Positions 1 to 64,000 of a stretch of DNA of 64,000 nucleotides are shown here, piece after piece. The DNA is from Aquibium microcysteis (GTDB taxonomy: Bacteria > Pseudomonadota > Alphaproteobacteria > Rhizobiales > Rhizobiaceae), in contig NZ_CP061080.1 of NCBI RefSeq assembly GCF_014495845.1, forward strand, positions 1 through 64,000, written 5' to 3'. A program made the position numbers and the translations under genes. The notes under the pieces are model-generated. The model had not been told where the DNA came from. It did not search any database and saw only the letters and a list, made by a program, of their open reading frames with translations. The stretch's first letter is position 1, and the number at the start of each line of letters is the position of its first letter.

Positions 1-2379
1 ATGCTCGCGAACCCATCGCAGACCGACCAGGCTCGGGCCGGCGCCATCCTCGCCGCGGCCGAGAAGGCCCTCCGTGCCATACCGCCCGCCTTCCCGCTGG
101 ACGCCACGGTGGCCGTCAACCCCTTCCTCGGCCAGACGGACGAGGATCTGGCGCATGCCGCCGCGCGGCTTGAGCGCGTCGCCGGCGTGCGGCTGACCCT
201 GCCGCGCCCCCGTTATGCCGCCATGATCGCCGGCGGGCAGATCGGCAAGGAGGACCTCGCGCTGGCGCTGGCCGCCTGCGGTTCTCCGGCAGGGCCCGCC
301 GGCATCGGTCAGCTCGAGGCGCTCGCCGCGGCGCAGGCCCCCGAGCCGCGGGCCCTGCCGACCGTCGCCGAACTCGCCGCCGCCGCCACGGGCGTCGACT
401 GGCCCGCCATCTTTGCCCGCAGCTTCGGTCTCTGGGCGTCGGGCCATTTCGACCGGGGCCAGGCGCTCTGGACGCCGGCGCCGGGCAAGGGGGCCTTCGC
501 GGCCTGGCGGGAATGGGCCACCCACGACCTGACGCCGGAGATCGCCGGCCTCGCTGGCTTCTGCTCCCATGCGGCCACCGCTCCCGATACGTCCGAGCGG
601 GCCATCCTGCGGGCGTCCGAACGGCTCGGCCTCGACGGCGCTGCCGCCGGGACCCTGTTCCACCGGCTGTTCATCGATCTCGGCGGCTGGGCACAGCACG
701 CGCGCTGGCTGCTGTGGCAGGCCGAGCAGCAGGGGACGACCGACGGGACCATGACCGACCTGCTTGCGATCCGGCTCGTCTGGGAGGAGGCGCTCCTCGC
801 CGCGACGCCGGCGGTGGCGCTCGACTGGACCCGTACCGTCGCCGCCCATGCCGAGCCCGTCCGGCCGACGTCGGATCACGTCGCCGACGCGATCCTCCAG
901 GATGCCGCCGAGCGCGCGCACCAGCGGCGGCTGCGCGGGGTCCTCACCGGCAGTGCGCAGACGCCGTCGCGGCCGGCGCTGCAGGCCGTCTTCTGCATCG
1001 ACGTGCGGTCGGAAGTGTTCCGCCGCGCGCTGGAGGCGACCGACCCGGCGATCGCCACCCTCGGCTTTGCCGGGTTCTTCGGTCTTCCGGTCGCACACCG
1101 GCCCTTCGCCTCCGACGTCGCGCAGGCGCATCTGCCGGTGCTGCTGCGGCCGTCGGTCTTCTCCTGCTCATCCGCCGAACCGGACGTGGAAGCGACGGCA
1201 CGCATCGGCGCACGTGCGGTCCGCGCCTGGGGCCGGTTCAGGCAGGCGGCGGTATCCTCCTTCGCCTTCGTCGAGGCGGCGGGGCCCTTCTACGGCACCA
1301 AGCTGGTGAAGGACGCCCTCGGATTCGGCGCCGGGACCGAACCGGCAGCGCCGGCACCCCGCCTCGAGGGCGGCTGGACCGCCGCGCAGAAGGCATCGAC
1401 TGCCGCGACCGTGCTGCGGGCGATGGGGCTGCGGGAGGGATTCGGCCGGCTGGTGCTGCTGCTCGGCCACGGGTCGAGCACGACCAACAACCCCCATGCC
1501 AGCGCCTATCATTGCGGTGCCTGCGGCGGTCAGACCGGGGAAGTCTCGGCGCGGCTGCTGGCGTCCCTGCTGAACGACCCCGAGACCCGCTCCGGCCTGT
1601 CGACCGAAGGCATCGACATGCCCGCCGACACGCTGTTCGTCGCGGGGCTGCACGACACCACCACCGATGCCGTGACGCTCTGGACCGACGCCCCGGCTCC
1701 CGATCGCGCCGCCGACATCGCGCAGGCGCGGGCATGGCTGTCGCGGGCGGCGGCACAGGCGCGCGCCGAGCGCGCGCTGCGGCTGCCCGGCGCCACCGCG
1801 GCATCCGTCGCGGATCGCGCTGCCAACTGGGCCGAACCCCGTCCGGAATGGGGGCTCGCGGGCTGCGCTGCCTTCATCGCCGCGCCGCGGGCTGCCACCG
1901 CCGGCCGGGACTTCGGCGGGCGCACCTTCCTGCATAGCTACGACTGGCGGGCCGACGAGGGCTTCGCGACGCTGGAGTTGATCCTGACGGCCCCCGTCGT
2001 GGTGGCGAGCTGGATCAGTCTGCAGTACTACGGCTCGACGGTGGCACCCGATCTCTTCGGCTCCGGCAACAAGCTGATCCACAACGTGGTCGGCGGCATC
2101 GGTGTCGTCGAGGGCAACGGCGGGATGCTGCGCGCCGGCCTTCCCTGGCAGGCGGTGCACGACGGGGAGAGGCCCGTGCACGAGCCGCTGCGGCTCACGG
2201 TTCTGGTGGAGGCGCCGCCGGAGGCGATCGCGGGCGTGCTGGCGCGCCACGACGGTGTGCGTGCCCTGTTCGACAACGGCTGGCTGCATCTGCTGGCTCT
2301 GGAGCAGGGCCGCGTCGCCGCGCGCTGGCAGCCCGGCCTCGGCTGGAGCGAGGGCGGCCTCGAGCGACAGGCGGCGTGA
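1..2379 (+). CDS. dabA: DabA-type inorganic carbon transporter subunit (UPF0753/DUF2309)
   Basis: A 792-residue protein of the DabA family, the cytoplasmic zinc-bearing subunit that works with the membrane proton-channel subunit DabB to accumulate bicarbonate. The family's beta-carbonic-anhydrase-like metal site is recognisable: Cys332 and Asp334 in FCIDVRSE, His490 in LLGHGSS, and Cys505 in YHCGACGG. The 15-residue spacing from His490 to Cys505 equals that in the characterised DabA2 (H524-C539). The N-terminal PLDATVAVNPFLG segment is also typical. The ATG is the first base of the window, so upstream sequence and any partner dabB (usually immediately upstream) cannot be seen. Downstream genes are on the other strand, so dabA ends its transcription unit. 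Confidence 0.9.
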   Translation: MLANPSQTDQARAGAILAAAEKALRAIPPAFPLDATVAVNPFLGQTDEDLAHAAARLERVAGVRLTLPRPRYAAMIAGGQIGKEDLALALAACGSPAGPAGIGQLEALAAAQAPEPRALPTVAELAAAATGVDWPAIFARSFGLWASGHFDRGQALWTPAPGKGAFAAWREWATHDLTPEIAGLAGFCSHAATAPDTSERAILRASERLGLDGAAAGTLFHRLFIDLGGWAQHARWLLWQAEQQGTTDGTMTDLLAIRLVWEEALLAATPAVALDWTRTVAAHAEPVRPTSDHVADAILQDAAERAHQRRLRGVLTGSAQTPSRPALQAVFCIDVRSEVFRRALEATDPAIATLGFAGFFGLPVAHRPFASDVAQAHLPVLLRPSVFSCSSAEPDVEATARIGARAVRAWGRFRQAAVSSFAFVEAAGPFYGTKLVKDALGFGAGTEPAAPAPRLEGGWTAAQKASTAATVLRAMGLREGFGRLVLLLGHGSSTTNNPHASAYHCGACGGQTGEVSARLLASLLNDPETRSGLSTEGIDMPADTLFVAGLHDTTTDAVTLWTDAPAPDRAADIAQARAWLSRAAAQARAERALRLPGATAASVADRAANWAEPRPEWGLAGCAAFIAAPRAATAGRDFGGRTFLHSYDWRADEGFATLELILTAPVVVASWISLQYYGSTVAPDLFGSGNKLIHNVVGGIGVVEGNGGMLRAGLPWQAVHDGERPVHEPLRLTVLVEAPPEAIAGVLARHDGVRALFDNGWLHLLALEQGRVAARWQPGLGWSEGGLERQAA

Positions 2380-2703
2380 CGGCGGGAACCGGCCGCCCGA
2401 AGACGAAGGTCCCGGAGACGCTCTGCCTGGCTTCGCCCGGCGCAGCGTTCCCCGGACGATGCGGGGCGGAGGGGGCGCCGGCCTCCAGCCCCTCGTCCTC
2501 AGCCTTCGTCGCGATGCGGCTATCGTCGTGAAACGTCAGTCCGGGGGCCGCTCAGCGGAACCCGGAATCCACAGCGCCGGCGTCCGTGGCGGGGGCACGA
2601 GCGCCGCGTGACGAGCACGACATCCTCCTGGAGCCGAAACATCGAGCATGATTCGGACGTGCTCGCCAGGAGGAGACCTTCCCGAGGCCGGCCGGTTGCC
2701 CGG
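2380..2703. other. intergenic gap, nothing recognised
   Basis: This 324-base stretch lies between the convergent ends of dabA and the TIGR02588 gene. I see no gene with a plausible start and ribosome binding site, and no clear terminator hairpin followed by a T-run. Confidence 0.5.
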
Positions 2704-3105
2704 TCACGGCTCCGCGTAGCCCTGGACCCGCAGCGCGACGTCCCCGGCGTCGACGTCCCGTCTCTCCACGACGAAGGCACCGCGCCGGATGGCCCGGGCC
2801 GCGACGTAGTCGAAACGGATCTCCTTGCGGACGGCATCCGTGCCCACGGACCCGACGACCGCCTCGATGCCCACGTCGGCCGCCGCCTCGTCCCCGTGGT
2901 TGACGACCATCACCATGACCAGCGTACCCGTGCCCGATCGCTCCAGCCGCTCGATCGATGCCGAGAGATCCGGCGGACGGTTTTCGCCGAATGCCGCCTG
3001 GTAGGCGAGGAACCCGGCGAGGCCGGCGACCAGGAGCGCGGAGAGGATCCCGAACACCCACTCGACACCGGGGCGTCGCTTCTCGTCGTCGCGGTGGTGA
3101 GACAT
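2704..3105 (-). CDS. TIGR02588 family protein
   Basis: A 133-residue protein with one N-terminal membrane helix (about residues 17-36) after a charged cytoplasmic start, followed by a soluble domain with the beta-rich look of an extracytoplasmic fold (VMVMVVNHGDEAAADVGIEA). It matches my memory of the uncharacterised TIGR02588 family, found next to TIGR02587 genes as here. The start is fixed by AGGAGG six bases before the ATG at 3105. It begins 10 bases after the upstream gene stops, so the two are co-transcribed. Function is unknown. The single-anchor, exposed-domain design suggests a partner of the neighbouring multi-span protein, which is inference. Confidence 0.7.
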   Translation of the reverse strand: MSHHRDDEKRRPGVEWVFGILSALLVAGLAGFLAYQAAFGENRPPDLSASIERLERSGTGTLVMVMVVNHGDEAAADVGIEAVVGSVGTDAVRKEIRFDYVAARAIRRGAFVVERRDVDAGDVALRVQGYAEP

Positions 3106-3115
3106 CCGTCGCCTC

Positions 3116-3964
3116 CTAAAGGATGAGCCTTGCCGCGGCCGCCCCGATCGCCGACGGGAAGGCGAGCACGACCGTTGCCATGACGATGCCGTCGGCGCTC
3201 AGGCCGTCCAGGCGGGCGAAGATCCACAGGAGGTAGAGGCTGACCGAGACGGCAACGACGTAGCCGGGTAGCGTCAGCCGCAGGAACGGGCTCCACCAGG
3301 GTTCATCGGGGGAGGCTTCGCTGCCGCCGGCGAATCCGACCGCGAAGACGAAGCCGTGCATGAGGACGACCGACAGGACGACCAGGCAGAGCGCGTGCCA
3401 TTCGCTCATCTGGAACGAGATCAGGATCATTTCTTCGGTCGGGGCGACGTTGAAGCCGAGAAACAGCGCGCCCACCGCCATCAGGAACATCTCGCCGCCA
3501 TAGGTCTCCTTGCGCTGGCGGAGGCTGTCGCCGTTCCCGTCCGGCGCGCCGGCGCCGAACTGGCTCTTGGCGAGGAGCGCGCCGATCGCCGCCGGAACCA
3601 TCTGGATGGCGACCTTGCCGACCGCCTCGTCCGGCGGCGTTTCGAGCGTGACCGTACCGAACAGCGTGAGCAGCACCGCGCAGACGACCGCCGAGACGCC
3701 GAGAGCGATCGCCGTATCCAGCACGTCGTCGCTCCAGCGCCGGGTCTCCGCCAGCCCTATGTGCCGCGAGAGCACCACGAGCAGCGGAATGGCGGTGAGA
3801 ACCAGCACCAGCAGCCGGATGCGGTCGAGATAGAAGCCGAGCTGCCACATCTCCATCGTCATCAGCATGGGCAGCGAAAACACCAGCGCGCCGCCGGCAG
3901 CGCGCGCCACGTCGCGCACCGCGCGCCGGGCGATCTGGGAATCGGAGCGTATCCGGTCTTTCAC
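3116..3964 (-). CDS. TIGR02587 family integral membrane protein
   Basis: A 282-residue protein with about seven hydrophobic segments, no signal peptide and no recognisable enzymatic motif. The segment FSLPMLMTMEMWQLGFYLDR is typical of the TIGR02587 putative integral membrane family. A longer reading frame reaches 4069, but I place the start at the GTG at 3964 because an AGGAAGG ribosome binding site lies five bases before it and the extra N-terminus is low-complexity Gly/Pro/Ala. It is the first gene of a two-gene unit with the TIGR02588 gene. No biochemical role is known to me. Confidence 0.7.
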   Translation of the reverse strand: MKDRIRSDSQIARRAVRDVARAAGGALVFSLPMLMTMEMWQLGFYLDRIRLLVLVLTAIPLLVVLSRHIGLAETRRWSDDVLDTAIALGVSAVVCAVLLTLFGTVTLETPPDEAVGKVAIQMVPAAIGALLAKSQFGAGAPDGNGDSLRQRKETYGGEMFLMAVGALFLGFNVAPTEEMILISFQMSEWHALCLVVLSVVLMHGFVFAVGFAGGSEASPDEPWWSPFLRLTLPGYVVAVSVSLYLLWIFARLDGLSADGIVMATVVLAFPSAIGAAAARLIL

Positions 3965-4117
3965 GAACCCTTCCTTCTGCAACCGATCCAAACCGCGACC
4001 GCCCGCATCGGGTTCCGGAGCCGCGCCGGCCGCAGGGGTGACGGTGCCAGCGGGCGGCAGGGGCCCCACGTTCGTCGCCCCGAGGGCCGCAGGGGGTTCC
4101 GGCAGTTCGGTGAAGGG

Positions 4118-5170
4118 TCAGGCCGGAGAAGCAAGCGCGATCCGGAAGCGGACCTGGAAGCCTCCGGACGTCATGCCCGACTCCGGCCGATCGAGATCGA
4201 TGTCTCCGCCATGGGTCCTCAGCAGCGCGCGCACGATCGCCAGGCCCATGCCTGTCCCGCCTGCCTCGCGACGCGTCGTGAAGAACGGCTGGAAGATCCT
4301 GTCGTCATTGCCCTGCGAAATGGGGGCGCCGTCGTTCTCGACGAACGCGACCATGCCGTCCGGGGTCGCGCCGGTGGAGATCCGCATCCGTCCGGCGCCG
4401 TGCGCCACGGCGTTGTCGGCCAGATGCGACAGCACGAGAAGCGCGTCGTCGAGGGGCAGCGGCAGTTCGGGCGCGGCGCCGGCCGTCTCGAGGTCGAGGG
4501 TACGGAAGCGCTCCGCAAGCGTCGCGACGAGTTCGCCGAGATCCGACGTGCCGGTGGTCCGGCCGGTCTCCACCCGGGCGAGTTCGCGCATCCGTGCCAC
4601 GAGCGACGACAGCCGCAGCGCGTCCCGCTCGATGTTGGCGAGGAACCGCGCCCGCTCCGAGGCGTCCATCTCGTCTCCGGAATCACGCAGGATCTCGGCC
4701 GCACCGGCGATGGCGGTCAGCGGGGACTTCAGCTCGTGCGAGACGTGGGCGGTATAGGTGGAGATGTAGGCGGACCGCTCCTCGAGACGGCGCACCATCG
4801 CGTCGATGCTGGCGCCGAGCCGGGCGAGTTCGCGGGTGCCGTAGCGCATCCCGTCCGGCCGCGCGGCATCGGCCCGCGCGACCTGCTCGCTCCAGGCCGC
4901 CAGCTCCCGGACCGGTCGCGACACCAGCCTCCAGAGGAGGAACCCAAGCAGGCTCGCAGCCCCCGCCACCAGCAGGCCCGCCAGACCGACGGGCACGATG
5001 TTGCGGGCGAGGCTTTGCAGGAGCACGTCGGTCGGGCGGGTCGCGATCACCACCGCCGCCATGCCCGCGAGCGGCAGCGTCAGCACCGACAGGAGCACGA
5101 GGCCGATCACCATCGCCATCGGCGGTCGCCATTTTTCCGGCCGGTCGGAACCCTCGCGCGGCCGGTTCAC
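4118..5170 (-). CDS. sensor histidine kinase (HisKA/HATPase_c, HAMP)
   Basis: A 350-residue two-helix membrane sensor kinase. Hydrophobic helices near residues 19-45 and 60-82 flank a very short periplasmic loop; a HAMP-like linker follows (RLVSRPVRELAAWSEQV), then the dimerisation/phosphoacceptor domain with His145 in HVSHELKSP and an ATPase domain with the N box (SHLADNAVAHG) and G boxes (GTGMGLAIVRALL). The GTG start overlaps the stop codon of the response regulator by four bases (GTGA), which implies translational coupling. With so small a periplasmic loop it may sense membrane or cytoplasmic cues, possibly through the DUF4173 protein at the head of the operon. CreC is a possible homologue, but I do not assign it. 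Confidence 0.88.
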   Translation of the reverse strand: MNRPREGSDRPEKWRPPMAMVIGLVLLSVLTLPLAGMAAVVIATRPTDVLLQSLARNIVPVGLAGLLVAGAASLLGFLLWRLVSRPVRELAAWSEQVARADAARPDGMRYGTRELARLGASIDAMVRRLEERSAYISTYTAHVSHELKSPLTAIAGAAEILRDSGDEMDASERARFLANIERDALRLSSLVARMRELARVETGRTTGTSDLGELVATLAERFRTLDLETAGAAPELPLPLDDALLVLSHLADNAVAHGAGRMRISTGATPDGMVAFVENDGAPISQGNDDRIFQPFFTTRREAGGTGMGLAIVRALLRTHGGDIDLDRPESGMTSGGFQVRFRIALASPA

Positions 5171-5901
5171 GGCCGTTCGCCCGCGAATCCCGGCGGCGCT
5201 GCCTGCATGTCCGCCACGCAGGGTCCCAGGCGGAAGCCGATGCCGTGCAGGGTCTCGACGACGCTCGACGAACCGGCTGCCGCGCACTTGGCGCGGATGT
5301 TGCGGATGTGGCTGTCGATCGTCCGGCCGGAGACGCGAACCCTGCCGCCATAGGCGGCGGCCATCAGCCGCTCGCGGTCGAACAGGTAGCCGGGTTGCTC
5401 CGCCATGGCGCGCAGTATCGCGAATTCGGTGCCGGTGAGGGCGAGCGGGCGGGTTGCCAGGCTCGCGCTGCGCGCCCGTTGGTCGATGCGCAGATCTCCC
5501 TGGACGAGAGCGGTCGGGGCGGTCTCTTCCGCCACGGTCGCGGCGCGACGCATGATCACCCCGATCCGGGCGACCAGCTCGCGCGGGCTGAACGGCTTGA
5601 CCATGTAGTCGTCGCCGCCGATCTCCAGCCCGAGCACGCGATCGATCTCCTCGTCCCGGGCCGACAGGAAGATGATCGGGACGTTCGACGTCTGGCGCAC
5701 GACGCGGCACACGTCCAGCCCGTCCATTTCGGGCATGCCGACGTCGAGCACGACGAGATCAGGTGCGTGACGCCGGAACAGCGCCAGCGCTTCCTTGCCG
5801 TCGCGGGCCATCAGGGTCGCGTGTCCGTTCTTCCGCAGCGCGAAATCGATCACCGCGCGGATGTGCGGATCGTCATCGGCGACCAGGATCGTCAGCGGCA
5901 T
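5167..5901 (-). CDS. OmpR/PhoB-family response regulator
   Basis: A 244-residue two-domain regulator. The receiver domain carries the acidic cluster Asp9-Asp11, the phosphoacceptor Asp53 (VVLDVGMPEMDG), a conserved Ser (FLSARDE) and Lys (MVKPFSP). The C-terminal half is an OmpR-type winged helix with TGTEFAILRAM and SGRTIDSHIRNIR. I prefer the ATG at 5901 over 5937 because GGAGG lies seven bases upstream and the protein then starts with MPLTILVADDD. Its 5' end overlaps the end of the DUF4173 gene by 29 bases and its 3' end overlaps the kinase start by four, so it is the middle gene of a tight three-gene operon. It should be phosphorylated by the adjacent kinase. Confidence 0.9.
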   Translation of the reverse strand: MPLTILVADDDPHIRAVIDFALRKNGHATLMARDGKEALALFRRHAPDLVVLDVGMPEMDGLDVCRVVRQTSNVPIIFLSARDEEIDRVLGLEIGGDDYMVKPFSPRELVARIGVIMRRAATVAEETAPTALVQGDLRIDQRARSASLATRPLALTGTEFAILRAMAEQPGYLFDRERLMAAAYGGRVRVSGRTIDSHIRNIRAKCAAAGSSSVVETLHGIGFRLGPCVADMQAAPPGFAGERP

Positions 5902-7447
5902 CGTCCGGCCTCCGGCTGGAATCGTTCGTCCGGTCAATGTAGCGGCGCAACCGGTGCTCGCGGAAGGTCCAGCCCCGCCAGTCCCCGGGCCTGTCCGCGA
6001 ATTCCCGGCGGAGGTTTGCGGCGCAGTCCGTCAGATGGTGCTCGGCAGGCGGGATCGGCGTGGTCCAGTCTTCGGTTCCGGGCGCCGCGGCCGACCGCCG
6101 CCGCTCCAGGAACGCGTCGATGGCGGGCAGGGCGGAGCCGCCGAGCAGGCAGAGATACGACCGGTCGAGTGGCGCTCCGGTACCGGTGAACTCCCTGCTG
6201 TGCGCGACGTTGTAGCGGGCGACCAGGGCAGCGACGTCGACGAGGGTCATGGCATAGAGCGCGACCGCGAGCGACAACAGGTTCGACCCGAGCAGCCATC
6301 TGGCTGTCCTGGCGAAGGCGAGCCGCCACTCGATCAGCACCAGACCGGTCGCAACCAGCCCCATCCAGACGAACGCCGTGACGCGGGCCTCGGTCAGCGC
6401 ATAGGTCTCGACGTAGAGTTCGAGCCGCAGCATGGCCGAGAGCACGAGCACCACGTTCTGCGCGATCCAGGCGTGCAGCAGCACGCGGATCGCCGTCCGC
6501 GATCGGCTGCGCTCCGGCGTCAGGGCGGCGGGACCGGCGAGCAGCACCAGTCCCGCGGCGAGAAGCGCCGACAGCACCAGCACGTGCGCGGCGTCCTGGG
6601 CGTCCTCAGCGTGGGTCACGCCCGGCGGCAGGGCCGCGCCGCCCCAGAGGTAGACGAGGTCGAGGCCGGTCTGCAGGGCGAAGACCAGGTTCACCACGAT
6701 CAGCGACCGCAGCACGAGTCCGCCGCCGATCCCGGACGATCCGGTGCGGGCACCGGCAGCCCTGGCGCGTGGCCGCTGCCGAAAGGCCGGCACCCGGACG
6801 AAGGGGACGACGGCGAAGGCGACGACGAGCCAGAACGCATAGCGCGCCGGCTGCAGGTCCATCAGGATCCACCGCAGGTCGAGCAGGCCGATCCAGGACC
6901 CGAAGACGGGATTGGCGGATGCGAACAGTCGAATGAATAGCAGACCGATCGCCGCCGGGATCACCCAGGCACCCAGCGTGGAAAGGACCGCCCGCAGACC
7001 GGAAACGGAACGTCGGCCGCGGCGCTGCGAGACCGCGCGCCGCAGGCGGGCCGCCGCATTCCCGGTCAGCAGGATGCCCGACCTCCGCAGCGCCGTCGGC
7101 CACGGCACGCGCAGGCGGCCGGTCATCCCCAGCGTGAACGCCGCGAGCCCGCCGAATCCGAAACACAGCGCCAGGAAACCGGTGGTCTCGATGGACGGCA
7201 GCAGGCACAGGGCGAGCGGGGCCGTCGCGGCGGCGGCTTCACGCCGGTTCGCCCGGAGACGGTTCCCCGCCAGCACCGCAAGCGCCAGGAGACCAGCGAA
7301 TACGGGCAGCGACACGCCCGTCGGACGATCGAAGAACAGCCAGTCCGCGGCAGCGGCCAGCGCGATCGCGACGCCGGGTCGCAGGATGCGGACATGCGAT
7401 CGAAAGGATCGTCGCGGACGGGCGACGGGGCTGGCGGCGTTCTGCAT
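5873..7447 (-). CDS. DUF4173 domain membrane protein
   Basis: A 524-residue polytopic protein with about ten predicted membrane spans and no signal peptide, consistent with the DUF4173 family (segments such as LFIRLFASANPVFG and WLVVAFAVVPF). The start at 7447 is preferred over 7501 because GAGAGGGA sits five bases before it. It is the first gene of an operon with a response regulator and a sensor kinase, overlapping the regulator by 29 bases. This arrangement suggests that it is the sensed or controlled membrane component, but neither ligand nor activity can be read from the sequence. Confidence 0.75.
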   Translation of the reverse strand: MQNAASPVARPRRSFRSHVRILRPGVAIALAAAADWLFFDRPTGVSLPVFAGLLALAVLAGNRLRANRREAAAATAPLALCLLPSIETTGFLALCFGFGGLAAFTLGMTGRLRVPWPTALRRSGILLTGNAAARLRRAVSQRRGRRSVSGLRAVLSTLGAWVIPAAIGLLFIRLFASANPVFGSWIGLLDLRWILMDLQPARYAFWLVVAFAVVPFVRVPAFRQRPRARAAGARTGSSGIGGGLVLRSLIVVNLVFALQTGLDLVYLWGGAALPPGVTHAEDAQDAAHVLVLSALLAAGLVLLAGPAALTPERSRSRTAIRVLLHAWIAQNVVLVLSAMLRLELYVETYALTEARVTAFVWMGLVATGLVLIEWRLAFARTARWLLGSNLLSLAVALYAMTLVDVAALVARYNVAHSREFTGTGAPLDRSYLCLLGGSALPAIDAFLERRRSAAAPGTEDWTTPIPPAEHHLTDCAANLRREFADRPGDWRGWTFREHRLRRYIDRTNDSSRRPDDAADDPGRR

Positions 7448-7779
7448 CGTGGTCCCTCTCGTTTGACGGGCGCGCGATATCGTCGGCCAGCCACCAGGCA
7501 TCCGTGAGCAGACGGCGGGGGAGGGGGCTGGGCAGGTCGTCGCGCATCGCTGCGGAATAGGCGCAGCGCCGGAGGCCTTGATGGCGCGCCGGTGCAGGAC
7601 CGGAGGATCGTGGTGCAGGTTTCGTGCAGACGTGCTGCGCGTGCCCGGCTGGCCCGCCGTCCATCTGCATGTGCGTCCTCTTGCAGCCGGCCCCGCTCAA
7701 GGGGCTTGCCCGCCGGACTTTCCCCGTGTTCTGGTAGCGTCCCGGCGGCAGACGCGGATCCTCTGGCGGGGACGGAACG
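7448..7779. other. divergent intergenic region (DUF4173 operon / TPR gene)
   Basis: This 332-base gap separates divergently transcribed genes and must hold both promoters. I found no convincing -35/-10 pair, operator palindrome or small gene. Confidence 0.4.
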
Positions 7780-9360
7780 ATGGGGCGCACCAGGCGCAGG
7801 GCGGAGCAGATCCAGGAGGCGGAGCGCGCGTCGGTGCTTTCGCGGCTTGCCGGGCGCCTTTCCCTGCCGGCCCTGGAAAGCTGGTCCACCAATGCCAGGA
7901 CCGTTCTGTTCAATCTCGTCTTCCTCGGCCTCGTCGTCCTGCTGCTGCCGGTGCTGGTCGGACAGTTCCGGCGCGACCAGGTCATCATCGAGCCGATCGC
8001 CGTGCCCGAGGCGCTGGCGGCCCGCGGCCTGACCCCGGAGGTGGCCGCGAGCCGGATCTGGGACGGGCTGAGCGACGTGACGCGCGCCGCGCGCACTTCC
8101 AAGGAGACGATCGTCGCCCTGCCGGACGACCGCCGCGTCGAGTTCTCCTTCCCGGATTCCGGCGTTTCCATCGAATCGCTGGTCTTCCACGTCCGGCGCC
8201 TCTTCGATGCCTACGAGACGCGAATCGCCGGCGAGTTCGTCTGCGCCACGGCCGAATGCACGCCGGAGACCGTCAGCCTCCGCCTGCGCGTGGTGCGCGA
8301 CGGCGTCGACATCGTCGACCTGCCGGCGATGGGCGGTCGGACGGAACGGGCCTACTTCGCCGAGGCCGCGTCCGGCATCCTCTCGGTGCTCGATCCCGTC
8401 GTGGCGATCGGCGCGGCCGCCGAGAGCGAGCCGCTTCGGGCCACGATCCTCGCCCGCCGTCTGATCCGTTCGCACCACGAGGATGCGAAATGGGCCCACA
8501 ATCTGATCGGCCTGATCCGGTCGGACGCAGGCGACACCGCTGCCGCGCTGGCGGAGTTCCGCGCCGCCATCGCGCTCGACCCCGACTTTCTTCCCGCGCG
8601 CAACAATCTGGGCAACGTGCTGCTGCGGACCGGTGATCTCGCCGGCGCGCGCGCCGCCTTCGAGGCGGTGCAGGCCCGCGATCGCCGCAACGTGCATGCT
8701 GCGGAAGGCTTCGCCGAGCTGGCCCTCGCGACCGGCGATCCGGCGACTGCCGTGCGTCACTATCTCGACGCCGCCGAACGGGATCCGGTCGATCCGCGCT
8801 ACTTCACGAAGGCCGGCCGCATCGAACTGGCTGCCGGTCGCACGGCGGAGGGCGTGGCGCTGCTGACGCGCGCGCTGGAACTCGACCCCGGCTACCTCCT
8901 GGCCTTCGGCGAACTCGCCGCCATGCATCTTGCGAACGGCGATCACGAGGCGGCCGAACGGATCTACCGCGACGCCGCCGACTACGCACCCGGCGACGCC
9001 GAGGCGCAGATGGCGCACGGTCGCATCCTCGCCATCCTCGGCGCGTGGGAGGCGTCGGTGGCGCGGCTGGCCAGGGCGTCCGAACTCGATCCGGGCAATG
9101 CCGGCTATCGCCTCCAGTGGGCCGTGAGCCTCCAGCGCCTCGGCCGCCACGAGGAAGCGCTGGCGCTGCTCCTCGATGCCGAGAAACTGGCGCCGTCGGA
9201 TGCCGACATCCAGATGTCGAAGGGCGACGCCTTCCGCGACCTCGGCCGCGCGGCCGAAGCGGTGTCGGCCTACCGCAGGTTCCTCGATCTCGCCGCCGCG
9301 GACGCCGTCATGCGACCGGTCGCGGAACGTCTGATCGAACTCCTGTCTTCGAAGGGGTGA
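7780..9360 (+). CDS. membrane-anchored tetratricopeptide-repeat protein
   Basis: A 526-residue protein with a short basic cytoplasmic N-terminus, one membrane helix (about residues 44-64, LFNLVFLGLVVLLLPVLVG), a roughly 150-residue linker domain with a Cys pair (FVCATAEC), and from about residue 225 a run of 34-residue TPR units to the C-terminus. Typical TPR signatures are NLIGLIRSDAGDTAAALAEF and NLGNVLLRTGDLAGARAAFE. TPR proteins scaffold protein-protein contacts; the single anchor predicts that the repeats lie in the periplasm. It stands alone between a divergent operon and a tRNA gene. Partners are unknown. Confidence 0.8.
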   Translation: MGRTRRRAEQIQEAERASVLSRLAGRLSLPALESWSTNARTVLFNLVFLGLVVLLLPVLVGQFRRDQVIIEPIAVPEALAARGLTPEVAASRIWDGLSDVTRAARTSKETIVALPDDRRVEFSFPDSGVSIESLVFHVRRLFDAYETRIAGEFVCATAECTPETVSLRLRVVRDGVDIVDLPAMGGRTERAYFAEAASGILSVLDPVVAIGAAAESEPLRATILARRLIRSHHEDAKWAHNLIGLIRSDAGDTAAALAEFRAAIALDPDFLPARNNLGNVLLRTGDLAGARAAFEAVQARDRRNVHAAEGFAELALATGDPATAVRHYLDAAERDPVDPRYFTKAGRIELAAGRTAEGVALLTRALELDPGYLLAFGELAAMHLANGDHEAAERIYRDAADYAPGDAEAQMAHGRILAILGAWEASVARLARASELDPGNAGYRLQWAVSLQRLGRHEEALALLLDAEKLAPSDADIQMSKGDAFRDLGRAAEAVSAYRRFLDLAAADAVMRPVAERLIELLSSKG

Positions 9361-9587
9361 TGACCCGGCGGGTCGCGCCGGTCCGTCGCATACGCACCGC
9401 GGCGGCCGGCTGCCGAGCCGGTCGAACCCGGCCGATGCTCGCGGAAGGCGTTGCGCCTGCCGTTCCCGCGTGCTAGCCGGTCCTGCGAGCGATCATGGCG
9501 TCGCGCGGAACCGCACGAGCGGGTCCGTCGCGGCTCGGGGCGATCCGCCCTCGCAGGCCCTGCGGTCCCTGCCGCAGGAACGCCGGA

Positions 9588-9664
<77 letters not shown>

Positions 9665-9725
9665 TTGTCTTCCCGCGTGCCGGAAGGCCCGGACGGCGTC
9701 CCGGGATCGATGCCGGTTTCCGGCT

Positions 9726-10931
9726 TCAGCGATCGGCCGCCGGAACCATCCGCCACGCCACCGTCGCGAACCACGTGCCGAACAGGGCGATCAGCAGCGC
9801 CGCGGTCACGAAGACGGTGCCCGCGCCGCTGCCGCCGAGCATCAGCGCGCCGAGTGCGACGCCGAGCGACTGCGACAGGAAGAACAGCGTGGCGAAGACC
9901 GAGAAGCCGGTCGCCCGCGCCTCCGGCAGAAGCTGGGTGGCGAAGGTCTGCAGCGTGTTGTGCAGCATGTAGGCGCCGAAACCGATCGCCATCATCAGCA
10001 CCGGGACGAGCCAGATCGCCGGCACGAGCGGGAACAGGATCATGCCGATCCCGGATGACGCCGCGCCCGTGGCGATGAGCTGCCGTGCCGACATCGTGCG
10101 CATCCGCTGGCGCATGCCGCGGGTGAACAGCATGCCGCCGACCGCGAAGAAGGCGAGCATCAGGCCGATCAGGCCGTAATTGGCGGCGAACCGTTCCTTC
10201 AGGTCGATGCCGACGAAGGTGACGGCGGCGTAGACCGTCACGCCTTCCATGAACACCGAGGCCAGCACCACGCGCGACCACGGGCGCCGGAGCATCGTGG
10301 CGATCGCCGCGAGCGGCGGCAGCCTCGCGCCTCCCGCGAGTGGCCGCGCCGTCACCAGCGGGTTGAGCCGTGCTTCGCGCATCATCCCGATGCCCGCGCC
10401 GCAATAGACCAGCGCCACGATCACCAGCGCCGCGCGCCAGTCCCAGTATTCGGTGGCCAGCCCGCCGATGATCTGCCCCGTCACCATGCCCAGGATGCCG
10501 CCGCTCGCGTAGCGCGCCAGGATCGGCTGCCGCTCCTCGAAGGGGGCCATGTCGCCGACCCAGGCGAGCGACACGGGAATGATGGCCGAAGCGGCCGCCC
10601 CGCACAGGAGCCGCGCTGCGGTCAGCTGGCCGAGCGTCCCGGCCGCCGCCGCCAGCAGACAGGCGACGGTGCTCGCAAAGCACAGCAGCGTCACCAGCCG
10701 GAACTTGCCGAAACGGTCGCCGGCGATGCCGAGCAGGATCTGCATGCCGCCATAGCCGAGCGCATAGGCGGTCACCGTCTGCGCCGCGAGGCCCACAGCC
10801 ACGCCGAATTCGTCGGCGAGCTGGGGCAGCACCGTGTCCATCACCCGCACGTTCGCGCCGCTGGCGAAGCCGCCCAGCGAGAGCAGGAAGACGGTGCGTT
10901 CGCGGGCGCGGACGGAGAGTTCCAGCGACAT
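9726..10931 (-). CDS. MFS transporter, arabinose-efflux-like
   Basis: A 401-residue major facilitator with about 12 hydrophobic segments. The loop 2-3 signature appears as GGMQILLGIAGDRFGKFR, and the second half repeats the pattern. The start at 10931 (MSLELSVRARER) is preferred over 10976 because the longer form adds only a basic run. Proton-coupled export of a small molecule is the usual role of this subgroup; the substrate is not deducible. It is divergent from the flavin reductase pair across a 308-base AT-richer gap, so it could be an exporter linked to the island, but it is equally likely unrelated. Confidence 0.82.
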   Translation of the reverse strand: MSLELSVRARERTVFLLSLGGFASGANVRVMDTVLPQLADEFGVAVGLAAQTVTAYALGYGGMQILLGIAGDRFGKFRLVTLLCFASTVACLLAAAAGTLGQLTAARLLCGAAASAIIPVSLAWVGDMAPFEERQPILARYASGGILGMVTGQIIGGLATEYWDWRAALVIVALVYCGAGIGMMREARLNPLVTARPLAGGARLPPLAAIATMLRRPWSRVVLASVFMEGVTVYAAVTFVGIDLKERFAANYGLIGLMLAFFAVGGMLFTRGMRQRMRTMSARQLIATGAASSGIGMILFPLVPAIWLVPVLMMAIGFGAYMLHNTLQTFATQLLPEARATGFSVFATLFFLSQSLGVALGALMLGGSGAGTVFVTAALLIALFGTWFATVAWRMVPAADR

Positions 10932-11239
10932 CGGCGGGTTTTCCTGAAAGACGCAACGTGACCGTCTTCGCCGCACGCAGTAAAAATGTCAACGATCGAC
11001 AAACGAAAATATCAAATCTGCCAAAAGGGTCGCAACTTCGTGCCTGCCCGAGGCGTCGAGCGGCGCGACCCGTCCGGCGCGCCACCCCGGGAAGCGTCGC
11101 AGCGCCCGAAGAATACGCGATAAATTCAACGAAAACAGGCCGGTGTAAAACATCCTGCACGCCGGGAGATTTTCCATCTTGCAGTGCACAACGGTTCTGA
11201 TAGCCTTTGAATCAGAAATGTCAGAAGCGGTGCGGTAGC
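10932..11239. other. AT-richer divergent intergenic region at the edge of the catabolic island
   Basis: This 308-base region lies between the divergent MFS gene and the first flavin reductase and is clearly richer in A+T than its surroundings. It should contain promoters for both directions. A TTGCAG at about 11180 with TAGCCT 16 bases further on is the only -35/-10-like pair I can offer, and it is weak. Confidence 0.35.
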
Positions 11240-11743
11240 ATGGTCGAAGGCGCAGGCACTTTGCCCGAAATCGATGCCAGGTCGTTCTGGGGCGCCATCG
11301 GATGCCGCGCCGTCGGAGCCGCGATCGTCACGACGATCGGCAGCGACGGGCCTTCGGGCTTTCTCGGCCTCTCGGCCACGCACCTGACGGCGTCACCGCC
11401 GACGATGACGGTGTCGATCGACCGCAGGACGAGCGCCTGCGCCGACATCCTCGCGTCGGGCGTCTTCGCCATCAACTACCTCGCAAGGTCGGGGCTGCCG
11501 GTCTTCGAACGCTTCGCTGCGCGCGACGGGCTGAAGGGCGCCGCCCGCTTCGAGGGCCTGGCGCTGCGCACCCTCGCCACCGGTGCGCCGGTCCTTCCCG
11601 GTATCGTCGGTGTGCTCGACTGCCGGCTGGACGAGGCGATCGAGCGCCACGGCGTCGTCATCGCGATCGGCAGGATCGCGGCTTTCGAAAGCGTCGGAGA
11701 CGCTGAACCATTGATCCACTACCAGGGACGGGTGATGGCATGA
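11240..11743 (+). CDS. flavin reductase-like protein (first of a tandem pair)
   Basis: A 167-residue protein of the flavin reductase-like domain family (HpaC/NtaB/RutF type), which supplies reduced FMN to partner monooxygenases. Segments GFLGLSATHLTASPPTMTVSI and VFAINYLARSG fit the conserved SFTSVSLDPPLVSFCV-like and FAVNVL elements. The frame is open from a TTG at 11207, but the ATG at 11240 begins a more natural N-terminus. Its stop overlaps the start of the next reductase by four bases (ATGA). It is shorter and more diverged than the second copy. Given two monooxygenases downstream, each reductase may serve one; that pairing is inference. Confidence 0.78.
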   Translation: MVEGAGTLPEIDARSFWGAIGCRAVGAAIVTTIGSDGPSGFLGLSATHLTASPPTMTVSIDRRTSACADILASGVFAINYLARSGLPVFERFAARDGLKGAARFEGLALRTLATGAPVLPGIVGVLDCRLDEAIERHGVVIAIGRIAAFESVGDAEPLIHYQGRVMA

Positions 11744-12234
11744 ACGAACGGGTCGACCTCTTCAAACTCGGCATGCGGCGCCTCGCCGCGGGCGTGTCGC
11801 TGATCACCACGCGCGACGACGCCGGCGTCCGCCACGGCATGATCGCCACCTCCGTGACGTCGGTCTGCCTGACGCCGCCGTCGCTGCTCACCTGCATCAA
11901 CAAGAGCGCGTCCTGCTACGACGTCCTGCTGTCGTCGGGCATCTTCTGCGTCAACCTTCTGTCCGAGGGCGACGACACGATCGCCGCCCGGTTCAGTTCC
12001 TCGAAGTTCCGCGAAGTGCGGTTTGCCGAAGGGCGGTGGGGCGAACTGGAGACGGGCGCCCCCGTCTACGAGAATGCGCTGGCGAGTTTCGATTGCCGCG
12101 TGACCACCAGCGTGGAAGCCTCCTCGCACACCATCTTCATCGGTGAAGTGGTCGCGGTGCGGCTCCCGGACAGCATGGCCTCGCCGCTCGTCTATCTGGA
12201 CGGCGCCTATGCGCGCTTCGCGGCGGCCGGCTGA
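11740..12234 (+). CDS. flavin reductase family protein (second of a tandem pair)
   Basis: A 164-residue NAD(P)H:flavin oxidoreductase of the flavin reductase-like domain family. Conserved features are GVSLITTRD near the N-terminus, the flavin-binding stretch MIATSVTSVCLTPPSLLTCI, FCVNLLSEG, and the C-terminal IFIGEVVAV. Free reduced FMN from such enzymes is consumed by two-component monooxygenases like the LLM proteins at 16427 and 17629. The ATG lies inside the stop of the preceding gene, so the pair is translationally coupled. It is related to its neighbour, so the two look like an old tandem duplication. Confidence 0.88.
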   Translation: MNERVDLFKLGMRRLAAGVSLITTRDDAGVRHGMIATSVTSVCLTPPSLLTCINKSASCYDVLLSSGIFCVNLLSEGDDTIAARFSSSKFREVRFAEGRWGELETGAPVYENALASFDCRVTTSVEASSHTIFIGEVVAVRLPDSMASPLVYLDGAYARFAAAG

Positions 12235-12432
12235 TCCTTCCTGCTGTCGCGGCGCCCGCTCCTCAGCCTGTCCCCGGCTGCGTCGATCGGGCGCTGCCGC
12301 GTCGGTTTGCGGGGCTGTCATTCGCCATCGTGAAATGTTAAGAGCGACCTCCAGAATGCCTGTCCGGCGACGGGCCGGCAGGGGTCCGGCGCGTCGTGCA
12401 TGGGCCAGGACACAGCATCGGGAGGAAGTACA

Positions 12433-13146
12433 ATGGTCCGCAGGAAGCCACCAGCCAAAGCAAAGACGCTGCTGCGCAACGACGCCTACGAAGTGATTCT
12501 GATGGCGATCATCGTCGGCGACCTGGAGCCGGGAGCGCGGGTCGACGAAAAGCAGATCATGCGGGACTTCAAGCTCGGCCAGGCGGCGGTGCGCGACGCG
12601 CTCTTTCGCCTGTCGCTCGAGGGGCTGGTCGAACGCCATGCCCGCATCGGCACCCGCATCGGCGATCTGGGCCTGCGCGAACTCCAGGACGTGTTCGAGG
12701 CGCGGATCCTCGTCGAGGGCCATGCCGCCGCACTGGCCGCGCACCGCGCCTCGCCGGAGGATCTGGCTGCCATCCGCGCCGCCTATGACGGTTACGAGGC
12801 CGTGGTCGAGGCGCGCGACATCCGTGCGCTGGTGGTGATGGACCGGGCGTTCCACCGGGCGCTGGCGGCGGCCTGCAAGAACTCGCAGATCGAGCAGACG
12901 GCCATCCGGCTGCACAACAATGCCGCGCGCTTCTGGTGCTTCGGCCTGAAGCGGACCAGCGTCGAGGCCAACAAGCGGCAGATCCGCGAGCATCTGAGGG
13001 TGGTCGACGCCATCGAGAAGAAGGATTTCGCCGAGATCGACCGCCTGCTGCGCGGCGTGCTCGGTCATTTCCCGGACAGCCGCTTCCTGATGTTCGACCC
13101 GCTGCGGCCGGACGAGCGCCCGGACGTGCCGGAAGCCGCAGAGTAG
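12433..13146 (+). CDS. GntR-family (FCD-type) transcriptional regulator
   Basis: A 237-residue regulator. The N-terminal winged helix (residues 10-75) shows YEVILMAIIVGDLEPGARVD and QAAVRDALFRLSLEGLVE; the C-terminal all-helical FCD ligand domain contains a metal-binding-type FHRALAAACKN motif. The start at 12433 is supported by GGAGGAAG six bases upstream, whereas the frame to 12400 is only open sequence. A strong terminator follows it. It sits between the reductase pair and the transporter/monooxygenase genes, so it is the obvious controller of the island; FCD regulators usually respond to the substrate or an intermediate, often a carboxylate. Confidence 0.9.
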   Translation: MVRRKPPAKAKTLLRNDAYEVILMAIIVGDLEPGARVDEKQIMRDFKLGQAAVRDALFRLSLEGLVERHARIGTRIGDLGLRELQDVFEARILVEGHAAALAAHRASPEDLAAIRAAYDGYEAVVEARDIRALVVMDRAFHRALAAACKNSQIEQTAIRLHNNAARFWCFGLKRTSVEANKRQIREHLRVVDAIEKKDFAEIDRLLRGVLGHFPDSRFLMFDPLRPDERPDVPEAAE

Positions 13147-13186
13147 CGCTGCCGCGCGGAGCGCCGCCTGCTCCCATTTCCCTCGA

Positions 13187-13216
13187 GGCCGCCCGGTTCG
13201 CCCGGCGGCCTTTTTT
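13187..13216 (+). terminator. Rho-independent terminator after the GntR gene
   Basis: GGCCGCC and GGCGGCC pair as a 7-bp GC stem around a 10-base loop and are followed directly by six Ts. It lies 40 bases after the regulator stop codon and insulates it from the transporter operon. Confidence 0.75.
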
Positions 13217-13517
13217 CATGCGGCCTGCGCTCGCTTCCGGTCCCGCGCGGGGTCCGTCGGCTGTTGCGGCGCATGACCGGCACGCCGCGCCCAAAAACCG
13301 GGCAGAATTTCCGGATGCCTCCACTTTGGACAAACTTTGTCGCCGAGAGATGAAAATTTTTCGTGCCGCCGGACATTGCGGCGCAGCATGGCGGCGCCCC
13401 GGCGCGCATGCGCGCGTATCGGGAAGAGAGTGGCGTTGCTTCCGAAATACTTGAAAGGAGCGCTTCGACGGGCCGGCCGGTCTTGGCATTGCATCTGCCG
13501 CAGTGCAGCATTTCCCA

Positions 13518-13569
13518 TTGACAGGCCGCGGGAAACGGTCTTCAAATTTGCGCAACAAGAATATTTGAA
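13518..13569 (+). promoter_or_regulatory. putative promoter and operator for the island's transport/oxygenase genes
   Basis: A consensus -35 box TTGACA (13518-13523) is followed after 17 bases by TTCAAA (13541-13546) as a -10 candidate. The same place holds an inverted repeat, TTCAAAT (13541-13547) and ATTTGAA (13563-13569), separated by 15 bases. A repressor bound there would block the promoter; the GntR protein encoded just upstream is the natural candidate. The ribosome binding site AGGGG follows, seven bases before the ATG at 13585. Binding is inferred, not shown. Confidence 0.5.
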
Positions 13570-13584
13570 AACAGGGGTACTGAA

Positions 13585-14610
13585 ATGTCAGAACGCAGGA
13601 GCGCGAGGAGCGTCTTCGGCTCGGTCGCCGTGGCGCTCGCCACGACCACCAGCGCCTACGCCCTCGATGAGGTTTCGATGGGCACGGGCTGGCTGGCCCA
13701 GGCCGAGCATGGCGGCTTCTACCAGGCCGTCGCCGATGGCACCTATGAGAAGTACGGACTGAAGGTGACCATCCTGATGGGCGGCCCGCAGTCCCCCAAC
13801 CGCGCCCGTCTCATCGCGGGGCAGGTGCAGTTCATCCAGGGCTCGACGCTCGGCGCGCTCGACGCGGTCGCCAACGACATCCCCACCACCACGGTCGCCG
13901 CGATCTTCCAGAAGGACCCGCAGGCGCTGCTGGCGCATCCGGGCACCGGCATCGAGACCATCGCCGATCTGGCCAAGCTCGAGACGATCTTCCTCGGCGG
14001 CGACGGCTACGACACCTTCTTCCGCTGGCTCAAGGCCACCTATCCCGGCTTCACGGACGGCCAGTACAAGCCCTACACCTACAATCCGGCGCCGTTCATC
14101 GCCGATCCCAAGTCCGGCCAGCAGGCCTACATCACCTCCGAGCCGCTCAACATCAGGAAGCAGGCCGGCTGGGACCCGCAGGCCTTCCTGCTCGCCGACT
14201 ACGGCTACACCGGCTACGCGACCACGATCGAGACGCAGGTCGACCTCGTCGAGAACAAGCCCGATCTCGTCAAGCGCTTCGTCGAGGCCTCCATCGTCGG
14301 CTGGTACAACTATCTCTACGGCGACAACGCGGCCGCCAACGAACTGATCAAGAAGGACAATCCGGAAATGACGGACGAGCAGATCGACTATTCGATCGCT
14401 CAGATGAAGAAATACGAGATCGTGCTCGCCGCCGACGCCAAGGAGAAGGGCATCGGCTGCATGACCGACGAGCGCTACGCCGGCTTCTACAAGGCGATGG
14501 TCGACGCCGGCGTCCTCGACGGCACGCTCGATCTGTCCAAGGCCTACACGACGCAGTTCGTCTGCAAGGGCGTCGGCATGGACCTCTACAAGGACCTGGC
14601 CGCCAACTGA
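13585..14610 (+). CDS. ABC transporter substrate-binding protein (NMT1/THI5-like)
   Basis: A 341-residue periplasmic binding protein with a Sec signal peptide (cleavage about residue 26, after AYA). The mature protein has the NMT1/THI5 fold pattern: MGTGWLAQAEHGGFYQAVADG near the start, YEKYGLKVTI, and GQVQFIQGS in the first hinge region. Such proteins deliver nitrate, sulfonates, pyrimidines or similar small solutes to NitT/TauT-type importers. It is the first gene downstream of the putative operator and precedes its own ATPase and permease genes. It is only distantly related to the tandem binding proteins at 20700 and 21782, so it probably binds a different ligand. Confidence 0.9.
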   Translation: MSERRSARSVFGSVAVALATTTSAYALDEVSMGTGWLAQAEHGGFYQAVADGTYEKYGLKVTILMGGPQSPNRARLIAGQVQFIQGSTLGALDAVANDIPTTTVAAIFQKDPQALLAHPGTGIETIADLAKLETIFLGGDGYDTFFRWLKATYPGFTDGQYKPYTYNPAPFIADPKSGQQAYITSEPLNIRKQAGWDPQAFLLADYGYTGYATTIETQVDLVENKPDLVKRFVEASIVGWYNYLYGDNAAANELIKKDNPEMTDEQIDYSIAQMKKYEIVLAADAKEKGIGCMTDERYAGFYKAMVDAGVLDGTLDLSKAYTTQFVCKGVGMDLYKDLAAN

Positions 14611-14667
14611 CGTTGGATCGGCGGCGCCGCATTCGCGGCGCCCCCACGGACAGTTCGAGGGGTGCAG

Positions 14668-15519
14668 ATGCTACAGCGATACAGCGCGGGCCAGGACATG
14701 GCCGCGGATTCTCCCGACCCGACGGGTGCTGGCCGCCCGGACCGTCCGATCGTGTCGATGCGCGACGTCGGCAAGGTCTTCGCCAACGGCACGATCGCGC
14801 TGTCGGGCATGTCGCTCGACGTCCGGCCGGGCGAGTTCGTCAGCCTGCTCGGCCCGTCCGGCTGCGGCAAGTCGACGGCGCTCAGGCTGGTGGCAGGGCT
14901 GGGCAGCGCCAGCGTCGGCCGGATCGAGTGGCCGACGTCGAGCTACACCCATGCCGGCGAACCCGAGCGCGAAATCAGCTTCGTCTTCCAGGAGCCGACG
15001 CTGATGCCCTGGGCGACCGTGTTCCGCAACGTCTGGCTGCCGCTCCGGCTGAAAGGCGTTTCGCGCCGCGCGGCGACCGAGCGGGTCATGGATGCGCTGG
15101 GCATGGTCGGGCTCGACAAGTTCGCCGAGCACTATCCGCGCGAACTCTCGGGCGGCATGAAGATGCGCGTCTCCATCGCCCGGGCTCTCGTCACCCGGCC
15201 GAAGGTGATGCTGATGGACGAGCCCTTCGCCGCGCTCGACGAGATCACCCGCCAGAAGCTCAACGACGACATCCTGCGCCTCTGGGGCGACCAGGGCTGG
15301 ACGGTCATCTTCGTCACCCATTCCGTCTTCGAGGCGGTCTACCTGTCGAGCCGCATCGTCGTCATGGCCGCCCGCCCGGGCCGCGTCATCGCCGACCTGC
15401 CCAACACGCTTTCCTATCCCCGCAGCGGGGATGTCCGGACCACCGCCGACTTCGCGGCCGCCAGCCGCGAGGTGTCGGAGGTCCTGCACCAGTCGATGGA
15501 CGCGGACGCACACCGATGA
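14668..15519 (+). CDS. ABC transporter ATP-binding protein (NitT/TauT type)
   Basis: A 283-residue nucleotide-binding subunit. Walker A is GPSGCGKST, the Q loop is FVFQEPTLMPWATV, the signature is LSGGMKMRVSIARAL, Walker B is VMLMDEPFAALDE, and the switch His is in VTHSVFEA. The chosen ATG at 14668 has GAGGGG five bases upstream; a GTG at 14662 is also in frame. The stop overlaps the permease start (ATGA), indicating coupled translation. It energises the importer formed with the binding protein at 13585 and the permease at 15516. Confidence 0.93.
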   Translation: MLQRYSAGQDMAADSPDPTGAGRPDRPIVSMRDVGKVFANGTIALSGMSLDVRPGEFVSLLGPSGCGKSTALRLVAGLGSASVGRIEWPTSSYTHAGEPEREISFVFQEPTLMPWATVFRNVWLPLRLKGVSRRAATERVMDALGMVGLDKFAEHYPRELSGGMKMRVSIARALVTRPKVMLMDEPFAALDEITRQKLNDDILRLWGDQGWTVIFVTHSVFEAVYLSSRIVVMAARPGRVIADLPNTLSYPRSGDVRTTADFAAASREVSEVLHQSMDADAHR

Positions 15520-16385
15520 GCAGCATCTCCCTGGAACCCGCCGGTCACACCGCCGCGCCCCTGGCCGCCACGGCGGCACCCGAAAGCCCGCTTCGCGCGA
15601 TCCTCCGGCGCGTCCTGCATGTCGCCGTCCCGCTCGCCACCCTCGTCGTCGTGCTACTCGTCTGGCAGTTCTACGTCACCGCCTACGAGGTGCCGCGCTA
15701 CATCCTGCCGGGACCGATGGAGGTCATCCGCGCCTTCCTCGCCGACTATCCGATGCTTTTTTCGGCACTCTGGGTGACACTCTCCATCACCTTCTCGGCG
15801 CTGGCGCTGGCGCTCGCAGGCGGGGTCCTCGTCGCCATCGCCTTCGCGCAGTCGCCCTGGCTCGAGCGCATCCTCTATCCCTATGCCGTGGTGCTGCAGG
15901 TCACGCCGATCGTCGCCATCGCGCCCCTCCTGATCATCTACGCGCCCTCGACGCACGCCGTGCTGCTGATGTGCGCCTTCCTCGTCGCCTTCTTCCCGAT
16001 CCTGTCGAACATGACGCAGGGGCTGAAGAGCACCGACCACAACCTCCTCAACCTCTTCGACATCTACCACGCCACCGCCTGGCAGCGGCTGCGCTACGTC
16101 AAGCTGCCAGGCGCGCTGCCCTATTTCGCGACGGGCCTGCGGATCGGCGGCGGGCTGGCGCTGATCGGTTCGGTCGTGGCCGAGTTCACCGCCGGTTCGG
16201 CCGGCACCGAATCGGGCCTGGCCTTCCGCATCCTGGAAGCGGGCCGACGGCTGAACGTGCCGCGGCTCTTCGCGGCCCTGCTGCTCATCACCGCCACCGG
16301 CGTGACCATCTTCTTCCTCACCAGCTTCATCTCCCACCTTCTCCTGCGGCGCTGGCACGAGAGCGCGCTGACCCGCGAGAACTGA
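15516..16385 (+). CDS. ABC transporter permease (NitT/TauT type)
   Basis: A 289-residue inner-membrane subunit with about six spans of the binding-protein-dependent permease family. The EAA-type cytoplasmic loop that docks with the ATPase is visible around residues 180-200 (FDIYHATAWQRLRYVKLPGA). The N-terminal 30 residues are an Ala/Pro-rich cytoplasmic tail. The start overlaps the ATPase stop by four bases. Together with the two preceding genes it makes a complete importer. Confidence 0.92.
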   Translation: MSSISLEPAGHTAAPLAATAAPESPLRAILRRVLHVAVPLATLVVVLLVWQFYVTAYEVPRYILPGPMEVIRAFLADYPMLFSALWVTLSITFSALALALAGGVLVAIAFAQSPWLERILYPYAVVLQVTPIVAIAPLLIIYAPSTHAVLLMCAFLVAFFPILSNMTQGLKSTDHNLLNLFDIYHATAWQRLRYVKLPGALPYFATGLRIGGGLALIGSVVAEFTAGSAGTESGLAFRILEAGRRLNVPRLFAALLLITATGVTIFFLTSFISHLLLRRWHESALTREN

Positions 16386-16426
16386 GATGACGCAGAACGC
16401 AGCATCGCCCACAGGAGGCTTTCCCC

Positions 16427-17527
16427 ATGCGCAAGGTTGAACTCGGCGTCTTCATGCCGGTCGGAAGCAACGGCTTCCTCATGTCGAAGCGCACGCCGCG
16501 CTACCACCCCACCTTCGAGCTGCATCACCAGATCGCGCAGATCGCCGAGGACATCGGCCTCGACTACCTGTTCTGGATGGGCAAGTGGATGGGCTTCGGC
16601 GGCGAATCCGGCTTCTGGAAGAACACGATCGAGCCGATGTCGGTGGCCAGTTCGCTGGCCCCGCTGACCAAGCGGCTGAAGCTCTTCGCCACCGTCAACC
16701 CGCTGCTCTTCCACCCCGCGGTGGCGGCCAAGATCATCGCCACCATCGACAACATCTCCGGCGGCCGCTTCGGCATCAACATCGTCACCGGCAACACGCT
16801 GGAGGAGCTGGAGCAGATGGGCGTGGTGCCGGAGGGCTACGGCGACTATCGCTACGAATATGCCGACGAGTGGATCCGCGTCATGAAGATGCTGTGGAGC
16901 CAGGACCGCAGCACCTTCGAGGGCCGCTTCTTCAAGCTCGCCGACTGCGTGTCCGACCCCAAGCCGATCCGCAAGCCCTACCCCTATCTGGTCAGCGCCG
17001 GGCTGTCTTCCGACGGCCTCTCCTTCGCCGCCAGGCATTCCGACTACCAGTTCGTCGGCCTGCGCCCGGCCGACGTCGAGCGCACCCGCGCGGCGGCGGC
17101 CGCCGAGGGCCGCTCCATCAAGGTCGTCACCTCCATGCTGCTCCTGCACGGCGAGACCGACCAGGCTGCCGAGCGCGAGTTCGAGCTGATCCGCGAGGAC
17201 CTCGACACCGAGGCGCTCGACAATCTGATCGCCTCCTTCGAGCGCGACAACCGCGACAGCTACAAGGACCGGACCTCCTATCTGCGCCAGCCGAACACCG
17301 TCGGTTTCGGCTCCGGCCACCCGGTCATCGGCGCGCCCGACACCATGGCCGAGAAGCTGGCGCAGCTGATCATCGAGACCGGCATCGACGGCATCCAGTT
17401 CACCTGCGTCGACTTCGTGAAGGACCTGAAGCTGTTCGGCGCGGTCGTGCTGCCGAAGCTGAAGGCCATCCTCGCCAGACACGACATCGTCGTGGCCGAC
17501 GCACCCGCCGCGCGGGTCGCGGCCTGA
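16427..17527 (+). CDS. RutA-like LLM-class flavin-dependent monooxygenase
   Basis: A 366-residue TIM-barrel monooxygenase of the luciferase-like (LLM) class. It resembles the pyrimidine oxygenase RutA throughout: VFMPVGSNGFL at the N-terminus, PTFELHHQIAQIAE, ATIDNISGGRFGINIVTGN, and YADEWIRVMKMLW. RutA-type enzymes use FMNH2 supplied by a reductase and O2, via a flavin N5-peroxide, to break C-N bonds in uracil. The start is fixed by AGGAGG upstream. No other rut genes are present, so uracil is not necessarily the substrate; family members also act on sulfones and nitrilotriacetate-like compounds. It follows the first importer and precedes a second LLM enzyme. Confidence 0.87.
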   Translation: MRKVELGVFMPVGSNGFLMSKRTPRYHPTFELHHQIAQIAEDIGLDYLFWMGKWMGFGGESGFWKNTIEPMSVASSLAPLTKRLKLFATVNPLLFHPAVAAKIIATIDNISGGRFGINIVTGNTLEELEQMGVVPEGYGDYRYEYADEWIRVMKMLWSQDRSTFEGRFFKLADCVSDPKPIRKPYPYLVSAGLSSDGLSFAARHSDYQFVGLRPADVERTRAAAAAEGRSIKVVTSMLLLHGETDQAAEREFELIREDLDTEALDNLIASFERDNRDSYKDRTSYLRQPNTVGFGSGHPVIGAPDTMAEKLAQLIIETGIDGIQFTCVDFVKDLKLFGAVVLPKLKAILARHDIVVADAPAARVAA

Positions 17528-17537
17528 CGATTGCTTT

Positions 17538-17555
17538 CCCGGCCCGCGGGCCGGG
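17538..17555 (+). repeat. 18-base perfect palindrome between the two monooxygenase genes
   Basis: CCCGGCCCG followed by its exact complement CGGGCCGGG forms a very stable hairpin 10 bases after the first monooxygenase. No T-run follows, so it is more likely an mRNA-stabilising or partial-termination stem than a full terminator. Confidence 0.5.
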
Positions 17556-17628
17556 CTTCCACAGTCGCTTATCCGCACGGTCGCCCCCGGCGACCGACGA
17601 GCTTCCTGTTGCCTGACGGATCCCTGCA

Positions 17629-18966
17629 ATGACCACCAAGATGCATATCGGTTACGACCTGTCCTGGATTCAGCTCGAAGGGCGCTGGCGCCTGCCGGGC
17701 TCCTGGACCAACGCCCACTATCCGGACATGCGCTTCTTCAAGGAACTGGCGCTGATTGCCGAGCGCGGCCTGATGGACTTCATGTTCTGGGGCGACGGCA
17801 CCGGCATTCCGAGCACCTGGAAGGGCAACCGCGACGACGCCGTGCGCTGGGGCGTCGGCTGGCCGCGCCAGGACATGAGCCCCTACATCGCCGCGCTGTC
17901 GCAGATCACCTCGCGCATCGGCTTCGGGCTGACCTACTCCTCCACCTACATGCACCCGTTCTACACGTCGCGGCTCCTGAACTCGCTCGACCATGTGACG
18001 GGCGGGCGCATCGCCTTCAACGTCGTCGCCTCGTCGCGGAAGGCCGACGCGGCGAACTACGGTTTCGACGAGCTGATGGAGCACGACCAGCGCTACGAGC
18101 GGATGGAAGAGTTCGTCGACGTCTGCAAGGCACTCTGGGCGAGCGTGGCGCCCGACGCCTTCATCCTCGACCGCGACTCCGGCGTCATGGCCGACCCGGC
18201 GAAGGTCAAGGCCATCGGCCATCGCGGCAAGTTCTTCAACGTCATGGGTCCGCTCGCCTGCGTGCCCTCGCCGCAGGGCCGGCCGGTGCTGGTGCAGGCC
18301 GGCGCTTCGCCGCGCGGCATCCAGGCCTCGGCCTATTTCGCCGACATGGTCTTCGCCGCCAGCCCCGGCAAGGACAAGCAGGTGAAGCACCGCAAGGCGC
18401 TCGACGCCGCGCTCACCGCCCAGGGCCGCGACCCGTCCGGCGTCGGCATCGTCTGGGACGTGGTGCTGATCGTCGGCGAGACCGACGAGGATGCGAAGCG
18501 CCGCCACGAGCAGCTGCTCACCGCCGTGCCGCCGGAGGCCGTCGGCGCCTTCATGTCGCATCAGATCGGCTACGACCTGTCGAAGCTGCCCGACAGCTTC
18601 ACCATCGCCGAGATCAACGAGCAGATCGTCAAGGCCAACGCCTCGCCCGTCGGCTTCCTCAATATGACGACCGGCATCGACCCGCAGGAGACGATCACGA
18701 AGGACGCCTTCTACGAGGTCATCAAGCACCACACCGCCGGCTACGACCACGCCATCGTCGGCTCGGCCGAGAAGGTCGCCGACTATCTGGAGGAGATCTT
18801 CGTGGCCACCGGCGAGCGCGGCGGCTTCATGATCGCCCACCCGCCGGCGGTGCCGCGCGACCTGCTCAACGTCGTCGACTTCCTCATCCCCGAACTGCAG
18901 CGCCGCGGCCGTTTCCGCAAGGAATACCGCTATTCGACGCTGCGCGAGAACCTCCTCGACTCCTGA
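17629..18966 (+). CDS. NtaA/SnaA/DszA-family flavin-dependent monooxygenase
   Basis: A 445-residue LLM-class enzyme of the larger NtaA/SnaA/DszA subfamily. Diagnostic stretches are GSWTNAHYPDMRFFKELALI, FMFWGDGTGIPSTW, GFGLTYSSTYMHPFYTSRLL, DHVTGGRIAFNVV, HRGKFFNVMGPL and VLVQAGASPRGIQASAYFAD. Members oxidise nitrilotriacetate, dibenzothiophene sulfone or pristinamycin with FMNH2 from a separate reductase. It is about 80 residues longer than the RutA-like neighbour and belongs to a different branch, so two successive oxidations, or two substrates, are likely. It lies 101 bases after the first oxygenase and 18 before a permease gene. Confidence 0.9.
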   Translation: MTTKMHIGYDLSWIQLEGRWRLPGSWTNAHYPDMRFFKELALIAERGLMDFMFWGDGTGIPSTWKGNRDDAVRWGVGWPRQDMSPYIAALSQITSRIGFGLTYSSTYMHPFYTSRLLNSLDHVTGGRIAFNVVASSRKADAANYGFDELMEHDQRYERMEEFVDVCKALWASVAPDAFILDRDSGVMADPAKVKAIGHRGKFFNVMGPLACVPSPQGRPVLVQAGASPRGIQASAYFADMVFAASPGKDKQVKHRKALDAALTAQGRDPSGVGIVWDVVLIVGETDEDAKRRHEQLLTAVPPEAVGAFMSHQIGYDLSKLPDSFTIAEINEQIVKANASPVGFLNMTTGIDPQETITKDAFYEVIKHHTAGYDHAIVGSAEKVADYLEEIFVATGERGGFMIAHPPAVPRDLLNVVDFLIPELQRRGRFRKEYRYSTLRENLLDS

Positions 18967-18984
18967 CACGAAAGGACAAGGCTG

Positions 18985-19809
18985 ATGGCTCTGGTCACCG
19001 GTTTCGACGCGACTGCCTCCGGCAGGATCGCTTCCCTCGCAGGTGCGATCGCCGGGTCGGACCGGACGCGCCATGCCGTGATCTCGTTCCTCTCCGTGGT
19101 CTCGCTGGTCGCGCTCTGGCAGTTCGGCTCCATGACGCTTCCCTCGAGCGTGCTGCCCGGTCCGGTCCGCGTGGTGTCGGCGCTCGTCGCCAACGTCCTG
19201 CAGGGCGACATCTTCACCGACATCGCCATCACGCTCGGGCGCATCGCGGCCGCCTTTGCCATCGCCATGGGGGTCGCGCTCGTGCTCGGCTTCTCCATGG
19301 CGCTGTCGCGCACGGCGGGGATCTTCTTCCACGTCTGGATCATCTGCGGCATCACCATCCCCGCCCTCGTGACCATCCTGACGCTCTACATGGTGGTCGG
19401 CCTCAACGACACCGCCGCCGTCCTCGGGGCGGCCGCGCCGGTCATTCCGGTGCTCGCCATCAACATCCGAGAGGGCGTGAAGGGCATCGACACCCGCCTG
19501 ATCGGCATGGCGCGTGCCTTCCGGGCCGACCGGCGCCAGCAGATCGTGTCGGTGATGGCGCCGCAGGTGGCGCCGATGCTGCTCGCCTCCACCCGCTTCG
19601 GCATCGGCCTCGTCTGGAAGATGGTGCTGTTCGTCGAACTGCTCGGGCGCGGCAGCGGCGTCGGCTACAAGATCGAGTTCTTCTACCAGATGTTCAACAT
19701 GACCGAGGTTCTCGCCTACGCGCTGAGCTTCGTCTTCGTCATGCTGTTCATCGAGGTGGCGATCCTCGGCACCATCGAACGCCGCATCTTCCGCTGGAAG
19801 CGGAACTGA
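18985..19809 (+). CDS. ABC transporter permease (second importer)
   Basis: A 274-residue binding-protein-dependent permease with six predicted spans, of the SsuC/TauC type. The EAA loop is around residues 170-190 (GMARAFRADRRQQIVSVMAP). It is followed 11 bases later by an ATPase gene and then two binding-protein genes. It is clearly a separate permease from that at 15516, with a different N-terminus, so the island contains two full importers. Confidence 0.9.
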   Translation: MALVTGFDATASGRIASLAGAIAGSDRTRHAVISFLSVVSLVALWQFGSMTLPSSVLPGPVRVVSALVANVLQGDIFTDIAITLGRIAAAFAIAMGVALVLGFSMALSRTAGIFFHVWIICGITIPALVTILTLYMVVGLNDTAAVLGAAAPVIPVLAINIREGVKGIDTRLIGMARAFRADRRQQIVSVMAPQVAPMLLASTRFGIGLVWKMVLFVELLGRGSGVGYKIEFFYQMFNMTEVLAYALSFVFVMLFIEVAILGTIERRIFRWKRN

Positions 19810-19820
19810 GGTCCGGCGCC

Positions 19821-20654
19821 ATGACCTTTCCCTTCCGTCCCCCCGCTTCGGTACAGGCCGCCATGTCCCAGATCTCCCTGACCGACATCCACAAGCAGTT
19901 CCCCGGCCGCGGCGGCAAGGGCGGCTGGAAGGCGCTCGACGGCGTCTCCTTCGACATCGCGACCGGCGAGATCGTCGGCCTGCTCGGGCCGTCCGGCTGC
20001 GGCAAGTCGACCCTGCTCAACATCGTCGCCGGTCTAGACGACACCTACGAGGGGACCGTCGCCATCCAGGGCCGTCCCCTGGCCGAACAGATCGGCCAGG
20101 GCTTCCGCGTCGCCTACGTTTTCCAGGAAGCGCGGCTGATGCCCTGGCGGACGCTGCGCGGCAACATCGAGTTCGTGCTCCAGGCGGCCGATTTCCCGCG
20201 GACGGAGTGGGCCGGGCGCATCGACCGGGTGCTCGGGCTGGTCGAGCTCTCCAAGTTCGCCGATTTCTTCCCGCTCCAGTTGTCGGGAGGCATGCAGCAG
20301 CGCGCCTCGATCGCCCGGGCCTTCGCCATCGAGCCGGACATCCTGTTGATGGACGAGCCGTTCAGCGCGCTCGACGAACTGACCGCGCGGCGGCTGCGCC
20401 AGAGCCTGCTGACCATCTGGTCGGCTTTCCGCACCACCATCCTCTTCGTCAGCCACAACGCCTTCGAATCCACCTTCCTCGGCGACCGCGTGCTGGTCAT
20501 GAGCCCCGGCCCCGGCGGGCGCATCAAAGAGGAGATCAATCTCCGCCACATCCAGCGGCCGCGCGACTACGAGGACACCGCGCTCTTCGTCGAGAGCAAG
20601 CGCGTGGTCGAGAGCCTGCAGCGGCACATGGGAAACCGGCCGGAGCATCACTGA
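19821..20654 (+). CDS. ABC transporter ATP-binding protein (second importer)
   Basis: A 277-residue NitT/TauT-type ATPase: Walker A GPSGCGKST, Q loop YVFQEARLMPWRTL, signature LSGGMQQRASIARAF, Walker B ILLMDEPFSALDE, switch VSHNAFES. I use the ATG at 19821, which has GAGG upstream; a second ATG at 19863 would give a protein 14 residues shorter and cannot be excluded. It pairs with the permease at 18985 and the binding proteins at 20700 and 21782. Confidence 0.92.
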   Translation: MTFPFRPPASVQAAMSQISLTDIHKQFPGRGGKGGWKALDGVSFDIATGEIVGLLGPSGCGKSTLLNIVAGLDDTYEGTVAIQGRPLAEQIGQGFRVAYVFQEARLMPWRTLRGNIEFVLQAADFPRTEWAGRIDRVLGLVELSKFADFFPLQLSGGMQQRASIARAFAIEPDILLMDEPFSALDELTARRLRQSLLTIWSAFRTTILFVSHNAFESTFLGDRVLVMSPGPGGRIKEEINLRHIQRPRDYEDTALFVESKRVVESLQRHMGNRPEHH

Positions 20655-20699
20655 CGACGTCCCCCAGCATCGACACCGAACCCACCACGGAGCATTCGC

Positions 20700-21695
20700 A
20701 TGATCCTGACGCGCAGACTGGCCATGGCGGCCGTGCTTTTCGCCGGCGCACTCCTTTCCACCGGCGCTTCCGCCGAAACGCCGATGGGCGATGGCGGGAC
20801 CATTCGACTGATGTCGAACCCGGTCGGCACCCAGTCCTACCCGCCCTACGTCATCGACAAGTTCAATCTCGACGAGAAATACGGCTTCAAGCTGGAGGTG
20901 ATCCCCTTCACCAACCCCCAGGCCGCCGTCGCCGCGCTGCAGAGCGCCAGCATCGAGGCGGTCGTGCAGGACTGGATCTCGGTCGCGCGGCTGCGCAACC
21001 AGAACATCCCCGTCATCGGCGTCGCGCCCTTCCTCTCCTATGTGAACACGGTGCTCCTGCCGGCGGACTCGACGGTGAAGACGCTCGCCGACCTGAAGGG
21101 GAAGCGCCTCGGCACCTACACCAAGACCGGCTTCGACTGGATCATCCTCCAGGCCGTGGCCAAGACGCAGTACGGTTTCGATCTCGCCAAGGAAGTGACG
21201 CTGCAGGAAGGCGCGCCCTCGCTGCTGCGCGGCTCGCTCGAGCAGGGCCAGCTCGACGCGACGCTCATGTACAATTCGCTGACCCCCGACATGATCCTGT
21301 CGGGCAACGCCAAGCTGCTGATGACCATCCACGACGTCGTCGCCGAACTCGGCCTCGCCGAGGCGCCGTTCCTCATGTACGCCATGCGCGAGGACTACGC
21401 GAAGGCGAACCCGCAGAACGCGAAGGCCTTCGTGGCCGCCTATCAGGAGGCCATCGACATCCTCCTCTCCAATGCCGACGTGTGGAAGGAGCAGGGCCAG
21501 AACATGAAGCTCGCCCCCGAGGCGACCGAGATGTTCCGCCAGAACGCCAGCAAGGAGTTCATCAAGGCCTTCACGCCGGCGATGGCGGGCGTGCTCGACC
21601 AGACCTTCAAGGTTCTGCTGGACACGGCCGGACCCGACACCATGGGCATGACGGCCATGCCCGACGCGGTCCTGACCCTCGACTATCAGCCCTGA
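20700..21695 (+). CDS. ABC transporter substrate-binding protein (tandem copy 1)
   Basis: A 331-residue periplasmic binding protein with a classical signal peptide (cleavage after ASA, about residue 25). The mature protein begins ETPMGDGGTIRLM and contains VIDKFNLDEKYGFKLEVIPF, LADLKGKRLGTYTK and LLRGSLEQGQLDA, the pattern of NitT/TauT binding proteins. It has a ribosome binding site GGAG before the ATG. The next gene is a clear paralogue aligned along its whole length, so the permease/ATPase pair upstream appears to be served by two binding proteins. Confidence 0.92.
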   Translation: MILTRRLAMAAVLFAGALLSTGASAETPMGDGGTIRLMSNPVGTQSYPPYVIDKFNLDEKYGFKLEVIPFTNPQAAVAALQSASIEAVVQDWISVARLRNQNIPVIGVAPFLSYVNTVLLPADSTVKTLADLKGKRLGTYTKTGFDWIILQAVAKTQYGFDLAKEVTLQEGAPSLLRGSLEQGQLDATLMYNSLTPDMILSGNAKLLMTIHDVVAELGLAEAPFLMYAMREDYAKANPQNAKAFVAAYQEAIDILLSNADVWKEQGQNMKLAPEATEMFRQNASKEFIKAFTPAMAGVLDQTFKVLLDTAGPDTMGMTAMPDAVLTLDYQP

Positions 21696-21781
21696 ACCCT
21701 CCGGCGGCGGGCGCGGACCGCGCCCGCCATGCCGTCCTCTCACGCTCCGCACACACACACCGCTCACGGGATTTGTTCGCC

Positions 21782-22780
21782 ATGTTCCACTTCGCACGTG
21801 CCGCGGCGTCCGCCGCCATCGCCCTCGGCATGCTCGCCGCGAACCCCGTCGCCGGTGCGGCCGAACCCATCGGCGACGGCGGCGTCGTCCGCATGATGGC
21901 GAGCCCCTACGGCTCGCAGTCCTTCATCCCCTTCGTGATCGACAAGTTCGACCTCGACACGAAATACGGCTTCCAGCTCGAGCGCATCGTCTTCTCCGAC
22001 AGCAAGGCCGCCGCCGCCGCCATCCAGTCCGGCAGCGCCGAGATCGCGCTGTTCGACTGGAACACGCTCGCCCTGATGCGCAACGGCGGCATCGACGTGA
22101 TCGGGATCGCGCCCTTCATCACCTATGTGAGCACGATCGTCGTGCCGAAGGAGTCTCCGATTAGGGGCGTCGGCGATCTCAAGGGTAGGAAGTTCGGCAT
22201 CTTCTCGCGCCAGAGCACCGACTGGATCCTCGTCGATACGCTGGCGCGCAAGAACTACGAGCTCGATCTGGCGAAAGACGCGCAACTGGTCGAGGCGGCG
22301 CCACCGCTGCTGCGCGGCTCGCTGGAACAGGGCGCCATCGACGCCACCATCATGTTCTCCTCCATCGCGCCCGACATGCTGGCGACGGGGAAGTTCCGCA
22401 ACGCCTTCGCCATCCGCGACGTCGCCGAGGAACTCGGCCTGCCGCTGGCGCCCTACCTGATGATCGGCACCACGGAGCGCTACGCCGCCGAGAAGCCGCA
22501 GAACGTGAAGGCCTTCGTCGCCGCCTACCAGGAGGTCTACGACATCCTCATGAAGGACGACGGCGTCTGGCAGGAGCAGGGCACCAACATGAAGCTCTCG
22601 CCCGAGGCGATCGTCTTCTACCGCGACCAGATGCGCCGCGACATGCTGCGCTCCTTCGGCGATCAGGACGACGCGACGCTGCACAAGACCTTCGACCTGC
22701 TGCTCGAGACGGCGGGCGCCAAGGCGCTCGGCATGGAGGCGATGCCGCAGACGATCCTGAGCCTCGAGTTCCAGCGATAG
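21782..22780 (+). CDS. ABC transporter substrate-binding protein (tandem copy 2)
   Basis: A 332-residue paralogue of the preceding binding protein, with signal peptide cleavage near residue 26 (AGA). Aligned landmarks are IGDGGVVRMMASPYGSQSF, FVIDKFDLDTKYGFQLERI, GDLKGRKFGIFSRQ and LLRGSLEQGAIDA. Roughly half of the positions match the first copy by eye. Residues expected to line the ligand cleft differ (for example QDWISVARL in copy 1 against FDWNTLALM here), which suggests a related but different ligand. There is no separate ATPase or permease, so it probably shares that of the second importer. Confidence 0.92.
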   Translation: MFHFARAAASAAIALGMLAANPVAGAAEPIGDGGVVRMMASPYGSQSFIPFVIDKFDLDTKYGFQLERIVFSDSKAAAAAIQSGSAEIALFDWNTLALMRNGGIDVIGIAPFITYVSTIVVPKESPIRGVGDLKGRKFGIFSRQSTDWILVDTLARKNYELDLAKDAQLVEAAPPLLRGSLEQGAIDATIMFSSIAPDMLATGKFRNAFAIRDVAEELGLPLAPYLMIGTTERYAAEKPQNVKAFVAAYQEVYDILMKDDGVWQEQGTNMKLSPEAIVFYRDQMRRDMLRSFGDQDDATLHKTFDLLLETAGAKALGMEAMPQTILSLEFQR

Positions 22781-22805
22781 CCGGCAGGGAGGGCAGGGGA
22801 GCGCC

Positions 22806-23111
22806 ATGATCGTCGAGACCACCAACTACTTCGCCAAGCCGGGCCTCGCCGACGCGGTCCTGGAGCGGCGGCGCGAGGGATCGCGGCTGCGCCGCACGCT
22901 CGGCCTCGCCGCCGGATGCATCCTGGTCAACCGGGGCGGCCCCGGACCCGACGTGCGCTGGGAGTGCAGCTTCGCCGACGAGGCCGCCTTCGCCGCCGAT
23001 CTCGCCGCCCGCGACGCCAGCCCCGAATTCGCACGGCAGCGCGCCGAAATGGGCGCGCTCACCGACCGCTTCGAGCGGCACGTCTTCACCGTCGACGACA
23101 CCGAATTCTGA
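22806..23111 (+). CDS. small dimeric alpha/beta-barrel-like protein
   Basis: A 101-residue soluble protein beginning MIVETTNYFAKPGLADAVL. The beta-alpha-beta pattern and the Gly/Asp-rich middle followed by WECSFADEAAFAADLAAR resemble the ferredoxin-like NIPSNAP or stress-responsive Dabb-type folds, which often act as small dimeric enzymes or modifiers in degradation operons. I do not recognise a specific family. It starts 25 bases after the second tandem binding protein and ends 45 bases before the asparaginase-fold gene, so it belongs to the same operon. Confidence 0.6.
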   Translation: MIVETTNYFAKPGLADAVLERRREGSRLRRTLGLAAGCILVNRGGPGPDVRWECSFADEAAFAADLAARDASPEFARQRAEMGALTDRFERHVFTVDDTEF

Positions 23112-23156
23112 CACGACGCGGCGCTTTTGGCCGCCACACCAGCAAGGACGAACACC

Positions 23157-24875
23157 ATGGCCGCAACCACCAAGGGCACGGGCAAGAAGATCCGGATCGC
23201 GCATCTGGCGGGTCCCAACGCCACGATCCAGAACACGCCGCCGCTGGTGACGTCGAACAAGGCGCGCGCCGCGCATGGCCTGCCGCTGCTCACCGATGTG
23301 GAAGGCAAGCCCTCGCGCTTCGACCCGCTGCGGCCGCAGAAGCTCGCCGCGCCCGTCACTGTCTATGTCGAGCAGTTCTCCGCCCACCCGCTGGAGAAGG
23401 ACGTGGCCGAACTCTACGCGCCGGCCGACGGCTATCTCGACGCCGCCGGGAACTTCTCCACCGAAAGGACCTCGCCCGACGACAGGCCGGTCTACAAGGT
23501 CGAGATCGGTCCGGAGGACGGCTACTACCCGCTGCCCTACATGGCCCGCCAGGCCGACGGTTCGGCCTGGGAGACCGACGGCACCACGATGCGCGCCGAT
23601 CGCGCGCATTCGCGCCAGCCCTTCATGCCGGACGGCGCGCGCACCTTCGAGGAGGTCGACCGTCTCGGCGTCGACAGCCTGGGCATCGGCAACACGATCT
23701 CGAATGTCGCCGACGTCGACTTCTTCCGCCTCGCGCCGTCCGCCGGCTACACCAAGGGCCTGCCGGCGGCCGAGCGGACGGACATGGGCGAGGGCGACAT
23801 CGCGCCGGAGGTGGCCGGCGCGAACTTCTTCCCCTACCGGCCGGCGCATCTCAACCAGTCGCCGCCGCGCATGACGCTCGCGCGCATCACCAACATGGCG
23901 CAGACGATCCTGTCGTCGGGCGACTATGACGGCGCGATCTGGACGCAAGGCAGCCCGCGCGTCGAGGAGACCGTCTACTGGTTCAATCTCGCCCTCGACG
24001 TCACGGTCCCGGTCATCGGCAACGCCTCGCAGCGCTACCACGGCCAGATCAGCAATGACGGGCCGAAGAACCTCGCCGATTCCGTCGACTGGCTGTCCTC
24101 GAAGGTCTGGGCCGACGAGCACGGGCGCAACCGCGTCGGCGTCGTCATGGTGCAGGACCAGCGCGTCTTCGCCGCCCGCGAGGTCACCAAGGTCGACGCG
24201 CGGCCGGGCGGCTATGCGGTCGCCGGCGGCCATGGCGGCATCCTGGGGGCCGGCGGCGGCGGCACCGGCTCGGTGCTGCGCTACGTGCCGGCGACGAAGC
24301 ACACCTGGCAGTCGGAGGTGAACGTCTCGAAGCTGCCGAGTTCCGTCACCGGCATCCGCCTCGGCGAGAGCGGCATCGAGACGCTGGACGTGGCGGTGAA
24401 GGACGCCGCCGACGCCATCCTGGAGACAGCGATCCCCAAGGTCTCCATCGTCAAGGATGCGAGCTACATCGAGGACGACTGGACGAGCGATCCGGCGCAG
24501 GAGGTCGATACCATCGCCTTCATGGACTACAAGCTGAAGCACGCGCCTCTCTCGGGCTTCGTGCTCGAGGGTCTGAACCCCTACGGCAAGGCGGCCGCCA
24601 CCTCCAAGTCGCGCATCCTGCTCAGGGCCGTCTTCAGCGGCTTCCCGGTCGTCAATGTCGGGCGCGGCACCACCGAGGGCTTCGCCATCCGCGGCGGCCC
24701 CTTCATCGCCGGCTCGAACCTCACCTCGGTCAAGGCGCGCATCCTCCTGATGCTCTGCATCATGAAGTTCGGCATGCTCCCGCCGGCGAAGGACCCGCTG
24801 AAGCCGACGCGGGAGGAGATGGCCGCGACCGAGGCGAAGCTCGCGCTCTATCAGGAGATCTTCGACACGCACTGA
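23157..24875 (+). CDS. asparaginase-fold protein with a non-canonical active site
   Basis: A 572-residue protein whose residues about 250-560 align with bacterial L-asparaginases. DGAIWTQGSPRVEET (258-272) corresponds to the DGFVITHGTDTMEET motif, SNDGPKNL to SADGPFNL, REVTKVD with Lys345 to the RDVTKTN lysine, and PATKHTWQSEVNVSKL to the PARKHTSDTPFDVSKL loop; HLAGPNATIQN (16-26) may be the TGGTI loop. The catalytic Thr-Asp pair of that family is here Ser266-Pro267, and about 200 extra residues separate the first two motifs. Ordinary asparagine hydrolysis is therefore unlikely; amide or lactam cleavage or a new reaction is possible. The start at 23157 is supported by AAGGA upstream. It is the last gene of the island. 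Confidence 0.8.
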   Translation: MAATTKGTGKKIRIAHLAGPNATIQNTPPLVTSNKARAAHGLPLLTDVEGKPSRFDPLRPQKLAAPVTVYVEQFSAHPLEKDVAELYAPADGYLDAAGNFSTERTSPDDRPVYKVEIGPEDGYYPLPYMARQADGSAWETDGTTMRADRAHSRQPFMPDGARTFEEVDRLGVDSLGIGNTISNVADVDFFRLAPSAGYTKGLPAAERTDMGEGDIAPEVAGANFFPYRPAHLNQSPPRMTLARITNMAQTILSSGDYDGAIWTQGSPRVEETVYWFNLALDVTVPVIGNASQRYHGQISNDGPKNLADSVDWLSSKVWADEHGRNRVGVVMVQDQRVFAAREVTKVDARPGGYAVAGGHGGILGAGGGGTGSVLRYVPATKHTWQSEVNVSKLPSSVTGIRLGESGIETLDVAVKDAADAILETAIPKVSIVKDASYIEDDWTSDPAQEVDTIAFMDYKLKHAPLSGFVLEGLNPYGKAAATSKSRILLRAVFSGFPVVNVGRGTTEGFAIRGGPFIAGSNLTSVKARILLMLCIMKFGMLPPAKDPLKPTREEMAATEAKLALYQEIFDTH

Positions 24876-24996
24876 CGGATCGGCCCGTTCCGGACCGCCG
24901 GATCCGCGCCGCATTTCGCAGCCGGTCCGGCTTTGCGGTTGCCTTTTGCCGTCCGCCGGGTTTAGAGGACGCGACGATCTATCGGAAGGAACCGCC

Positions 24997-25302
24997 ATGT
25001 CAGCCCGTATCTACAGCCCGGCCAAGACCGCCATGCAGTCCGGCAAGGCCAAGACCGGCCGGTGGCTGCTGGAGTTCGATCCGGAGGCACCGAAGAAGAT
25101 CGACCCGCTGATGGGCTACACCACGTCGAACGACATGAAGAGCCAGATCCGCCTCGTCTTCGATACCCGCGAGGAGGCCGTCGCCTACGCCACCAAGCAC
25201 GGCATCCCCTTCCGCGTCCAGGAGCCGAAGGAAGCCAAGCGGCGGCAGATTTCCTATTCCGACAATTTCCGCTATGACCGCAAGGTGCCGTGGACGCACT
25301 GA
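24997..25302 (+). CDS. NADH dehydrogenase complex I accessory subunit (NDUFS4-like)
   Basis: A 101-residue protein of the ETC complex I conserved-region family related to mitochondrial NDUFS4, the accessory subunit at the peripheral arm near the N module. Characteristic segments are ARIYSPAKTAMQSGKAKTG, WLLEFDPEAP, DPLMGYTTSNDMKSQIRL, FDTREEAVAYATKHGI and the C-terminal YSDNFRYDRKVPWTH. AAGGA lies before the ATG. Such genes are common in Alphaproteobacteria and often stand alone, as here, just upstream of a tRNA gene. Confidence 0.93.
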   Translation: MSARIYSPAKTAMQSGKAKTGRWLLEFDPEAPKKIDPLMGYTTSNDMKSQIRLVFDTREEAVAYATKHGIPFRVQEPKEAKRRQISYSDNFRYDRKVPWTH

Positions 25303-25344
25303 ACGTCCCGGCGACGACGACCCGGCCTTCCGGGCCGGCGGGAC

Positions 25345-25421
25345 GGTCCCGTAGCTCAGATGGATAGAGCACCGGCCTTCTAAGCCGATGGTCGCAGGTT
25401 CGAGTCCTGCCGGGATCGCCA
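25345..25421 (+). tRNA. tRNA-Arg (anticodon TCT)
   Basis: A 77-base cloverleaf. The acceptor GGTCCCG pairs with CGGGATC (one G-U pair); loop CTTCTAA carries anticodon TCT; the T arm has GTTCGAGTC; CCA is encoded at the 3' end. The first pair of the anticodon stem is a C-A mismatch. Confidence 0.96.
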
Positions 25422-25566
25422 CTTCATCAGTCATCTTCGGTGATCGGCACGCGGCTTCCGCAGCGCCTCTCCGCGACGGCCGGGGTCTTGCCCGGGCGAT
25501 GGATCGAAACCGGCGCGGTCGCGTTATGCCGCTTACGCATCTTCGACCCGATTCCGCGAGCCCGCC

Positions 25567-26610
25567 TTGACAAGACCCGTTCCAGAGTCCGCGCCCTACC
25601 TCCCCATCGACGATACCACCTTTGCCAGACTGACCGACGCCATGCCGCAGATGGTCTGGTCGACGCGGCCGGACGGGTTCCACGACTACTACAATGCCCA
25701 GTGGTACGCGTTCACCGGCGTCCCCGACGGTTCGACCGACGGGGAAGGATGGGCCGGGATGTTCCATCCCGACGACCAGCCGGCGGCCTGGGATCGCTGG
25801 CGCCGGTCGCTTGCCACGGGCGAGCCCTACGAGGTCGAGTACCGGCTGCGGCACCGCAGCGGGACCTACCGCTGGACGATCGGCCGCGCCCACCCGATCC
25901 GCGACGCGTCGGGCGGGATCGTGCGCTGGATCGGCACCTGCACCGACATTCACGACGCCAAGGTCATCGCCGAGCAGAACGAGATCCTGGGACGCGAGCT
26001 CAGCCACCGCATCAAGAACATCTTCGCGGTGGTCTCGGGGATGATCTCGCTCTCGGCTCGGCAGTTTCCGGAGGCGGCCTCCTTCGCCGAGAAGCTGCGG
26101 CACAGGGTCGGTGCGCTGGGCAGGGCCAATGAATACGCGCGCCCGCACAGCGACCGCTCGAGGCCGGATCACGGCACCACCACGCTGGAGGGACTTCTGT
26201 CGCGGCTGGCCGAACCCTATCCCGCCTATGACGACGGACGCATCCGCATCACCGGCGGGCTCGTCGCCATCGACGATCGCGGTGCGACGCCGATGTCCCT
26301 CATCATCCACGAACTGCTCACGAACGCGCTGAAGTACGGCGCCCTGAGCAACGAGGAGGGTGTGGTCGACATCGTCATGGAGGTAGACGGATCGATGCTG
26401 CGGCTGCGCTGGCGCGAGGCAGAGGGGCCCCGGATCGCCGACGAGCCGGATCATCGCGGCTTCGGGACGCTGCTCGCCGACCTCAGCGTCGAGCGGCAAC
26501 TCGGCGGTGTGATCAGGCGGCGGTGGAACGCCGAGGGACTCGAAGTCGACGTCGATGTGGAACTTGCCCGCCTCGTGCGGACGGAACACGGTCAGCCGTT
26601 TGTGGGCTGA
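25567..26610 (+). CDS. PAS-domain HWE-family sensor histidine kinase
   Basis: A soluble 347-residue kinase. Residues 20-130 form a PAS domain with a PAC tail (GEPYEVEYRLRHRSGTYRW, RWIGTCTDIHDAK). The kinase core is of the HWE/HisKA_2 type: phosphoacceptor His147 in ELSHRIKNIFAVV, N box HELLTNALKYGAL, and the WRE motif of HWE kinases. No membrane segment is present, so it senses a cytoplasmic signal. No ATG or GTG is available before the PAS domain in this frame; the likely start is the TTG at 25567, the next option being ATG 25642, which would cut into the PAS domain. It converges on a receiver-domain gene ending five bases away. Confidence 0.88.
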   Translation: MTRPVPESAPYLPIDDTTFARLTDAMPQMVWSTRPDGFHDYYNAQWYAFTGVPDGSTDGEGWAGMFHPDDQPAAWDRWRRSLATGEPYEVEYRLRHRSGTYRWTIGRAHPIRDASGGIVRWIGTCTDIHDAKVIAEQNEILGRELSHRIKNIFAVVSGMISLSARQFPEAASFAEKLRHRVGALGRANEYARPHSDRSRPDHGTTTLEGLLSRLAEPYPAYDDGRIRITGGLVAIDDRGATPMSLIIHELLTNALKYGALSNEEGVVDIVMEVDGSMLRLRWREAEGPRIADEPDHRGFGTLLADLSVERQLGGVIRRRWNAEGLEVDVDVELARLVRTEHGQPFVG

Positions 26611-26614
26611 CCGG

Positions 26615-27022
26615 TCAGCCCGCGATCGGCTGAAGGCCTGCCGGCGGTGTCTGGCCCCCGCCGAGAGCCGCCCACCCGACCACGTCGAGCAGCGTGCCGG
26701 TATCGGCCGGCTTGGTGAGCACGCCGAGCGCGCCTTCGACACGGCCGACGACCAGCGCGGGATTGGCCGTCACGAAGATCACTCGGGTGCCCTGGCGGAC
26801 CAGTGCCGCTCCGACCTCGGGGCCGGTGACGCCGTCGGCGAGATGCAGATCGACCAGCGCGATGTCGGGACGATCCGCCTGGGCCAGCGCCAACGCTTCC
26901 GCGCGCGTCGCCGCGATCCCGCACACGGAATAGCCGGCGTCCTGAAGCGCCGCCTCCATGTCCAGCGCGATCAGGAACTCGTCCTCCACGATGAGGACAA
27001 TCTGCTGCCGACCTTCCAACAC
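26615..27022 (-). CDS. single-domain response regulator (receiver only)
   Basis: A 135-residue CheY-like receiver with no output domain: acidic pair in VEDEFL, phosphoacceptor Asp in IALVDLHLADG, Thr in VIFVTANP and Lys in VLTKPAD. I place the start at the GTG at 27022, with AGGAAA six bases upstream; other start codons would lengthen the N-terminus without homology. Stand-alone receivers of this type work in phosphorelays and commonly pair with HWE kinases. The HWE kinase gene at 25567 converges on it, making it the likely partner. Confidence 0.85.
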   Translation of the reverse strand: MLEGRQQIVLIVEDEFLIALDMEAALQDAGYSVCGIAATRAEALALAQADRPDIALVDLHLADGVTGPEVGAALVRQGTRVIFVTANPALVVGRVEGALGVLTKPADTGTLLDVVGWAALGGGQTPPAGLQPIAG

Positions 27023-27111
27023 TTCCGCTTTCCTACGAAAAACACACCGATACGAGGGCTCCCTCAACTCGTCTGCAGTGGTTTGGTTCCATCGTCCCGC
27101 TTGCGGTCCGC

Positions 27112-28287
27112 TCAGTCCTCCACGGTCGCCGCCGCCGCCAGCGCCCGCGACAGATCGGCCTCTATGTCCTCGACGTCCTCGAGCCCGATCTGCAGGCGCA
27201 GCACCGGGCCCTCGTAATCGCCCTTGGCCACGGTGCGGTCGCCGAGCCAGACGTGGACGGCGAGGCATTCGTAGCCGCCCCAGGAATAGCCGAGGCCGAA
27301 GATTTTCAGCGCGTCGAGGAAGGCGTGCGCCTTCTTGGTTCCGCCGCCGTCGAGCACGATCGAGAAGATGCCCGAGGACCCGGTGAAGTCGCGCTTCCAG
27401 ATCGCGTGGCCCGGATGGCTCTCGAGCGCCGGATGCAGCACCCGCGCGACGCCCGGCTGCCCTTCCAGCCAGCGCGCCACCGCGAGCGCGCTCTTCTGGT
27501 GCCGGTCGAGCCGCACGCCCATGGTGCGCAGCCCGCGCAGCACCTGGTAGACGTCGTCGGGTGCCGCGCAGCAGCCGAGCGTCAGGAAGGTCTCGTGCAG
27601 CTGCGGCCAGCAGGCGGCGTTGGCCGAGACGGTGCCGAGCAGCACGTCGGAATGGCCCGCCGGATATTTCGTCGCGGCATGGATGGAGATGTCGACGCCG
27701 TGGTCGAGCGGCCGGAAATAGAGCGGCGTCGCCCAGGTGTTGTCCATCATCACCACCGCGCCGCCGGCATGCGCCGCTCTGGCGATCGCCGGAATGTCCT
27801 GCATCTCGAAGGTGTTGGAGCCCGGCGCCTCGGTGAACACCACCTTCGTGTTCGGCTGCATCAGCGCGGCAATGCCTGCGCCGACATGGGGATCGTAATA
27901 GGTGACCTCGACGCCGAGCCGCTTCAGCATCGTGTCGGAGAAGCGCCGCGTCGGATTGTAGACGGAATCGACGATCAGCGCATGGTCGCCCGCCGACAGG
28001 AAGGCGAGCAGCGGCACCGTCACCGCGGCGAGGCCCGACGGGACGAGGATGGTGCCGGCCGAGCCCTCCAGCTCGTCGATCGCCGCGCACAGCGCGTCCG
28101 TGGTCGGCGTGCCGCGCGTGCCGTAGGTGTATTTCTGGTTCCGCGCCGCCATGGTCGCGGCGTCGGGAAAGAGCACGGTCGAGGCGTGCACCACTGGCGG
28201 ATTGACGAAGCCGTGATAGTCGCGCGGATCGTTGCCCATGTGCGCCAGCCGCGTGTTCACGCCCTTCGTCTCGTCTCGGTTCTGCAT
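27112..28287 (-). CDS. metC: cystathionine beta-lyase
   Basis: A 391-residue PLP enzyme of the Cys/Met metabolism family, cleaving cystathionine to homocysteine, pyruvate and ammonia. The PLP-anchoring Lys207 is in SIHAATKYPAGHSD; the substrate-site TYGTRGTPTTDAL and the FTEAPGSNTFEMQD and DNTWATPLYF motifs are those of the alphaproteobacterial MetC branch. The ATG at 28287 has GGAG nine bases upstream, so the open frame to 28356 is not needed. It is transcribed divergently from aapJ across a 381-base gap and is monocistronic. I see no SAM riboswitch in its leader. Confidence 0.92.
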   Translation of the reverse strand: MQNRDETKGVNTRLAHMGNDPRDYHGFVNPPVVHASTVLFPDAATMAARNQKYTYGTRGTPTTDALCAAIDELEGSAGTILVPSGLAAVTVPLLAFLSAGDHALIVDSVYNPTRRFSDTMLKRLGVEVTYYDPHVGAGIAALMQPNTKVVFTEAPGSNTFEMQDIPAIARAAHAGGAVVMMDNTWATPLYFRPLDHGVDISIHAATKYPAGHSDVLLGTVSANAACWPQLHETFLTLGCCAAPDDVYQVLRGLRTMGVRLDRHQKSALAVARWLEGQPGVARVLHPALESHPGHAIWKRDFTGSSGIFSIVLDGGGTKKAHAFLDALKIFGLGYSWGGYECLAVHVWLGDRTVAKGDYEGPVLRLQIGLEDVEDIEADLSRALAAAATVED

Positions 28288-28668
28288 GTCCGGCTTCTCC
28301 GTCGACAGCGGTTGCGACTGTCGAGCCATAGGACGGGCCGGCGCGGCACGCAACATCCCCGGAGCCTACGGTGGGACGCCGCCCAAGCCGGTGGCACGCG
28401 CGCCTCGCATCTGCCGAAATCGACGGCACGATCCCGATCTGACGTGATTTCGAACTGCAAATGCGTGTGAAACGCCGTGAAACGCTGGCCCAATGATCCA
28501 TTCGCCCTTGACCAAACGGACATAATCGCCTTCGATGCCTGCGTGACGGGAGATGCAGGGGGCGTGCCGAGACGGCACGTGATCGCCGGAGGGTTTGGCG
28601 CCTGCAACAACTCCCGCGAGGGTAATGAAAATCCGGGATCCACCGGAGCGAACAAAGGGTTTCAGGTT
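28288..28668. promoter_or_regulatory. divergent regulatory region between metC and aapJ
   Basis: This 381-base gap must contain the metC and aapJ promoters. The visible structure is a direct repeat GTGAAACGC at 28467-28475 and 28477-28485, one helical turn apart, which could be a regulator site. I could not find a convincing -35/-10 pair. An in-frame extension of aapJ upstream to 28477 is not credible because the signal peptide starts at 28669. Confidence 0.4.
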
Positions 28669-29700
28669 ATGAAAACGACGATCTTGACGGGCGTACTCGG
28701 CGCCGCCGCATTCGGGCTCGCTGCTTCCGCCGCATCGGCCGCCACGCTCGACGACGTGAAGGCCAAGGGCTTCGTCCAGTGCGGCGTCAACACCGGCCTC
28801 GCCGGCTTCGCCTCGCCGGACAATGCCGGCAACTGGTCCGGCTTCGACGTCGACATCTGCAAGGCGGTGGCCGCGGCGATCTTCGGCGATGCCACCAAGG
28901 TGAAGTATACCCCGACCACCGCCAAGGAGCGCTTCCCCGCGCTGCAGTCGGGCGAAATCGACCTCCTGGCGCGCAACACCACCTGGACGCTCACCCGCGA
29001 CACTGCCAACGGCTTCAACTTCGCCGGCGTGAACTACTATGACGGCCAGGGCTTCATGATCAACGCCAAGAACCTGCCGGGCGTCAATTCCGCCCTGCAA
29101 CTCTCCGGCGCCTCCGTCTGCGTCCAGACCGGTACGACCACCGAGCTCAACCTCGCCGACTACTTCCGTGCCAACAACATGGAATACAACCCCGTCGTCT
29201 TCGAGAAGCTCGAAGAGGTGAACGCCGCCTATGATTCCGGCCGCTGCGACGTCTACACCACCGACCAGTCGGGCCTCTACTCGATCCGGCTGACGCTGGC
29301 GGCGCCGGACGATCACGTCGTGCTGCCCGAGATCATCTCCAAGGAGCCGCTCGGACCCGCCGTCCGCCAGGGCGACGACCAGTGGTTCGACATCGTCAAG
29401 TGGACGCTGAACGCCATGATCACGGCCGAGGAACTCGGCATCACCTCCGAGAACGTCGAGGAGATGAAGGGCTCGTCCAACCCCGAGATCAAGCGCATCC
29501 TCGGCCAGGAAGCCGAGTCCAAGCTCGGCGCCTCGCTCGGCCTGTCGGAGGACTGGGTCGTCAACGTCGTCAAGGCGGTCGGCAATTACGGCGAGAGCTT
29601 CGAGCGCAACATCGGCACCGGATCGCCGCTGAAGATCGCCCGCGGGCTCAACCAGCTCTGGACCAAGGGCGGGCTGATGTACGCCCCGCCGATCCGCTAA
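28669..29700 (+). CDS. aapJ: general L-amino acid ABC transporter, periplasmic binding protein
   Basis: A 343-residue binding protein with a signal peptide cleaved after ASA (about residue 24). The mature sequence follows AapJ of Rhizobium closely: ATLDDVKAKGFVQCGVNTGL, FASPDNAGNWSGFDVDICKA, TAKERFPALQSGEIDLLARN and RQGDDQWFDIVKWTLNAMI. It captures a broad range of L-amino acids for the AapQMP importer encoded next. A GC-rich stem-loop directly follows, as is common after binding-protein genes that are expressed above their permease partners. Confidence 0.96.
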   Translation: MKTTILTGVLGAAAFGLAASAASAATLDDVKAKGFVQCGVNTGLAGFASPDNAGNWSGFDVDICKAVAAAIFGDATKVKYTPTTAKERFPALQSGEIDLLARNTTWTLTRDTANGFNFAGVNYYDGQGFMINAKNLPGVNSALQLSGASVCVQTGTTTELNLADYFRANNMEYNPVVFEKLEEVNAAYDSGRCDVYTTDQSGLYSIRLTLAAPDDHVVLPEIISKEPLGPAVRQGDDQWFDIVKWTLNAMITAEELGITSENVEEMKGSSNPEIKRILGQEAESKLGASLGLSEDWVVNVVKAVGNYGESFERNIGTGSPLKIARGLNQLWTKGGLMYAPPIR

Positions 29701-29716
29701 GGGCAAGTCAACGGAA

Positions 29717-29741
29717 CCGGGGGGCGCCTGCCGCCCCCCGG
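29717..29741 (+). terminator. stem-loop attenuator between aapJ and aapQ
   Basis: CCGGGGGGCG and CGCCCCCCGG form a perfect 10-bp stem with loop CCTGC, 16 bases after the aapJ stop. It lacks a full T-run, so it more likely protects the aapJ transcript 3' end and partly terminates, raising AapJ over AapQMP. Confidence 0.6.
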
Positions 29742-29805
29742 ACCCTTCTCGACCGGAACCCGGTGGCGGCTCATTGCCGGCCGGATACTTCCCGAAAGGT
29801 CCCCG

Positions 29806-30996
29806 ATGGCTTCCCAGGAAACGCTGCGCGACGACAGCGCCTCCCGCTCGTCGATCCTCTACGATCCGAAAATCCGCAGTATCGTCTTCCAGATCCTCGT
29901 CTTCGTGGTGCTGGCGCTGGCGGTCTTGTGGATCGTCAACAACACGATCGACAATCTGCAACGCAATAATACTGCGACCGGATACGGATTCCTTACCAGC
30001 CGGGCCGGTTTCGACATCGCAATTTCGCTGATCCCCTTCAGCTCTGATTCGAACTTCGGGCGTGCCCTCGTCGTCGGCTTCCTGAACACGCTGATGGTCG
30101 CGGCCGTCGGCATCGTCACCGCCACGATCGTCGGCTTCCTGATCGGCATCGGCCGGCTGTCGAAGAACTGGCTGATCTCGCGGATCTGCACGGTCTATGT
30201 CGAGGTCTTCCGCAACATCCCGCCGCTGCTCGTCATCTTCTTCTGGTATCTCGGCGTGCTGTCGGTGCTGCCGCTGCCGCGCGACTCCATCGAACTGCCC
30301 TTCTCCAGCTACCTGAACAGCCGCGGCTTCTTCTTTCCGCGCGCGATCTGGGGAGAGGGCGCCTGGCTGATCCCCGTGGCGCTCGTCGTCGGCATCGCCA
30401 TGGCCTGGTTCGTCGCCCGCCAAGCCCGCGCGCGCCAGATGGCGACCGGGCAGACCTTCCCGGTGCTCTGGACGTCGCTCGGGCTGATCGTCGGCCTGCC
30501 GGTGGTCGCCTTCCTCGCGATGGGCGCGCCGCTTTCGTTCGACTATCCAGTGCTCGGCACCTTCAATCTGAACGGCGGCTTCACCGTGAAGCCGGAGTTC
30601 CTCGCACTCTACCTGGCGCTGTCCTTCTACACCGCCTCCTTCATCGCCGAGATCGTGCGCGCGGGCATCCTCGGCGTCTCGCACGGCCAGTCGGAGGCGA
30701 GCTACGCGCTCGGCCTGCGGCCCGGCCAGGCGCTGCGCCTCGTCGTCGTGCCGCAGGCCATGCGCATCGTCATCCCGCCACTGACCAGCCAGTACCTGAA
30801 CCTGACCAAGAACTCCTCGCTCGCCGTGGCGATCGGCTATCCCGACCTCGTCGCCATCGGCGGCACGGTCCTCAACCAGACCGGCCAGTCGATCGAGGTC
30901 GTCGCCATCTGGATGGTGGTCTATCTCGGGCTCAGCCTCACCACCTCGGTGTTCATGAACTGGTTCAATTCCCGCATGGCGCTGGTGGAGCGATAG
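29806..30996 (+). CDS. aapQ: general L-amino acid ABC transporter permease AapQ
   Basis: A 396-residue polar-amino-acid permease with a long insertion between the first spans, typical of AapQ. Recognisable are DPKIRSIVFQILVFVVLAL, TVYVEVFRNIPPLLVIFFWY, and the EAA loop ALGLRPGQALRLVVVPQAMR. It forms the membrane heterodimer with AapM. It begins 105 bases after aapJ, beyond the stem-loop, and is followed six bases later by aapM. Confidence 0.96.
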   Translation: MASQETLRDDSASRSSILYDPKIRSIVFQILVFVVLALAVLWIVNNTIDNLQRNNTATGYGFLTSRAGFDIAISLIPFSSDSNFGRALVVGFLNTLMVAAVGIVTATIVGFLIGIGRLSKNWLISRICTVYVEVFRNIPPLLVIFFWYLGVLSVLPLPRDSIELPFSSYLNSRGFFFPRAIWGEGAWLIPVALVVGIAMAWFVARQARARQMATGQTFPVLWTSLGLIVGLPVVAFLAMGAPLSFDYPVLGTFNLNGGFTVKPEFLALYLALSFYTASFIAEIVRAGILGVSHGQSEASYALGLRPGQALRLVVVPQAMRIVIPPLTSQYLNLTKNSSLAVAIGYPDLVAIGGTVLNQTGQSIEVVAIWMVVYLGLSLTTSVFMNWFNSRMALVER

Positions 30997-31002
30997 TCCG
31001 AC

Positions 31003-32160
31003 ATGCAAGAGCACGACATCTCCTTCGTCCGCGCCGAGATGCTGGCCAATGCGCCGCCGCCGGCGAGCGAGCGCGGCATCGTGCGCTGGCTGCGCATCAA
31101 CATGCTGGCGACGCCGGCCGACATCGTCCTGACGCTCGTCGGCCTGCTGCTCGTGGCGCTCATCGTCCCGCCCCTGCTGAACTGGGCGCTGTTCAGCGCG
31201 GTCTGGACCGGACCCGACCGCTCCGTCTGCGCCACGCTCGCCCAGGGCGGCATCCAGCCGGAAGGCTGGTCGGGCGCCTGCTGGGCCTTCGTCGGCGCGA
31301 AGTTCGAGCAGTTCATGTTCGGCCGCTACCCGCTCGACGAGCGCTGGCGCGTGATGCTCGTGGCCGCGATGTTCGTGGTGCTGCTCGTGCCGCTGCTGAT
31401 CCCCAGGGTTCCGCGGAAGGGCCTCAACGCCGTCGTCTTCTTCTTCGTCTTCCCGATCGTCTCCTTCTTCCTGCTGGTCGGCGGCTCCTTCGGCCTCGAC
31501 TATGTCGAGACATCGCTGTGGGGCGGGCTCCTGGTGACGCTGGTGCTGTCCTTCGTCGGCATCTCGGTGTCGCTGCCGCTCGGCATCGTGCTGGCGCTCG
31601 GCCGCCGCTCCAAGATGCCGGTGGTCAAGATGCTCTGCGTCATCTTCATCGAGGCGGTGCGCGGCGTGCCGCTGGTCACCGTGCTGTTCATGGCGAGCGT
31701 GATGTTCCCGCTGTTCCTGCCGGCGGGCGTCAATTTCGACAAGTTCCTGCGCGCGCTGGTCGGCGTTTCGCTCTTCGCCTCCGCCTACATGGCCGAGGTG
31801 ATCCGCGGCGGCCTGCAGGCGATCCCGAAAGGCCAGTACGAAGGCGCTGATTCGCTCGGCCTCGGCTACTGGCAGAAGATGTACCTGATCGTCCTGCCGC
31901 AGGCGCTGAAGCTCGTCATCCCCGGCATCGTCAACACCTTCATCGGCCTGTTCAAGGACACGAGCCTCGTCTCCATCATCGGCATGTTCGACCTGCTCGG
32001 CATCGTGCGCCAGAACTTCTCGGACGCCGCCTGGGCCTCGCCGCAGACGCCGATGTCGGGGCTCGTTTTCGCCGGCTTCGTCTTCTGGATCTTCTGCTTC
32101 GGCATGTCGCGCTATTCCATCTTCATGGAGCGGCGGCTGGATACCGGACACAAGCGATAG
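31003..32160 (+). CDS. aapM: general L-amino acid ABC transporter permease AapM
   Basis: A 385-residue permease, the partner of AapQ. A soluble insertion between residues about 65 and 110 contains [19 protein letters not shown], typical of AapM. The ATPase-docking loop is [20 protein letters not shown]. The gene lies six bases after aapQ and 43 before aapP. Confidence 0.96.
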
Positions 32161-32203
32161 GCCGCCGGAAGAACGGCCCTCGCCAACGACAAGGGGAACT
32201 GAC

Positions 32204-33004
32204 ATGGCTGAAAACAGCGCCGCCGCCGAGGACATCGCGGTCGACCGGTCGAAGATGCAGGTCTCCAAGACCGACGTCGCCGTCGAGATCGTCGGCATGC
32301 ACAAATGGTACGGCGATTTCCACGTGCTGAAGGACATCAACCTCAAGGTCATGCGCGGCGAGCGCATCGTCATCGCCGGCCCGTCGGGTTCGGGCAAGTC
32401 GACGATGATCCGCTGCATCAACCGGCTGGAGGAGCACCAGAAGGGCAAGATCGTCGTCGACGGCATCGAGCTCACCAACGACCTGAAGAAGATCGACGAG
32501 GTGCGCCGCGAGGTCGGCATGGTGTTCCAGCACTTCAACCTCTTCCCGCATCTCACCATCCTGGAGAACTGCACGCTCGCCCCGATCTGGGTGCGCAAGA
32601 TGCCGAAGAAGCAGGCCGAGGAGGTGGCGATGCACTTCCTCAAGCGCGTCAAGATCCCCGAACAGGCCGGCAAATATCCGGGCCAGCTCTCCGGCGGCCA
32701 GCAGCAGCGCGTGGCGATCGCCCGGTCGCTCTGCATGAACCCGCGCATCATGCTGTTCGACGAGCCGACCTCGGCGCTCGACCCGGAGATGATCAAGGAG
32801 GTGCTGGAGACCATGGTGGGGCTCGCGGAGGAGGGCATGACCATGCTCTGCGTCACCCACGAGATGGGCTTCGCCCGCCAGGTCGCCAACCGGGTCATCT
32901 TCATGGACCAGGGCCAGATCGTCGAGCAGAACGAGCCCGACGCGTTCTTCGACAACCCGCAGCACGAGCGCACCAAACTGTTCCTGAGCCAGATCCTGCA
33001 CTGA
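32204..33004 (+). CDS. aapP: general L-amino acid ABC transporter ATP-binding protein
   Basis: A 266-residue polar-amino-acid ATPase: Walker [12 protein letters not shown] loop [13 protein letters not shown], signature [15 protein letters not shown], Walker [15 protein letters not shown], switch [17 protein letters not shown] precedes the ATG. It completes the aapJQMP operon. The frame of the following DUF2459 gene begins right at its end, so that gene may be transcribed with it. Confidence 0.96.
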
Positions 33005-33033
33005 CGGGCGCCGGTCGCGCGACGGGGCGGCCC

Positions 33034-33708
33034 GTGCGCCGGCTGCTGCGCCGGGGCCTCCGGGTCCTCGCCGTCGCGATCGTCGCGGTGGCGGCCGGTG
33101 TGCTGGTGCCGCGCCCGATGCTGCCCGCACCGCAGGCCGCCGGGACAGGCGAGGGGCCGCGCCGCACGGTGCTCCTGCTGTCGAACCCGATCCACACCGA
33201 CATCGCCCTCCCGGCGGACCCCGACATCCGCGCCCGCTTCGCGGCGCTGGCGGCCGACGGCCTGCCGATCGGCGATCCGGCCGTGCGCTGGCTGGTCGTC
33301 GGCTGGGGCGGGCGCTCCTTCTACGTCGAGACGCCGACCTGGGCCGACCTGAAACCGCTGCCGGTGCTGCGGGCCTTCACGCTCGACCGGTCGGTGATGC
33401 ATGTCGCGGTGGCAGGCGACATCCCGCTCTCCCACCCGGCCGTGACGGCGCTCGCGCTCGACGCGGCGGGTTTCGAAGCCCTGCTCGACCATGTCGAGGC
33501 GAGCTTCGTGGCGCCGGACGGCCGCTTCCGGCTCGTCGCGCCGGGCTACGGCGCCCATGACCGCTTCTACGAGGCGCATGGCTGGTTCAACGCGCTCGCC
33601 GGCTGCAACGTCTGGACGGCCGCCGCCCTGCGCGCCGCCGGAATCCGCACCGGCGCCTGGACGCCGCTGCCGGTCTTCCTCGGATGGTCGCTGGCCTTGC
33701 ACGGGTAA
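33034..33708 (+). CDS. DUF2459 / TIGR02117 family protein
   Basis: A 224-residue protein with a basic start and one N-terminal membrane helix (about residues 10-28), then a domain matching the TIGR02117/DUF2459 family: LLLSNPIHTDIALPADP, WLVVGWGGRSFYVETPTW, FTLDRSVMHVAV, and CNVWTAAALRAAGI near the end. The family is uncharacterised and appears near urease clusters in some genomes; no urease genes are visible here. The start is uncertain: GTG 33034 with GGGGCGG upstream is my choice, and CTG 33001 is possible. It follows aapP by 29 bases but is probably not functionally linked. Confidence 0.72.
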   Translation: MRRLLRRGLRVLAVAIVAVAAGVLVPRPMLPAPQAAGTGEGPRRTVLLLSNPIHTDIALPADPDIRARFAALAADGLPIGDPAVRWLVVGWGGRSFYVETPTWADLKPLPVLRAFTLDRSVMHVAVAGDIPLSHPAVTALALDAAGFEALLDHVEASFVAPDGRFRLVAPGYGAHDRFYEAHGWFNALAGCNVWTAAALRAAGIRTGAWTPLPVFLGWSLALHG

Positions 33709-33838
33709 ACTGTCCCCATGTTCCGCAAACACCCGCGGGCCGGGAGGCGGCTCTGCCGCCCGGCCTGTCGGGGTCCGGGGAATCTGCTGGGCGGCCGGCG
33801 CAGGGACGGTCATGGCGCCCGCGGCGGCACGGCTCGCC

Positions 33839-34252
33839 TTACGACGTGTCGGGCGCCCGCGGCGGCAGGACGGGCGCGCGCGTGAGCGCGCCGGCACCGG
33901 GGCCGCAGGCGGTCCTGCCGGGCACCCGGTCGCGGCCGCCGGAGCGTTCCAGCACCGCGCCGAGCACCATGGCGAGCCAGCGCAGGCGCCAGGCCATCAG
34001 GACGGCATCCATCGGACCGGCGTCGCCCGGACCGGCCGCGGGCGCGAGTTCGGCCGCCAGAACCGCCGGCTTGACGCCGAGCTCCCAGGCGACGTGGTCG
34101 AGCGCGACGCGTTCGCCGCGGCGCAGGAAGAACAGCACCAGCCACCGCACGGGATGGGCGCGGCAGGCGGCGGCATCGGCCAGGCCGGCCAGCGCGACCA
34201 GCGTCGCGATGATCCGCCTCAGCTTCCGTCCATCCCCCCGCGACCCGCCCAC
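33839..34252 (-). CDS. hypothetical protein with a strong ribosome binding site
   Basis: A 137-residue protein I do not recognise. The case for a real gene is an AAGGAGG ribosome binding site eight bases before the GTG at 34252 and a sequence of normal composition: RRIIATLVALAGLADAAA, then PVRWLVLFFLRRGERVALDH and AMVLGAVLERSG. It has hydrophobic stretches around residues 17-33 and 90-105 but no clear signal peptide. It is convergent with the DUF2459 gene, and its upstream side borders the tandem repeat array at 34399. The longer open frame reaching 34939 runs into the array and is not coding. Confidence 0.55.
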   Translation of the reverse strand: MGGSRGDGRKLRRIIATLVALAGLADAAACRAHPVRWLVLFFLRRGERVALDHVAWELGVKPAVLAAELAPAAGPGDAGPMDAVLMAWRLRWLAMVLGAVLERSGGRDRVPGRTACGPGAGALTRAPVLPPRAPDTS

Positions 34253-34398
34253 GCTCTCGTCCTCCTTCGACCGCGGCGCAGTATGGAGCCGGGGATCGGG
34301 GGTGTGGAAAGAGCGGGCGAATCTTCGTGCAAGCGGTTGATTCTGCTGGCGGTGATGCGGGCGTTCTGCGTGCCCCACTCGCCGGGGGAGGACGGCCG

Positions 34399-35470
34399 CT
34401 GGAGGATTTGGCGGCGACCTTGACGACGGCCGCGACCGTGGAGCGGCGCCGACGAAGGGACGGCGCCGGCGCTCGGCGGCCTCGTCGTGCACCGGATCGC
34501 GGGGCGCGGCCGGCGAGGCATGGATCCCGGATACGTCGTCCTGCGCTGCGCTTGGACGCCGTTCCGCGATGACGAAGCCGAGGGGCGGTGACGGCCGCGG
34601 CGGTCGCGGACCCGATGGCGGCGGTCTGTCCTCCACCCCACGCAGTGGGGGCGGAGGTGGCGTCGCGAAGCGACGACGGAGGGGGGGCGCTGGAGGATTT
34701 GGCGGCGACGGTGACGAAGGGAGCGGCCGTGGAGCGGCGCCGGCGGAGGGACGGCGCCGGCGGTCGGCGGCGCGTGCCTCGTCGTGCACCGGATCGCGGG
34801 GCGCGGCGGGCGAGGCATGGATCCCGGATACGTCGTCCTGCGCTGCGCTTGGACGCCGTTCCGGGATGACGAAGGTGGAGGGGCGGTGACGGCGGCGGCG
34901 GTCGCGGACCCGACGGCGGCTGCCTGTCCTCCACCCCACGCAGTGGGGGCGGAGGTGGCGTCGCGAAACGACGACGGAGGGGGGGCGCGACGCTGGAGGA
35001 TGCGGCGACGACCGTCACGACGGCCGCGACCGTGGAGCGGCGCCGGCGAAGGGACGGCGCCGGCGGTCGGCGGCGCGTGCCTCGTCGCGCACCGGATCGC
35101 GGGGCGCGGCCGGCGAGGCATGGATCCCGGATACGTCGTCCTGCGCTGCGCTTGGACGCCGTTCCGGGATGACGAAGGAAAGGAGCGGCGCGAGGGTGGC
35201 GGTCTGTCCTCCACCCCACGAAGTGGGGGCGGAGGTGGCGTCGCGAAACGACGACGGAGGGGGGGCGCGACGCTGGAGGATTTGGCGGCGACCTTGACGA
35301 CGGCCGCGGCCGTGGAGCGGCGCCGGCGGAGGGACGGCGCCGACGGTCGGCGGCGCGTGCCTCGTCGTGCACCGGATCGGGGGGCGCGGCCGGCGAGGCA
35401 TGGATCCCGGATACGGCGTCCTGCGCTGCGCTCGGACGCCGTTCCGGGATGACGAAGGGGAGGGATGGCG
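34399..35470. repeat. tandem array of ~290-bp composite repeat units (about 3.7 copies)
   Basis: Units begin with CTGGAGGA at 34399, 34690, 34993 and 35273 (periods 291, 303, 280). Each carries a GGATCCCGGATACG...CCGGGATGACGAA palindromic element (starting 34522, 34819, 35122, 35402). The first three also carry a second element, CTGTCCTCCACCCCACGCAG and following (34626, 34924, 35203), in which the CCACCCCACG/AGTGGGGGCGGAGG parts form a hairpin. Copies differ by scattered substitutions and small indels. All reading frames through the array are low-complexity Arg/Gly/Pro and I call no gene in it. Confidence 0.9.
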
Positions 35471-35572
35471 CGTCGGTGGCGGCGGTCACGGATCCGACGG
35501 CTGCGGATCATCGCGAGGGTGGAGGCCTGCCTGGCCATGCCGGTCGTGCCGGCCGTGCCGGGCCGCGCGAGC

Positions 35573-35632
35573 TGCCGATCTCCCCCCTTGTGGGGGAGAT
35601 GCCGGCAGGCAGAGGGGGCGCGACGAAGCTGG
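35573..35632. repeat. rhizobial-type intergenic palindromic element
   Basis: ATCTCCCCC (35578-35586) pairs with GGGGGAGAT (35592-35600) and is followed by GCCGGCAGGCAGAGGGGG. This looks like the short intergenic mosaic elements common in Rhizobiales genomes; the assignment is from memory. It is a different sequence from the array units next to it. Confidence 0.6.
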
Positions 35633-35695
35633 GATGACGAAATGAACGGAGGCGTGCAGGGCCTGCGACGCCTGGCAAGGGAACCGGCCGCTCCG

Positions 35696-36913
35696 TCAGT
35701 CCGCCGAGCCGGTCCCGCGCCAGCCGTAGAGCCAGTCGAGGTCGGCGAGCGTGCGGTCGGGGCCGCGCAGGCGCAGAACGGCGTCGCGGCCGAGCGCGAT
35801 CGGGCCGGCGGCGTGCCAGACGAAGCGGTTGAAGGCGCCGCGGCGGACGACGCGCGCGACCCGCGGCTTGCGCTCGCGCTCGTAGCGCGAAAGTCCGGCA
35901 GGAAAGTCGTCGCGATGGCGGTGCAGCGTCTCGGCAAGCACGTCGGCGTCCTCGATCGCCATCGCCGCCCCCTGCGCCGCGAAGGGGGTCATGGCATGGG
36001 CGGCGTCGCCGATCAGGGCGATGCCGCGCGGGCTGGTCCAGGGGCCGCGCGGATCGACCGTGTGGAGCGGCCAGCGCGTCCAGGGACCCGCCTCGCCGAC
36101 GAGGCGGGCCAGCGCCGGCGCGCGCGACAGCGCGGCGGCGAGCTCGTCTTTCGCGGCAGGGACCGACCAGGATGGCGTGAGCGCCGCGCCGCGCGTCACC
36201 GCGACGAGATTGACCGCCTGGCCGGCACGGATCGGATAGGCCACGAGATGGAAGCGCCCGTGCAGTAAGGCCGTGACGACCGCACCCGACAGGACCGCAT
36301 CCGGCCGCCCGCCGGACGGGCCGCGCGGCAGCGTGGCGCGCCAGGCGGTGAGGCCCGAGAAGGCGCTGCGCGGCGGACCCTCGGTGCCGCGCATGGTCGA
36401 CCAGACGCCGTCGGCGGCGATCGCGAGGTCGCCCGCGGCCTCGATCACGGCGCCGGCATGGTCGATCGACAGCGTCACGCCGCGCGCGTGATAGGCGGCG
36501 TCGCGCACGGTGGCGCCGGTGACGAGCCGGATCGACGGCTCGCGCTGCACGCGGGCCACGAGCGCGGCCTGCAGGTCTGCGCGGTGCACCGTGAGGTAGG
36601 GAGCGCCCCATCGGGCAACGGCACCCGCACCGAGCGGCACGCGGGCGATCTCGCGCAGAGAACGCGCCCGCCGCAGCACGATCGCCTCGGGCTGGACCGC
36701 GGCGGCGCGCAGCCGCTCGACGACGCCGAGGCGGTCGAGGATGCGCGTCGCGTTGGGGGAAAGCTGCAGGCCCGCGCCCACCTCGTCGAGCACGCGGGCG
36801 CGCTCGAACAGATTGACGGAAAAGCCGCGCTCGGCCAGCGCCAGCGCCATGGTCAGCCCGGCGATGCCGGCGCCGACCACGAGGATCGGCCTGTCGGGAG
36901 ACACGGTCTTCAC
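35696..36913 (-). CDS. FAD-dependent aromatic-ring monooxygenase-like protein
   Basis: A 405-residue flavoprotein of the class A hydroxylase family (salicylate hydroxylase / 3-hydroxybenzoate 6-hydroxylase type). The Rossmann motif VVGAGIAGLTMALALAERG is at the N-terminus, a LQLSPNATRILDRLG segment follows, DLAIAADGVWS represents the DG motif, and the second FAD motif is IALIGDAAHAMTPFAAQGAA. The start codon is GTG at 36913. It lies 19 bases after the zinc-finger gene on the same strand. The substrate is unknown; some relatives are generic and annotated as salicylate hydroxylases without evidence. Confidence 0.85.
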   Translation of the reverse strand: MKTVSPDRPILVVGAGIAGLTMALALAERGFSVNLFERARVLDEVGAGLQLSPNATRILDRLGVVERLRAAAVQPEAIVLRRARSLREIARVPLGAGAVARWGAPYLTVHRADLQAALVARVQREPSIRLVTGATVRDAAYHARGVTLSIDHAGAVIEAAGDLAIAADGVWSTMRGTEGPPRSAFSGLTAWRATLPRGPSGGRPDAVLSGAVVTALLHGRFHLVAYPIRAGQAVNLVAVTRGAALTPSWSVPAAKDELAAALSRAPALARLVGEAGPWTRWPLHTVDPRGPWTSPRGIALIGDAAHAMTPFAAQGAAMAIEDADVLAETLHRHRDDFPAGLSRYERERKPRVARVVRRGAFNRFVWHAAGPIALGRDAVLRLRGPDRTLADLDWLYGWRGTGSAD

Positions 36914-36932
36914 GCGCGAAGACCGCGCGGGA

Positions 36933-37178
36933 TCAGGCGGCGCGCGTCAGGTAGACGCAGCCCGCGGGCCGGGTTTCGGACGCCTTCAGCGCGGAGTCGT
37001 AGCGGTAGAGGGTGGAGCAGTAGGGGCAGACCTTCTCGACGTCGTCGCCCATGTCGAGGAACACGTGCGGATGGTCGAACGGCTCGGTCGCCCCGACGCA
37101 CATGAACTCCTTCACCCCGATCGTCACCACCGGATGGCCGGCGTCGTTCTGGAAATGGGGGATCGTGTGTCCGGCCAT
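36933..37178 (-). CDS. CHCC-type zinc-finger protein (NDUFS6-like)
   Basis: An 81-residue protein of the zf-CHCC family, related to the C-terminal zinc domain of complex I subunit NDUFS6. Candidate zinc ligands are the Cys of EFMCVG, the His of DHPHVFLD, and the Cys pair of CPYCSTLYRYD. AGGAG precedes the ATG at 37178, which is preferred over the overlapping ATG six bases upstream because of spacing. It is divergent from ppk and heads a two-gene unit with the FAD monooxygenase. Confidence 0.9.
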   Translation of the reverse strand: MAGHTIPHFQNDAGHPVVTIGVKEFMCVGATEPFDHPHVFLDMGDDVEKVCPYCSTLYRYDSALKASETRPAGCVYLTRAA

Positions 37179-37342
37179 CGTCATCTCCTGGAGTGCATCG
37201 TGCGGGGTGGTGACGCCCGGCACGCATCTGTATCATAATCGGCGTGTTTGCAAGCCTGTGATATCCGGGCGTCATGCGCCGCGGGTATCGATCGCGGCTC
37301 CGCCGGACCCGCCGGCACCGCAGGAAGAGATCGAGCGAGACC

Positions 37343-39562
37343 GTGACCGAATTGGACAGCCCAGCCGCCGAACGCAACGAGTTCCGCAAGGACCTGCCGC
37401 CCGGCCCGGATCTGGCCGAGGGCAGTCCGGAGCGCTTCGTCAATCGCGAGTTCTCGTGGCTGCAGTTCAACCGCCGCGTGCTGGAGGAATCGCAGAACCC
37501 GAACCATCCGCTGCTGGAGCGCGTGCGCTTCCTGTCGATCTCGGCTGCCAATCTGGACGAGTTCTTCATGGTCCGCGTCGCCGGCCTGGCCGGCCAGGTC
37601 CGCGAGAACATCGCCACGCTGAGCGCCGACGGACGCACGCCCGAACAGCAGCTGGAACAGCTGCTCCTCAAGGTGGCGCGCCTCCAGGCCGACCAGCAGG
37701 AGAGCTTCTCGGCCCTGCAGACCCTGCTCGAGCCGGAAGGCATCCAGATCGTGCGGCCGGACGCCCTGACGCCGGCGGAAACGCGCTGGCTGGAGCAGCA
37801 TTTCGACGCGGAGATCTATCCCGTCATGACGCCGCTCTCGATCGACCCGGCGCATCCCTTTCCGTTCATCCCAAACCTCGGCTTCTCGATCGCGCTCGAC
37901 CTGCGCAACCTGCGCGACGGCTACCGCATGACCGCGCTCCTGCGCCTGCCGGTGGCGCTGAAACGCTTCATCCGCCTGCCGGACGGCGAGCGGGCGGTGC
38001 GCTTCGTGGCGCTGGAGGACGCCGTCGGCCTGTTCGTCGACAAGCTCTTCCCGGGCCACGAGGTCATGGGCATGGGCACCTTCCGCATCATCCGCGACAG
38101 CGACATCGAGGTGGAGGAGGAGGCCGAGGATCTCGTCCGCTTCTTCGAGACCGCGCTGAAGCGCCGCCGCCGCGGCTCGGTGATCCGCATCGAGTTCGAC
38201 CGCGACATCCCCGAGGCGCTGCGCAGTTTCGTCGCCACGGAACTCGGCGTCGCGTCGTCGCGCATCAGCCTGCTCAACAAGCCGCTGGCGCTGAACCAGA
38301 TTTCCGAGATCGTGGGCGTGCAGCGCGACGACCTGAAGTTCAAGCCCTACAATCCGCGCTTTCCCGAGCGCATCCGCGAGCATGGCGGCGACTGCTTCGC
38401 CTCGATCCGCGAGAAGGACATCCTCGTCCACCACCCCTACGAATCCTTCGACGTCGTGGTGCAGTTCCTGCGGCAGGCGGCCGCCGACCCGGAGGTGGTG
38501 GCCATCAAGCAGACGCTCTACCGCACCTCCAACGACAGCCCGATCGTGCGCGCCCTGATCGACGCGGCCGAGAGCGGCAAGTCGGTCACCGCGCTGGTGG
38601 AGCTGAAGGCCCGCTTCGACGAGGAGGCCAACATCCGCTGGGCGCGCGATCTCGAACGCGCCGGCGTCCAGGTGGTGTTCGGCTTCCTGGAGCTGAAGAC
38701 CCACGCCAAGCTGTCGCTGGTGGTGCGCCGCGAGGAGATGAAGCTGCGCAGCTACGTCCATGTCGGCACCGGCAACTACCACCCGATCACCGCGCGCATC
38801 TACACCGACCTGTCCTATTTCACGGTCGATCCGGCGATCGCGCAGGATGTCGCCCGCATCTTCAACTTCATCACCGGCTATGCCGAGCCCGCCGAGGAGA
38901 TGCGCATCGCCGTGTCGCCCTTCACGCTGCGCCAGCGCATCCTCACCCACATCGCCGACGAGATGGCGCATGCCAAGGCCGGCCGGCCGGGGCAGATCTG
39001 GATGAAGATGAATTCGCTGGTCGACCCCCAGGTGATCGACGCGCTCTACGAGGCGGGGCGGGCAGGCGTGGAGATCGACCTCGTCATCCGCGGCATCTGC
39101 TGCCTGCGGCCGCAGGTGCCGGGCCTTTCCGACAACATCCGCGTCAAGTCGATCATCGGCCGCTTCCTGGAGCACAGCCGCATCTTCTGCTTCGGCAACG
39201 GCCACGGCCTGCCGTCGGACGAGGCGCTGGTCTACATCGGCTCGGCAGACATGATGCCGCGCAATCTCGACCGCCGCGTCGAGACGCTGGTGCCGCTGAT
39301 CAACCGGACCGTGCACGAGCAGGTGCTGGGCCAGATCATGATCGGAAACATCATGGACAACCAGCAAAGTTTCGAAGTACTGCCCGACGGCACGTCCCGC
39401 CGGATCGTTCCGGACGAGGGCGAGGAACCATTCAACGCGCAGGAGTATTTCATGACGAATCCCAGCCTGTCGGGCCGCGGAATGGCGTTGAAATCCAGTG
39501 CGCCGAAACGCATCGTGCGGCAGGCGCGCCGCAAGAAGGGCAAGGCGACCACCGCCGCATGA
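37343..39562 (+). CDS. ppk: polyphosphate kinase 1
   Basis: A 739-residue Ppk1, which reversibly polymerises the ATP gamma-phosphate into polyphosphate. The N-terminal domain starts [19 protein letters not shown]; the catalytic domain includes [33 protein letters not shown] (autophosphorylated His region) and [19 protein letters not shown], and the C-terminus has [18 protein letters not shown] favour the GTG at 37343 because the extension to the ATG at 37274 is an Arg-rich run unlike Ppk1 N-termini. Its stop overlaps the ppx start by four bases, so synthesis and breakdown of polyphosphate are co-expressed. Confidence 0.96.
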
Positions 39563-41073
39563 TCGCGAATTCCCAGGGGCGCCTGCAGAACCGCCAGCCC
39601 ATCTCCATCATCGACATCGGCTCGAACTCGGTTCGTCTTGTCGTCTACGAGGGCATCGCGCGCGCGCCCACGGTGCTGTTCAATGAGAAGATGCTGGCGG
39701 GCCTGGGCAAGGGCCTCGTTTCGACGGGACGGCTCGACCCCGACGCGGTGCGCCGGTCGATGGAGGAATTCCGCCGCTTCCGCGCCCTGTCGGAGCAGGC
39801 GGGCTCGACCGAGCTGCACGTCATCGCCACCGCTGCGGCGCGCGAGGCGGACAACGGCGCCGACTTCATCCAGCGCGCCGAGGAGGTGCTGGGCACCGAG
39901 ATCCGCGTGCTGTCCGGCCGCGAGGAGGCCTATTACTCGGCGCTCGGCGTGATTTCCGGCTTCCACCCCGCCGACGGCATCGTCGGCGACCTCGGCGGCG
40001 GCAGCCTGGAACTGGTCGACGTGCGCGGCGAGGCGATCGGCGACGGCATCACGCTGCCGCTGGGCGGGCTGAGGCTGCAGGACATGTCGAAGGGATCTAT
40101 CCTGGCGGCAGGGCGCATCGCCCGCAGCGAACTCGCCCGCGCCGACCTGCTGAAGCAGGGCGAGGGCCGCAACTTCTACTGCGTCGGCGGCACCTGGCGC
40201 AACCTCGCACGGCTGCACATGCATGCCACCGGCTACCCGCTGCACGTCATGCACCACTACCAGATGGACGTGGCGGCCTCGTCCGCCTTCCTGAAGCGCG
40301 TCGCCCGCGGCGACATCGACAAGATGAAGGGCATCGAGCGGGTCTCGAAGAACCGGCGCGGCCTGCTCGCCTACGGCGCCACCGTGCTCAACCACATCAC
40401 GGCGGTGATGAAGCCAAAAAGCATCGTCATCTCCGCCCTCGGCGTGCGCGAAGGCTATCTCTACTCGCTGCTGCCGGACGACGAGAAGCCGACGGACCCG
40501 CTGATCTCGTCGTCGGAGGAACTGGCGCTGCTGCGCGCCCGCTCGGTGCGGCACGCGCACGAACTCGCCGACTGGACGGGCGCCGCCTTCGCCGCCTTCG
40601 GCGTCGACGAGACCGAGGACGAGGCACGCTACCGCCGCGCCGCCTGCCTGCTCGCGGACATCGGCTGGCGCGCCCATCCCGACTATCGCGGCACCCAGTC
40701 GCTCAACATCATCGCACACGGCGCCTTCATCGGCGTCGACCATCCCGGCCGGGCCTATATCGCGCTCGCCAACCTGTTCCGCCACGAGGGCCTGTTCGAC
40801 GAGGCCGCCGCGCCGCAGATCCGGGCGCTGGCCACGCCGCGATACCTGGAACGCGCGCGCCTGCTCGGCGGCATCCTGCGCGTCGTCTACCTGTTCTCGG
40901 CCTCGATGCCGGGCGTGATCCCGCAGCTGCGCTGGGAGGAAAACGATCGCGGCGGCCTGACGCTGGTGATTCCGAAGTCGCATGCAGGGCTGATGGGCGA
41001 GCGGCCCGACGGCCGCCTGCAGCAGCTCGCCCGCATCACCGGCAAGCTGCTCGACATGCGCGCGGAGGGATAG
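39559..41073 (+). CDS. ppx: exopolyphosphatase (Ppx/GppA family)
   Basis: A 504-residue Ppx/GppA phosphatase that releases phosphate from polyphosphate ends. The ASKHA-fold phosphate loops are [17 protein letters not shown] and [29 protein letters not shown] and the C-terminal helical domain ([20 protein letters not shown]) are typical. It begins within the ppk stop (ATGA). The ppk-ppx order is standard in Alphaproteobacteria. Confidence 0.95.
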
Positions 41074-41124
41074 CGGGCCGCGCCTGCCCGCCTCGGCGGC
41101 GTCGCGGGGACCGTGCCGGGCCTT

Positions 41125-42276
41125 TCAGATCTCGAAGACCGAGACCTTGCGCCGGTCGAACTTGAGCGCCAGCCGGCCCTGGACGAGCATCAGCGCCTTT
41201 TCGCCGAAGACCTCGCGCCGCCAGCCCTGCAGGGCGGGCACGCTGGCCTTCTCGCCCTCGGCGGCGATCCGCTCGATGTCGTCGCTGGAGGCCAGCATCT
41301 TGGCCGCGACGTTCTGTTCGTCCGACACCAGCTTGAGCAGCACCTTGAGGAGCTCTGCCGCCGCTGCGGAACCTTCCGGCGAATGCAGCTGCTGGGGCAG
41401 GCGGGGCATCTGGTCCTTCGGAATGGCAAGGGCGGCGTTGACGGCGGCGATGAGGCCCGTCGCCTGACCCGAGCGCTCCCAGCCCTTGGGGATGGTGCGC
41501 AGGCGGGCGAGCGCCGCGGCGTCGCGCGGCTGCTGCTGGGCGACTTCGTAGATGGCGTCGTCCTTGATGACGCGGCCGCGCGGCACGTTGCGCTCGCGCG
41601 CCTCGAACTCGCGCCAGGTCGCCACCGCCTGCAGTACCGCCAGTTCCTGCGGCTTGCGCATGCGCATCTTCAGGCGCTTCCAGGCGTCTTCGGGATGCGG
41701 GTCGTAGGTGCGCCGGGCGGTGAGGATCTCCATCTCCTCGGTCAGCCAGTCGGCCCGGCCTTCCTCGTCGATCTGGGCCTTCAGCTTCGCGTAGACGTCG
41801 ATGAGGTGGGTGACGTCCGCCAGCGCATAGGCGAGCTGCTTGTCGGTGAGCGGCCGCTGGCGCCAGTCGGTGAAGCGCGACGACTTGTCGATCTGGCCGC
41901 CGCTCAGCTTCTGCACCAGCTGCTCGTAGGAGACGCTGTCGCCGAAACCGCAGACCATGGCCGCCACCTGCGTGTCGAACACCGGATGCGGAATCAGCTG
42001 GCCGCGGTTGAAGATGATCTCGATGTCCTGGCGCGCGGCATGGAAGACCTTGGTGACCGCCTCGTTGGCCATCAGGTCGAAGAAGGGGCCGAGATCCATG
42101 CCCGGCGCCAGCGGATCGACCAGCGCGGTGACGCCCGGCGCGGCCATCTGGATGAGGCACAGTTCCGGCCAGAACGTCGTCTCGCGGATGAACTCCGTGT
42201 CGACGGTGACGAAGTCGGACTTGGACAGTTCGGAGACGACGGCGGCGAGCTCGTCGGGGGTCGTGATCAGGTGCAT
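41125..42276 (-). CDS. rnd: ribonuclease D
   Basis: A 383-residue 3'-5' exoribonuclease involved in stable RNA maturation. The DEDDy residues are visible: Asp and Glu in FVTVDTEFIRE, Asp in VFHAARQDIEIIF, and Tyr/Asp in LAYALADVTHLIDVY. The exonuclease domain covers residues 1-170, and HRDC-type helical domains follow (RKPQELAVLQAVATWREFEA). It converges on ppx, and in some Rhizobiales lies near aspS, as here within 4 kb. Confidence 0.95.
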   Translation of the reverse strand: MHLITTPDELAAVVSELSKSDFVTVDTEFIRETTFWPELCLIQMAAPGVTALVDPLAPGMDLGPFFDLMANEAVTKVFHAARQDIEIIFNRGQLIPHPVFDTQVAAMVCGFGDSVSYEQLVQKLSGGQIDKSSRFTDWRQRPLTDKQLAYALADVTHLIDVYAKLKAQIDEEGRADWLTEEMEILTARRTYDPHPEDAWKRLKMRMRKPQELAVLQAVATWREFEARERNVPRGRVIKDDAIYEVAQQQPRDAAALARLRTIPKGWERSGQATGLIAAVNAALAIPKDQMPRLPQQLHSPEGSAAAAELLKVLLKLVSDEQNVAAKMLASSDDIERIAAEGEKASVPALQGWRREVFGEKALMLVQGRLALKFDRRKVSVFEI

Positions 42277-42384
42277 GCGGTTTCTTTACGGGATTCGCGG
42301 CGCGGAGTCTTCACCGCGTCGGAGTGACACGATCGCCCCCCGCAGGTTCCAGCGATCAGGGCGTGCAACCCAAGGTTTTTTGTA

Positions 42385-42411
42385 TTGAAGAAATAAATCT
42401 CTGGTTATACT
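42385..42411 (+). promoter_or_regulatory. putative promoter for the lipoprotein gene
   Basis: TTGAAG (42385-42390) and TATACT (42406-42411) with a 15-base spacer lie in an AT-rich pocket about 40 bases before the 42454 start codon. The -10 box is strong; the spacing is short. Confidence 0.4.
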
Positions 42412-42453
42412 ATCCGGTCGTGGTTGGGGAGAAGACAGGGGGGAACATACGTC

Positions 42454-43191
42454 ATGCGCAGACTGGCGCTTCTTGCGCCGCTGCTTTGCAGCGGTTGTAT
42501 ATCCACGATCGCAGATGCCGACCTCGAGAAGATCAAGCCGTCCGAGGTCAAGGAGATCGTCCACTGCGAGATCGCGACGGCTCTGGCCACGGCCAAGGTG
42601 CAGTATCCGGCCCTGAAGGACTACGCCGCCAAATACAGCATCAAGCTCAATCGCGAGAAGCAGGCGGGCGCGGGTCTGACGGCGCTGAACTGGATCATCC
42701 CGTCGAGCAACCAGTCGCTTGCGCTGGGGGCAGGGGCGGCGGTGCGCGACCGGGGTCTGGAGACGACGTTGCTGGAAGGGCGGGTATCGAAGGACGGAGA
42801 GGACACGGCCTGGTGCGTAGACCATCCGGTGAAGCCCTTCCGCGGCGCCTTGAAGGCGCAGGACTGGTTCGCGGAGTCGCTGAGCCCGAACCTGAAGCCC
42901 GGCGATTTCGGTCGCACAATCGAGTTCGCCGTCACATATGACGGTAACCTGAGGCCGGCGATCGGGATCACGAACCTGAGCGCGTCCGGCGGGTTCGATG
43001 CACGCAGGATCAAGACCAACACCCTCGTCGTCGCGTTCTACGAGGTGCGACCCACTCCCCCGACGGAGGTGATCATCGTCGGAGGCGGCACGGGCGGCGA
43101 AGCGAAGCCGAAGGGGGCCGTGGCCGAACCGGCGGCAGCAGGCAACCGGATCCTCGATATCCTGCTGAACGACCTGAATACCGATCGGTAG
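42454..43191 (+). CDS. putative lipoprotein of unknown function
   Basis: A 245-residue protein starting MRRLALLAPLLCSGC, a short signal sequence ending in a plausible though atypical lipobox (Cys at -3). Mature parts include SEVKEIVHCEIATAL, a helix-rich segment, and a beta-rich half with RTIEFAVTYDGNLRPAIGIT. The C-terminus is Gly/Ala/Pro-rich. I recognise no family. GGGGGGAA before the ATG at 42454 supports this start; the frame is also open from a TTG at 42424. It is divergent from rnd and has its own AT-rich promoter pocket. Confidence 0.6.
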   Translation: MRRLALLAPLLCSGCISTIADADLEKIKPSEVKEIVHCEIATALATAKVQYPALKDYAAKYSIKLNREKQAGAGLTALNWIIPSSNQSLALGAGAAVRDRGLETTLLEGRVSKDGEDTAWCVDHPVKPFRGALKAQDWFAESLSPNLKPGDFGRTIEFAVTYDGNLRPAIGITNLSASGGFDARRIKTNTLVVAFYEVRPTPPTEVIIVGGGTGGEAKPKGAVAEPAAAGNRILDILLNDLNTDR

Positions 43192-43449
43192 CGCGGCTGG
43201 GCCGGGGCGGGCGGGCGGACCGCCGCGGCCCGCCCTCGTCGCATTCCCCCTCGACATCGAGGTTGCGTTCGATGGTGCAGTGCCGGTCGGAAGCATCATC
43301 GATCGGGCGTCGCCGTGCCGGTCTTTGCACGGCATGCAGGATCGCCAACACGCCGCTGCCTTTGCCGGAAGAGTCCGAGGGCCATCCGGAATATCAGCTT
43401 CCCGGCATCGGCAAGGCGCGAGCGGCCGACGTGCCCTGCTGACCGCGGC

Positions 43450-44721
43450 TCAGTCCGCAGGCGTGGACGGCCCCCTGTCTGCGCCGCGATCCGCGTCCCT
43501 GTCGCCGCTGCGTCTGGCCAGCCGGGCGAAGAGGGTCGACGTGCGCAGCAGCGCCGTGAAGCGGCCGCGCCGCTCGGGCGGGACGCCGCCGCGCGCGCCC
43601 ATGCGGTAGAGGATGAAGCCGATGAACACGGAATAGACGCAGGCGTTGAAGACGAACAGGAAGTTCGGCCCGAAGAGTTGCATGACGGTGGAAGCGGCGA
43701 AGGGCCCGCCGATGGCGCCGAAGGAATAGAACAGCATCAGCGCGGCGTTCACCTGCACGAACTCGCCCTTGCCCGCCCGGTCGTTGGCATGGGCCGCCGA
43801 CAGCGAGTAGAGCGGCATGGCGAAGGAGCCGAACACGAAGACGAGGACGAAGTTGGTGGCCGGATGGGTGCCGCCGGCCAGCGCCAGCGCCAGCGCGGCC
43901 GCCAGCGCGCAGCACGTGGTCGTCAGGAGCACGAGGCGACGGTCCCAGCGGTCCGACAGATGGCCGAGCGGATACTGCATGACGGCCCCGCCGATGATGC
44001 CGACGCTGACGAAGACGACGACGTCGGCCACCGACATGCCGATCGCCTCCGCATAGACCGGCGACAGCGTGCGGAAGGCGCTGTTGGTGACGCCGATGGC
44101 GATGCAGCCGATGGCGCCGAGCGGCGAGATGCGCCAGACGCGCGCCAGATCGAGCTTGACGTCCTCGGGCGGCGCGGGGTTCGACCGGTCGCCGAGCGAC
44201 ACCGGCACCAGCGACAGCGTGATCATGATCGACATGACGGCGAAGATCGCGAAACCGTCGGCGCCGATCGCCGGTATCAGGAACTGCGCGCCGGTCACCG
44301 AGCCGATGTCGACGATGCGGTAGAGCGCCAGTATGCGGGCCCGGCTTTCGTTGGCCGCGCCGGAGTTCAGCCAGGCCTCGATGATGGTGAACAGGCCCGC
44401 GAAGCAGAAGCCCGACAGGAAGCGGATGGCCGACCAGACGAGCGGGTCGATCATCAGCACCATCAGCAGCGTGCCGGCCGAGGCGATGGCGGCGAGCGCC
44501 GAGAAGGCCCGCACGTGCCCCACCGCCTTCATCATGCGCGAGATCGCCAGGCAGCCGACGAGGAAGCCGCAGAAATAGGCCGTGCCCATGAGGCCGATGG
44601 TCGACGGCGCGAACCCCTCCTGCGCGCCGCGCAGCGCGATCAGCGTGCCCTGCAGCCCGTTGCCGCCGAGCAGGATGCCGGCGGCGAGGAGGAGCGGGAT
44701 CAGCGGCCGGATGGAGGACAT
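43450..44721 (-). CDS. MFS transporter (YcaD-like)
   Basis: A 423-residue major facilitator with 12 predicted spans. The pattern ILLGGNGLQGTLIALRG, GTAYFCGFLVGCLAISRMMK, and YPLGHLSDRWDRRLVL resembles the YcaD group of uncharacterised transporters. The hydrophilic C-terminus (about 50 residues) is Arg/Asp-rich. The start at 44721 removes a non-hydrophobic N-terminal extension to 44787; no good ribosome binding site is visible. It stands alone, convergent with the lipoprotein gene. Confidence 0.8.
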   Translation of the reverse strand: MSSIRPLIPLLLAAGILLGGNGLQGTLIALRGAQEGFAPSTIGLMGTAYFCGFLVGCLAISRMMKAVGHVRAFSALAAIASAGTLLMVLMIDPLVWSAIRFLSGFCFAGLFTIIEAWLNSGAANESRARILALYRIVDIGSVTGAQFLIPAIGADGFAIFAVMSIMITLSLVPVSLGDRSNPAPPEDVKLDLARVWRISPLGAIGCIAIGVTNSAFRTLSPVYAEAIGMSVADVVVFVSVGIIGGAVMQYPLGHLSDRWDRRLVLLTTTCCALAAALALALAGGTHPATNFVLVFVFGSFAMPLYSLSAAHANDRAGKGEFVQVNAALMLFYSFGAIGGPFAASTVMQLFGPNFLFVFNACVYSVFIGFILYRMGARGGVPPERRGRFTALLRTSTLFARLARRSGDRDADRGADRGPSTPAD

Positions 44722-45415
44722 GCGCGGAGACTTGCGAGTGGCAGGGTGCCGATGATGGACCGGCCGTGTCGCTCCCGGTTGTGCCAAGGAGACCTATTCG
44801 GTTGAAAGAACGACGGATGGGCCTGCGTGGGGCATGCTGGCGCCACCTCCGCGGCGTCGTTCCGGACGGCCGCTTCATCCTGCACCGTCCGGCCTTTCGA
44901 CGTCGGCCGAGGCAGGGATCCCGGATACGTCGTCCGTCGCTTCGCTCGGACGCCGTTCCGGGATGACGAAGGGAGGTGGCCCGGACCTGCAACGCTACGC
45001 GTCCTGCCCGCCGACTTCGTCATCCCGAAACGGGCCGCCGAGCGGAGCGAGGCGGCGCGTATCCGGGATCCATGCCTCGGCGTCCATGCCCTGCGATCCG
45101 GTGCGGGAGAGGCACACACCATCGTCTCCACCGTGTCGTTTCGGACTGGCCGCTTCATCCTGCACCGTCCGGCCTTTCGACGTCGGCCGAGGCATGGATC
45201 CCGGATACGTCGTCCTTCGCTTCGCTCGGACGCCGTTCCAGGATGACGAAGGTGAGGAGACGCCATGCCGGGTGGAGCAGGATCGCGGAGTTCGGGCTGG
45301 CGGCTCCATTCTTGACAAACCACCCCGCCCATGCGCTTTTCGCGCGGATTTTGAGGGGTCGGGCGGTCGCCGCCGGCGGCCCCGGCATCGTTTCTCGAGA
45401 AGACCGGACAGCCTC
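44722..45415. repeat. intergenic region with three interspersed repeat copies (same family as the 34-35 kb array)
   Basis: Between the divergent MFS and aspS genes lie two direct copies of a ~115-bp sequence (44858-44972 and 45137-45252), each containing CGCTTCATCCTGCACCGTCC followed by the GGATCCCGGATACGTCGTCC...GATGACGAA element, and an inverted copy of the core at about 45016-45080. The core is the same as in the tandem array. The aspS promoter must lie downstream or within the last copy. No gene is evident. Confidence 0.85.
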
Positions 45416-47206
45416 ATGCATCGCTACCGCAGCCATACCTGCGCTCAACTCCGCAAGTCCGACGAAGGCACGACCGCGCGCCTGTCGGGCTGGGTTCACC
45501 GGGTCCGCGATCATGGCGGGCTGCTGTTCATCGACATGCGCGACCATTACGGCATGACCCAGATCGTCGCCGATCCGGATTCGCCGGCCTTCAAGACGGC
45601 CGAGACGGTGCGCGGCGAGTGGGTGATCCGGGTCGACGGCAAGGTCAAGGCGCGCACGCCCGAGACCGTGAACGCCAACATGCCGACCGGCGAGATCGAG
45701 CTCTATGCCGACGAGATCGAGGTCCTGTCGACGGCCAAGGAACTGCCGCTGCCGGTGTTCGGCGAGCCGGACTATCCCGAGGACATCCGGCTGAAATACC
45801 GCTTCCTCGACCTGCGCCGCGAGACGCTGCACAAGAACATCGTGCAGCGCACGAAGATCATCGCCGACATGCGCCGGCGCATGACCGACGTCGGCTTCAC
45901 GGAGTATTCGACGCCGATCCTGACCGCCTCCTCGCCCGAGGGCGCGCGCGACTTCCTGGTGCCGTCGCGCATCCATCAAGGCAAGTTCTTCGCCCTGCCG
46001 CAGGCGCCGCAGCAGTACAAGCAGCTCCTGATGGTGGCGGGCTTCGACCGCTATTTCCAGATCGCGCCCTGCTTCCGCGACGAAGACCCGCGCGCCGACC
46101 GGCTGCCGGGCGAGTTCTACCAGCTCGACCTCGAGATGAGCTTCGTCACCCAGGAAGACGTCTGGACGACGATGGAGCCGGTGATCCGCGGCGTGTTCGA
46201 GGAATTCGCCAATGGCAAGCCGGTGACGCAGAGCTTCCCGCGCATCCCCTACGACACGGCGCTGCGCAAATATGGCTCCGACAAGCCGGACCTCAGGAAC
46301 CCGATCGAGATGCAGGCGGTGTCGGAGCATTTCGCGGGCTCGGGCTTCAAGGTCTTCGCCAACATCCTGGCCAACGACCCGAAGGCCGAGGTCTGGGCCA
46401 TTCCGGCCAAGACCGGCGGCTCCAGAGCCTTCTGCGACCGGATGAACGCCTGGGCGCAGCAACAGGGGCAGCCGGGGCTGGGGTATATTTTCTGGCGCAA
46501 GGAGAGCGAGGCGGTCGAGGGCGCCGGTCCGCTCGCCAAGAACATCGGTCCCGAGCGCACCGAGGCGGTTCGCCAGCAGCTCGGGCTCGGCGACGGCGAC
46601 GCCTGCTTCTTCGTGGCCGGCGACCCGGCGAAATTCTACAAGTTCGCCGGCGAGGCCCGCACGCGGGCGGGCGAGGAACTGAACCTCGTCGACCGCGACC
46701 GCTACGAACTGTGCTGGATCGTCGACTTCCCCTTCTTCGAGTGGAACGAGGACGAGAAGAAGGTCGACTTCGCGCACAACCCGTTCTCGATGCCGCAGGG
46801 CGGCTTGGAGGCGCTGGAGAAGCAGGATCCGCTGACCATCAAGGCCTATCAGTACGACATGGTCTGCAACGGCTTCGAGATCGCCTCGGGCTCGATCCGC
46901 AACCAGTCGCCGGAGCTGATGGTCAAGGCCTTCGAGAAGGTCGGCCTGTCGAAGGCCGACGTCGAGGAGCGCTTCGGCGGCCTCTACCGCGCCTTCCAGT
47001 ACGGCGCGCCGCCGCATGGCGGCATGGCGGCCGGCGTCGACCGCATCATCATGCTGCTGGTGGGAGCCAAGAACCTGCGCGAGATCACGCTGTTCCCGAT
47101 GAACCAGCAGGCGCAGGACCTTTTGATGGGCGCGCCGTCGGAGGCGCTGCCGGCGCAGCTGCGCGAACTCGGCATCCGCGTGGTGCCGCAGAAGAAGGAC
47201 GCCTAG
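45416..47206 (+). CDS. aspS: aspartate--tRNA ligase
   Basis: A 596-residue class II aminoacyl-tRNA synthetase. The anticodon-binding OB domain contains [20 protein letters not shown]; motif 2 is [17 protein letters not shown] with the following [15 protein letters not shown]; the bacterial GAD insert includes [13 protein letters not shown]; and motif 3 is FGAPPHGG-like ([18 protein letters not shown]). I place the start at ATG 45416, giving MHRYRSHTC; the longer frame from 44834 runs through the intergenic repeats and is not coding. Confidence 0.97.
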
Positions 47207-47210
47207 CCCG

Positions 47211-47858
47211 ATGGCCGCCGGCCTGCGCGTCCTGGTGACCGGCTTCGAGCCCTTTCCGGGCGCGCCGGTCAACCCGACGGAACGGCTGGTGGCGGCGCTG
47301 CGAGCGGCCCCGCCCGCGCTCGACGGCATGGCGGCCCTCCGCGCCGAGGTTCTGCCGGTCGACTACGACGCGGTCGGCCCGCGGCTCTCGGCGATCGGCC
47401 GCGACTTCGCGCCCGACGTCGCCATCCATTTCGGCCTCGCCACCGAATGCGCCGGCTTCCGGCTGGAGCGGCTGGCGCGCAACCGCTTCGAGGCCGACCG
47501 GCCGGACAATGCGGGGATTCTGCGCGCGGCCGGCAAGGTCTGCGCGGGACCGGACACGCTGCCCTCCGGCCTGCCGCTGGAGGCGATCGCGCGGCGGCTG
47601 GCAGAGATGGGCCTGCCGGTCGAATGGTCGGACGATGCTGGCGGCTATCTCTGCAACACCGTCTTCATGCTCTCGCGCGCCCACGCCTGCGACGGCTTCA
47701 CGCCCGCCATGAGCGGCTTCGTCCACGTGCCCCTGACGGGCGAGGGACCCGGCTTCCCGTTCAGCGACGCCGGCCTGATGGCCGGCGCGCTGGCGGTGGT
47801 GGGGGAGTGCGTGGGGGAGGGGCAGTCGGCAGTCGGCAGTCGGCAGTCGGGGTTTTGA
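47211..47858 (+). CDS. pcp: pyroglutamyl-peptidase I with a repeat-encoded C-terminal tail
   Basis: A 215-residue cysteine peptidase removing N-terminal pyroglutamate. The catalytic Cys is in GGYLCNTVFMLSRAH, the His in GFVHVPL, and the Glu probably in GLATECAGFRLERLARN; the N-terminus VLVTGFEPFPG is diagnostic. It starts four bases after aspS. The last dozen residues (EGQSAVGSRQSGF) are encoded by four GCAGTCG heptamers and adjoining element sequence, so the original C-terminus seems to have been overrun by a repeat element. The catalytic core is intact. Confidence 0.88.
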   Translation: MAAGLRVLVTGFEPFPGAPVNPTERLVAALRAAPPALDGMAALRAEVLPVDYDAVGPRLSAIGRDFAPDVAIHFGLATECAGFRLERLARNRFEADRPDNAGILRAAGKVCAGPDTLPSGLPLEAIARRLAEMGLPVEWSDDAGGYLCNTVFMLSRAHACDGFTPAMSGFVHVPLTGEGPGFPFSDAGLMAGALAVVGECVGEGQSAVGSRQSGF

Positions 47859-48105
47859 CCTGAGGCAGACCGTTTGCCCGACGGGCCGTCCGCTGACTCC
47901 GACGCCCGACTGCCGCACTCGTTCGCCGCGATCCGGAGTTCCAGCTGCTGCGGTAGCACTGAGGGCAGTCGGCAGTCGGGATTCTCGACTTCGGGCAGAC
48001 CACTTGCGACGTGTCGTCCGCTGCTCCCGACCCCGACTGCCTACTGCCGACTGCCCAAATCCCTACTCGTTCGCCACGATCCCGAATCCCAGCTGCTTGG
48101 GCAGC
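47822..48105. repeat. duplicated GCAGTCG-bounded element with copied gene end
   Basis: Element 1 (47822-47913) starts with four GCAGTCG heptamers and ends in CGACTGC; element 2 (47965-48054) starts with two GCAGTCG and ends with two CGACTGC. Their interiors align (GGCAGACC and CGTCCGCTG are shared). Each is followed by a version of the 3' end of the minus-strand gene at 48063: the true end (48063-48105) and a decayed copy (about 47914-47955) whose reverse strand reads LPQQLELRIAANE against LPKQLGFGIVANE. Confidence 0.8.
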
Positions 48106-49247
48106 GCCTGCGGGGCGGTCATGGCGCTGGCGGCGACGAGGGCGAAGGGGAGCGGGTTCTCGGGCTCGAGGCTGACTTCCAGGCTCTGCGGGTTGTCGAG
48201 GAAGGCGTTGACTGCCGCGCTCACCGTGGCCGTCAGGTCCGGATCGCCGACCTGGGCCAGAGCGAAGGGCAGCACGGCCTTGGCCTGGTTCTTGATGTCG
48301 GCCGGCTGGACGCCCTGCTGGGCGGCCACGAAGGACAGCACCTTCTCCGTCAGGCTGTCGTCCTCGAAGCGCAGGGTGGCGCCGTGCAGGTTGATCTGCT
48401 GCATCAGGCCGAGCATGGCCATGCTCTGCACCGACTGGTCCTGGCCTTCGCTCGCCGACATCTTCGCCTGCATCTCGCGCAGCGCCTGGATGAACTGCGG
48501 CGTGTAGCCGCTGATGTCGACCGTCATGCCGAGCGTGCCGGCGTTCGCGATCGAGGTGTCGTACTGGTCGAGGACCATGCGGCCGTCCTGCGGATTGTAG
48601 GTGCCGGCCATCTCGATGTAGCCCTTGAGCGTCTGGTAGCCGAGCGCGTCGATGACGGCCTTCGACTGGGCATCTTCCACCATCGCGAGATTGACGAAGA
48701 ACTCTTCCACCGCCGCCGCGAAGGCCATGGTTCCGTCGTCGGCCGTGTCCGTCTCGGTGTGCACCTGGCTCATCGAGAAGATCTCCTGGCCGCCGGCCGA
48801 AAACGACATCCGGCCGACGTCCGCCGTGTCATAGACCATCAGCGTGTTCATCGGATCCGAGGCATCCGCCTCCGGCAGCTGCAGCCCGGTCATCGCGATG
48901 CCCTCGATGGAAAGCGACATGCCGTCTTCCGTGTAGGCGTAGTTCGGCATCGTCACCTCCGCGACGACGATGGTGTCGCCGTCCCGGCTGATGCCCGACA
49001 GCGTGATGTCGCCGATCGGCGCGCTGCCCTCGACGCCCTCCGCGGAGGCGCTGACGCCCTGCAGGACGAAACCGCCGTTCTGCTCGGCGATCCCGCTCCA
49101 GGAGAGCTGCAGCCCCTGGGCGGTCAGCAGCGCCTTGATCCGCTGGCCGACCTCGTCCGCGCTCTGTGCATGGGCGACGTGGGGCATGGCGGCGAGCACG
49201 AGGCCGCTCACGGCGAGGCTGCGAAGTTTCGACTTGAGGTACGTCAT
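48063..49247 (-). CDS. exported protein of unknown function (DUF945-like)
   Basis: A 394-residue protein with a signal peptide (MTYLKSKLRSLAVSGLVLAA, cleavage after AHA about residue 27). The rest is a long, acidic, beta-rich sequence with repeated short motifs (ITLSGISRDGDTIVVAEVTM, GYIEMAGTYNPQDGRMVLDQ, QINLHGATLRFEDDSL), reminiscent of DUF945-type periplasmic proteins; I am not certain of the family. AGGGAA precedes the ATG at 49247; the frame to 49532 is non-coding. It is divergent from parC. Its 3' end has been partly duplicated just downstream. Confidence 0.72.
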   Translation of the reverse strand: MTYLKSKLRSLAVSGLVLAAMPHVAHAQSADEVGQRIKALLTAQGLQLSWSGIAEQNGGFVLQGVSASAEGVEGSAPIGDITLSGISRDGDTIVVAEVTMPNYAYTEDGMSLSIEGIAMTGLQLPEADASDPMNTLMVYDTADVGRMSFSAGGQEIFSMSQVHTETDTADDGTMAFAAAVEEFFVNLAMVEDAQSKAVIDALGYQTLKGYIEMAGTYNPQDGRMVLDQYDTSIANAGTLGMTVDISGYTPQFIQALREMQAKMSASEGQDQSVQSMAMLGLMQQINLHGATLRFEDDSLTEKVLSFVAAQQGVQPADIKNQAKAVLPFALAQVGDPDLTATVSAAVNAFLDNPQSLEVSLEPENPLPFALVAASAMTAPQALPKQLGFGIVANE

Positions 49248-49482
49248 GTTGGTTCCCTGAGTTGGTCGCGCCTGCGCGCTGTCCGAATGGTCGACGCCGA
49301 AATCGTCAGGATGATGTCTAGCTGCAGATTGCGTCGGCCTTCTGTAAACTTCGCCACTTTCGGAATGGCAAGTCGGATCGGCCGTTGCGCCGATGGAAGA
49401 CGATCGCGCGGCATTGTCGGAAAGGCTTGACGAAGACTGGCTCTCGCTTGCTCCGAATCGCCTGATTCGATAACTGCCGGAC

Positions 49483-51771
49483 ATGTCGAAATCCCAGACG
49501 CCGCCGGACTCCGGCGATGACAGTTCAGGCATCGAGCCCGTCGACCTGAAGAAAGCGCTCGAGGAGCGCTATCTGGCCTATGCGCTGTCGACGATCATGC
49601 ACCGGGCGCTGCCCGACGTGCGCGACGGCATGAAGCCGGTGCACCGCCGCATCGTGCATGCCATGCGCCTGCTCAGGCTCAATCCCGACCAGCGCTTCGC
49701 CAAATGCGCCTCGATCGTCGGCGAGGTGATGGGCAAGTTCCACCCGCATGGCGACCAGTCGATCTACGACGCGCTGGTGCGGCTCGCCCAGCCCTTCTCG
49801 GTGCGTTACCCGCTGGTCGACGGCCAGGGCAATTTCGGCAACATCGACGGCGATAACGCGGCCGCCATGCGCTACACCGAGGCGCGCATGACGGTGGCGG
49901 CGACGGACCTCCTGTCCGGCATCACCGAGGACGCGGTCGATTTCCGCCCGACCTACAACGAGGAGAACGAGGAGCCGACGGTCCTGCCCGGCGCCTTCCC
50001 GAACCTGCTCGCCAACGGCTCGACCGGGATCGCTGTCGGCATGGCCACCTCGATCCCGCCGCACAACGTGGCCGAACTCGCCAAGGCCTGCCTGCACCTG
50101 ATCGACCACCCAGACTGCACGGTCGAGGACCTTCTGACCAAGGACCCGCATCCGGAGGATGCCGACGAGAACATGGTGCGCGGGCCGGACTTTCCGACCG
50201 GCGGCATCATCGTCGACCGGTGGCCGTCGATCGTGGAGGCCTACAGGACCGGCCGCGGCTCGTTCCGCGTCCGGGCGAAGTGGACGGTCGAGGACCAGGG
50301 CCGCGGCACCTGGCAGATCGTCGTCACCGAGATTCCCTACGGCGTGCAGAAGGCCAAGCTGATCGAGAAGATCGCCGAGCTCCTGATGGCGCGCAAGCTG
50401 CCGCTGCTGGAGGACGTGCGCGACGAGAGCGCCGAGGACGTGCGCGTGGTGCTGGTGCCGAAAAGCCGCACGGTCGACCCGGCGATCCTGATGGAATCGC
50501 TGTTCAAGCTCTCCGAGCTGGAGAACCGCTTTCCGCTCAACATGAACGTCCTGTCGCGCGGCCGCGTGCCGAACGTGCTGTCGCTGAAGGAAGCGCTGCA
50601 GCAGTGGCTCGACCACCGCAAGGAGGTGCTGGTCCGCCGGTCGAAGCACCGGCTGGCCGAGATCGAGCGGCGGCTGGAGATCCTCGGCGGCTACCTGATC
50701 GCCTATCTCAACATCGACGAGGTGATCCGCATCATCCGCGAGGAGGACGAGCCGAAGCCCGTCATGATGGTGCGGTGGAACCTCACCGACACCCAGGCAG
50801 AAGCCATCCTCAACCTTCGCCTGCGCGCGCTGCGCAAGCTCGAGGAATTCGAGATCAAGACCGAATTCGACACTCTGACCAAGGAGAAGGCGCAGATCGA
50901 GGCGCTGCTCGCCTCGGACGCCAAGCAGTGGAAGACGATCCGCTGGGAGGTGGAGAAGCTGCGCGACCGCTTCGGCTCGCACACCGACCTCGGCCGCCGC
51001 CGCACCCAGTTCGCCGACGCGCCCGAGCACGACGAGAGCCACATCCAGCAGGCGATGATCGAGAAGGAGCCGATCACCGTCGTCGTGTCGGAAAAGGGCT
51101 GGCTGCGGGCGCTGAAGGGCCATCTGGCCGAGTTCGACGGCCTCGCCTTCAAGGAGGGCGACAAGCTCAAGCTCGCCTTCCACGCCCAGACCACCGACAA
51201 GATCCTGGTGCTGACCACCGGCGGCAAGTTCTACACCATCGGCGCCGACCGGCTGCCCGGCGGGCGCGGCCATGGCGAGCCGATCCGCATCATCGTCGAC
51301 ATGGAGAACGACCAGGACATCGTCACCGCCTTCGTCCACGATCCCGAGCGTCGCCTGCTCGTCGCCTCGCACGAGGGATACGGTTTCGTGGTGCCCGAGG
51401 GAGAGGTCGCCGCCAACACCCGCAAGGGCAAGCAGGTGATGAACGTCAAGACGCCCGACGAGGCCGCCCGCTGCCTGCCGGTGACCGGCGACCACGTCGC
51501 CATCGTCGGCGAGAACCGCAAGCTGCTGGTCTTCCCGCTCGCCCAGATCCCCGAGATGACCCGCGGCAAGGGCGTGCGCCTGCAGCGCTACAAGGACGGC
51601 GGCGTGTCAGACATCAAGACCTTCGAGATCGACAAGGGCCTGACCTGGACCGACTCCGCCGGCCGCGCCTTCGTCAAGGGCAGGGCCGACCTCGTGGAAT
51701 GGACCGGCGACCGGGCGGCCGCCGGGCGGATGGTGCCGAAGGGATTTCCAAGGACGGGGAAGTTCGGGTAA
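49483..51771 (+). CDS. parC: DNA topoisomerase IV subunit A
   Basis: A 762-residue type IIA topoisomerase subunit that decatenates chromosomes with ParE. The winged-helix region shows [19 protein letters not shown], the quinolone region [19 protein letters not shown], and the catalytic Tyr [10 protein letters not shown]. The C-terminal beta-pinwheel lacks the GyrA-box QRRGGKG, supporting ParC rather than GyrA, and the length is that of alphaproteobacterial ParC. It is monocistronic, followed by the accessory patch. Confidence 0.95.
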
Positions 51772-51852
51772 GGGGATATTGCAGCCGTCACCTGCCACAT
51801 GGTTTTGCATCGTCTTTGCCGATATTGTGATAATCGGCGGGAGGGATGGCGC

Positions 51853-52701
51853 ATGAATATAGATAAACTTTTCTGGTCACAGATTGATCCGCTCTACCAT
51901 CTCAAGCAGTCAAGCTGCATCCGGTACGTGAAGGACATTACTCAGCATTTCCAGCTCGATGAGATGTCGAGCAAAGATACCAGCTTCGGTGCTGAATTGC
52001 TCGACGGGATGGATGAAATGAAAGCGTCGGCGCTGATGTTCATACGCTTTCATGCCATCGAAACCCTGCTTACAGTGCTGCTTGGCAGCTTTCCCCATGG
52101 TCCGGTTCCACGATACGCCAAGAAATCCTTCGGCAGGGAATTCAACGAAGCCGTGGAGGCTGTTGCCAGAAGAGAAATACCCTCAACGCTAGAAGTTAGT
52201 GGCGTTACCGACTTCGACAAATGGCTCGCCGCAAAGTTCTGGGGCCGTCCCGGAACGGAAAATATCTTGGACGATGACGTTATCAAGTTCATCACCGTGC
52301 AGGCTGCGTTATTCACGAAGAAGTCCGTCTACAACGCTTTCAAGCATGGATGCCGCGTCGGCCGCTCATGGCCAAAACTCAGCGTTCAGGATGAGAAGTC
52401 CGGTGAGTGGATTCCCGTTCTAGAGATTGGGTCTGGCGTCGGCTGGTTGCACTGGGATGAGGAAAAAAACGCGAAGTCGGTGAGCGTAACGTTCGGCGCG
52501 ATGGCTTGTGATCCTGCCGACGATCATGGTGCGGTTGCGATAATGGCCCTGCTGGTCCGAGCCATGAAAGTGATCCGACTGGCGAAGCCAGAGGACAAAA
52601 TCAATGTTCATCTGCCGGTCGCAATCAAAGCGGGTATGCACCTTCCCGCAAACATGAACGTCCGCGTGGGCCTGTCTCCCGTTCACAACCCGATACGGTA
52701 G
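51853..52701 (+). CDS. hypothetical protein in a lower-GC accessory patch
   Basis: A 282-residue soluble protein I do not recognise. It is predicted mostly helical with repeated aromatic residues (FWSQIDPLYHLKQSSCIRYV, SALMFIRFHAIETLL, FDKWLAAKFWGRPGTENIL, SVYNAFKHGCRVG). GGGAGGG lies before the ATG at 51853. Codon use differs strikingly from neighbours, with many A/T third positions, which points to recent acquisition. Its last codons overlap, in another frame, the start of a broken metallo-beta-lactamase-fold fragment. The FKHGCRVG stretch and the patchy context would suit an accessory or defence gene, but that is speculation. Confidence 0.7.
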   Translation: MNIDKLFWSQIDPLYHLKQSSCIRYVKDITQHFQLDEMSSKDTSFGAELLDGMDEMKASALMFIRFHAIETLLTVLLGSFPHGPVPRYAKKSFGREFNEAVEAVARREIPSTLEVSGVTDFDKWLAAKFWGRPGTENILDDDVIKFITVQAALFTKKSVYNAFKHGCRVGRSWPKLSVQDEKSGEWIPVLEIGSGVGWLHWDEEKNAKSVSVTFGAMACDPADDHGAVAIMALLVRAMKVIRLAKPEDKINVHLPVAIKAGMHLPANMNVRVGLSPVHNPIR

Positions 52702-52836
52702 CGACCTCACTGGCTACCCGATCCACATTGTCGATGGCGGGTGTACCGGCACCGGCAAAACAGTCATCGAACACGTCGAGAAATGGTCGGTGGCGTTAGC
52801 TACGTTGATCACGTCGTGCTTTCTCGGACCAGCGTC
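52690..52836 (+). pseudogene. fragment of a metallo-beta-lactamase-fold hydrolase gene, frameshifted
   Basis: The plus strand reads RYGSDLTGYPIHIVDGG followed by TVIEHVEKW, the N-terminal strand-loop pattern of ComEC-like MBL-fold hydrolases (LxxVIDGG...EHxxKYY). One base appears lost after the Trp codon (52783-52786): shifting frame gives GGVSYVDHVVLSRTS, the next conserved strand that normally leads to the HxDxDH metal motif. The metal motif and the rest of the gene are missing, and an antitoxin gene follows immediately. The assignment is by eye from short motifs. Confidence 0.45.
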
Positions 52837-53089
52837 AAGCGCGGCCCTCGTTGCGGAATTGCTTCCACTCCTCGATGCTGATCGCCTCGTCGCGCGGAAT
52901 GTCCTTCGCGCGCGCTCGAATGCGCTCGGCCGCTGCCCGCGCGGTCTGACCATCCTTTGCCGCACCTTCGGGTACGAGCCGGGCGACGGGCTTGCCGTTG
53001 CGGGTGATCACCCCTTCCTCGCCCTGCTCGACGCGGTCCAGCAGCGCGCCGAGAGTGGTTTCCGCGTCGAAGGTGCCGATCTCACGCAT
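52835..53089 (-). CDS. Phd/YefM-type antitoxin without a visible toxin
   Basis: An 84-residue antitoxin of type II toxin-antitoxin systems: MREIGTFDAETTLGALLDRV forms the DNA-binding N-terminus and NGKPVARLVPEG is the conserved edge strand; the charged C-terminus (RDEAISIEEWKQFRNEGRA) would wrap a VapC-like toxin. The ATG at 53089 is chosen over GTG 53095 because a duplicated gene start upstream (53231) also begins MREIG. The toxin gene, expected just downstream on the same strand, is absent; the broken MBL fragment lies there instead. The antitoxin is therefore an orphan, probably left by a deletion. Confidence 0.82.
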   Translation of the reverse strand: MREIGTFDAETTLGALLDRVEQGEEGVITRNGKPVARLVPEGAAKDGQTARAAAERIRARAKDIPRDEAISIEEWKQFRNEGRA

Positions 53090-53105
53090 GGCCACGTCCG
53101 TTCCG

Positions 53106-53207
53106 GCAGGAAATACGGGGACAGTTTACTTATTTCCGTCCATCGAATTCAGTCTCTGGGAAACGCAGTGTAGCCGGAAATAAGTAAACTGTCCCCCTAT
53201 TTCCTGC
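53106..53207. repeat. 33-bp inverted repeats with a 36-bp core (REP/MITE-like)
   Basis: Arms at 53106-53138 and 53175-53207 are reverse complements with one mismatch and contain GGGGACAGTTTACTTATTTC. The motif GTAAACTGTCCCC also occurs at 33705-33717 just after the DUF2459 gene. Such sequences in other proteobacteria are associated, as I recall, with RAYT-type transposases; none is encoded here. The element is inserted directly after the ninth codon of a second, truncated antitoxin start. Confidence 0.8.
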
Positions 53208-53231
53208 ATCAAAGGCGCCGATCTCGCGCAT
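53205..53231 (-). pseudogene. truncated duplicate of the antitoxin gene start
   Basis: Nine codons reading MREIGAFDA from ATG 53231 match the MREIGTFDA start of the intact antitoxin at 53089 almost base for base, and then run into the inverted-repeat element. This indicates a duplicated antitoxin locus or an imperfect target duplication made by the element. Confidence 0.65.
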
Positions 53232-53327
53232 ATCCTCGTCCGTCCTGCTCGAAACCCGCTCAACCTGCTCATTGAAGGATATACGCTTCGCCGTCCCCTC
53301 GGACAAGTTGGGCTCACGGCGGCCCGC

Positions 53328-53792
53328 TCACCCCCGCACCATCGCCACTGCCCGGATCTCCATCAATCCCCCCGGCACGATCAGTTCGCTCACCCCGATC
53401 GCCGTCCAGGCCGGCCAGGGTTCGCTCAGGTAGCGGTCGCGTACCCGCATGAAGGTCTCCATGTGGCGGGCGATGTCGACGTGGTAGGTGGTGATCTCGA
53501 CGACGTCGGAGAGGGCGCAGCCAGCCTCGGCGAGGATCGCCTTCAGCGCCTCGAAGGCGGTGGCGAACTGGGCTTCCGGGTCCTTCACCGCCATCAGCGC
53601 GGCGAGCGGCGCGTCGGCGCCGGAAAGCGTTGCCTCGGCGCCCCTGAGCCCGTCGGCGCCCGGCGTCTCGCCGCCGGGGCTGGTGCCGACGATGCCCGAG
53701 CAGAAGACGAAGCCGTTGGCTACGACCGCCGGCGCGAAGTGCCACTGCTCGTAGACGCCCTTCAGAGCGGGCGGGACGACGGGTCTGTGCAT
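53328..53792 (-). CDS. RidA/YjgF/YER057c family protein
   Basis: A 154-residue member of the Rid family, whose members hydrolyse reactive enamine/imine intermediates or act in degradation pathways. The core pattern is present: VANGFVFCSGIVG, FATAFEALKAILAEAGCALSDVVEITTYHVD, RYLSEPWPAWTAIGVSELIVPGGLMEIRAVA. The usual active-site Arg of RidA (in the C-terminal E-I-R/E-A segment) appears as EIRAVA. AAGGAGA precedes the ATG at 53792. It is monocistronic. Confidence 0.9.
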   Translation of the reverse strand: MHRPVVPPALKGVYEQWHFAPAVVANGFVFCSGIVGTSPGGETPGADGLRGAEATLSGADAPLAALMAVKDPEAQFATAFEALKAILAEAGCALSDVVEITTYHVDIARHMETFMRVRDRYLSEPWPAWTAIGVSELIVPGGLMEIRAVAMVRG

Positions 53793-53853
53793 CGGCTGTC
53801 TCCTTGCTTCTGCCGTCGCGATGCCTGGCATCGGTCGTGCACGGCGACCGGGG

Positions 53854-54444
53854 TCAGCGGCAGGAGCACATGGCCGACGAAACCTGGTCGTTCCAGTCGT
53901 GGCCGAAATACTCGGCGTCGCGCCGCAGGCTCAGCGAGGCTCCCTGGAAGTCCGCATGCTCGAACACGGTGAGCCGGCATCCGGGTTCCACGCGGGCCGA
54001 CGAGGCCTGATCGTTCCAGTTGCGGCCCACGAACGGGACCCGTTCGCCGGGCGCAAGCTCGTACGCGCGGCCACGGAAACCGGCGTCCCGATACATCGTG
54101 CAGCCGCGCGGCTGCTGTTGGACGAAACGGCAGGCGCAGCTCGCCGACGAGGCCTCGTCGTTCCACGTTTCGCCGACGAAGCCGACGTCGCCGGACAGGC
54201 TGAGCGACGCACCGCCGAAATCAACGTGCTCGTGGATGGTCAGGCGGCAGCCGGGCGGCACCTGCACCGAAGAGAGGCGGTCGTTGAAGGGACCGAAGCG
54301 GGCCACCGAGCCGTTGGGCGGGACGAACAGCGTCCTGCCGCCGAAGCCGGCATGCTCGAAGAGCACGCAGGCGTCGGCGCCCTGGGCCGCACCGGCGGTG
54401 AACAGCGAGAGAAGCAGGGCGAATGCGGCGAAGACGGTCTTCAT
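53854..54444 (-). CDS. secreted beta/gamma-crystallin-like (inhibitor I36 type) protein
   Basis: A 196-residue exported protein with a signal peptide cleaved about residue 23 (after QGA). Four Greek-key motifs recur: CVLFEHAGFGGRTLFV, CRLTIHEHVDFGGASLSL, CTMYRDAGFRGRAYEL and CRLTVFEHADFQGASLSL, each ending in a WND-SS or ND-LSS calcium-loop-like segment, so two tandem crystallin domains are present. Eight or so cysteines probably form disulfides. Related I36-type proteins inhibit peptidases or bind calcium; the role here is unknown. AAGGA precedes the ATG at 54444. It is divergent from the photolyase gene. Confidence 0.85.
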   Translation of the reverse strand: MKTVFAAFALLLSLFTAGAAQGADACVLFEHAGFGGRTLFVPPNGSVARFGPFNDRLSSVQVPPGCRLTIHEHVDFGGASLSLSGDVGFVGETWNDEASSASCACRFVQQQPRGCTMYRDAGFRGRAYELAPGERVPFVGRNWNDQASSARVEPGCRLTVFEHADFQGASLSLRRDAEYFGHDWNDQVSSAMCSCR

Positions 54445-54577
54445 GTCGATCCTTCGTTTCGGCCAGAATACGCGCGCTTCGCGCCGGCTGCAACGTATCG
54501 GTGCGCCCGCGCCGGGTCCACGGATCCGCGGCAACGTGCCCCTCGACCTTCGCGCGCCGGCCTCCATATCACCCGCC

Positions 54578-56104
54578 ATGCCCGGCACGCTCCGCTTCAT
54601 TCTCGGCGACCAGCTCTCGCGGTCGATCTCCAGCCTCGACGGGCTCGACCCGGCGCGCGATGTCGTCGTCATGGCCGAGGTCGGCGAGGAGGCGACCTAC
54701 GTGCCGCATCACAGGAAGAAGATCGCGTTCCTCTTCTCGGCGATGCGCCATTTCGCAGACGGGCTGCGCGGGGAGGGGATCGCGATCGACTATGCCGCCT
54801 TCGGCGAGGCGGGCGGGCCGGTAAGCCTGACGGAGGCGCTGCGGCGCGCGGTGGAGAGGCACCGGCCGGAGCGGATCGTCGTCACCGAGCCCGGCGAGTG
54901 GCGCGTGCTGCAGGCGATGGCCGACTGGAGCGAATTGTTCGGCTGCCCGGTCGAGATCCGCGAGGACCAGCGCTTCCTCTGCTCCACGCAGGATTTCGCC
55001 GACTGGGCGGAGGGCCGCAAGGACCTGCGCATGGAGTTCTTCTACCGCGAGATGCGGCGCAGGACCGGGTACCTCATGCGCGGCAAGGACCCCGAGGGCG
55101 GCGCCTGGAACTTCGACAAGGAGAACCGCAAGCCGCTGCCGGAGACGATCGCCGTGCCCGAACGCCCGCGATTTGCCCCGGACGAGAAGACGCGGCGCGT
55201 GCTCGACCTCGTCGCCCGCGACTTCGCCGGCCATTTCGGCGACCTGGAGCCGTTCGATTACCCGGTCACCCGCGAGGACGCCTTGAAGGCGCTCGACTGG
55301 TTCGTGGAGAACGCGCTGCCGCGCTATGGCGACTATCAGGACGCGATGCGCGCGGGCGAGCCGCTGCTGTTCCACTCGAACCTGTCGGCGCTGATCAATT
55401 GCGGCCTGCTTCTGCCCGCCGAATGCTGCCGCCGCGCCGAGGATGCCTTCCATGCCGGCCACGCGCCGCTGAACGCCGTCGAGGGCTTCATCCGCCAGAT
55501 CATCGGCTGGCGCGAGTACGTGCGCGGCATCTACTGGCTGAAGATGCCGGACTACGCTGCCTCGAACGCGCTCGGCGCCGACCGGCCGCTGCCGGATTTC
55601 TTCTGGACCGGCGAGACCGGGATGAACTGCTTGGCGCAGGCGATCGGCGAAACGAGGGCGAATGCCTATGCGCACCATATCCAGCGGCTGATGGTGATCG
55701 GCAATTTCTGCCTGCTCGCGGGGCTCGACCCGCGCGCGGTGCAGGAGTGGTACCTCCTCGTCTACCACGACGCCTACGAATGGGTGGAGATGCCCAACGT
55801 CGTCGGCATGATCCTGTTCGCCGACGGCGGCCTGCTCGCCTCGAAGCCCTATGCCGCGTCGGGCGCCTATATCGACCGGATGTCCGACTATTGCGGGTCC
55901 TGCCGCTACGACGTGAAGCAGCGCGTCGGGCCGGATGCCTGTCCCTTCAACCCGCTCTACTGGGATTTCCTCGCCCGCCACCGCCGGCGTTTCGCCGGCA
56001 ACCGCCGCATGGCGATGATGATCGCCACGCTCGACCGGATGGACGCAGCGCAGCTCGCCGCCATGCGCGCGACGGCCGCGACCTTCCTGGCGTCGCTGCG
56101 CTGA
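54578..56104 (+). CDS. phrB: Fe-S bacterial cryptochrome / (6-4) photolyase
   Basis: A 508-residue flavoprotein very close to Agrobacterium PhrB (FeS-BCP group), which repairs (6-4) photoproducts with blue light. Matches run from LRFILGDQLSRSISSLDGLD through RHFADGLRGEGIAIDY, GAPLNAVEGFIRQIIGWREY-like APLNAVEGFIRQIIGWREYV, and AYAHHIQRLMVIGNFCLLAG. The Fe-S cysteines are TGMNCLAQ, YCGSC and ACPFNPLYWD. The start is the ATG at 54578, after a small divergent gap. It is monocistronic. Confidence 0.94.
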   Translation: MPGTLRFILGDQLSRSISSLDGLDPARDVVVMAEVGEEATYVPHHRKKIAFLFSAMRHFADGLRGEGIAIDYAAFGEAGGPVSLTEALRRAVERHRPERIVVTEPGEWRVLQAMADWSELFGCPVEIREDQRFLCSTQDFADWAEGRKDLRMEFFYREMRRRTGYLMRGKDPEGGAWNFDKENRKPLPETIAVPERPRFAPDEKTRRVLDLVARDFAGHFGDLEPFDYPVTREDALKALDWFVENALPRYGDYQDAMRAGEPLLFHSNLSALINCGLLLPAECCRRAEDAFHAGHAPLNAVEGFIRQIIGWREYVRGIYWLKMPDYAASNALGADRPLPDFFWTGETGMNCLAQAIGETRANAYAHHIQRLMVIGNFCLLAGLDPRAVQEWYLLVYHDAYEWVEMPNVVGMILFADGGLLASKPYAASGAYIDRMSDYCGSCRYDVKQRVGPDACPFNPLYWDFLARHRRRFAGNRRMAMMIATLDRMDAAQLAAMRATAATFLASLR

Positions 56105-56417
56105 CGCCGGCAGGGCGGAGAGCGGAGATACGGGGCCAGCTCACCGATCCGGCGCCGTTCCGGCCCGGCTGATGGGCGTTGCTCATCGGAAAACAGCAGA
56201 CTGTCTCCGCATGTCCCGCCGGTTCTGCCACCGCTCCTGCCACCGTCCTGTCTGCAGCAACACAACTTTACATTCGCGGCCATTGCCGAGATCCGGCCGG
56301 ATCGCCAGCTGTAACCGCAGGGGCACGGCTTCGCCCGCCCATGCATCTTTTGCGGTGCAGCATCTTGACTGAGATCAATCATTCGCTTAAATCGCGAATG
56401 ATCATTCGCATAAACGG
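56105..56417. other. intergenic region upstream of the tetR-efflux operon
   Basis: A 313-base gap. Only its last 55 bases show structure (promoter and operator described separately); the remainder shows no gene or terminator hairpin I trust. Confidence 0.5.
56365..56409 (+). promoter_or_regulatory. tetR promoter with overlapping palindromic operator
   Basis: TTGACT (56365-56370) and TTAAAT (56387-56392), 16 bases apart, form a promoter. Over and downstream of the -10 box lie three alternating half-sites: ATCATTCGC (56378-56386), GCGAATGAT (56394-56402) and ATCATTCGC (56401-56409), the last two making the 16-base perfect palindrome GCGAATGATCATTCGC. This is a typical TetR-family operator placed for autorepression of tetR and the following efflux genes. 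Confidence 0.7.
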
Positions 56418-57110
56418 ATGCCCATGCCTCTCCTCCAGTCCGCCGATCCCATTGCCGACGTCGAGGCCGACGCCGCGGTGACGCGCAGCGAGCGGCGCGA
56501 CCAGCAGGTCGCGCGCATCCTCGACGCGGCCAAGGCCTGCTTCGTCCGCTCGGGCTTCCAGGGAGCCTCGATGCAGCAGATCTGCGCGGAGGTCGGCATG
56601 AGCCCCGGCGCGCTGTACCGCTACTTCCCGTCGAAGGAAGCCATCATCGAGGCCATCACCGAGGCCGACCGGCGCCGCGACGCCGAGATCTTCTCGCTCC
56701 TGACGCAGGGCTGTGACGTGGTCGACGGCTTCGTGGCCGCCGCGATGGCCCACATCCGCTACATGCACGAGAGCGGCAATGCGCCGCTCTTCGCCGAGAT
56801 CCGCGCGGAATCGATGCGCAACGACGCCATCGACTTTGCCTGCAAGATGTCGATGAAGGATGTCGACGCGAGCTTCCGCTCCTTCCTCCGCGCGGCGATC
56901 GCCCGCGGTGAGATCGCGCCCTGCGCCGACCTCGACACCATCCTGCCGGTCATGGTCGCCTTCGGCGAAGGCCTGGCGATCAACGATCTGCCCGCTCAGG
57001 GGGTCTCCCTGGACCGGCTGGAAACCGTCATCCGCACCATCGCCATCGCCGTGCTTCGTCCGACCGGCGGGGCTGCGGCCCTGCGATCCGATCTGCCTGC
57101 CACCCCGTAG
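56418..57110 (+). CDS. TetR-family regulator of the adjacent RND efflux genes
   Basis: A 230-residue repressor. The N-terminal helix-turn-helix is RILDAAKACFVRSGFQGAS followed by MQQICAEVGMSPGALYRYF (residues about 32-75); the rest is an all-helical ligand domain with RAAIARGEIAPCADLD. A second ATG six bases downstream (56424) is equally possible. The palindromic operator lies immediately upstream, and the efflux adaptor gene starts 38 bases after its stop, so it should repress itself and the pump until an efflux substrate binds. Confidence 0.92.
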   Translation: MPMPLLQSADPIADVEADAAVTRSERRDQQVARILDAAKACFVRSGFQGASMQQICAEVGMSPGALYRYFPSKEAIIEAITEADRRRDAEIFSLLTQGCDVVDGFVAAAMAHIRYMHESGNAPLFAEIRAESMRNDAIDFACKMSMKDVDASFRSFLRAAIARGEIAPCADLDTILPVMVAFGEGLAINDLPAQGVSLDRLETVIRTIAIAVLRPTGGAAALRSDLPATP

Positions 57111-57148
57111 AACTCGTCCGAAACGTTCCAACGCCACCGAGGCGCCCG

Positions 57149-58369
57149 ATGAAGAAAAGCCGCATCCTTGTCCTGACTGCGCTCGCCCTCCTCGGCGGCG
57201 CCGCCGCCTACGGCTACGCCCAGACCGTCCAGAGCGACGGGTCTGCCGCGGCGGAGCCGGCCGCCGCGATCCGCACCGCCGCACCGCCCGCGATCCGCGT
57301 GGTGGCGGCCGAAAGGCGCGAACTGGTCGAAACCCTGGTGGTGACGGGCAGCATCGTCCCCCGCCAGGAAGCCGCGGTCGGGGTCGACCTCTCCGGCATG
57401 ATCGTCCAGGAACTCCTGGCGGACGAGGGAGATGTCGTGAAGAAGGGCGCGGTTCTCGCCGTGCTCGACCGCTCCATGCTCGACACGCAGCTGGCGCAGG
57501 CTGAGGCCAACCGCGCCCAGGCCGAAGCCAGCATCGCACAGGTTGCCGCCCAGATCACCGATGCCGAGATCGGTGTGCGCCAGGCGTCGGAAGCGCTGGA
57601 GCGGGCGCGCGAGCTGCAGAGGAAGGGCATCGCAGCCCAGTCGCAGCTCGACAATGCCGTGAACGCCTATGACAGCGCGTTGGCCAAGCTCGAATCCGCC
57701 CGCAAGGCGCTCGCCGCATCGACCGCACAGCTCGGCGTCATCGACGCGCAGAAACGCAACGTCGAACTTCAGATCGAGAAGACGCAGGTCCGCTCGCCGG
57801 TCGACGGCCTGATCCTCGACCGGAACGCCACGCTCGGCGGCATCGTCGGCGCGAGCGGCGGCGCACTGTTCCGCATCGCAATCGACGGCGACCTCGAGCT
57901 CTCCGCCAGCGTCGCCGAGACCTCGCTCGGACGGCTGAAGGCTGGCATGCCGGCGGAAATCAGCGTCGCCGGCGGGTCCGGACCGGTTCCCGGCACGGTC
58001 CGCAAGATCGAGCCGGAGATCAACCAGACGACGCGCATGGGCGTCGTCCGCATCGCCCTCGACGACAGCGAGGTCGTTCGCGCCGGCAACTTCGCGCGCG
58101 GCGCCATCGAGACGATGCGGCGGGACGGCGTCGCCGTCCCGTCGGCGGCACTCGTCTATCGCGGCACCGACGGCTTCCTCCAGAAGGTGGCCGAGGGCCG
58201 CATCTCGACCGTCCCGGTCCGGATCGGCGTCCGCTCGGAGGGCTTCGTCGAAGTGGTCGAGGGAATCGCGGCAGGAGACGAGGTCGTCTCGCGCGCCGGC
58301 ACCTTCGTGGCCGACGGAGACGTCGTCACCCCGGTTCGCGACGAAGAGACGGGAGCGGTCAGCCAATGA
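57149..58369 (+). CDS. RND efflux periplasmic adaptor (membrane fusion protein)
   Basis: A 406-residue MFP/HlyD-type adaptor with an N-terminal signal/anchor helix (LVLTALALLGGAAAYGYA). The lipoyl half-motifs are GVDLSGMIVQELLADEGDVVKKG and QVRSPVDGLILDRNATLGG, separated by a coiled-coil hairpin (LAQAEANRAQAEASIAQVAA). It has no lipobox. It links the inner membrane pump to an outer-membrane channel; no TolC-like gene is present, so an unlinked one is used. Its stop overlaps the pump start by four bases. Confidence 0.93.
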   Translation: MKKSRILVLTALALLGGAAAYGYAQTVQSDGSAAAEPAAAIRTAAPPAIRVVAAERRELVETLVVTGSIVPRQEAAVGVDLSGMIVQELLADEGDVVKKGAVLAVLDRSMLDTQLAQAEANRAQAEASIAQVAAQITDAEIGVRQASEALERARELQRKGIAAQSQLDNAVNAYDSALAKLESARKALAASTAQLGVIDAQKRNVELQIEKTQVRSPVDGLILDRNATLGGIVGASGGALFRIAIDGDLELSASVAETSLGRLKAGMPAEISVAGGSGPVPGTVRKIEPEINQTTRMGVVRIALDDSEVVRAGNFARGAIETMRRDGVAVPSAALVYRGTDGFLQKVAEGRISTVPVRIGVRSEGFVEVVEGIAAGDEVVSRAGTFVADGDVVTPVRDEETGAVSQ

Positions 58370-61300
58370 ACTGGAATTTCTCGGCCTGGTCGATCCGCAA
58401 TCCGGTTCCGTCCGTCCTTCTCTTCATCGTGCTGACGGCGCTCGGGCTCTACAGCTTCGCCAGCCTGCCCATCACGCGCTTCCCCAACATCGACATCCCG
58501 CTCGTCTCGGTGGTCGTGAAGGACCCCGGTGTCGCCCCGAGCGAACTCGAGACGCAGGTGACCAAGCGCGTCGAGGACGCGGTGGCCAACGTCACCGGCG
58601 TCAAGAACGTCGTCTCGACCATCACCGAGGGCAATTCGCAGACGGTGATCGAGTTCCGGCTGGAGGTCGAGACGCAGACCGCCGTCCAGGACATCAAGGA
58701 CGCGGTCGAGCGCATCCGCGGAGACCTGCCGGCCACCGCCGACCAGCCGCTGATCAACCGGGTCGACGTCGAGGGCCAGGCGATCCTGACCTATGCCGTC
58801 CAGGCGCCGGCCATGACGCTGGAAGAACTGTCCTGGTTCGTCGACGACGTGGTGATCCGCAAGCTCCAGGGCCTGAAGGGCGTGGCGCGCGTCGACCGCA
58901 ACGGCGGCGTGACGCGCGAGATCAAGGTCGAGATCGATCCGGACAGGCTTCGGGCGCTCGGCGCCACGGCAGGCGACGTCAACCGGGCGCTGCGCGCGGC
59001 GAACGTCGACCTGACCGGCGGCAACGGCGAGTTCGGCGGCCGCGACCAGACCATCCGCACGCTGGGCAGCACCCGCAGCATCGAGGGGCTGCGCAGCCTC
59101 GAGATCCCGCTGGCCGGCGGGCGCCGCGTCGTCCTGTCCGACATCGCCACGGTGACGGATTCCTGGGCGAAGCCGAAGTCCTTCGCCCGGGTGAACAACC
59201 AGACCGTGGTGTCCTTCGGCATCTTCCGCGGCAAGGGCGAGAGCGACGTCGAGGTCAACGAGCGCGCGACGGCCGCGATCGCGGAACTCAGTGCGCAGAA
59301 CCCGAACGTGACGATCGAGCTGGTGGACGATTCCGTCAGCTACACCGAGGGCAATTACGATTCGGCGATGGAGACGCTGGTCGAGGGCGCCGTCCTGGCG
59401 GTCGTGGTGGTGTTCCTCTTCCTGCGCGATTTCCGGGCGACGCTGGTGGCGGCCTCGGCCCTGCCGCTGTCGGCCATCCCGACCTTCTGGGCGCTCGATC
59501 TGATGGGCTTCTCGCTCAACCTCGTCAGCCTGCTCGGCATCACGCTGGTGGTCGGCATTCTGGTCGACGATGCGATCGTCGAGATCGAGAACATCGTCCG
59601 GCACATCAAGCTCGGCAAGTCGCCCTACCGCGCCTCGCTGGAGGCGGCCGACGAGATCGGCCTCGCCGTCATCGCGATCTCGGCGACCATCATGGCCGTC
59701 TTCGCGCCGGTTTCCTTCATGGGCGGCGTGGCCGGCCAGTACTTCAAGCAGTTCGGCCTGACGGTGGCGGTTGCGGTGTTCTTCTCGCTGCTGGTCGCGC
59801 GCCTCATCACGCCCATGCTCGCCGCCTACTTCCTGCGCGGCCATGGCCACGAGGAGCCGAAGCCCGGCGCCATCATGCGCGGCTACCTCGCCTTCCTGTC
59901 GACGTCGCTGCGCTTCCGCTGGCTGACGATGCTCGCCGGCGTCGGCTTCTTCGCCGGCTCCATGTACGCGATCGGCCTGCTGCCGTCCGGCTTCATCCCG
60001 AAGGAGGACGCGAGCCGCATCGTGTTTTCGCTCGAGCTTCCGCCCGGCACGCTGCTGGAGGAAACCCGCTCGACCACGGACCGCGTCACCGACATCATGC
60101 GTGAACTGCCGGAGGTCGAGAACGTCTATGTCATCGGCGGAGCGAGCCCGACCGGCACGCTGGAGCCGCGCCGCGCGACGGTGATCGCCGATCTCGTCCA
60201 CAAGTCGGAGCGCGACATCAAGCAGGAGCAGATCGAGGAGATCCTCCTGACGAAGCTCGAGGCGGTGCCGGACCTGCGCGTCTATTTCGTCAACGACCGG
60301 GGCCAGCGCGCGCTCGAATTCGGCGTCATGGGCACCGACGGCGCGCTGCTCGACGAGACGGCGCGCGCGATCCAGACCGCGATGGCGCAGACCGGCAAGT
60401 ACCGGGCGATCACGTCCAATGCCGCGCTGGACCGGCCCGAGGTGATCGTCAGGCCCGATCTCGACCGTCTGTCGGAGCTCGGCATCTCGACGGCGACGCT
60501 GGCCGAGACCCTGCGCATCGCCACCATCGGCGACGTCGACGCCAACCTCGCCAAGTATACGGTGGGCGACCGGCAGATTCCGATCCGGGTCCAGATCGAC
60601 GAAGCATCGCGCCACGATCTCGCTGTCGTCAGCGCGCTGCCGGTGCCGACGGCGACCGGGGGGACGGTGCCGCTGTCGTCGGTCGCCGAGATCAGCTACG
60701 GCCAGGGTCCGTCGTCGATCCAGCGCTTCAACCGCGAGCGCCGCGTCGTCATCGGCGCCGACATGGCCCCGGGCTACGAGATCGGCGAGGGCCTGGCGCT
60801 CGTCAACGACCTGCCGCTGGTGAAGAACCTGCCGGCCGGGGTGCGCGTCCAGGAGACCGGCGACGCCGAGATCATGGGCGAGGTCTTCGCGGGCTTCGCG
60901 CTGGCGATGATCACCGGCCTGATGCTGGTGCTGGTGGTGCTGATCCTCCTGTTCGGCTCGATCTTCCACTCGGTGACGATCCTCGGCTCGTTGCCGCTGT
61001 CGATCGGCGGCGTGGTGGCGGGGCTGTGGCTGACCAACGCCGCGGTCTCCATGCCGGTCGTCATCGGCATCCTGATGCTGATGGGCATCGTGACCAAGAA
61101 CGCCATCATGCTGGTGGACTTCGCCATCGAGGAGGTGCGCCACGGCGTGCCGCGCGCCGAGGCCATCATGGACGCCTGCCGCAAGCGGGCCCGTCCGATC
61201 ATCATGACGACGATCGCCATGTCGGCGGGCATGATCCCGGCGGCGCTGGCGCTGGGCGACGGCGGCGAGTTCCGCGCGCCCATGGCCGTGGCGGTGATCG

Positions 61301-61518
61301 GCGGCCTCCTGGTGTCGACCGTGCTGTCGCTGGTCTTCATCCCGTCCATGTACACGATCATGGACGATGCCTCGATCTTCACCGGCAAGGTGGCGCGGTG
61401 GATCTTGCGTCCCAACGCGCGCGACGAGGCGGACGGAGCAGGGACCGCGCATGCCGCGGACGAGGCGCATGCTGCGGCCCGGCCGTCGACGCCGCCCATG
61501 CCGCTGGCAGCCGAATAG
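58366..61518 (+). CDS. RND-family multidrug efflux permease
   Basis: A 1050-residue HAE1-type pump of normal length with two sets of six membrane helices and large periplasmic loops. The proton-relay residues Asp401 and Asp402 (VDDAIVEIENI) and Lys911 (MGIVTKNAIMLVDFA) are intact. It begins FSAWSIRNPVPSVLLFIVLT. The short Ala/Pro-rich C-terminus is variable in the family. It is the last gene of the tetR-adaptor-pump operon and probably exports amphiphilic toxic compounds. Confidence 0.95.
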   Translation: MNWNFSAWSIRNPVPSVLLFIVLTALGLYSFASLPITRFPNIDIPLVSVVVKDPGVAPSELETQVTKRVEDAVANVTGVKNVVSTITEGNSQTVIEFRLEVETQTAVQDIKDAVERIRGDLPATADQPLINRVDVEGQAILTYAVQAPAMTLEELSWFVDDVVIRKLQGLKGVARVDRNGGVTREIKVEIDPDRLRALGATAGDVNRALRAANVDLTGGNGEFGGRDQTIRTLGSTRSIEGLRSLEIPLAGGRRVVLSDIATVTDSWAKPKSFARVNNQTVVSFGIFRGKGESDVEVNERATAAIAELSAQNPNVTIELVDDSVSYTEGNYDSAMETLVEGAVLAVVVVFLFLRDFRATLVAASALPLSAIPTFWALDLMGFSLNLVSLLGITLVVGILVDDAIVEIENIVRHIKLGKSPYRASLEAADEIGLAVIAISATIMAVFAPVSFMGGVAGQYFKQFGLTVAVAVFFSLLVARLITPMLAAYFLRGHGHEEPKPGAIMRGYLAFLSTSLRFRWLTMLAGVGFFAGSMYAIGLLPSGFIPKEDASRIVFSLELPPGTLLEETRSTTDRVTDIMRELPEVENVYVIGGASPTGTLEPRRATVIADLVHKSERDIKQEQIEEILLTKLEAVPDLRVYFVNDRGQRALEFGVMGTDGALLDETARAIQTAMAQTGKYRAITSNAALDRPEVIVRPDLDRLSELGISTATLAETLRIATIGDVDANLAKYTVGDRQIPIRVQIDEASRHDLAVVSALPVPTATGGTVPLSSVAEISYGQGPSSIQRFNRERRVVIGADMAPGYEIGEGLALVNDLPLVKNLPAGVRVQETGDAEIMGEVFAGFALAMITGLMLVLVVLILLFGSIFHSVTILGSLPLSIGGVVAGLWLTNAAVSMPVVIGILMLMGIVTKNAIMLVDFAIEEVRHGVPRAEAIMDACRKRARPIIMTTIAMSAGMIPAALALGDGGEFRAPMAVAVIGGLLVSTVLSLVFIPSMYTIMDDASIFTGKVARWILRPNARDEADGAGTAHAADEAHAAARPSTPPMPLAAE

Positions 61519-61522
61519 CGGC

Positions 61523-62518
61523 TCAGGCGGCCTCGAGACAGTCCCGCGCGGTCTCTTCCACGACCGCGCGGATGGCGGCGCCGACCTCGCGAACCGTCAG
61601 GTCGAGATGGGTGACGCCGTTCCAGCTCGACCTGTCGTCGAGATAGCCGCCACGGCCGGAGTGCTGGAGCGGGCCGATGTCCCGCTCGACCAGTCGGTGC
61701 GCGCGCTGCGCCCGGTTCCAGTGCGAGGACGCAAAGACCGGCCATCGGCCCGGGAAGGCGAACCGGGCGAGCCGGTAGACGGCGTCGCGCGATCCGTAGA
61801 GCGAGATCAGGCGGCCGGTTTCCGTCACGCCGCGGTCCGAGGCCATGACGCCGCCGAAGGCCACGACCGAGACCGGCGCTCCGGTGGCGGCGCCGAGATA
61901 GGGCGCGGCGCTGACGGCGATCTGGCCGCCGCCGCTCGATCCGAGCAGGATGATCGGCCCGCCGCCATTGGCAAGGTAGCCGTTGGCGACCAGCCGGTCG
62001 AGGATGACGCGCGACAGGCCGTAGCCGTAGATCGGGCCGTAGCGGTTGTCGGCTGCCACCAGCACCTGGAAGATGTTGCGCATGTGCAGGATCGGCGGCA
62101 GCAGGAAGGTCTGCGCGCCGTGCCAGCGTCGCGCGATGCGCCAGAGCCAGCGGAAGACGCGCTGGCCGGTGAACAGCGGCCGTCCGGACGGCGCGTAGGG
62201 GAAGACGTCGTGCACGATCGCCAGCCGCGGCAGCTTCGCCCGCAGCCGCGTGAGGAAAACCTCGTCGGTCGGGACCTGATCCTCGCCGGAGATCGAGCCG
62301 ATGCCCGACAGGAACACGACGTGGGCGCGCGGCGCGGCCGGCGGCTCGGGGTCGTCCGGCCGGGGCGCCGGCCCGTCCTCGGTCTGTTGCCGTTCGGGCT
62401 CCTCGTGCGGTCCGAGCCAGCCCGCCCACCAGCCGAGCGTCTCGAAGGGAGCCATGATCGTGGAGACCACGAAGATCAGCAGCCCGAGCAGGACGACGTG
62501 GTCGAGGACGCCGGTCAT
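61523..62518 (-). CDS. membrane-anchored alpha/beta-hydrolase-like protein
   Basis: A 331-residue protein with an N-terminal membrane helix (about residues 8-24), a Pro/Glu-rich linker, and an alpha/beta-hydrolase-like domain: HVVFLSGIGSISGEDQ as the first strand and oxyanion region, LLGSSGGGQIAVSAAPYLG as the nucleophile elbow (Ser in GSSGG), and a late THLDLTV segment offering a possible catalytic His. I do not know the family. Its ATG overlaps the stop of the upstream membrane-protein gene by four bases, so the two are coupled. It ends four bases from the end of the convergent efflux gene. Confidence 0.72.
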   Translation of the reverse strand: MTGVLDHVVLLGLLIFVVSTIMAPFETLGWWAGWLGPHEEPERQQTEDGPAPRPDDPEPPAAPRAHVVFLSGIGSISGEDQVPTDEVFLTRLRAKLPRLAIVHDVFPYAPSGRPLFTGQRVFRWLWRIARRWHGAQTFLLPPILHMRNIFQVLVAADNRYGPIYGYGLSRVILDRLVANGYLANGGGPIILLGSSGGGQIAVSAAPYLGAATGAPVSVVAFGGVMASDRGVTETGRLISLYGSRDAVYRLARFAFPGRWPVFASSHWNRAQRAHRLVERDIGPLQHSGRGGYLDDRSSWNGVTHLDLTVREVGAAIRAVVEETARDCLEAA

Positions 62519-63222
62519 TCGCGGGGCTTGCGACCGGGGGTGAGCTTGCGGGCCTGGCCCTTGAGGTGCTCGGCGAGGTTCTGGGGCGTCACCGTGAAGG
62601 CCCCGCCGGCCACGGCATGGCGCAGCCCGTCGATCGCCCGGCCGAGCGGCCGCCCGAACAGCAGCGACATCAGCCGGATCGCTGCCCAGCCGAGGAAGGC
62701 CGCCATCGCGGCAATTCCGACCGGAATGCCGATGCCGTGGTAGAGGCCGAACAGGATCAGCCCGAAGACCAGCACGTCGAGCAGCCGGCTGAGCGCCTCG
62801 CCGAAATAGGGCGCGAGCGTCAGGATGCCGAAGAGCCGTGGCGCCTGCGCGAGCGCGATGATGCCGATCACCGGCCCGTAGGCGACCTCCCGCCGGAATG
62901 CGTAGTCGACGGCAAGCGTGGTCGTGACGGCGGTGACGACGGCGCTGGCCACATAGATGAAGGCCATCAGGACGAGGCTGAGCGCGAAGCGGGCGAGGGG
63001 CACCCGGTTGAGGAACAGCACGAGCCCGTGTCCGGCCGCCTGCGAGACCCCCGCGAGAAAGGCGAGAAGCAGCGCGAGATCGCGTCCCGCGGGTGTCGCG
63101 GCGGCGCGGAAGGCAGCAGGCTCGAAGGTGAGCGCGGAAAGGCCGAGCGTGGTCGCGCCCACGAGCGGGGCAAGGAACTGGTGGTCGAGGACGAGCAGCC
63201 AGGCGGCCGGGCCGTCGATCAT
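62515..63222 (-). CDS. hypothetical multi-span membrane protein
   Basis: A 235-residue protein with a Yip1-like arrangement of about five hydrophobic segments, notably SLVLMAFIYVASAVVTAVTT, PVIGIIALAQAPRLFGIL and VLVFGLILFGLYHGIGIP. The C-terminus is a basic cytoplasmic tail (QARKLTPGRKPRE). The start at 63222 has GGAGG upstream. It is translationally coupled to the alpha/beta-hydrolase-like gene that follows, suggesting a membrane complex. No activity is evident. Confidence 0.68.
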   Translation of the reverse strand: MIDGPAAWLLVLDHQFLAPLVGATTLGLSALTFEPAAFRAAATPAGRDLALLLAFLAGVSQAAGHGLVLFLNRVPLARFALSLVLMAFIYVASAVVTAVTTTLAVDYAFRREVAYGPVIGIIALAQAPRLFGILTLAPYFGEALSRLLDVLVFGLILFGLYHGIGIPVGIAAMAAFLGWAAIRLMSLLFGRPLGRAIDGLRHAVAGGAFTVTPQNLAEHLKGQARKLTPGRKPRE

Positions 63223-63383
63223 CGTCGGGTCGCCTCCGGGAGGGGGTCGAGTGGTCGCTGCGTCCGGCGGAAGCCGGCGCCGGCCGTGCCGAGCCGGTCG
63301 CAACCCTGCCGTGATGGGCAGAGAATAGTGTCGGCCGCGATCATCGGCAATGACGGTGGCCAGTTTGCCGCGCCGCGCAGCCG

Positions 63384-64000
63384 TCAGGCGGGATGCCGCA
63401 CCGCCGCCGCCGCCTTCCGGCGCCGGCCCGACTGCAGCTGCCAGAGCGAGTGGCCGACCAGCGTGACGATCAGGATCGTGCCGCCGATCATGGAGGCGCG
63501 CGACGGCACCTCCGTGAAGATCAGCCAGACCCAGACCGGTGCGAGCACGGTTTCCAGCAGGTAGAACATCGCCACCTCGGGGCCGGAAATGTAGCGCGGT
63601 CCGGTGGCGAGGCAGAAGAAGGCGATGGGCATGATCACCGCGCCGTTGAACAGGATCCACCAGGGCGCCTCGACCCGGTAGCCCACCTGGGCGACCATCG
63701 CCAGGGCGACCAGCAGCGGCGCCACGACCGCGATGAGCGCCGTGAAACCCATCTCGGCGCCGGACGCGCGCGTGATGGTGATCGCACAGGCGATGAAGAA
63801 GGCGGACGACAGCGCCATCAGGTCGCCGAAGAGATTGCCGCTGGAGATGCCGTCGCCGACGATGACCAGCACGCCGACCATCATCAGGGCCATGGCGATC
63901 AGCGTCGCCGGCCGCGGCCGCTCCTTGAGGAAGATCCAGGACAGCAGCGCCGCAAACATGGTGTTGAAGGCCAGGATGAAGACGAGATTGGCGGTCGAGG
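63384..64000 (-). CDS. EamA/DMT-family transporter, 5' part outside the window
   Basis: The last ~205 residues of a drug/metabolite transporter; the reading frame stays open to the window edge, so the start is missing. The visible part has hydrophobic segments and the EamA signatures NLVFILAFNTMFAALLSWIF, LKERPRPATLIAMALMMVGVL and a second repeat, FYLLETVLAPVWVWLIFTEVP. It probably exports small metabolites; the substrate is unknown. Confidence 0.88.
   Translation of the reverse strand, partial: STANLVFILAFNTMFAALLSWIFLKERPRPATLIAMALMMVGVLVIVGDGISSGNLFGDLMALSSAFFIACAITITRASGAEMGFTALIAVVAPLLVALAMVAQVGYRVEAPWWILFNGAVIMPIAFFCLATGPRYISGPEVAMFYLLETVLAPVWVWLIFTEVPSRASMIGGTILIVTLVGHSLWQLQSGRRRKAAAAVRHPA

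Follow-up and report, generated by a model that had tools for sequence, protein, structure and literature searches.

The window analysed is a stretch of 64,000 nucleotides from Aquibium microcysteis (contig NZ_CP061080.1, positions 1 to 64,000). It contains 14 consecutive plus-strand genes at 11240..24875 (Table 1), and the interval and gene order given in an earlier, sequence-only reading are confirmed here by the open reading frames and Pfam. The gene families also agree with that reading, which listed two LLM oxygenases, two flavin reductases, two importers, three binding proteins, an FCD regulator and an amidase-like protein; Pfam finds Flavin_Reduct twice, GntR with FCD, NMT1 three times, ABC_tran, BPD_transp_1 and Bac_luciferase twice each, and Asparaginase PF00710 once. 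The thirteenth gene has no Pfam family at 1e-3, its NIPSNAP match being sub-threshold (E 0.048). From inspection of the sequence, the ATG at 11240 is possible as the start of FR1. Four-base overlaps are present at FR1/FR2 and ATP1/PERM1, but as these are the only two such junctions, the remaining gaps being 11-438 bases, "several" overlaps was an overstatement.

Table 1. Features of the block and its flanks, with positions in the window.
Feature	Position	Strand	Evidence or remark
tRNA-Pro(TGG), left boundary of insertion	9588..9664	+	ARAGORN
MFS transporter, divergent from operon	9726..10976	-	Pfam MFS_1 4e-41
Candidate operator CAGAAATGTCAG, 2 mismatches to CTGAAATTTCAG	11213..11224		15 bp before FR1 ATG; weak
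Flavin reductase FR1 (ORF opens 11207, ATG 11240)	11240..11743	+	Pfam Flavin_Reduct 6.7e-24
Flavin reductase FR2, RutF-like, under RutF cut-off	11740..12234	+	Pfam 1.1e-43
GntR-family regulator with FCD domain	12400..13146	+	Pfam GntR 1.2e-10, FCD 8.6e-24
Candidate operator CTGAAATGTCAG, 1 mismatch to CTGAAATTTCAG	13580..13591		Overlaps SBP1 start codon
Substrate-binding protein SBP1, importer 1	13585..14610	+	Pfam NMT1 9.8e-18; A. vitis counterpart 68%
ABC ATPase (ATP1), importer 1	14662..15519	+	Pfam ABC_tran 6.9e-33
ABC permease (PERM1), importer 1	15516..16385	+	Pfam BPD_transp_1 1.1e-23; 4-base overlap with ATPase gene
LLM-R, RutA-like LLM flavin oxygenase	16427..17527	+	Pfam Bac_luciferase 3.2e-48
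LLM-N, NtaA/DmoA-family LLM flavin oxygenase	17629..18966	+	TIGR03860 382.3 bits
ABC permease, importer 2	18985..19809	+	Pfam BPD_transp_1 2.4e-16
ABC ATPase, importer 2	19821..20654	+	Pfam ABC_tran 1.7e-32
Substrate-binding protein SBP2, importer 2	20700..21695	+	Pfam NMT1 2.8e-18
SBP3, tandem paralogue of SBP2 (48% identity)	21782..22780	+	Pfam NMT1 5.7e-18
Small 101-aa protein, weak NIPSNAP match	22806..23111	+	Directly before ASPL in five syntenic cassettes
ASPL, 572-aa asparaginase-fold protein with large inserts	23157..24875	+	Pfam Asparaginase PF00710
Right flank, outside block: small conserved gene	24997..25302	+	In 5/5 genus genomes; empty-site alignment

The whole insertion sits between the tRNA-Pro, which ends at 9664, and the gene at 24997, which is of the NDUFS4/complex-I type and is followed by a tRNA-Arg (25345-25421). 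Three genomes, G001, G002, and G003, are without the block, and in these the matching tRNA is 63, 64, and 252 bp ahead of the counterpart of this flanking gene. No word of 9 or more bases, sought as an attachment-site repeat, is common to 9588-9760 and 24801-25010, and Pfam identifies no integrase among the assigned genes of the block region. The block, of about 15 genes, occurs in several soil and plant-associated bacteria, including one copy carried by a conjugative plasmid, where IS elements lie close by, and one in an environmental metagenome-assembled genome (MAG). The gene set is conserved together in distant genomes, with five syntenic cassettes, which rules out chance clustering of these genes. 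The block would be a horizontally mobile cassette. Of the five syntenic cassettes, three have the divergent MFS gene, which is also upstream of FR1 in L158 (64%) and L125 (95%), with no match within the examined stretches of L014 and L122. No description of this gene set was found in the literature.

LLM-R scores 248.5 bits against the RutA model TIGR03612, under its equivalog cut-off of 498.3, and 168.9 bits against the SfnG model TIGR04021, under its cut-off of 382.95. Among solved structures RutA is the nearest, at 218 bits, followed by SfnG. The RutA oxygen-pocket residues T105, N134, V136, and F224, whose roles are given in the available text of PMC7662398, are T89, N118, V120, and F209 in LLM-R, while SfnG has Ala in place of Thr105. 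The RutA pocket residues Leu65, here Phe, and Trp139 are replaced in 118 of 118 LLM-R homologues (the best 120, less 2 outside 330-400 aa), and both changes are also seen beyond the cassettes, in homologues of 40-46% identity that the tree places on the side of RutA. For the trees of both oxygenases, about every fourth homologue was taken from lists of the best 120. The group containing RutA has no cassette rows (support 93/100); when SfnG, itself a very long branch, is taken as second reference, only 46% of bootstrap trees have the cassette rows as one side of a branch. LLM-R is in no clade of the characterised enzymes in this tree, the position of SfnG being unsure.

LLM-N passes the NtaA/DmoA subfamily model TIGR03860 (382.3 bits, cut-off 279.7), and its residues at the positions of the oxygen pocket are Thr102 and Asn131. 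In this it is like DszA, DmoA, LadA, and HcbA1, but it is only 32-36% identical to them (LadA over partial length) and belongs to a separate clade. In a tree with these four as references, NtaA, EmoA, RcaE, and YtnJ being left out, the cassette rows are on one side (100/99) and the references on the other (100/98). The Thr/Asn pair is also retained in DmoA and LadA and is therefore no proof of N5 chemistry. The known dsz, nta, and emo systems were rejected, as no partner genes were recognised and the LLM-N clade is apart from that of DszA; that other rut, nta, or dsz genes are lacking had been claimed before, and none of the rutB-G, dsz, or nta partners is recognised in the block.

ASPL is predicted to share the asparaginase fold. 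This is its likeness to type II L-asparaginase (AnsB), from which it differs in its 572 aa, with approximately 250 extra residues, and in having Ser266-Pro267 for Thr89-Asp90, so that the motif is Gly-Ser-Pro where asparaginase has Gly-Thr-Asp. Across an alignment of 100 sequences, Ser266 is conserved in 90% or more, and so is Pro267. With no equivalent of Asp90 in the sequence alignment, hydrolysis by ASPL is not assured; one asparaginase row, L006, has Ala at this position, and therefore the loss of Asp90 is not unique to ASPL. As for the nucleophile Thr12, Thr23 is invariant in the 100 sequences, but if the ranges are read without gaps (model 11 = EcAII 1), Ala22 would fall at that position, and the register of Thr12 was not clear in a profile alignment with six asparaginases of relatives. 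Matches to ASPL are often named L-asparaginase or hypothetical protein in their sources, the former being a name that the active-site motif does not support. There are 4,021 matches at E<=0.001, among which may be ordinary asparaginases. P0058, which has frame breaks near its end, was excluded from A2 and A4.

One genome collection has the ASPL family at 222 places, and the neighbourhoods of 80 of these were covered. It speaks against the pathway proposed below that most ASPL loci have no such oxygenase close by, LLM-R being within 8 kb at 5 of the 80 loci and LLM-N at 4, one of them distant. Elsewhere ASPL occurs with formamidase, amidase, nitrile hydratase, and urease genes; all of these are raw counts. 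Neighbour families were named from one Pfam-scanned representative per cluster, with the ABC ATPase cluster being phmmer matches alone. The pair of LLM-R and ASPL is found elsewhere with N-heterocycle-type enzymes. A relative of LLM-N is near hutF, I, H, G, and C genes at L147, and ASPL with a distant LLM is near hutC, I, and F genes at L038, these two loci being the whole of the hut link. No description of the ASPL family was found in the literature searched; the available text of PMC8567248, on 3-cyanoalanine, deals with nitrilases together with an asparaginase that is not specified, and no link is shown there.

The proposal that this is an uptake and oxidative-cleavage pathway, made from the sequence alone, is supported, because the genes keep together in other genomes and neither oxygenase is in a clade of known substrate among the characterised enzymes in the trees; neither of the two findings that would refute it was made. 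Building on the observed gene content, synteny, insertion and plasmid location, tree separation, residue conservation, and predicted ASPL fold, we infer a substrate class, a step order, a chemistry, and a regulation. There is about an even chance, in our judgement, that this is a mobile catabolic cassette in which import is followed by two flavin-oxygenase cuts, amide or ureido hydrolysis by ASPL, and release of nitrogen. A small substrate would be imported by either of the NitT/TauT-type ABC importers, both present in this genome. FR2, and here also FR1, would supply reduced FMN to both group-C flavin oxygenases; against the RutF model TIGR03615 (cut-off 254.75 bits) they score 135.4 and 54.1 bits, respectively. 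In an N-heterocycle or cyclic amide, LLM-R would open a C-N bond of amide or heteroaromatic type through a flavin-N5-peroxide, in a redox-neutral reaction, and LLM-N would make the second oxidative cut, of a C-N (or C-S) bond. ASPL, with its changed catalytic triad, may then hydrolyse the exposed amide or ureido group, and the small 101-aa protein might, at a guess, handle an intermediate. A stronger form, in which a RutA-like ring opener, its substrate pocket being new, and then an NtaA/DmoA-type enzyme both use the flavin-N5-peroxide in series in an undescribed N-heterocycle or cyclic-amide pathway finished by a new, Asp90-free class of asparaginase-fold hydrolase, is offered tentatively and is open to considerable doubt. 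The substrate is known for few of the enzymes that use flavin-N5-peroxide chemistry, those of LLM type named in the text consulted being RutA, DszA, and HcbA1. Such a cassette, mobile and self-contained, combines members of both oxygenase families with dedicated importers and a regulator, and would give a tractable path to a substrate that is new, and perhaps to a reaction that is new as well. Members of the ASPL family occur in operons of amide, nitrile, urea, and oxygenase type and, if this stronger form is true, the family would be a general amide- or ureide-releasing enzyme recruited by different nitrogen-scavenging operons.

The importers would also suit an organosulfur substrate, since the best matches of SBP2 and SBP3 are to aliphatic-sulfonate and taurine binders. 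The block is like SsuABC and TauABC in having NMT1-type binding proteins with ABC ATPases and permeases of the same kind, but SBP1-3 are under the SsuA and taurine-binder cut-offs wherever they match; for SsuA TIGR01728 (cut-off 163.5 bits) SBP2 scores 62.1, SBP1 25.9, and SBP3 53.1, the last from a scan within a longer ORF. The solved chains nearest to the binding proteins, 9b1u and 9ooz, bear no useful name as a clue to substrate, and literature on the two codes gave chance text matches only. That a sulfonate- or sulfone-like compound is imported and its C-S bonds cleaved in turn by the oxygenases to give sulfite, as in ssu, msu, sfn, or dsz, would agree with DszA and DmoA being the nearest solved relatives of LLM-N and with SfnG being second to RutA for LLM-R. 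It is nonetheless unlikely, given that no sulfur-assimilation gene is recognised in the block, that LLM-R has the Thr105 of RutA rather than the Ala of SfnG, and that ASPL and the LLM-R/ASPL pair keep the nitrogen-related company described above. The evidence leans towards an N-containing heterocycle or amide over an organosulfur compound.

It might instead be proposed that this is a cassette for degradation of a xenobiotic, such as an agrochemical, recently spread by plasmids, as the plasmid copy near IS elements and the tRNA-linked insertion could indicate. Had the spread been recent, higher identities between cassettes would be expected than the 57-98% of LLM-R and 65-97% of LLM-N; moreover, an environmental MAG carries one copy, and Pfam recognises no transposase in the genes of the block in the window, which makes this quite improbable. 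Degradation of an aminopolycarboxylate or secondary amine, in which LLM-N would be an N-dealkylase of NtaA/EmoA type and the products would be finished by LLM-R and ASPL, would fit the subfamily model that LLM-N passes, but the solved NTA and EDTA monooxygenases, which are not in the tree, rank under DszA, DmoA, LadA, HcbA1, and YtnJ for LLM-N, and no iminodiacetate- or sarcosine-oxidase-type gene is recognised in the block, so that we consider it very improbable.

The block resembles the Rut pathway in its RutA-family oxygenase, with four oxygen-pocket residues kept, and in its flavin reductase, the sole shared component besides, but differs in scoring under the RutA and RutF cut-offs, in the changes at Leu65 and Trp139, and in having ABC importers and no recognised RutB-E or RutG. 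The canonical pathway is excluded because of the low model score, the pocket residues, and a separate RutA at 3.895 Mb in the same genome (score 616, over the NCBIfam cut-off), and on the same grounds a second rut-type pathway on uracil or thymine can scarcely be credited, RutA being the nearest solved structure to LLM-R notwithstanding.

For the proposed catabolic cassette, the FCD GntR regulator probably controls expression in response to substrate. The classical FCD operator motif is TNGT...ACNA, which was not found in 15 stretches. The motif CTGAAATTTCAG is a candidate only as operator: the window has two sites with up to 2 mismatches (11213 and 13580; chance mean 0.64), while 1.27 Mb of other loci has 33, about 1 per 40 kb and 4 of them with no more than 1 mismatch, and therefore 2-mismatch sites alone mean little. 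The candidate at SBP1 overlaps the start codon, so that coding may keep that sequence. In L158 there is a 2-mismatch site only, and the one site in L015 is far from the cassette. Sites that are perfect or have 1 mismatch are those at 13580 in the window, 9121 in L125, 3215 in L014, and 13869 and 15336 in L122.

The block consists of 14 genes, all on the plus strand, at the interval given in the sequence-only reading, with a 4-base overlap at two of the junctions, rather than the several that had been claimed, and gaps of 11–438 bases at the others. The two binding proteins of importer 2, SBP2 and SBP3, are 48% identical to each other, while over their aligned parts the two ATPases share 40% identity and the two permeases 26%.

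Gene order and importers of the block (FR, flavin reductase; SBP, ATP, PERM, importer binding protein, ATPase, permease; LLM-R, RutA-like, and LLM-N, NtaA/DmoA-family, LLM flavin oxygenases; ASPL, 572-aa asparaginase-fold protein)
Feature	Composition	Coordinates	Strand
Whole block	FR1, FR2, GntR/FCD regulator, SBP1-ATP1-PERM1, LLM-R, LLM-N, PERM2-ATP2-SBP2-SBP3, 101-aa protein, ASPL	11240-24875	+
Importer 1	SBP1-ATP1-PERM1	within 11240-24875	+
Importer 2	PERM2-ATP2-SBP2-SBP3	within 11240-24875	+

The block is an insertion. Of four further genomes of the genus, three (G001, G002, G003) have an empty site, with the tRNA-Pro match 63, 64 and 252 bp before the counterpart of the gene at 24997; in the window this interval is filled by about 15.3 kb, which includes the divergent MFS gene. 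ASPL has no match in these three genomes, of which G002 is 69% complete. In the fourth (G004, Aquibium sp. ELW1220) the block is at the same place as in the window. In another genome of the family, G904, the MFS gene and the cassette are together at a different place, with no tRNA in the 19.5 kb fetched around them. No att-like repeat was seen at the boundaries of the block. Consistent with a chromosomal location, the window also has genes for a class II (D, K, N) tRNA synthetase, a gyrase/topoisomerase subunit A and an RND pump.

The sequence-only reading called for a search for the gene set in other genomes, where it is indeed conserved together. Identity to the window is 89–98% for the ELW1220 cassette proteins, 64–90% in G904 (importer 2 only, with one of SBP2 and SBP3), 65–86% in N. 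aestuarii (importer 2 only) and 57–76% on a conjugative plasmid of A. vitis CG957, which has importer 1 only, lacks an FR1 counterpart and has the order reductase, regulator, SBP, ATPase, permease, LLM-R, LLM-N, small protein, ASPL. Both importers are present in the two Aquibium genomes. The core is therefore FR2, the regulator, one of the two importers, LLM-R, LLM-N, the small protein and ASPL. Related binding proteins and a permease (56%) accompany LLM-R (57%), LLM-N (65%) and ASPL (71%) in a Rhodospirillales MAG, where the gene order is different and the fetched stretch has no match to the small protein, reductase or regulator. Among the matches listed (120, 120 and 119 homologues), an identical longest-contig size is shared by 12 ASPL/LLM-R, 11 ASPL/LLM-N and 8 LLM-R/LLM-N pairs, the chance means being 0.95, 0.66 and 0.73 and the maxima 5, 4 and 4.

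The set is rare. Counting the own genome, and in taxon samples that may overlap, LLM-R is found at E<=1e-60 in 20 of 397 genomes of the order (matches listed besides the own copy all 35–41% identical) and at E<=1e-90 in 3/227 of the family and 1/140 of the phylum. At E<=1e-100, LLM-N is in 2/397 genomes of the order (the other one 42%) and 4/327 of the class (best besides the own 60%), and ASPL is in 6/397 of the order.

LLM-R scores 248.5 bits against the RutA model, for which the cut-off is 498.3, and a separate RutA (score 616) lies at 3.895 Mb in the same genome. This RutA and that of known structure fall in a 34-row group containing none of the seven cassette or pair copies (support 93/100, not of the top class); SfnG is on a very long branch in this tree and its placement is unsure. 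According to PMC7662398, the RutA dioxygen pocket is lined by T105, N134, V136 and F224. Across 118 LLM-R homologues these positions are kept (T/S in 117 with one gap; N, V/I and F in all), but that of Leu65 is Phe in 118/118 and that of Trp139 is N in 88, S in 17, T in 6, A in 4, Q in 2 and G in 1. Leu is found in RutA, SfnG and 26 other tree rows, and Trp likewise with one exception. LLM-R therefore probably binds oxygen as RutA does, in a pocket that is partly different, and the change at Leu65 and Trp139 predates the cassettes, since it is common to homologues of 40–46% identity. According to PMC8283759, redox-neutral cleavage of C-heteroatom bonds by RutA-like group C enzymes proceeds through a flavin-N5-peroxide; the Thr and Asn are also present in DmoA and LadA, so the kept pocket is no proof of N5 chemistry in LLM-R.

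LLM-N exceeds the cut-off of the NtaA/DmoA subfamily model (382.3 against 279.7 bits) and is 32–36% identical to DszA, DmoA, LadA and HcbA1, all of which lie outside its clade. Two tandem NtaA/DmoA-type oxygenases at 488,735–492,845 of the same genome, 39–40% identical to LLM-N, adjoin an ABC ATPase and a permease, with a weak flavin-reductase match, and form a separate clade; this is a second, different LLM cassette. Elsewhere, hutF, hutI, hutH, hutG and hutC are close to an LLM-N relative (54%; G512 contig C13, L147:2497-15225), and hutC, hutI and hutF are close to an ASPL and a distant LLM protein (L038:18241-21603).

With the set conserved elsewhere, LLM-N apart from DszA, DmoA, LadA and HcbA1, and LLM-R outside the RutA group, the earlier observation is correct and its interpretation as import and oxidative opening stands up. 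The most likely reading, to which we give about even odds, is that an N-heterocycle or cyclic amide would be imported and opened oxidatively in two steps, with amide or ureide hydrolysis to follow. No description of the gene set was found in searches of open full-text papers; an earlier one, above all in subscription journals, is possible.

N-heterocycles and amides are pointed to as substrates because of the partner genes of ASPL and LLM-R. Within 8 kb of 80 of the 222 ASPL loci, on contigs that are often short and as raw counts, there are ABC ATPases (41), family-5 binding proteins (18), amidases (14), FCD GntR regulators (8), UreF (4) and molybdopterin dehydrogenase (4), as well as FmdA/AmdA (8, in all cases directly upstream by 14–211 bp), nitrile hydratase alpha (4, all directly downstream), LLM-R (5) and LLM-N (4, one distant). 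On an R. tumorigenes plasmid (L123:5828-22804) ASPL, urease genes, a formamidase and a dipeptide-type importer form one co-directional run, adjoined by amidases on the opposite strand, possibly an amide/urea scavenging island. R. lusitanum and N. galegae have LLM-R next to ASPL, and no LLM-N-clade gene is present in the fetched stretches. These clusters, scanned for families in R. lusitanum and assigned in N. galegae by shared clusters, contain an amidohydrolase closest to 5'-deoxyadenosine and 8-oxoguanine deaminases, dihydroorotate-dehydrogenase-type proteins, a hydantoinase/carbamoylase-family amidase and a PTPS-like protein, with a molybdopterin dehydrogenase in addition in N. galegae. At loci L017 and L019 the pair occurs with a beta-RFAP-synthase-family protein and PTPS-like, DHODH-like, deaminase-like and carbamoylase-like genes, which may represent pteridine or purine-type metabolism. 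Neorhizobium sp. EC2-8 has its ASPL reading frame in several pieces (L124:15103-16840, an unannotated record), either because the gene is a pseudogene or through a sequencing error.

The sequence CTGAAATTTCAG is a candidate operator. With up to two mismatches it has two sites in the window, 11213 and 13580, near the starts of FR1 and SBP1, where chance gives a mean of 0.64 and two were reached in 15 of 100 shuffles; N. aestuarii and A. vitis have a perfect copy between the regulator and the next gene. Elsewhere in the window, a 467-aa ORF at 32305-33708 has a DUF2459 domain towards its end; it is preceded by an ABC-importer-like stretch in which a family-3 binding protein is found at 28477-29700 and a permease at 31003-32160.
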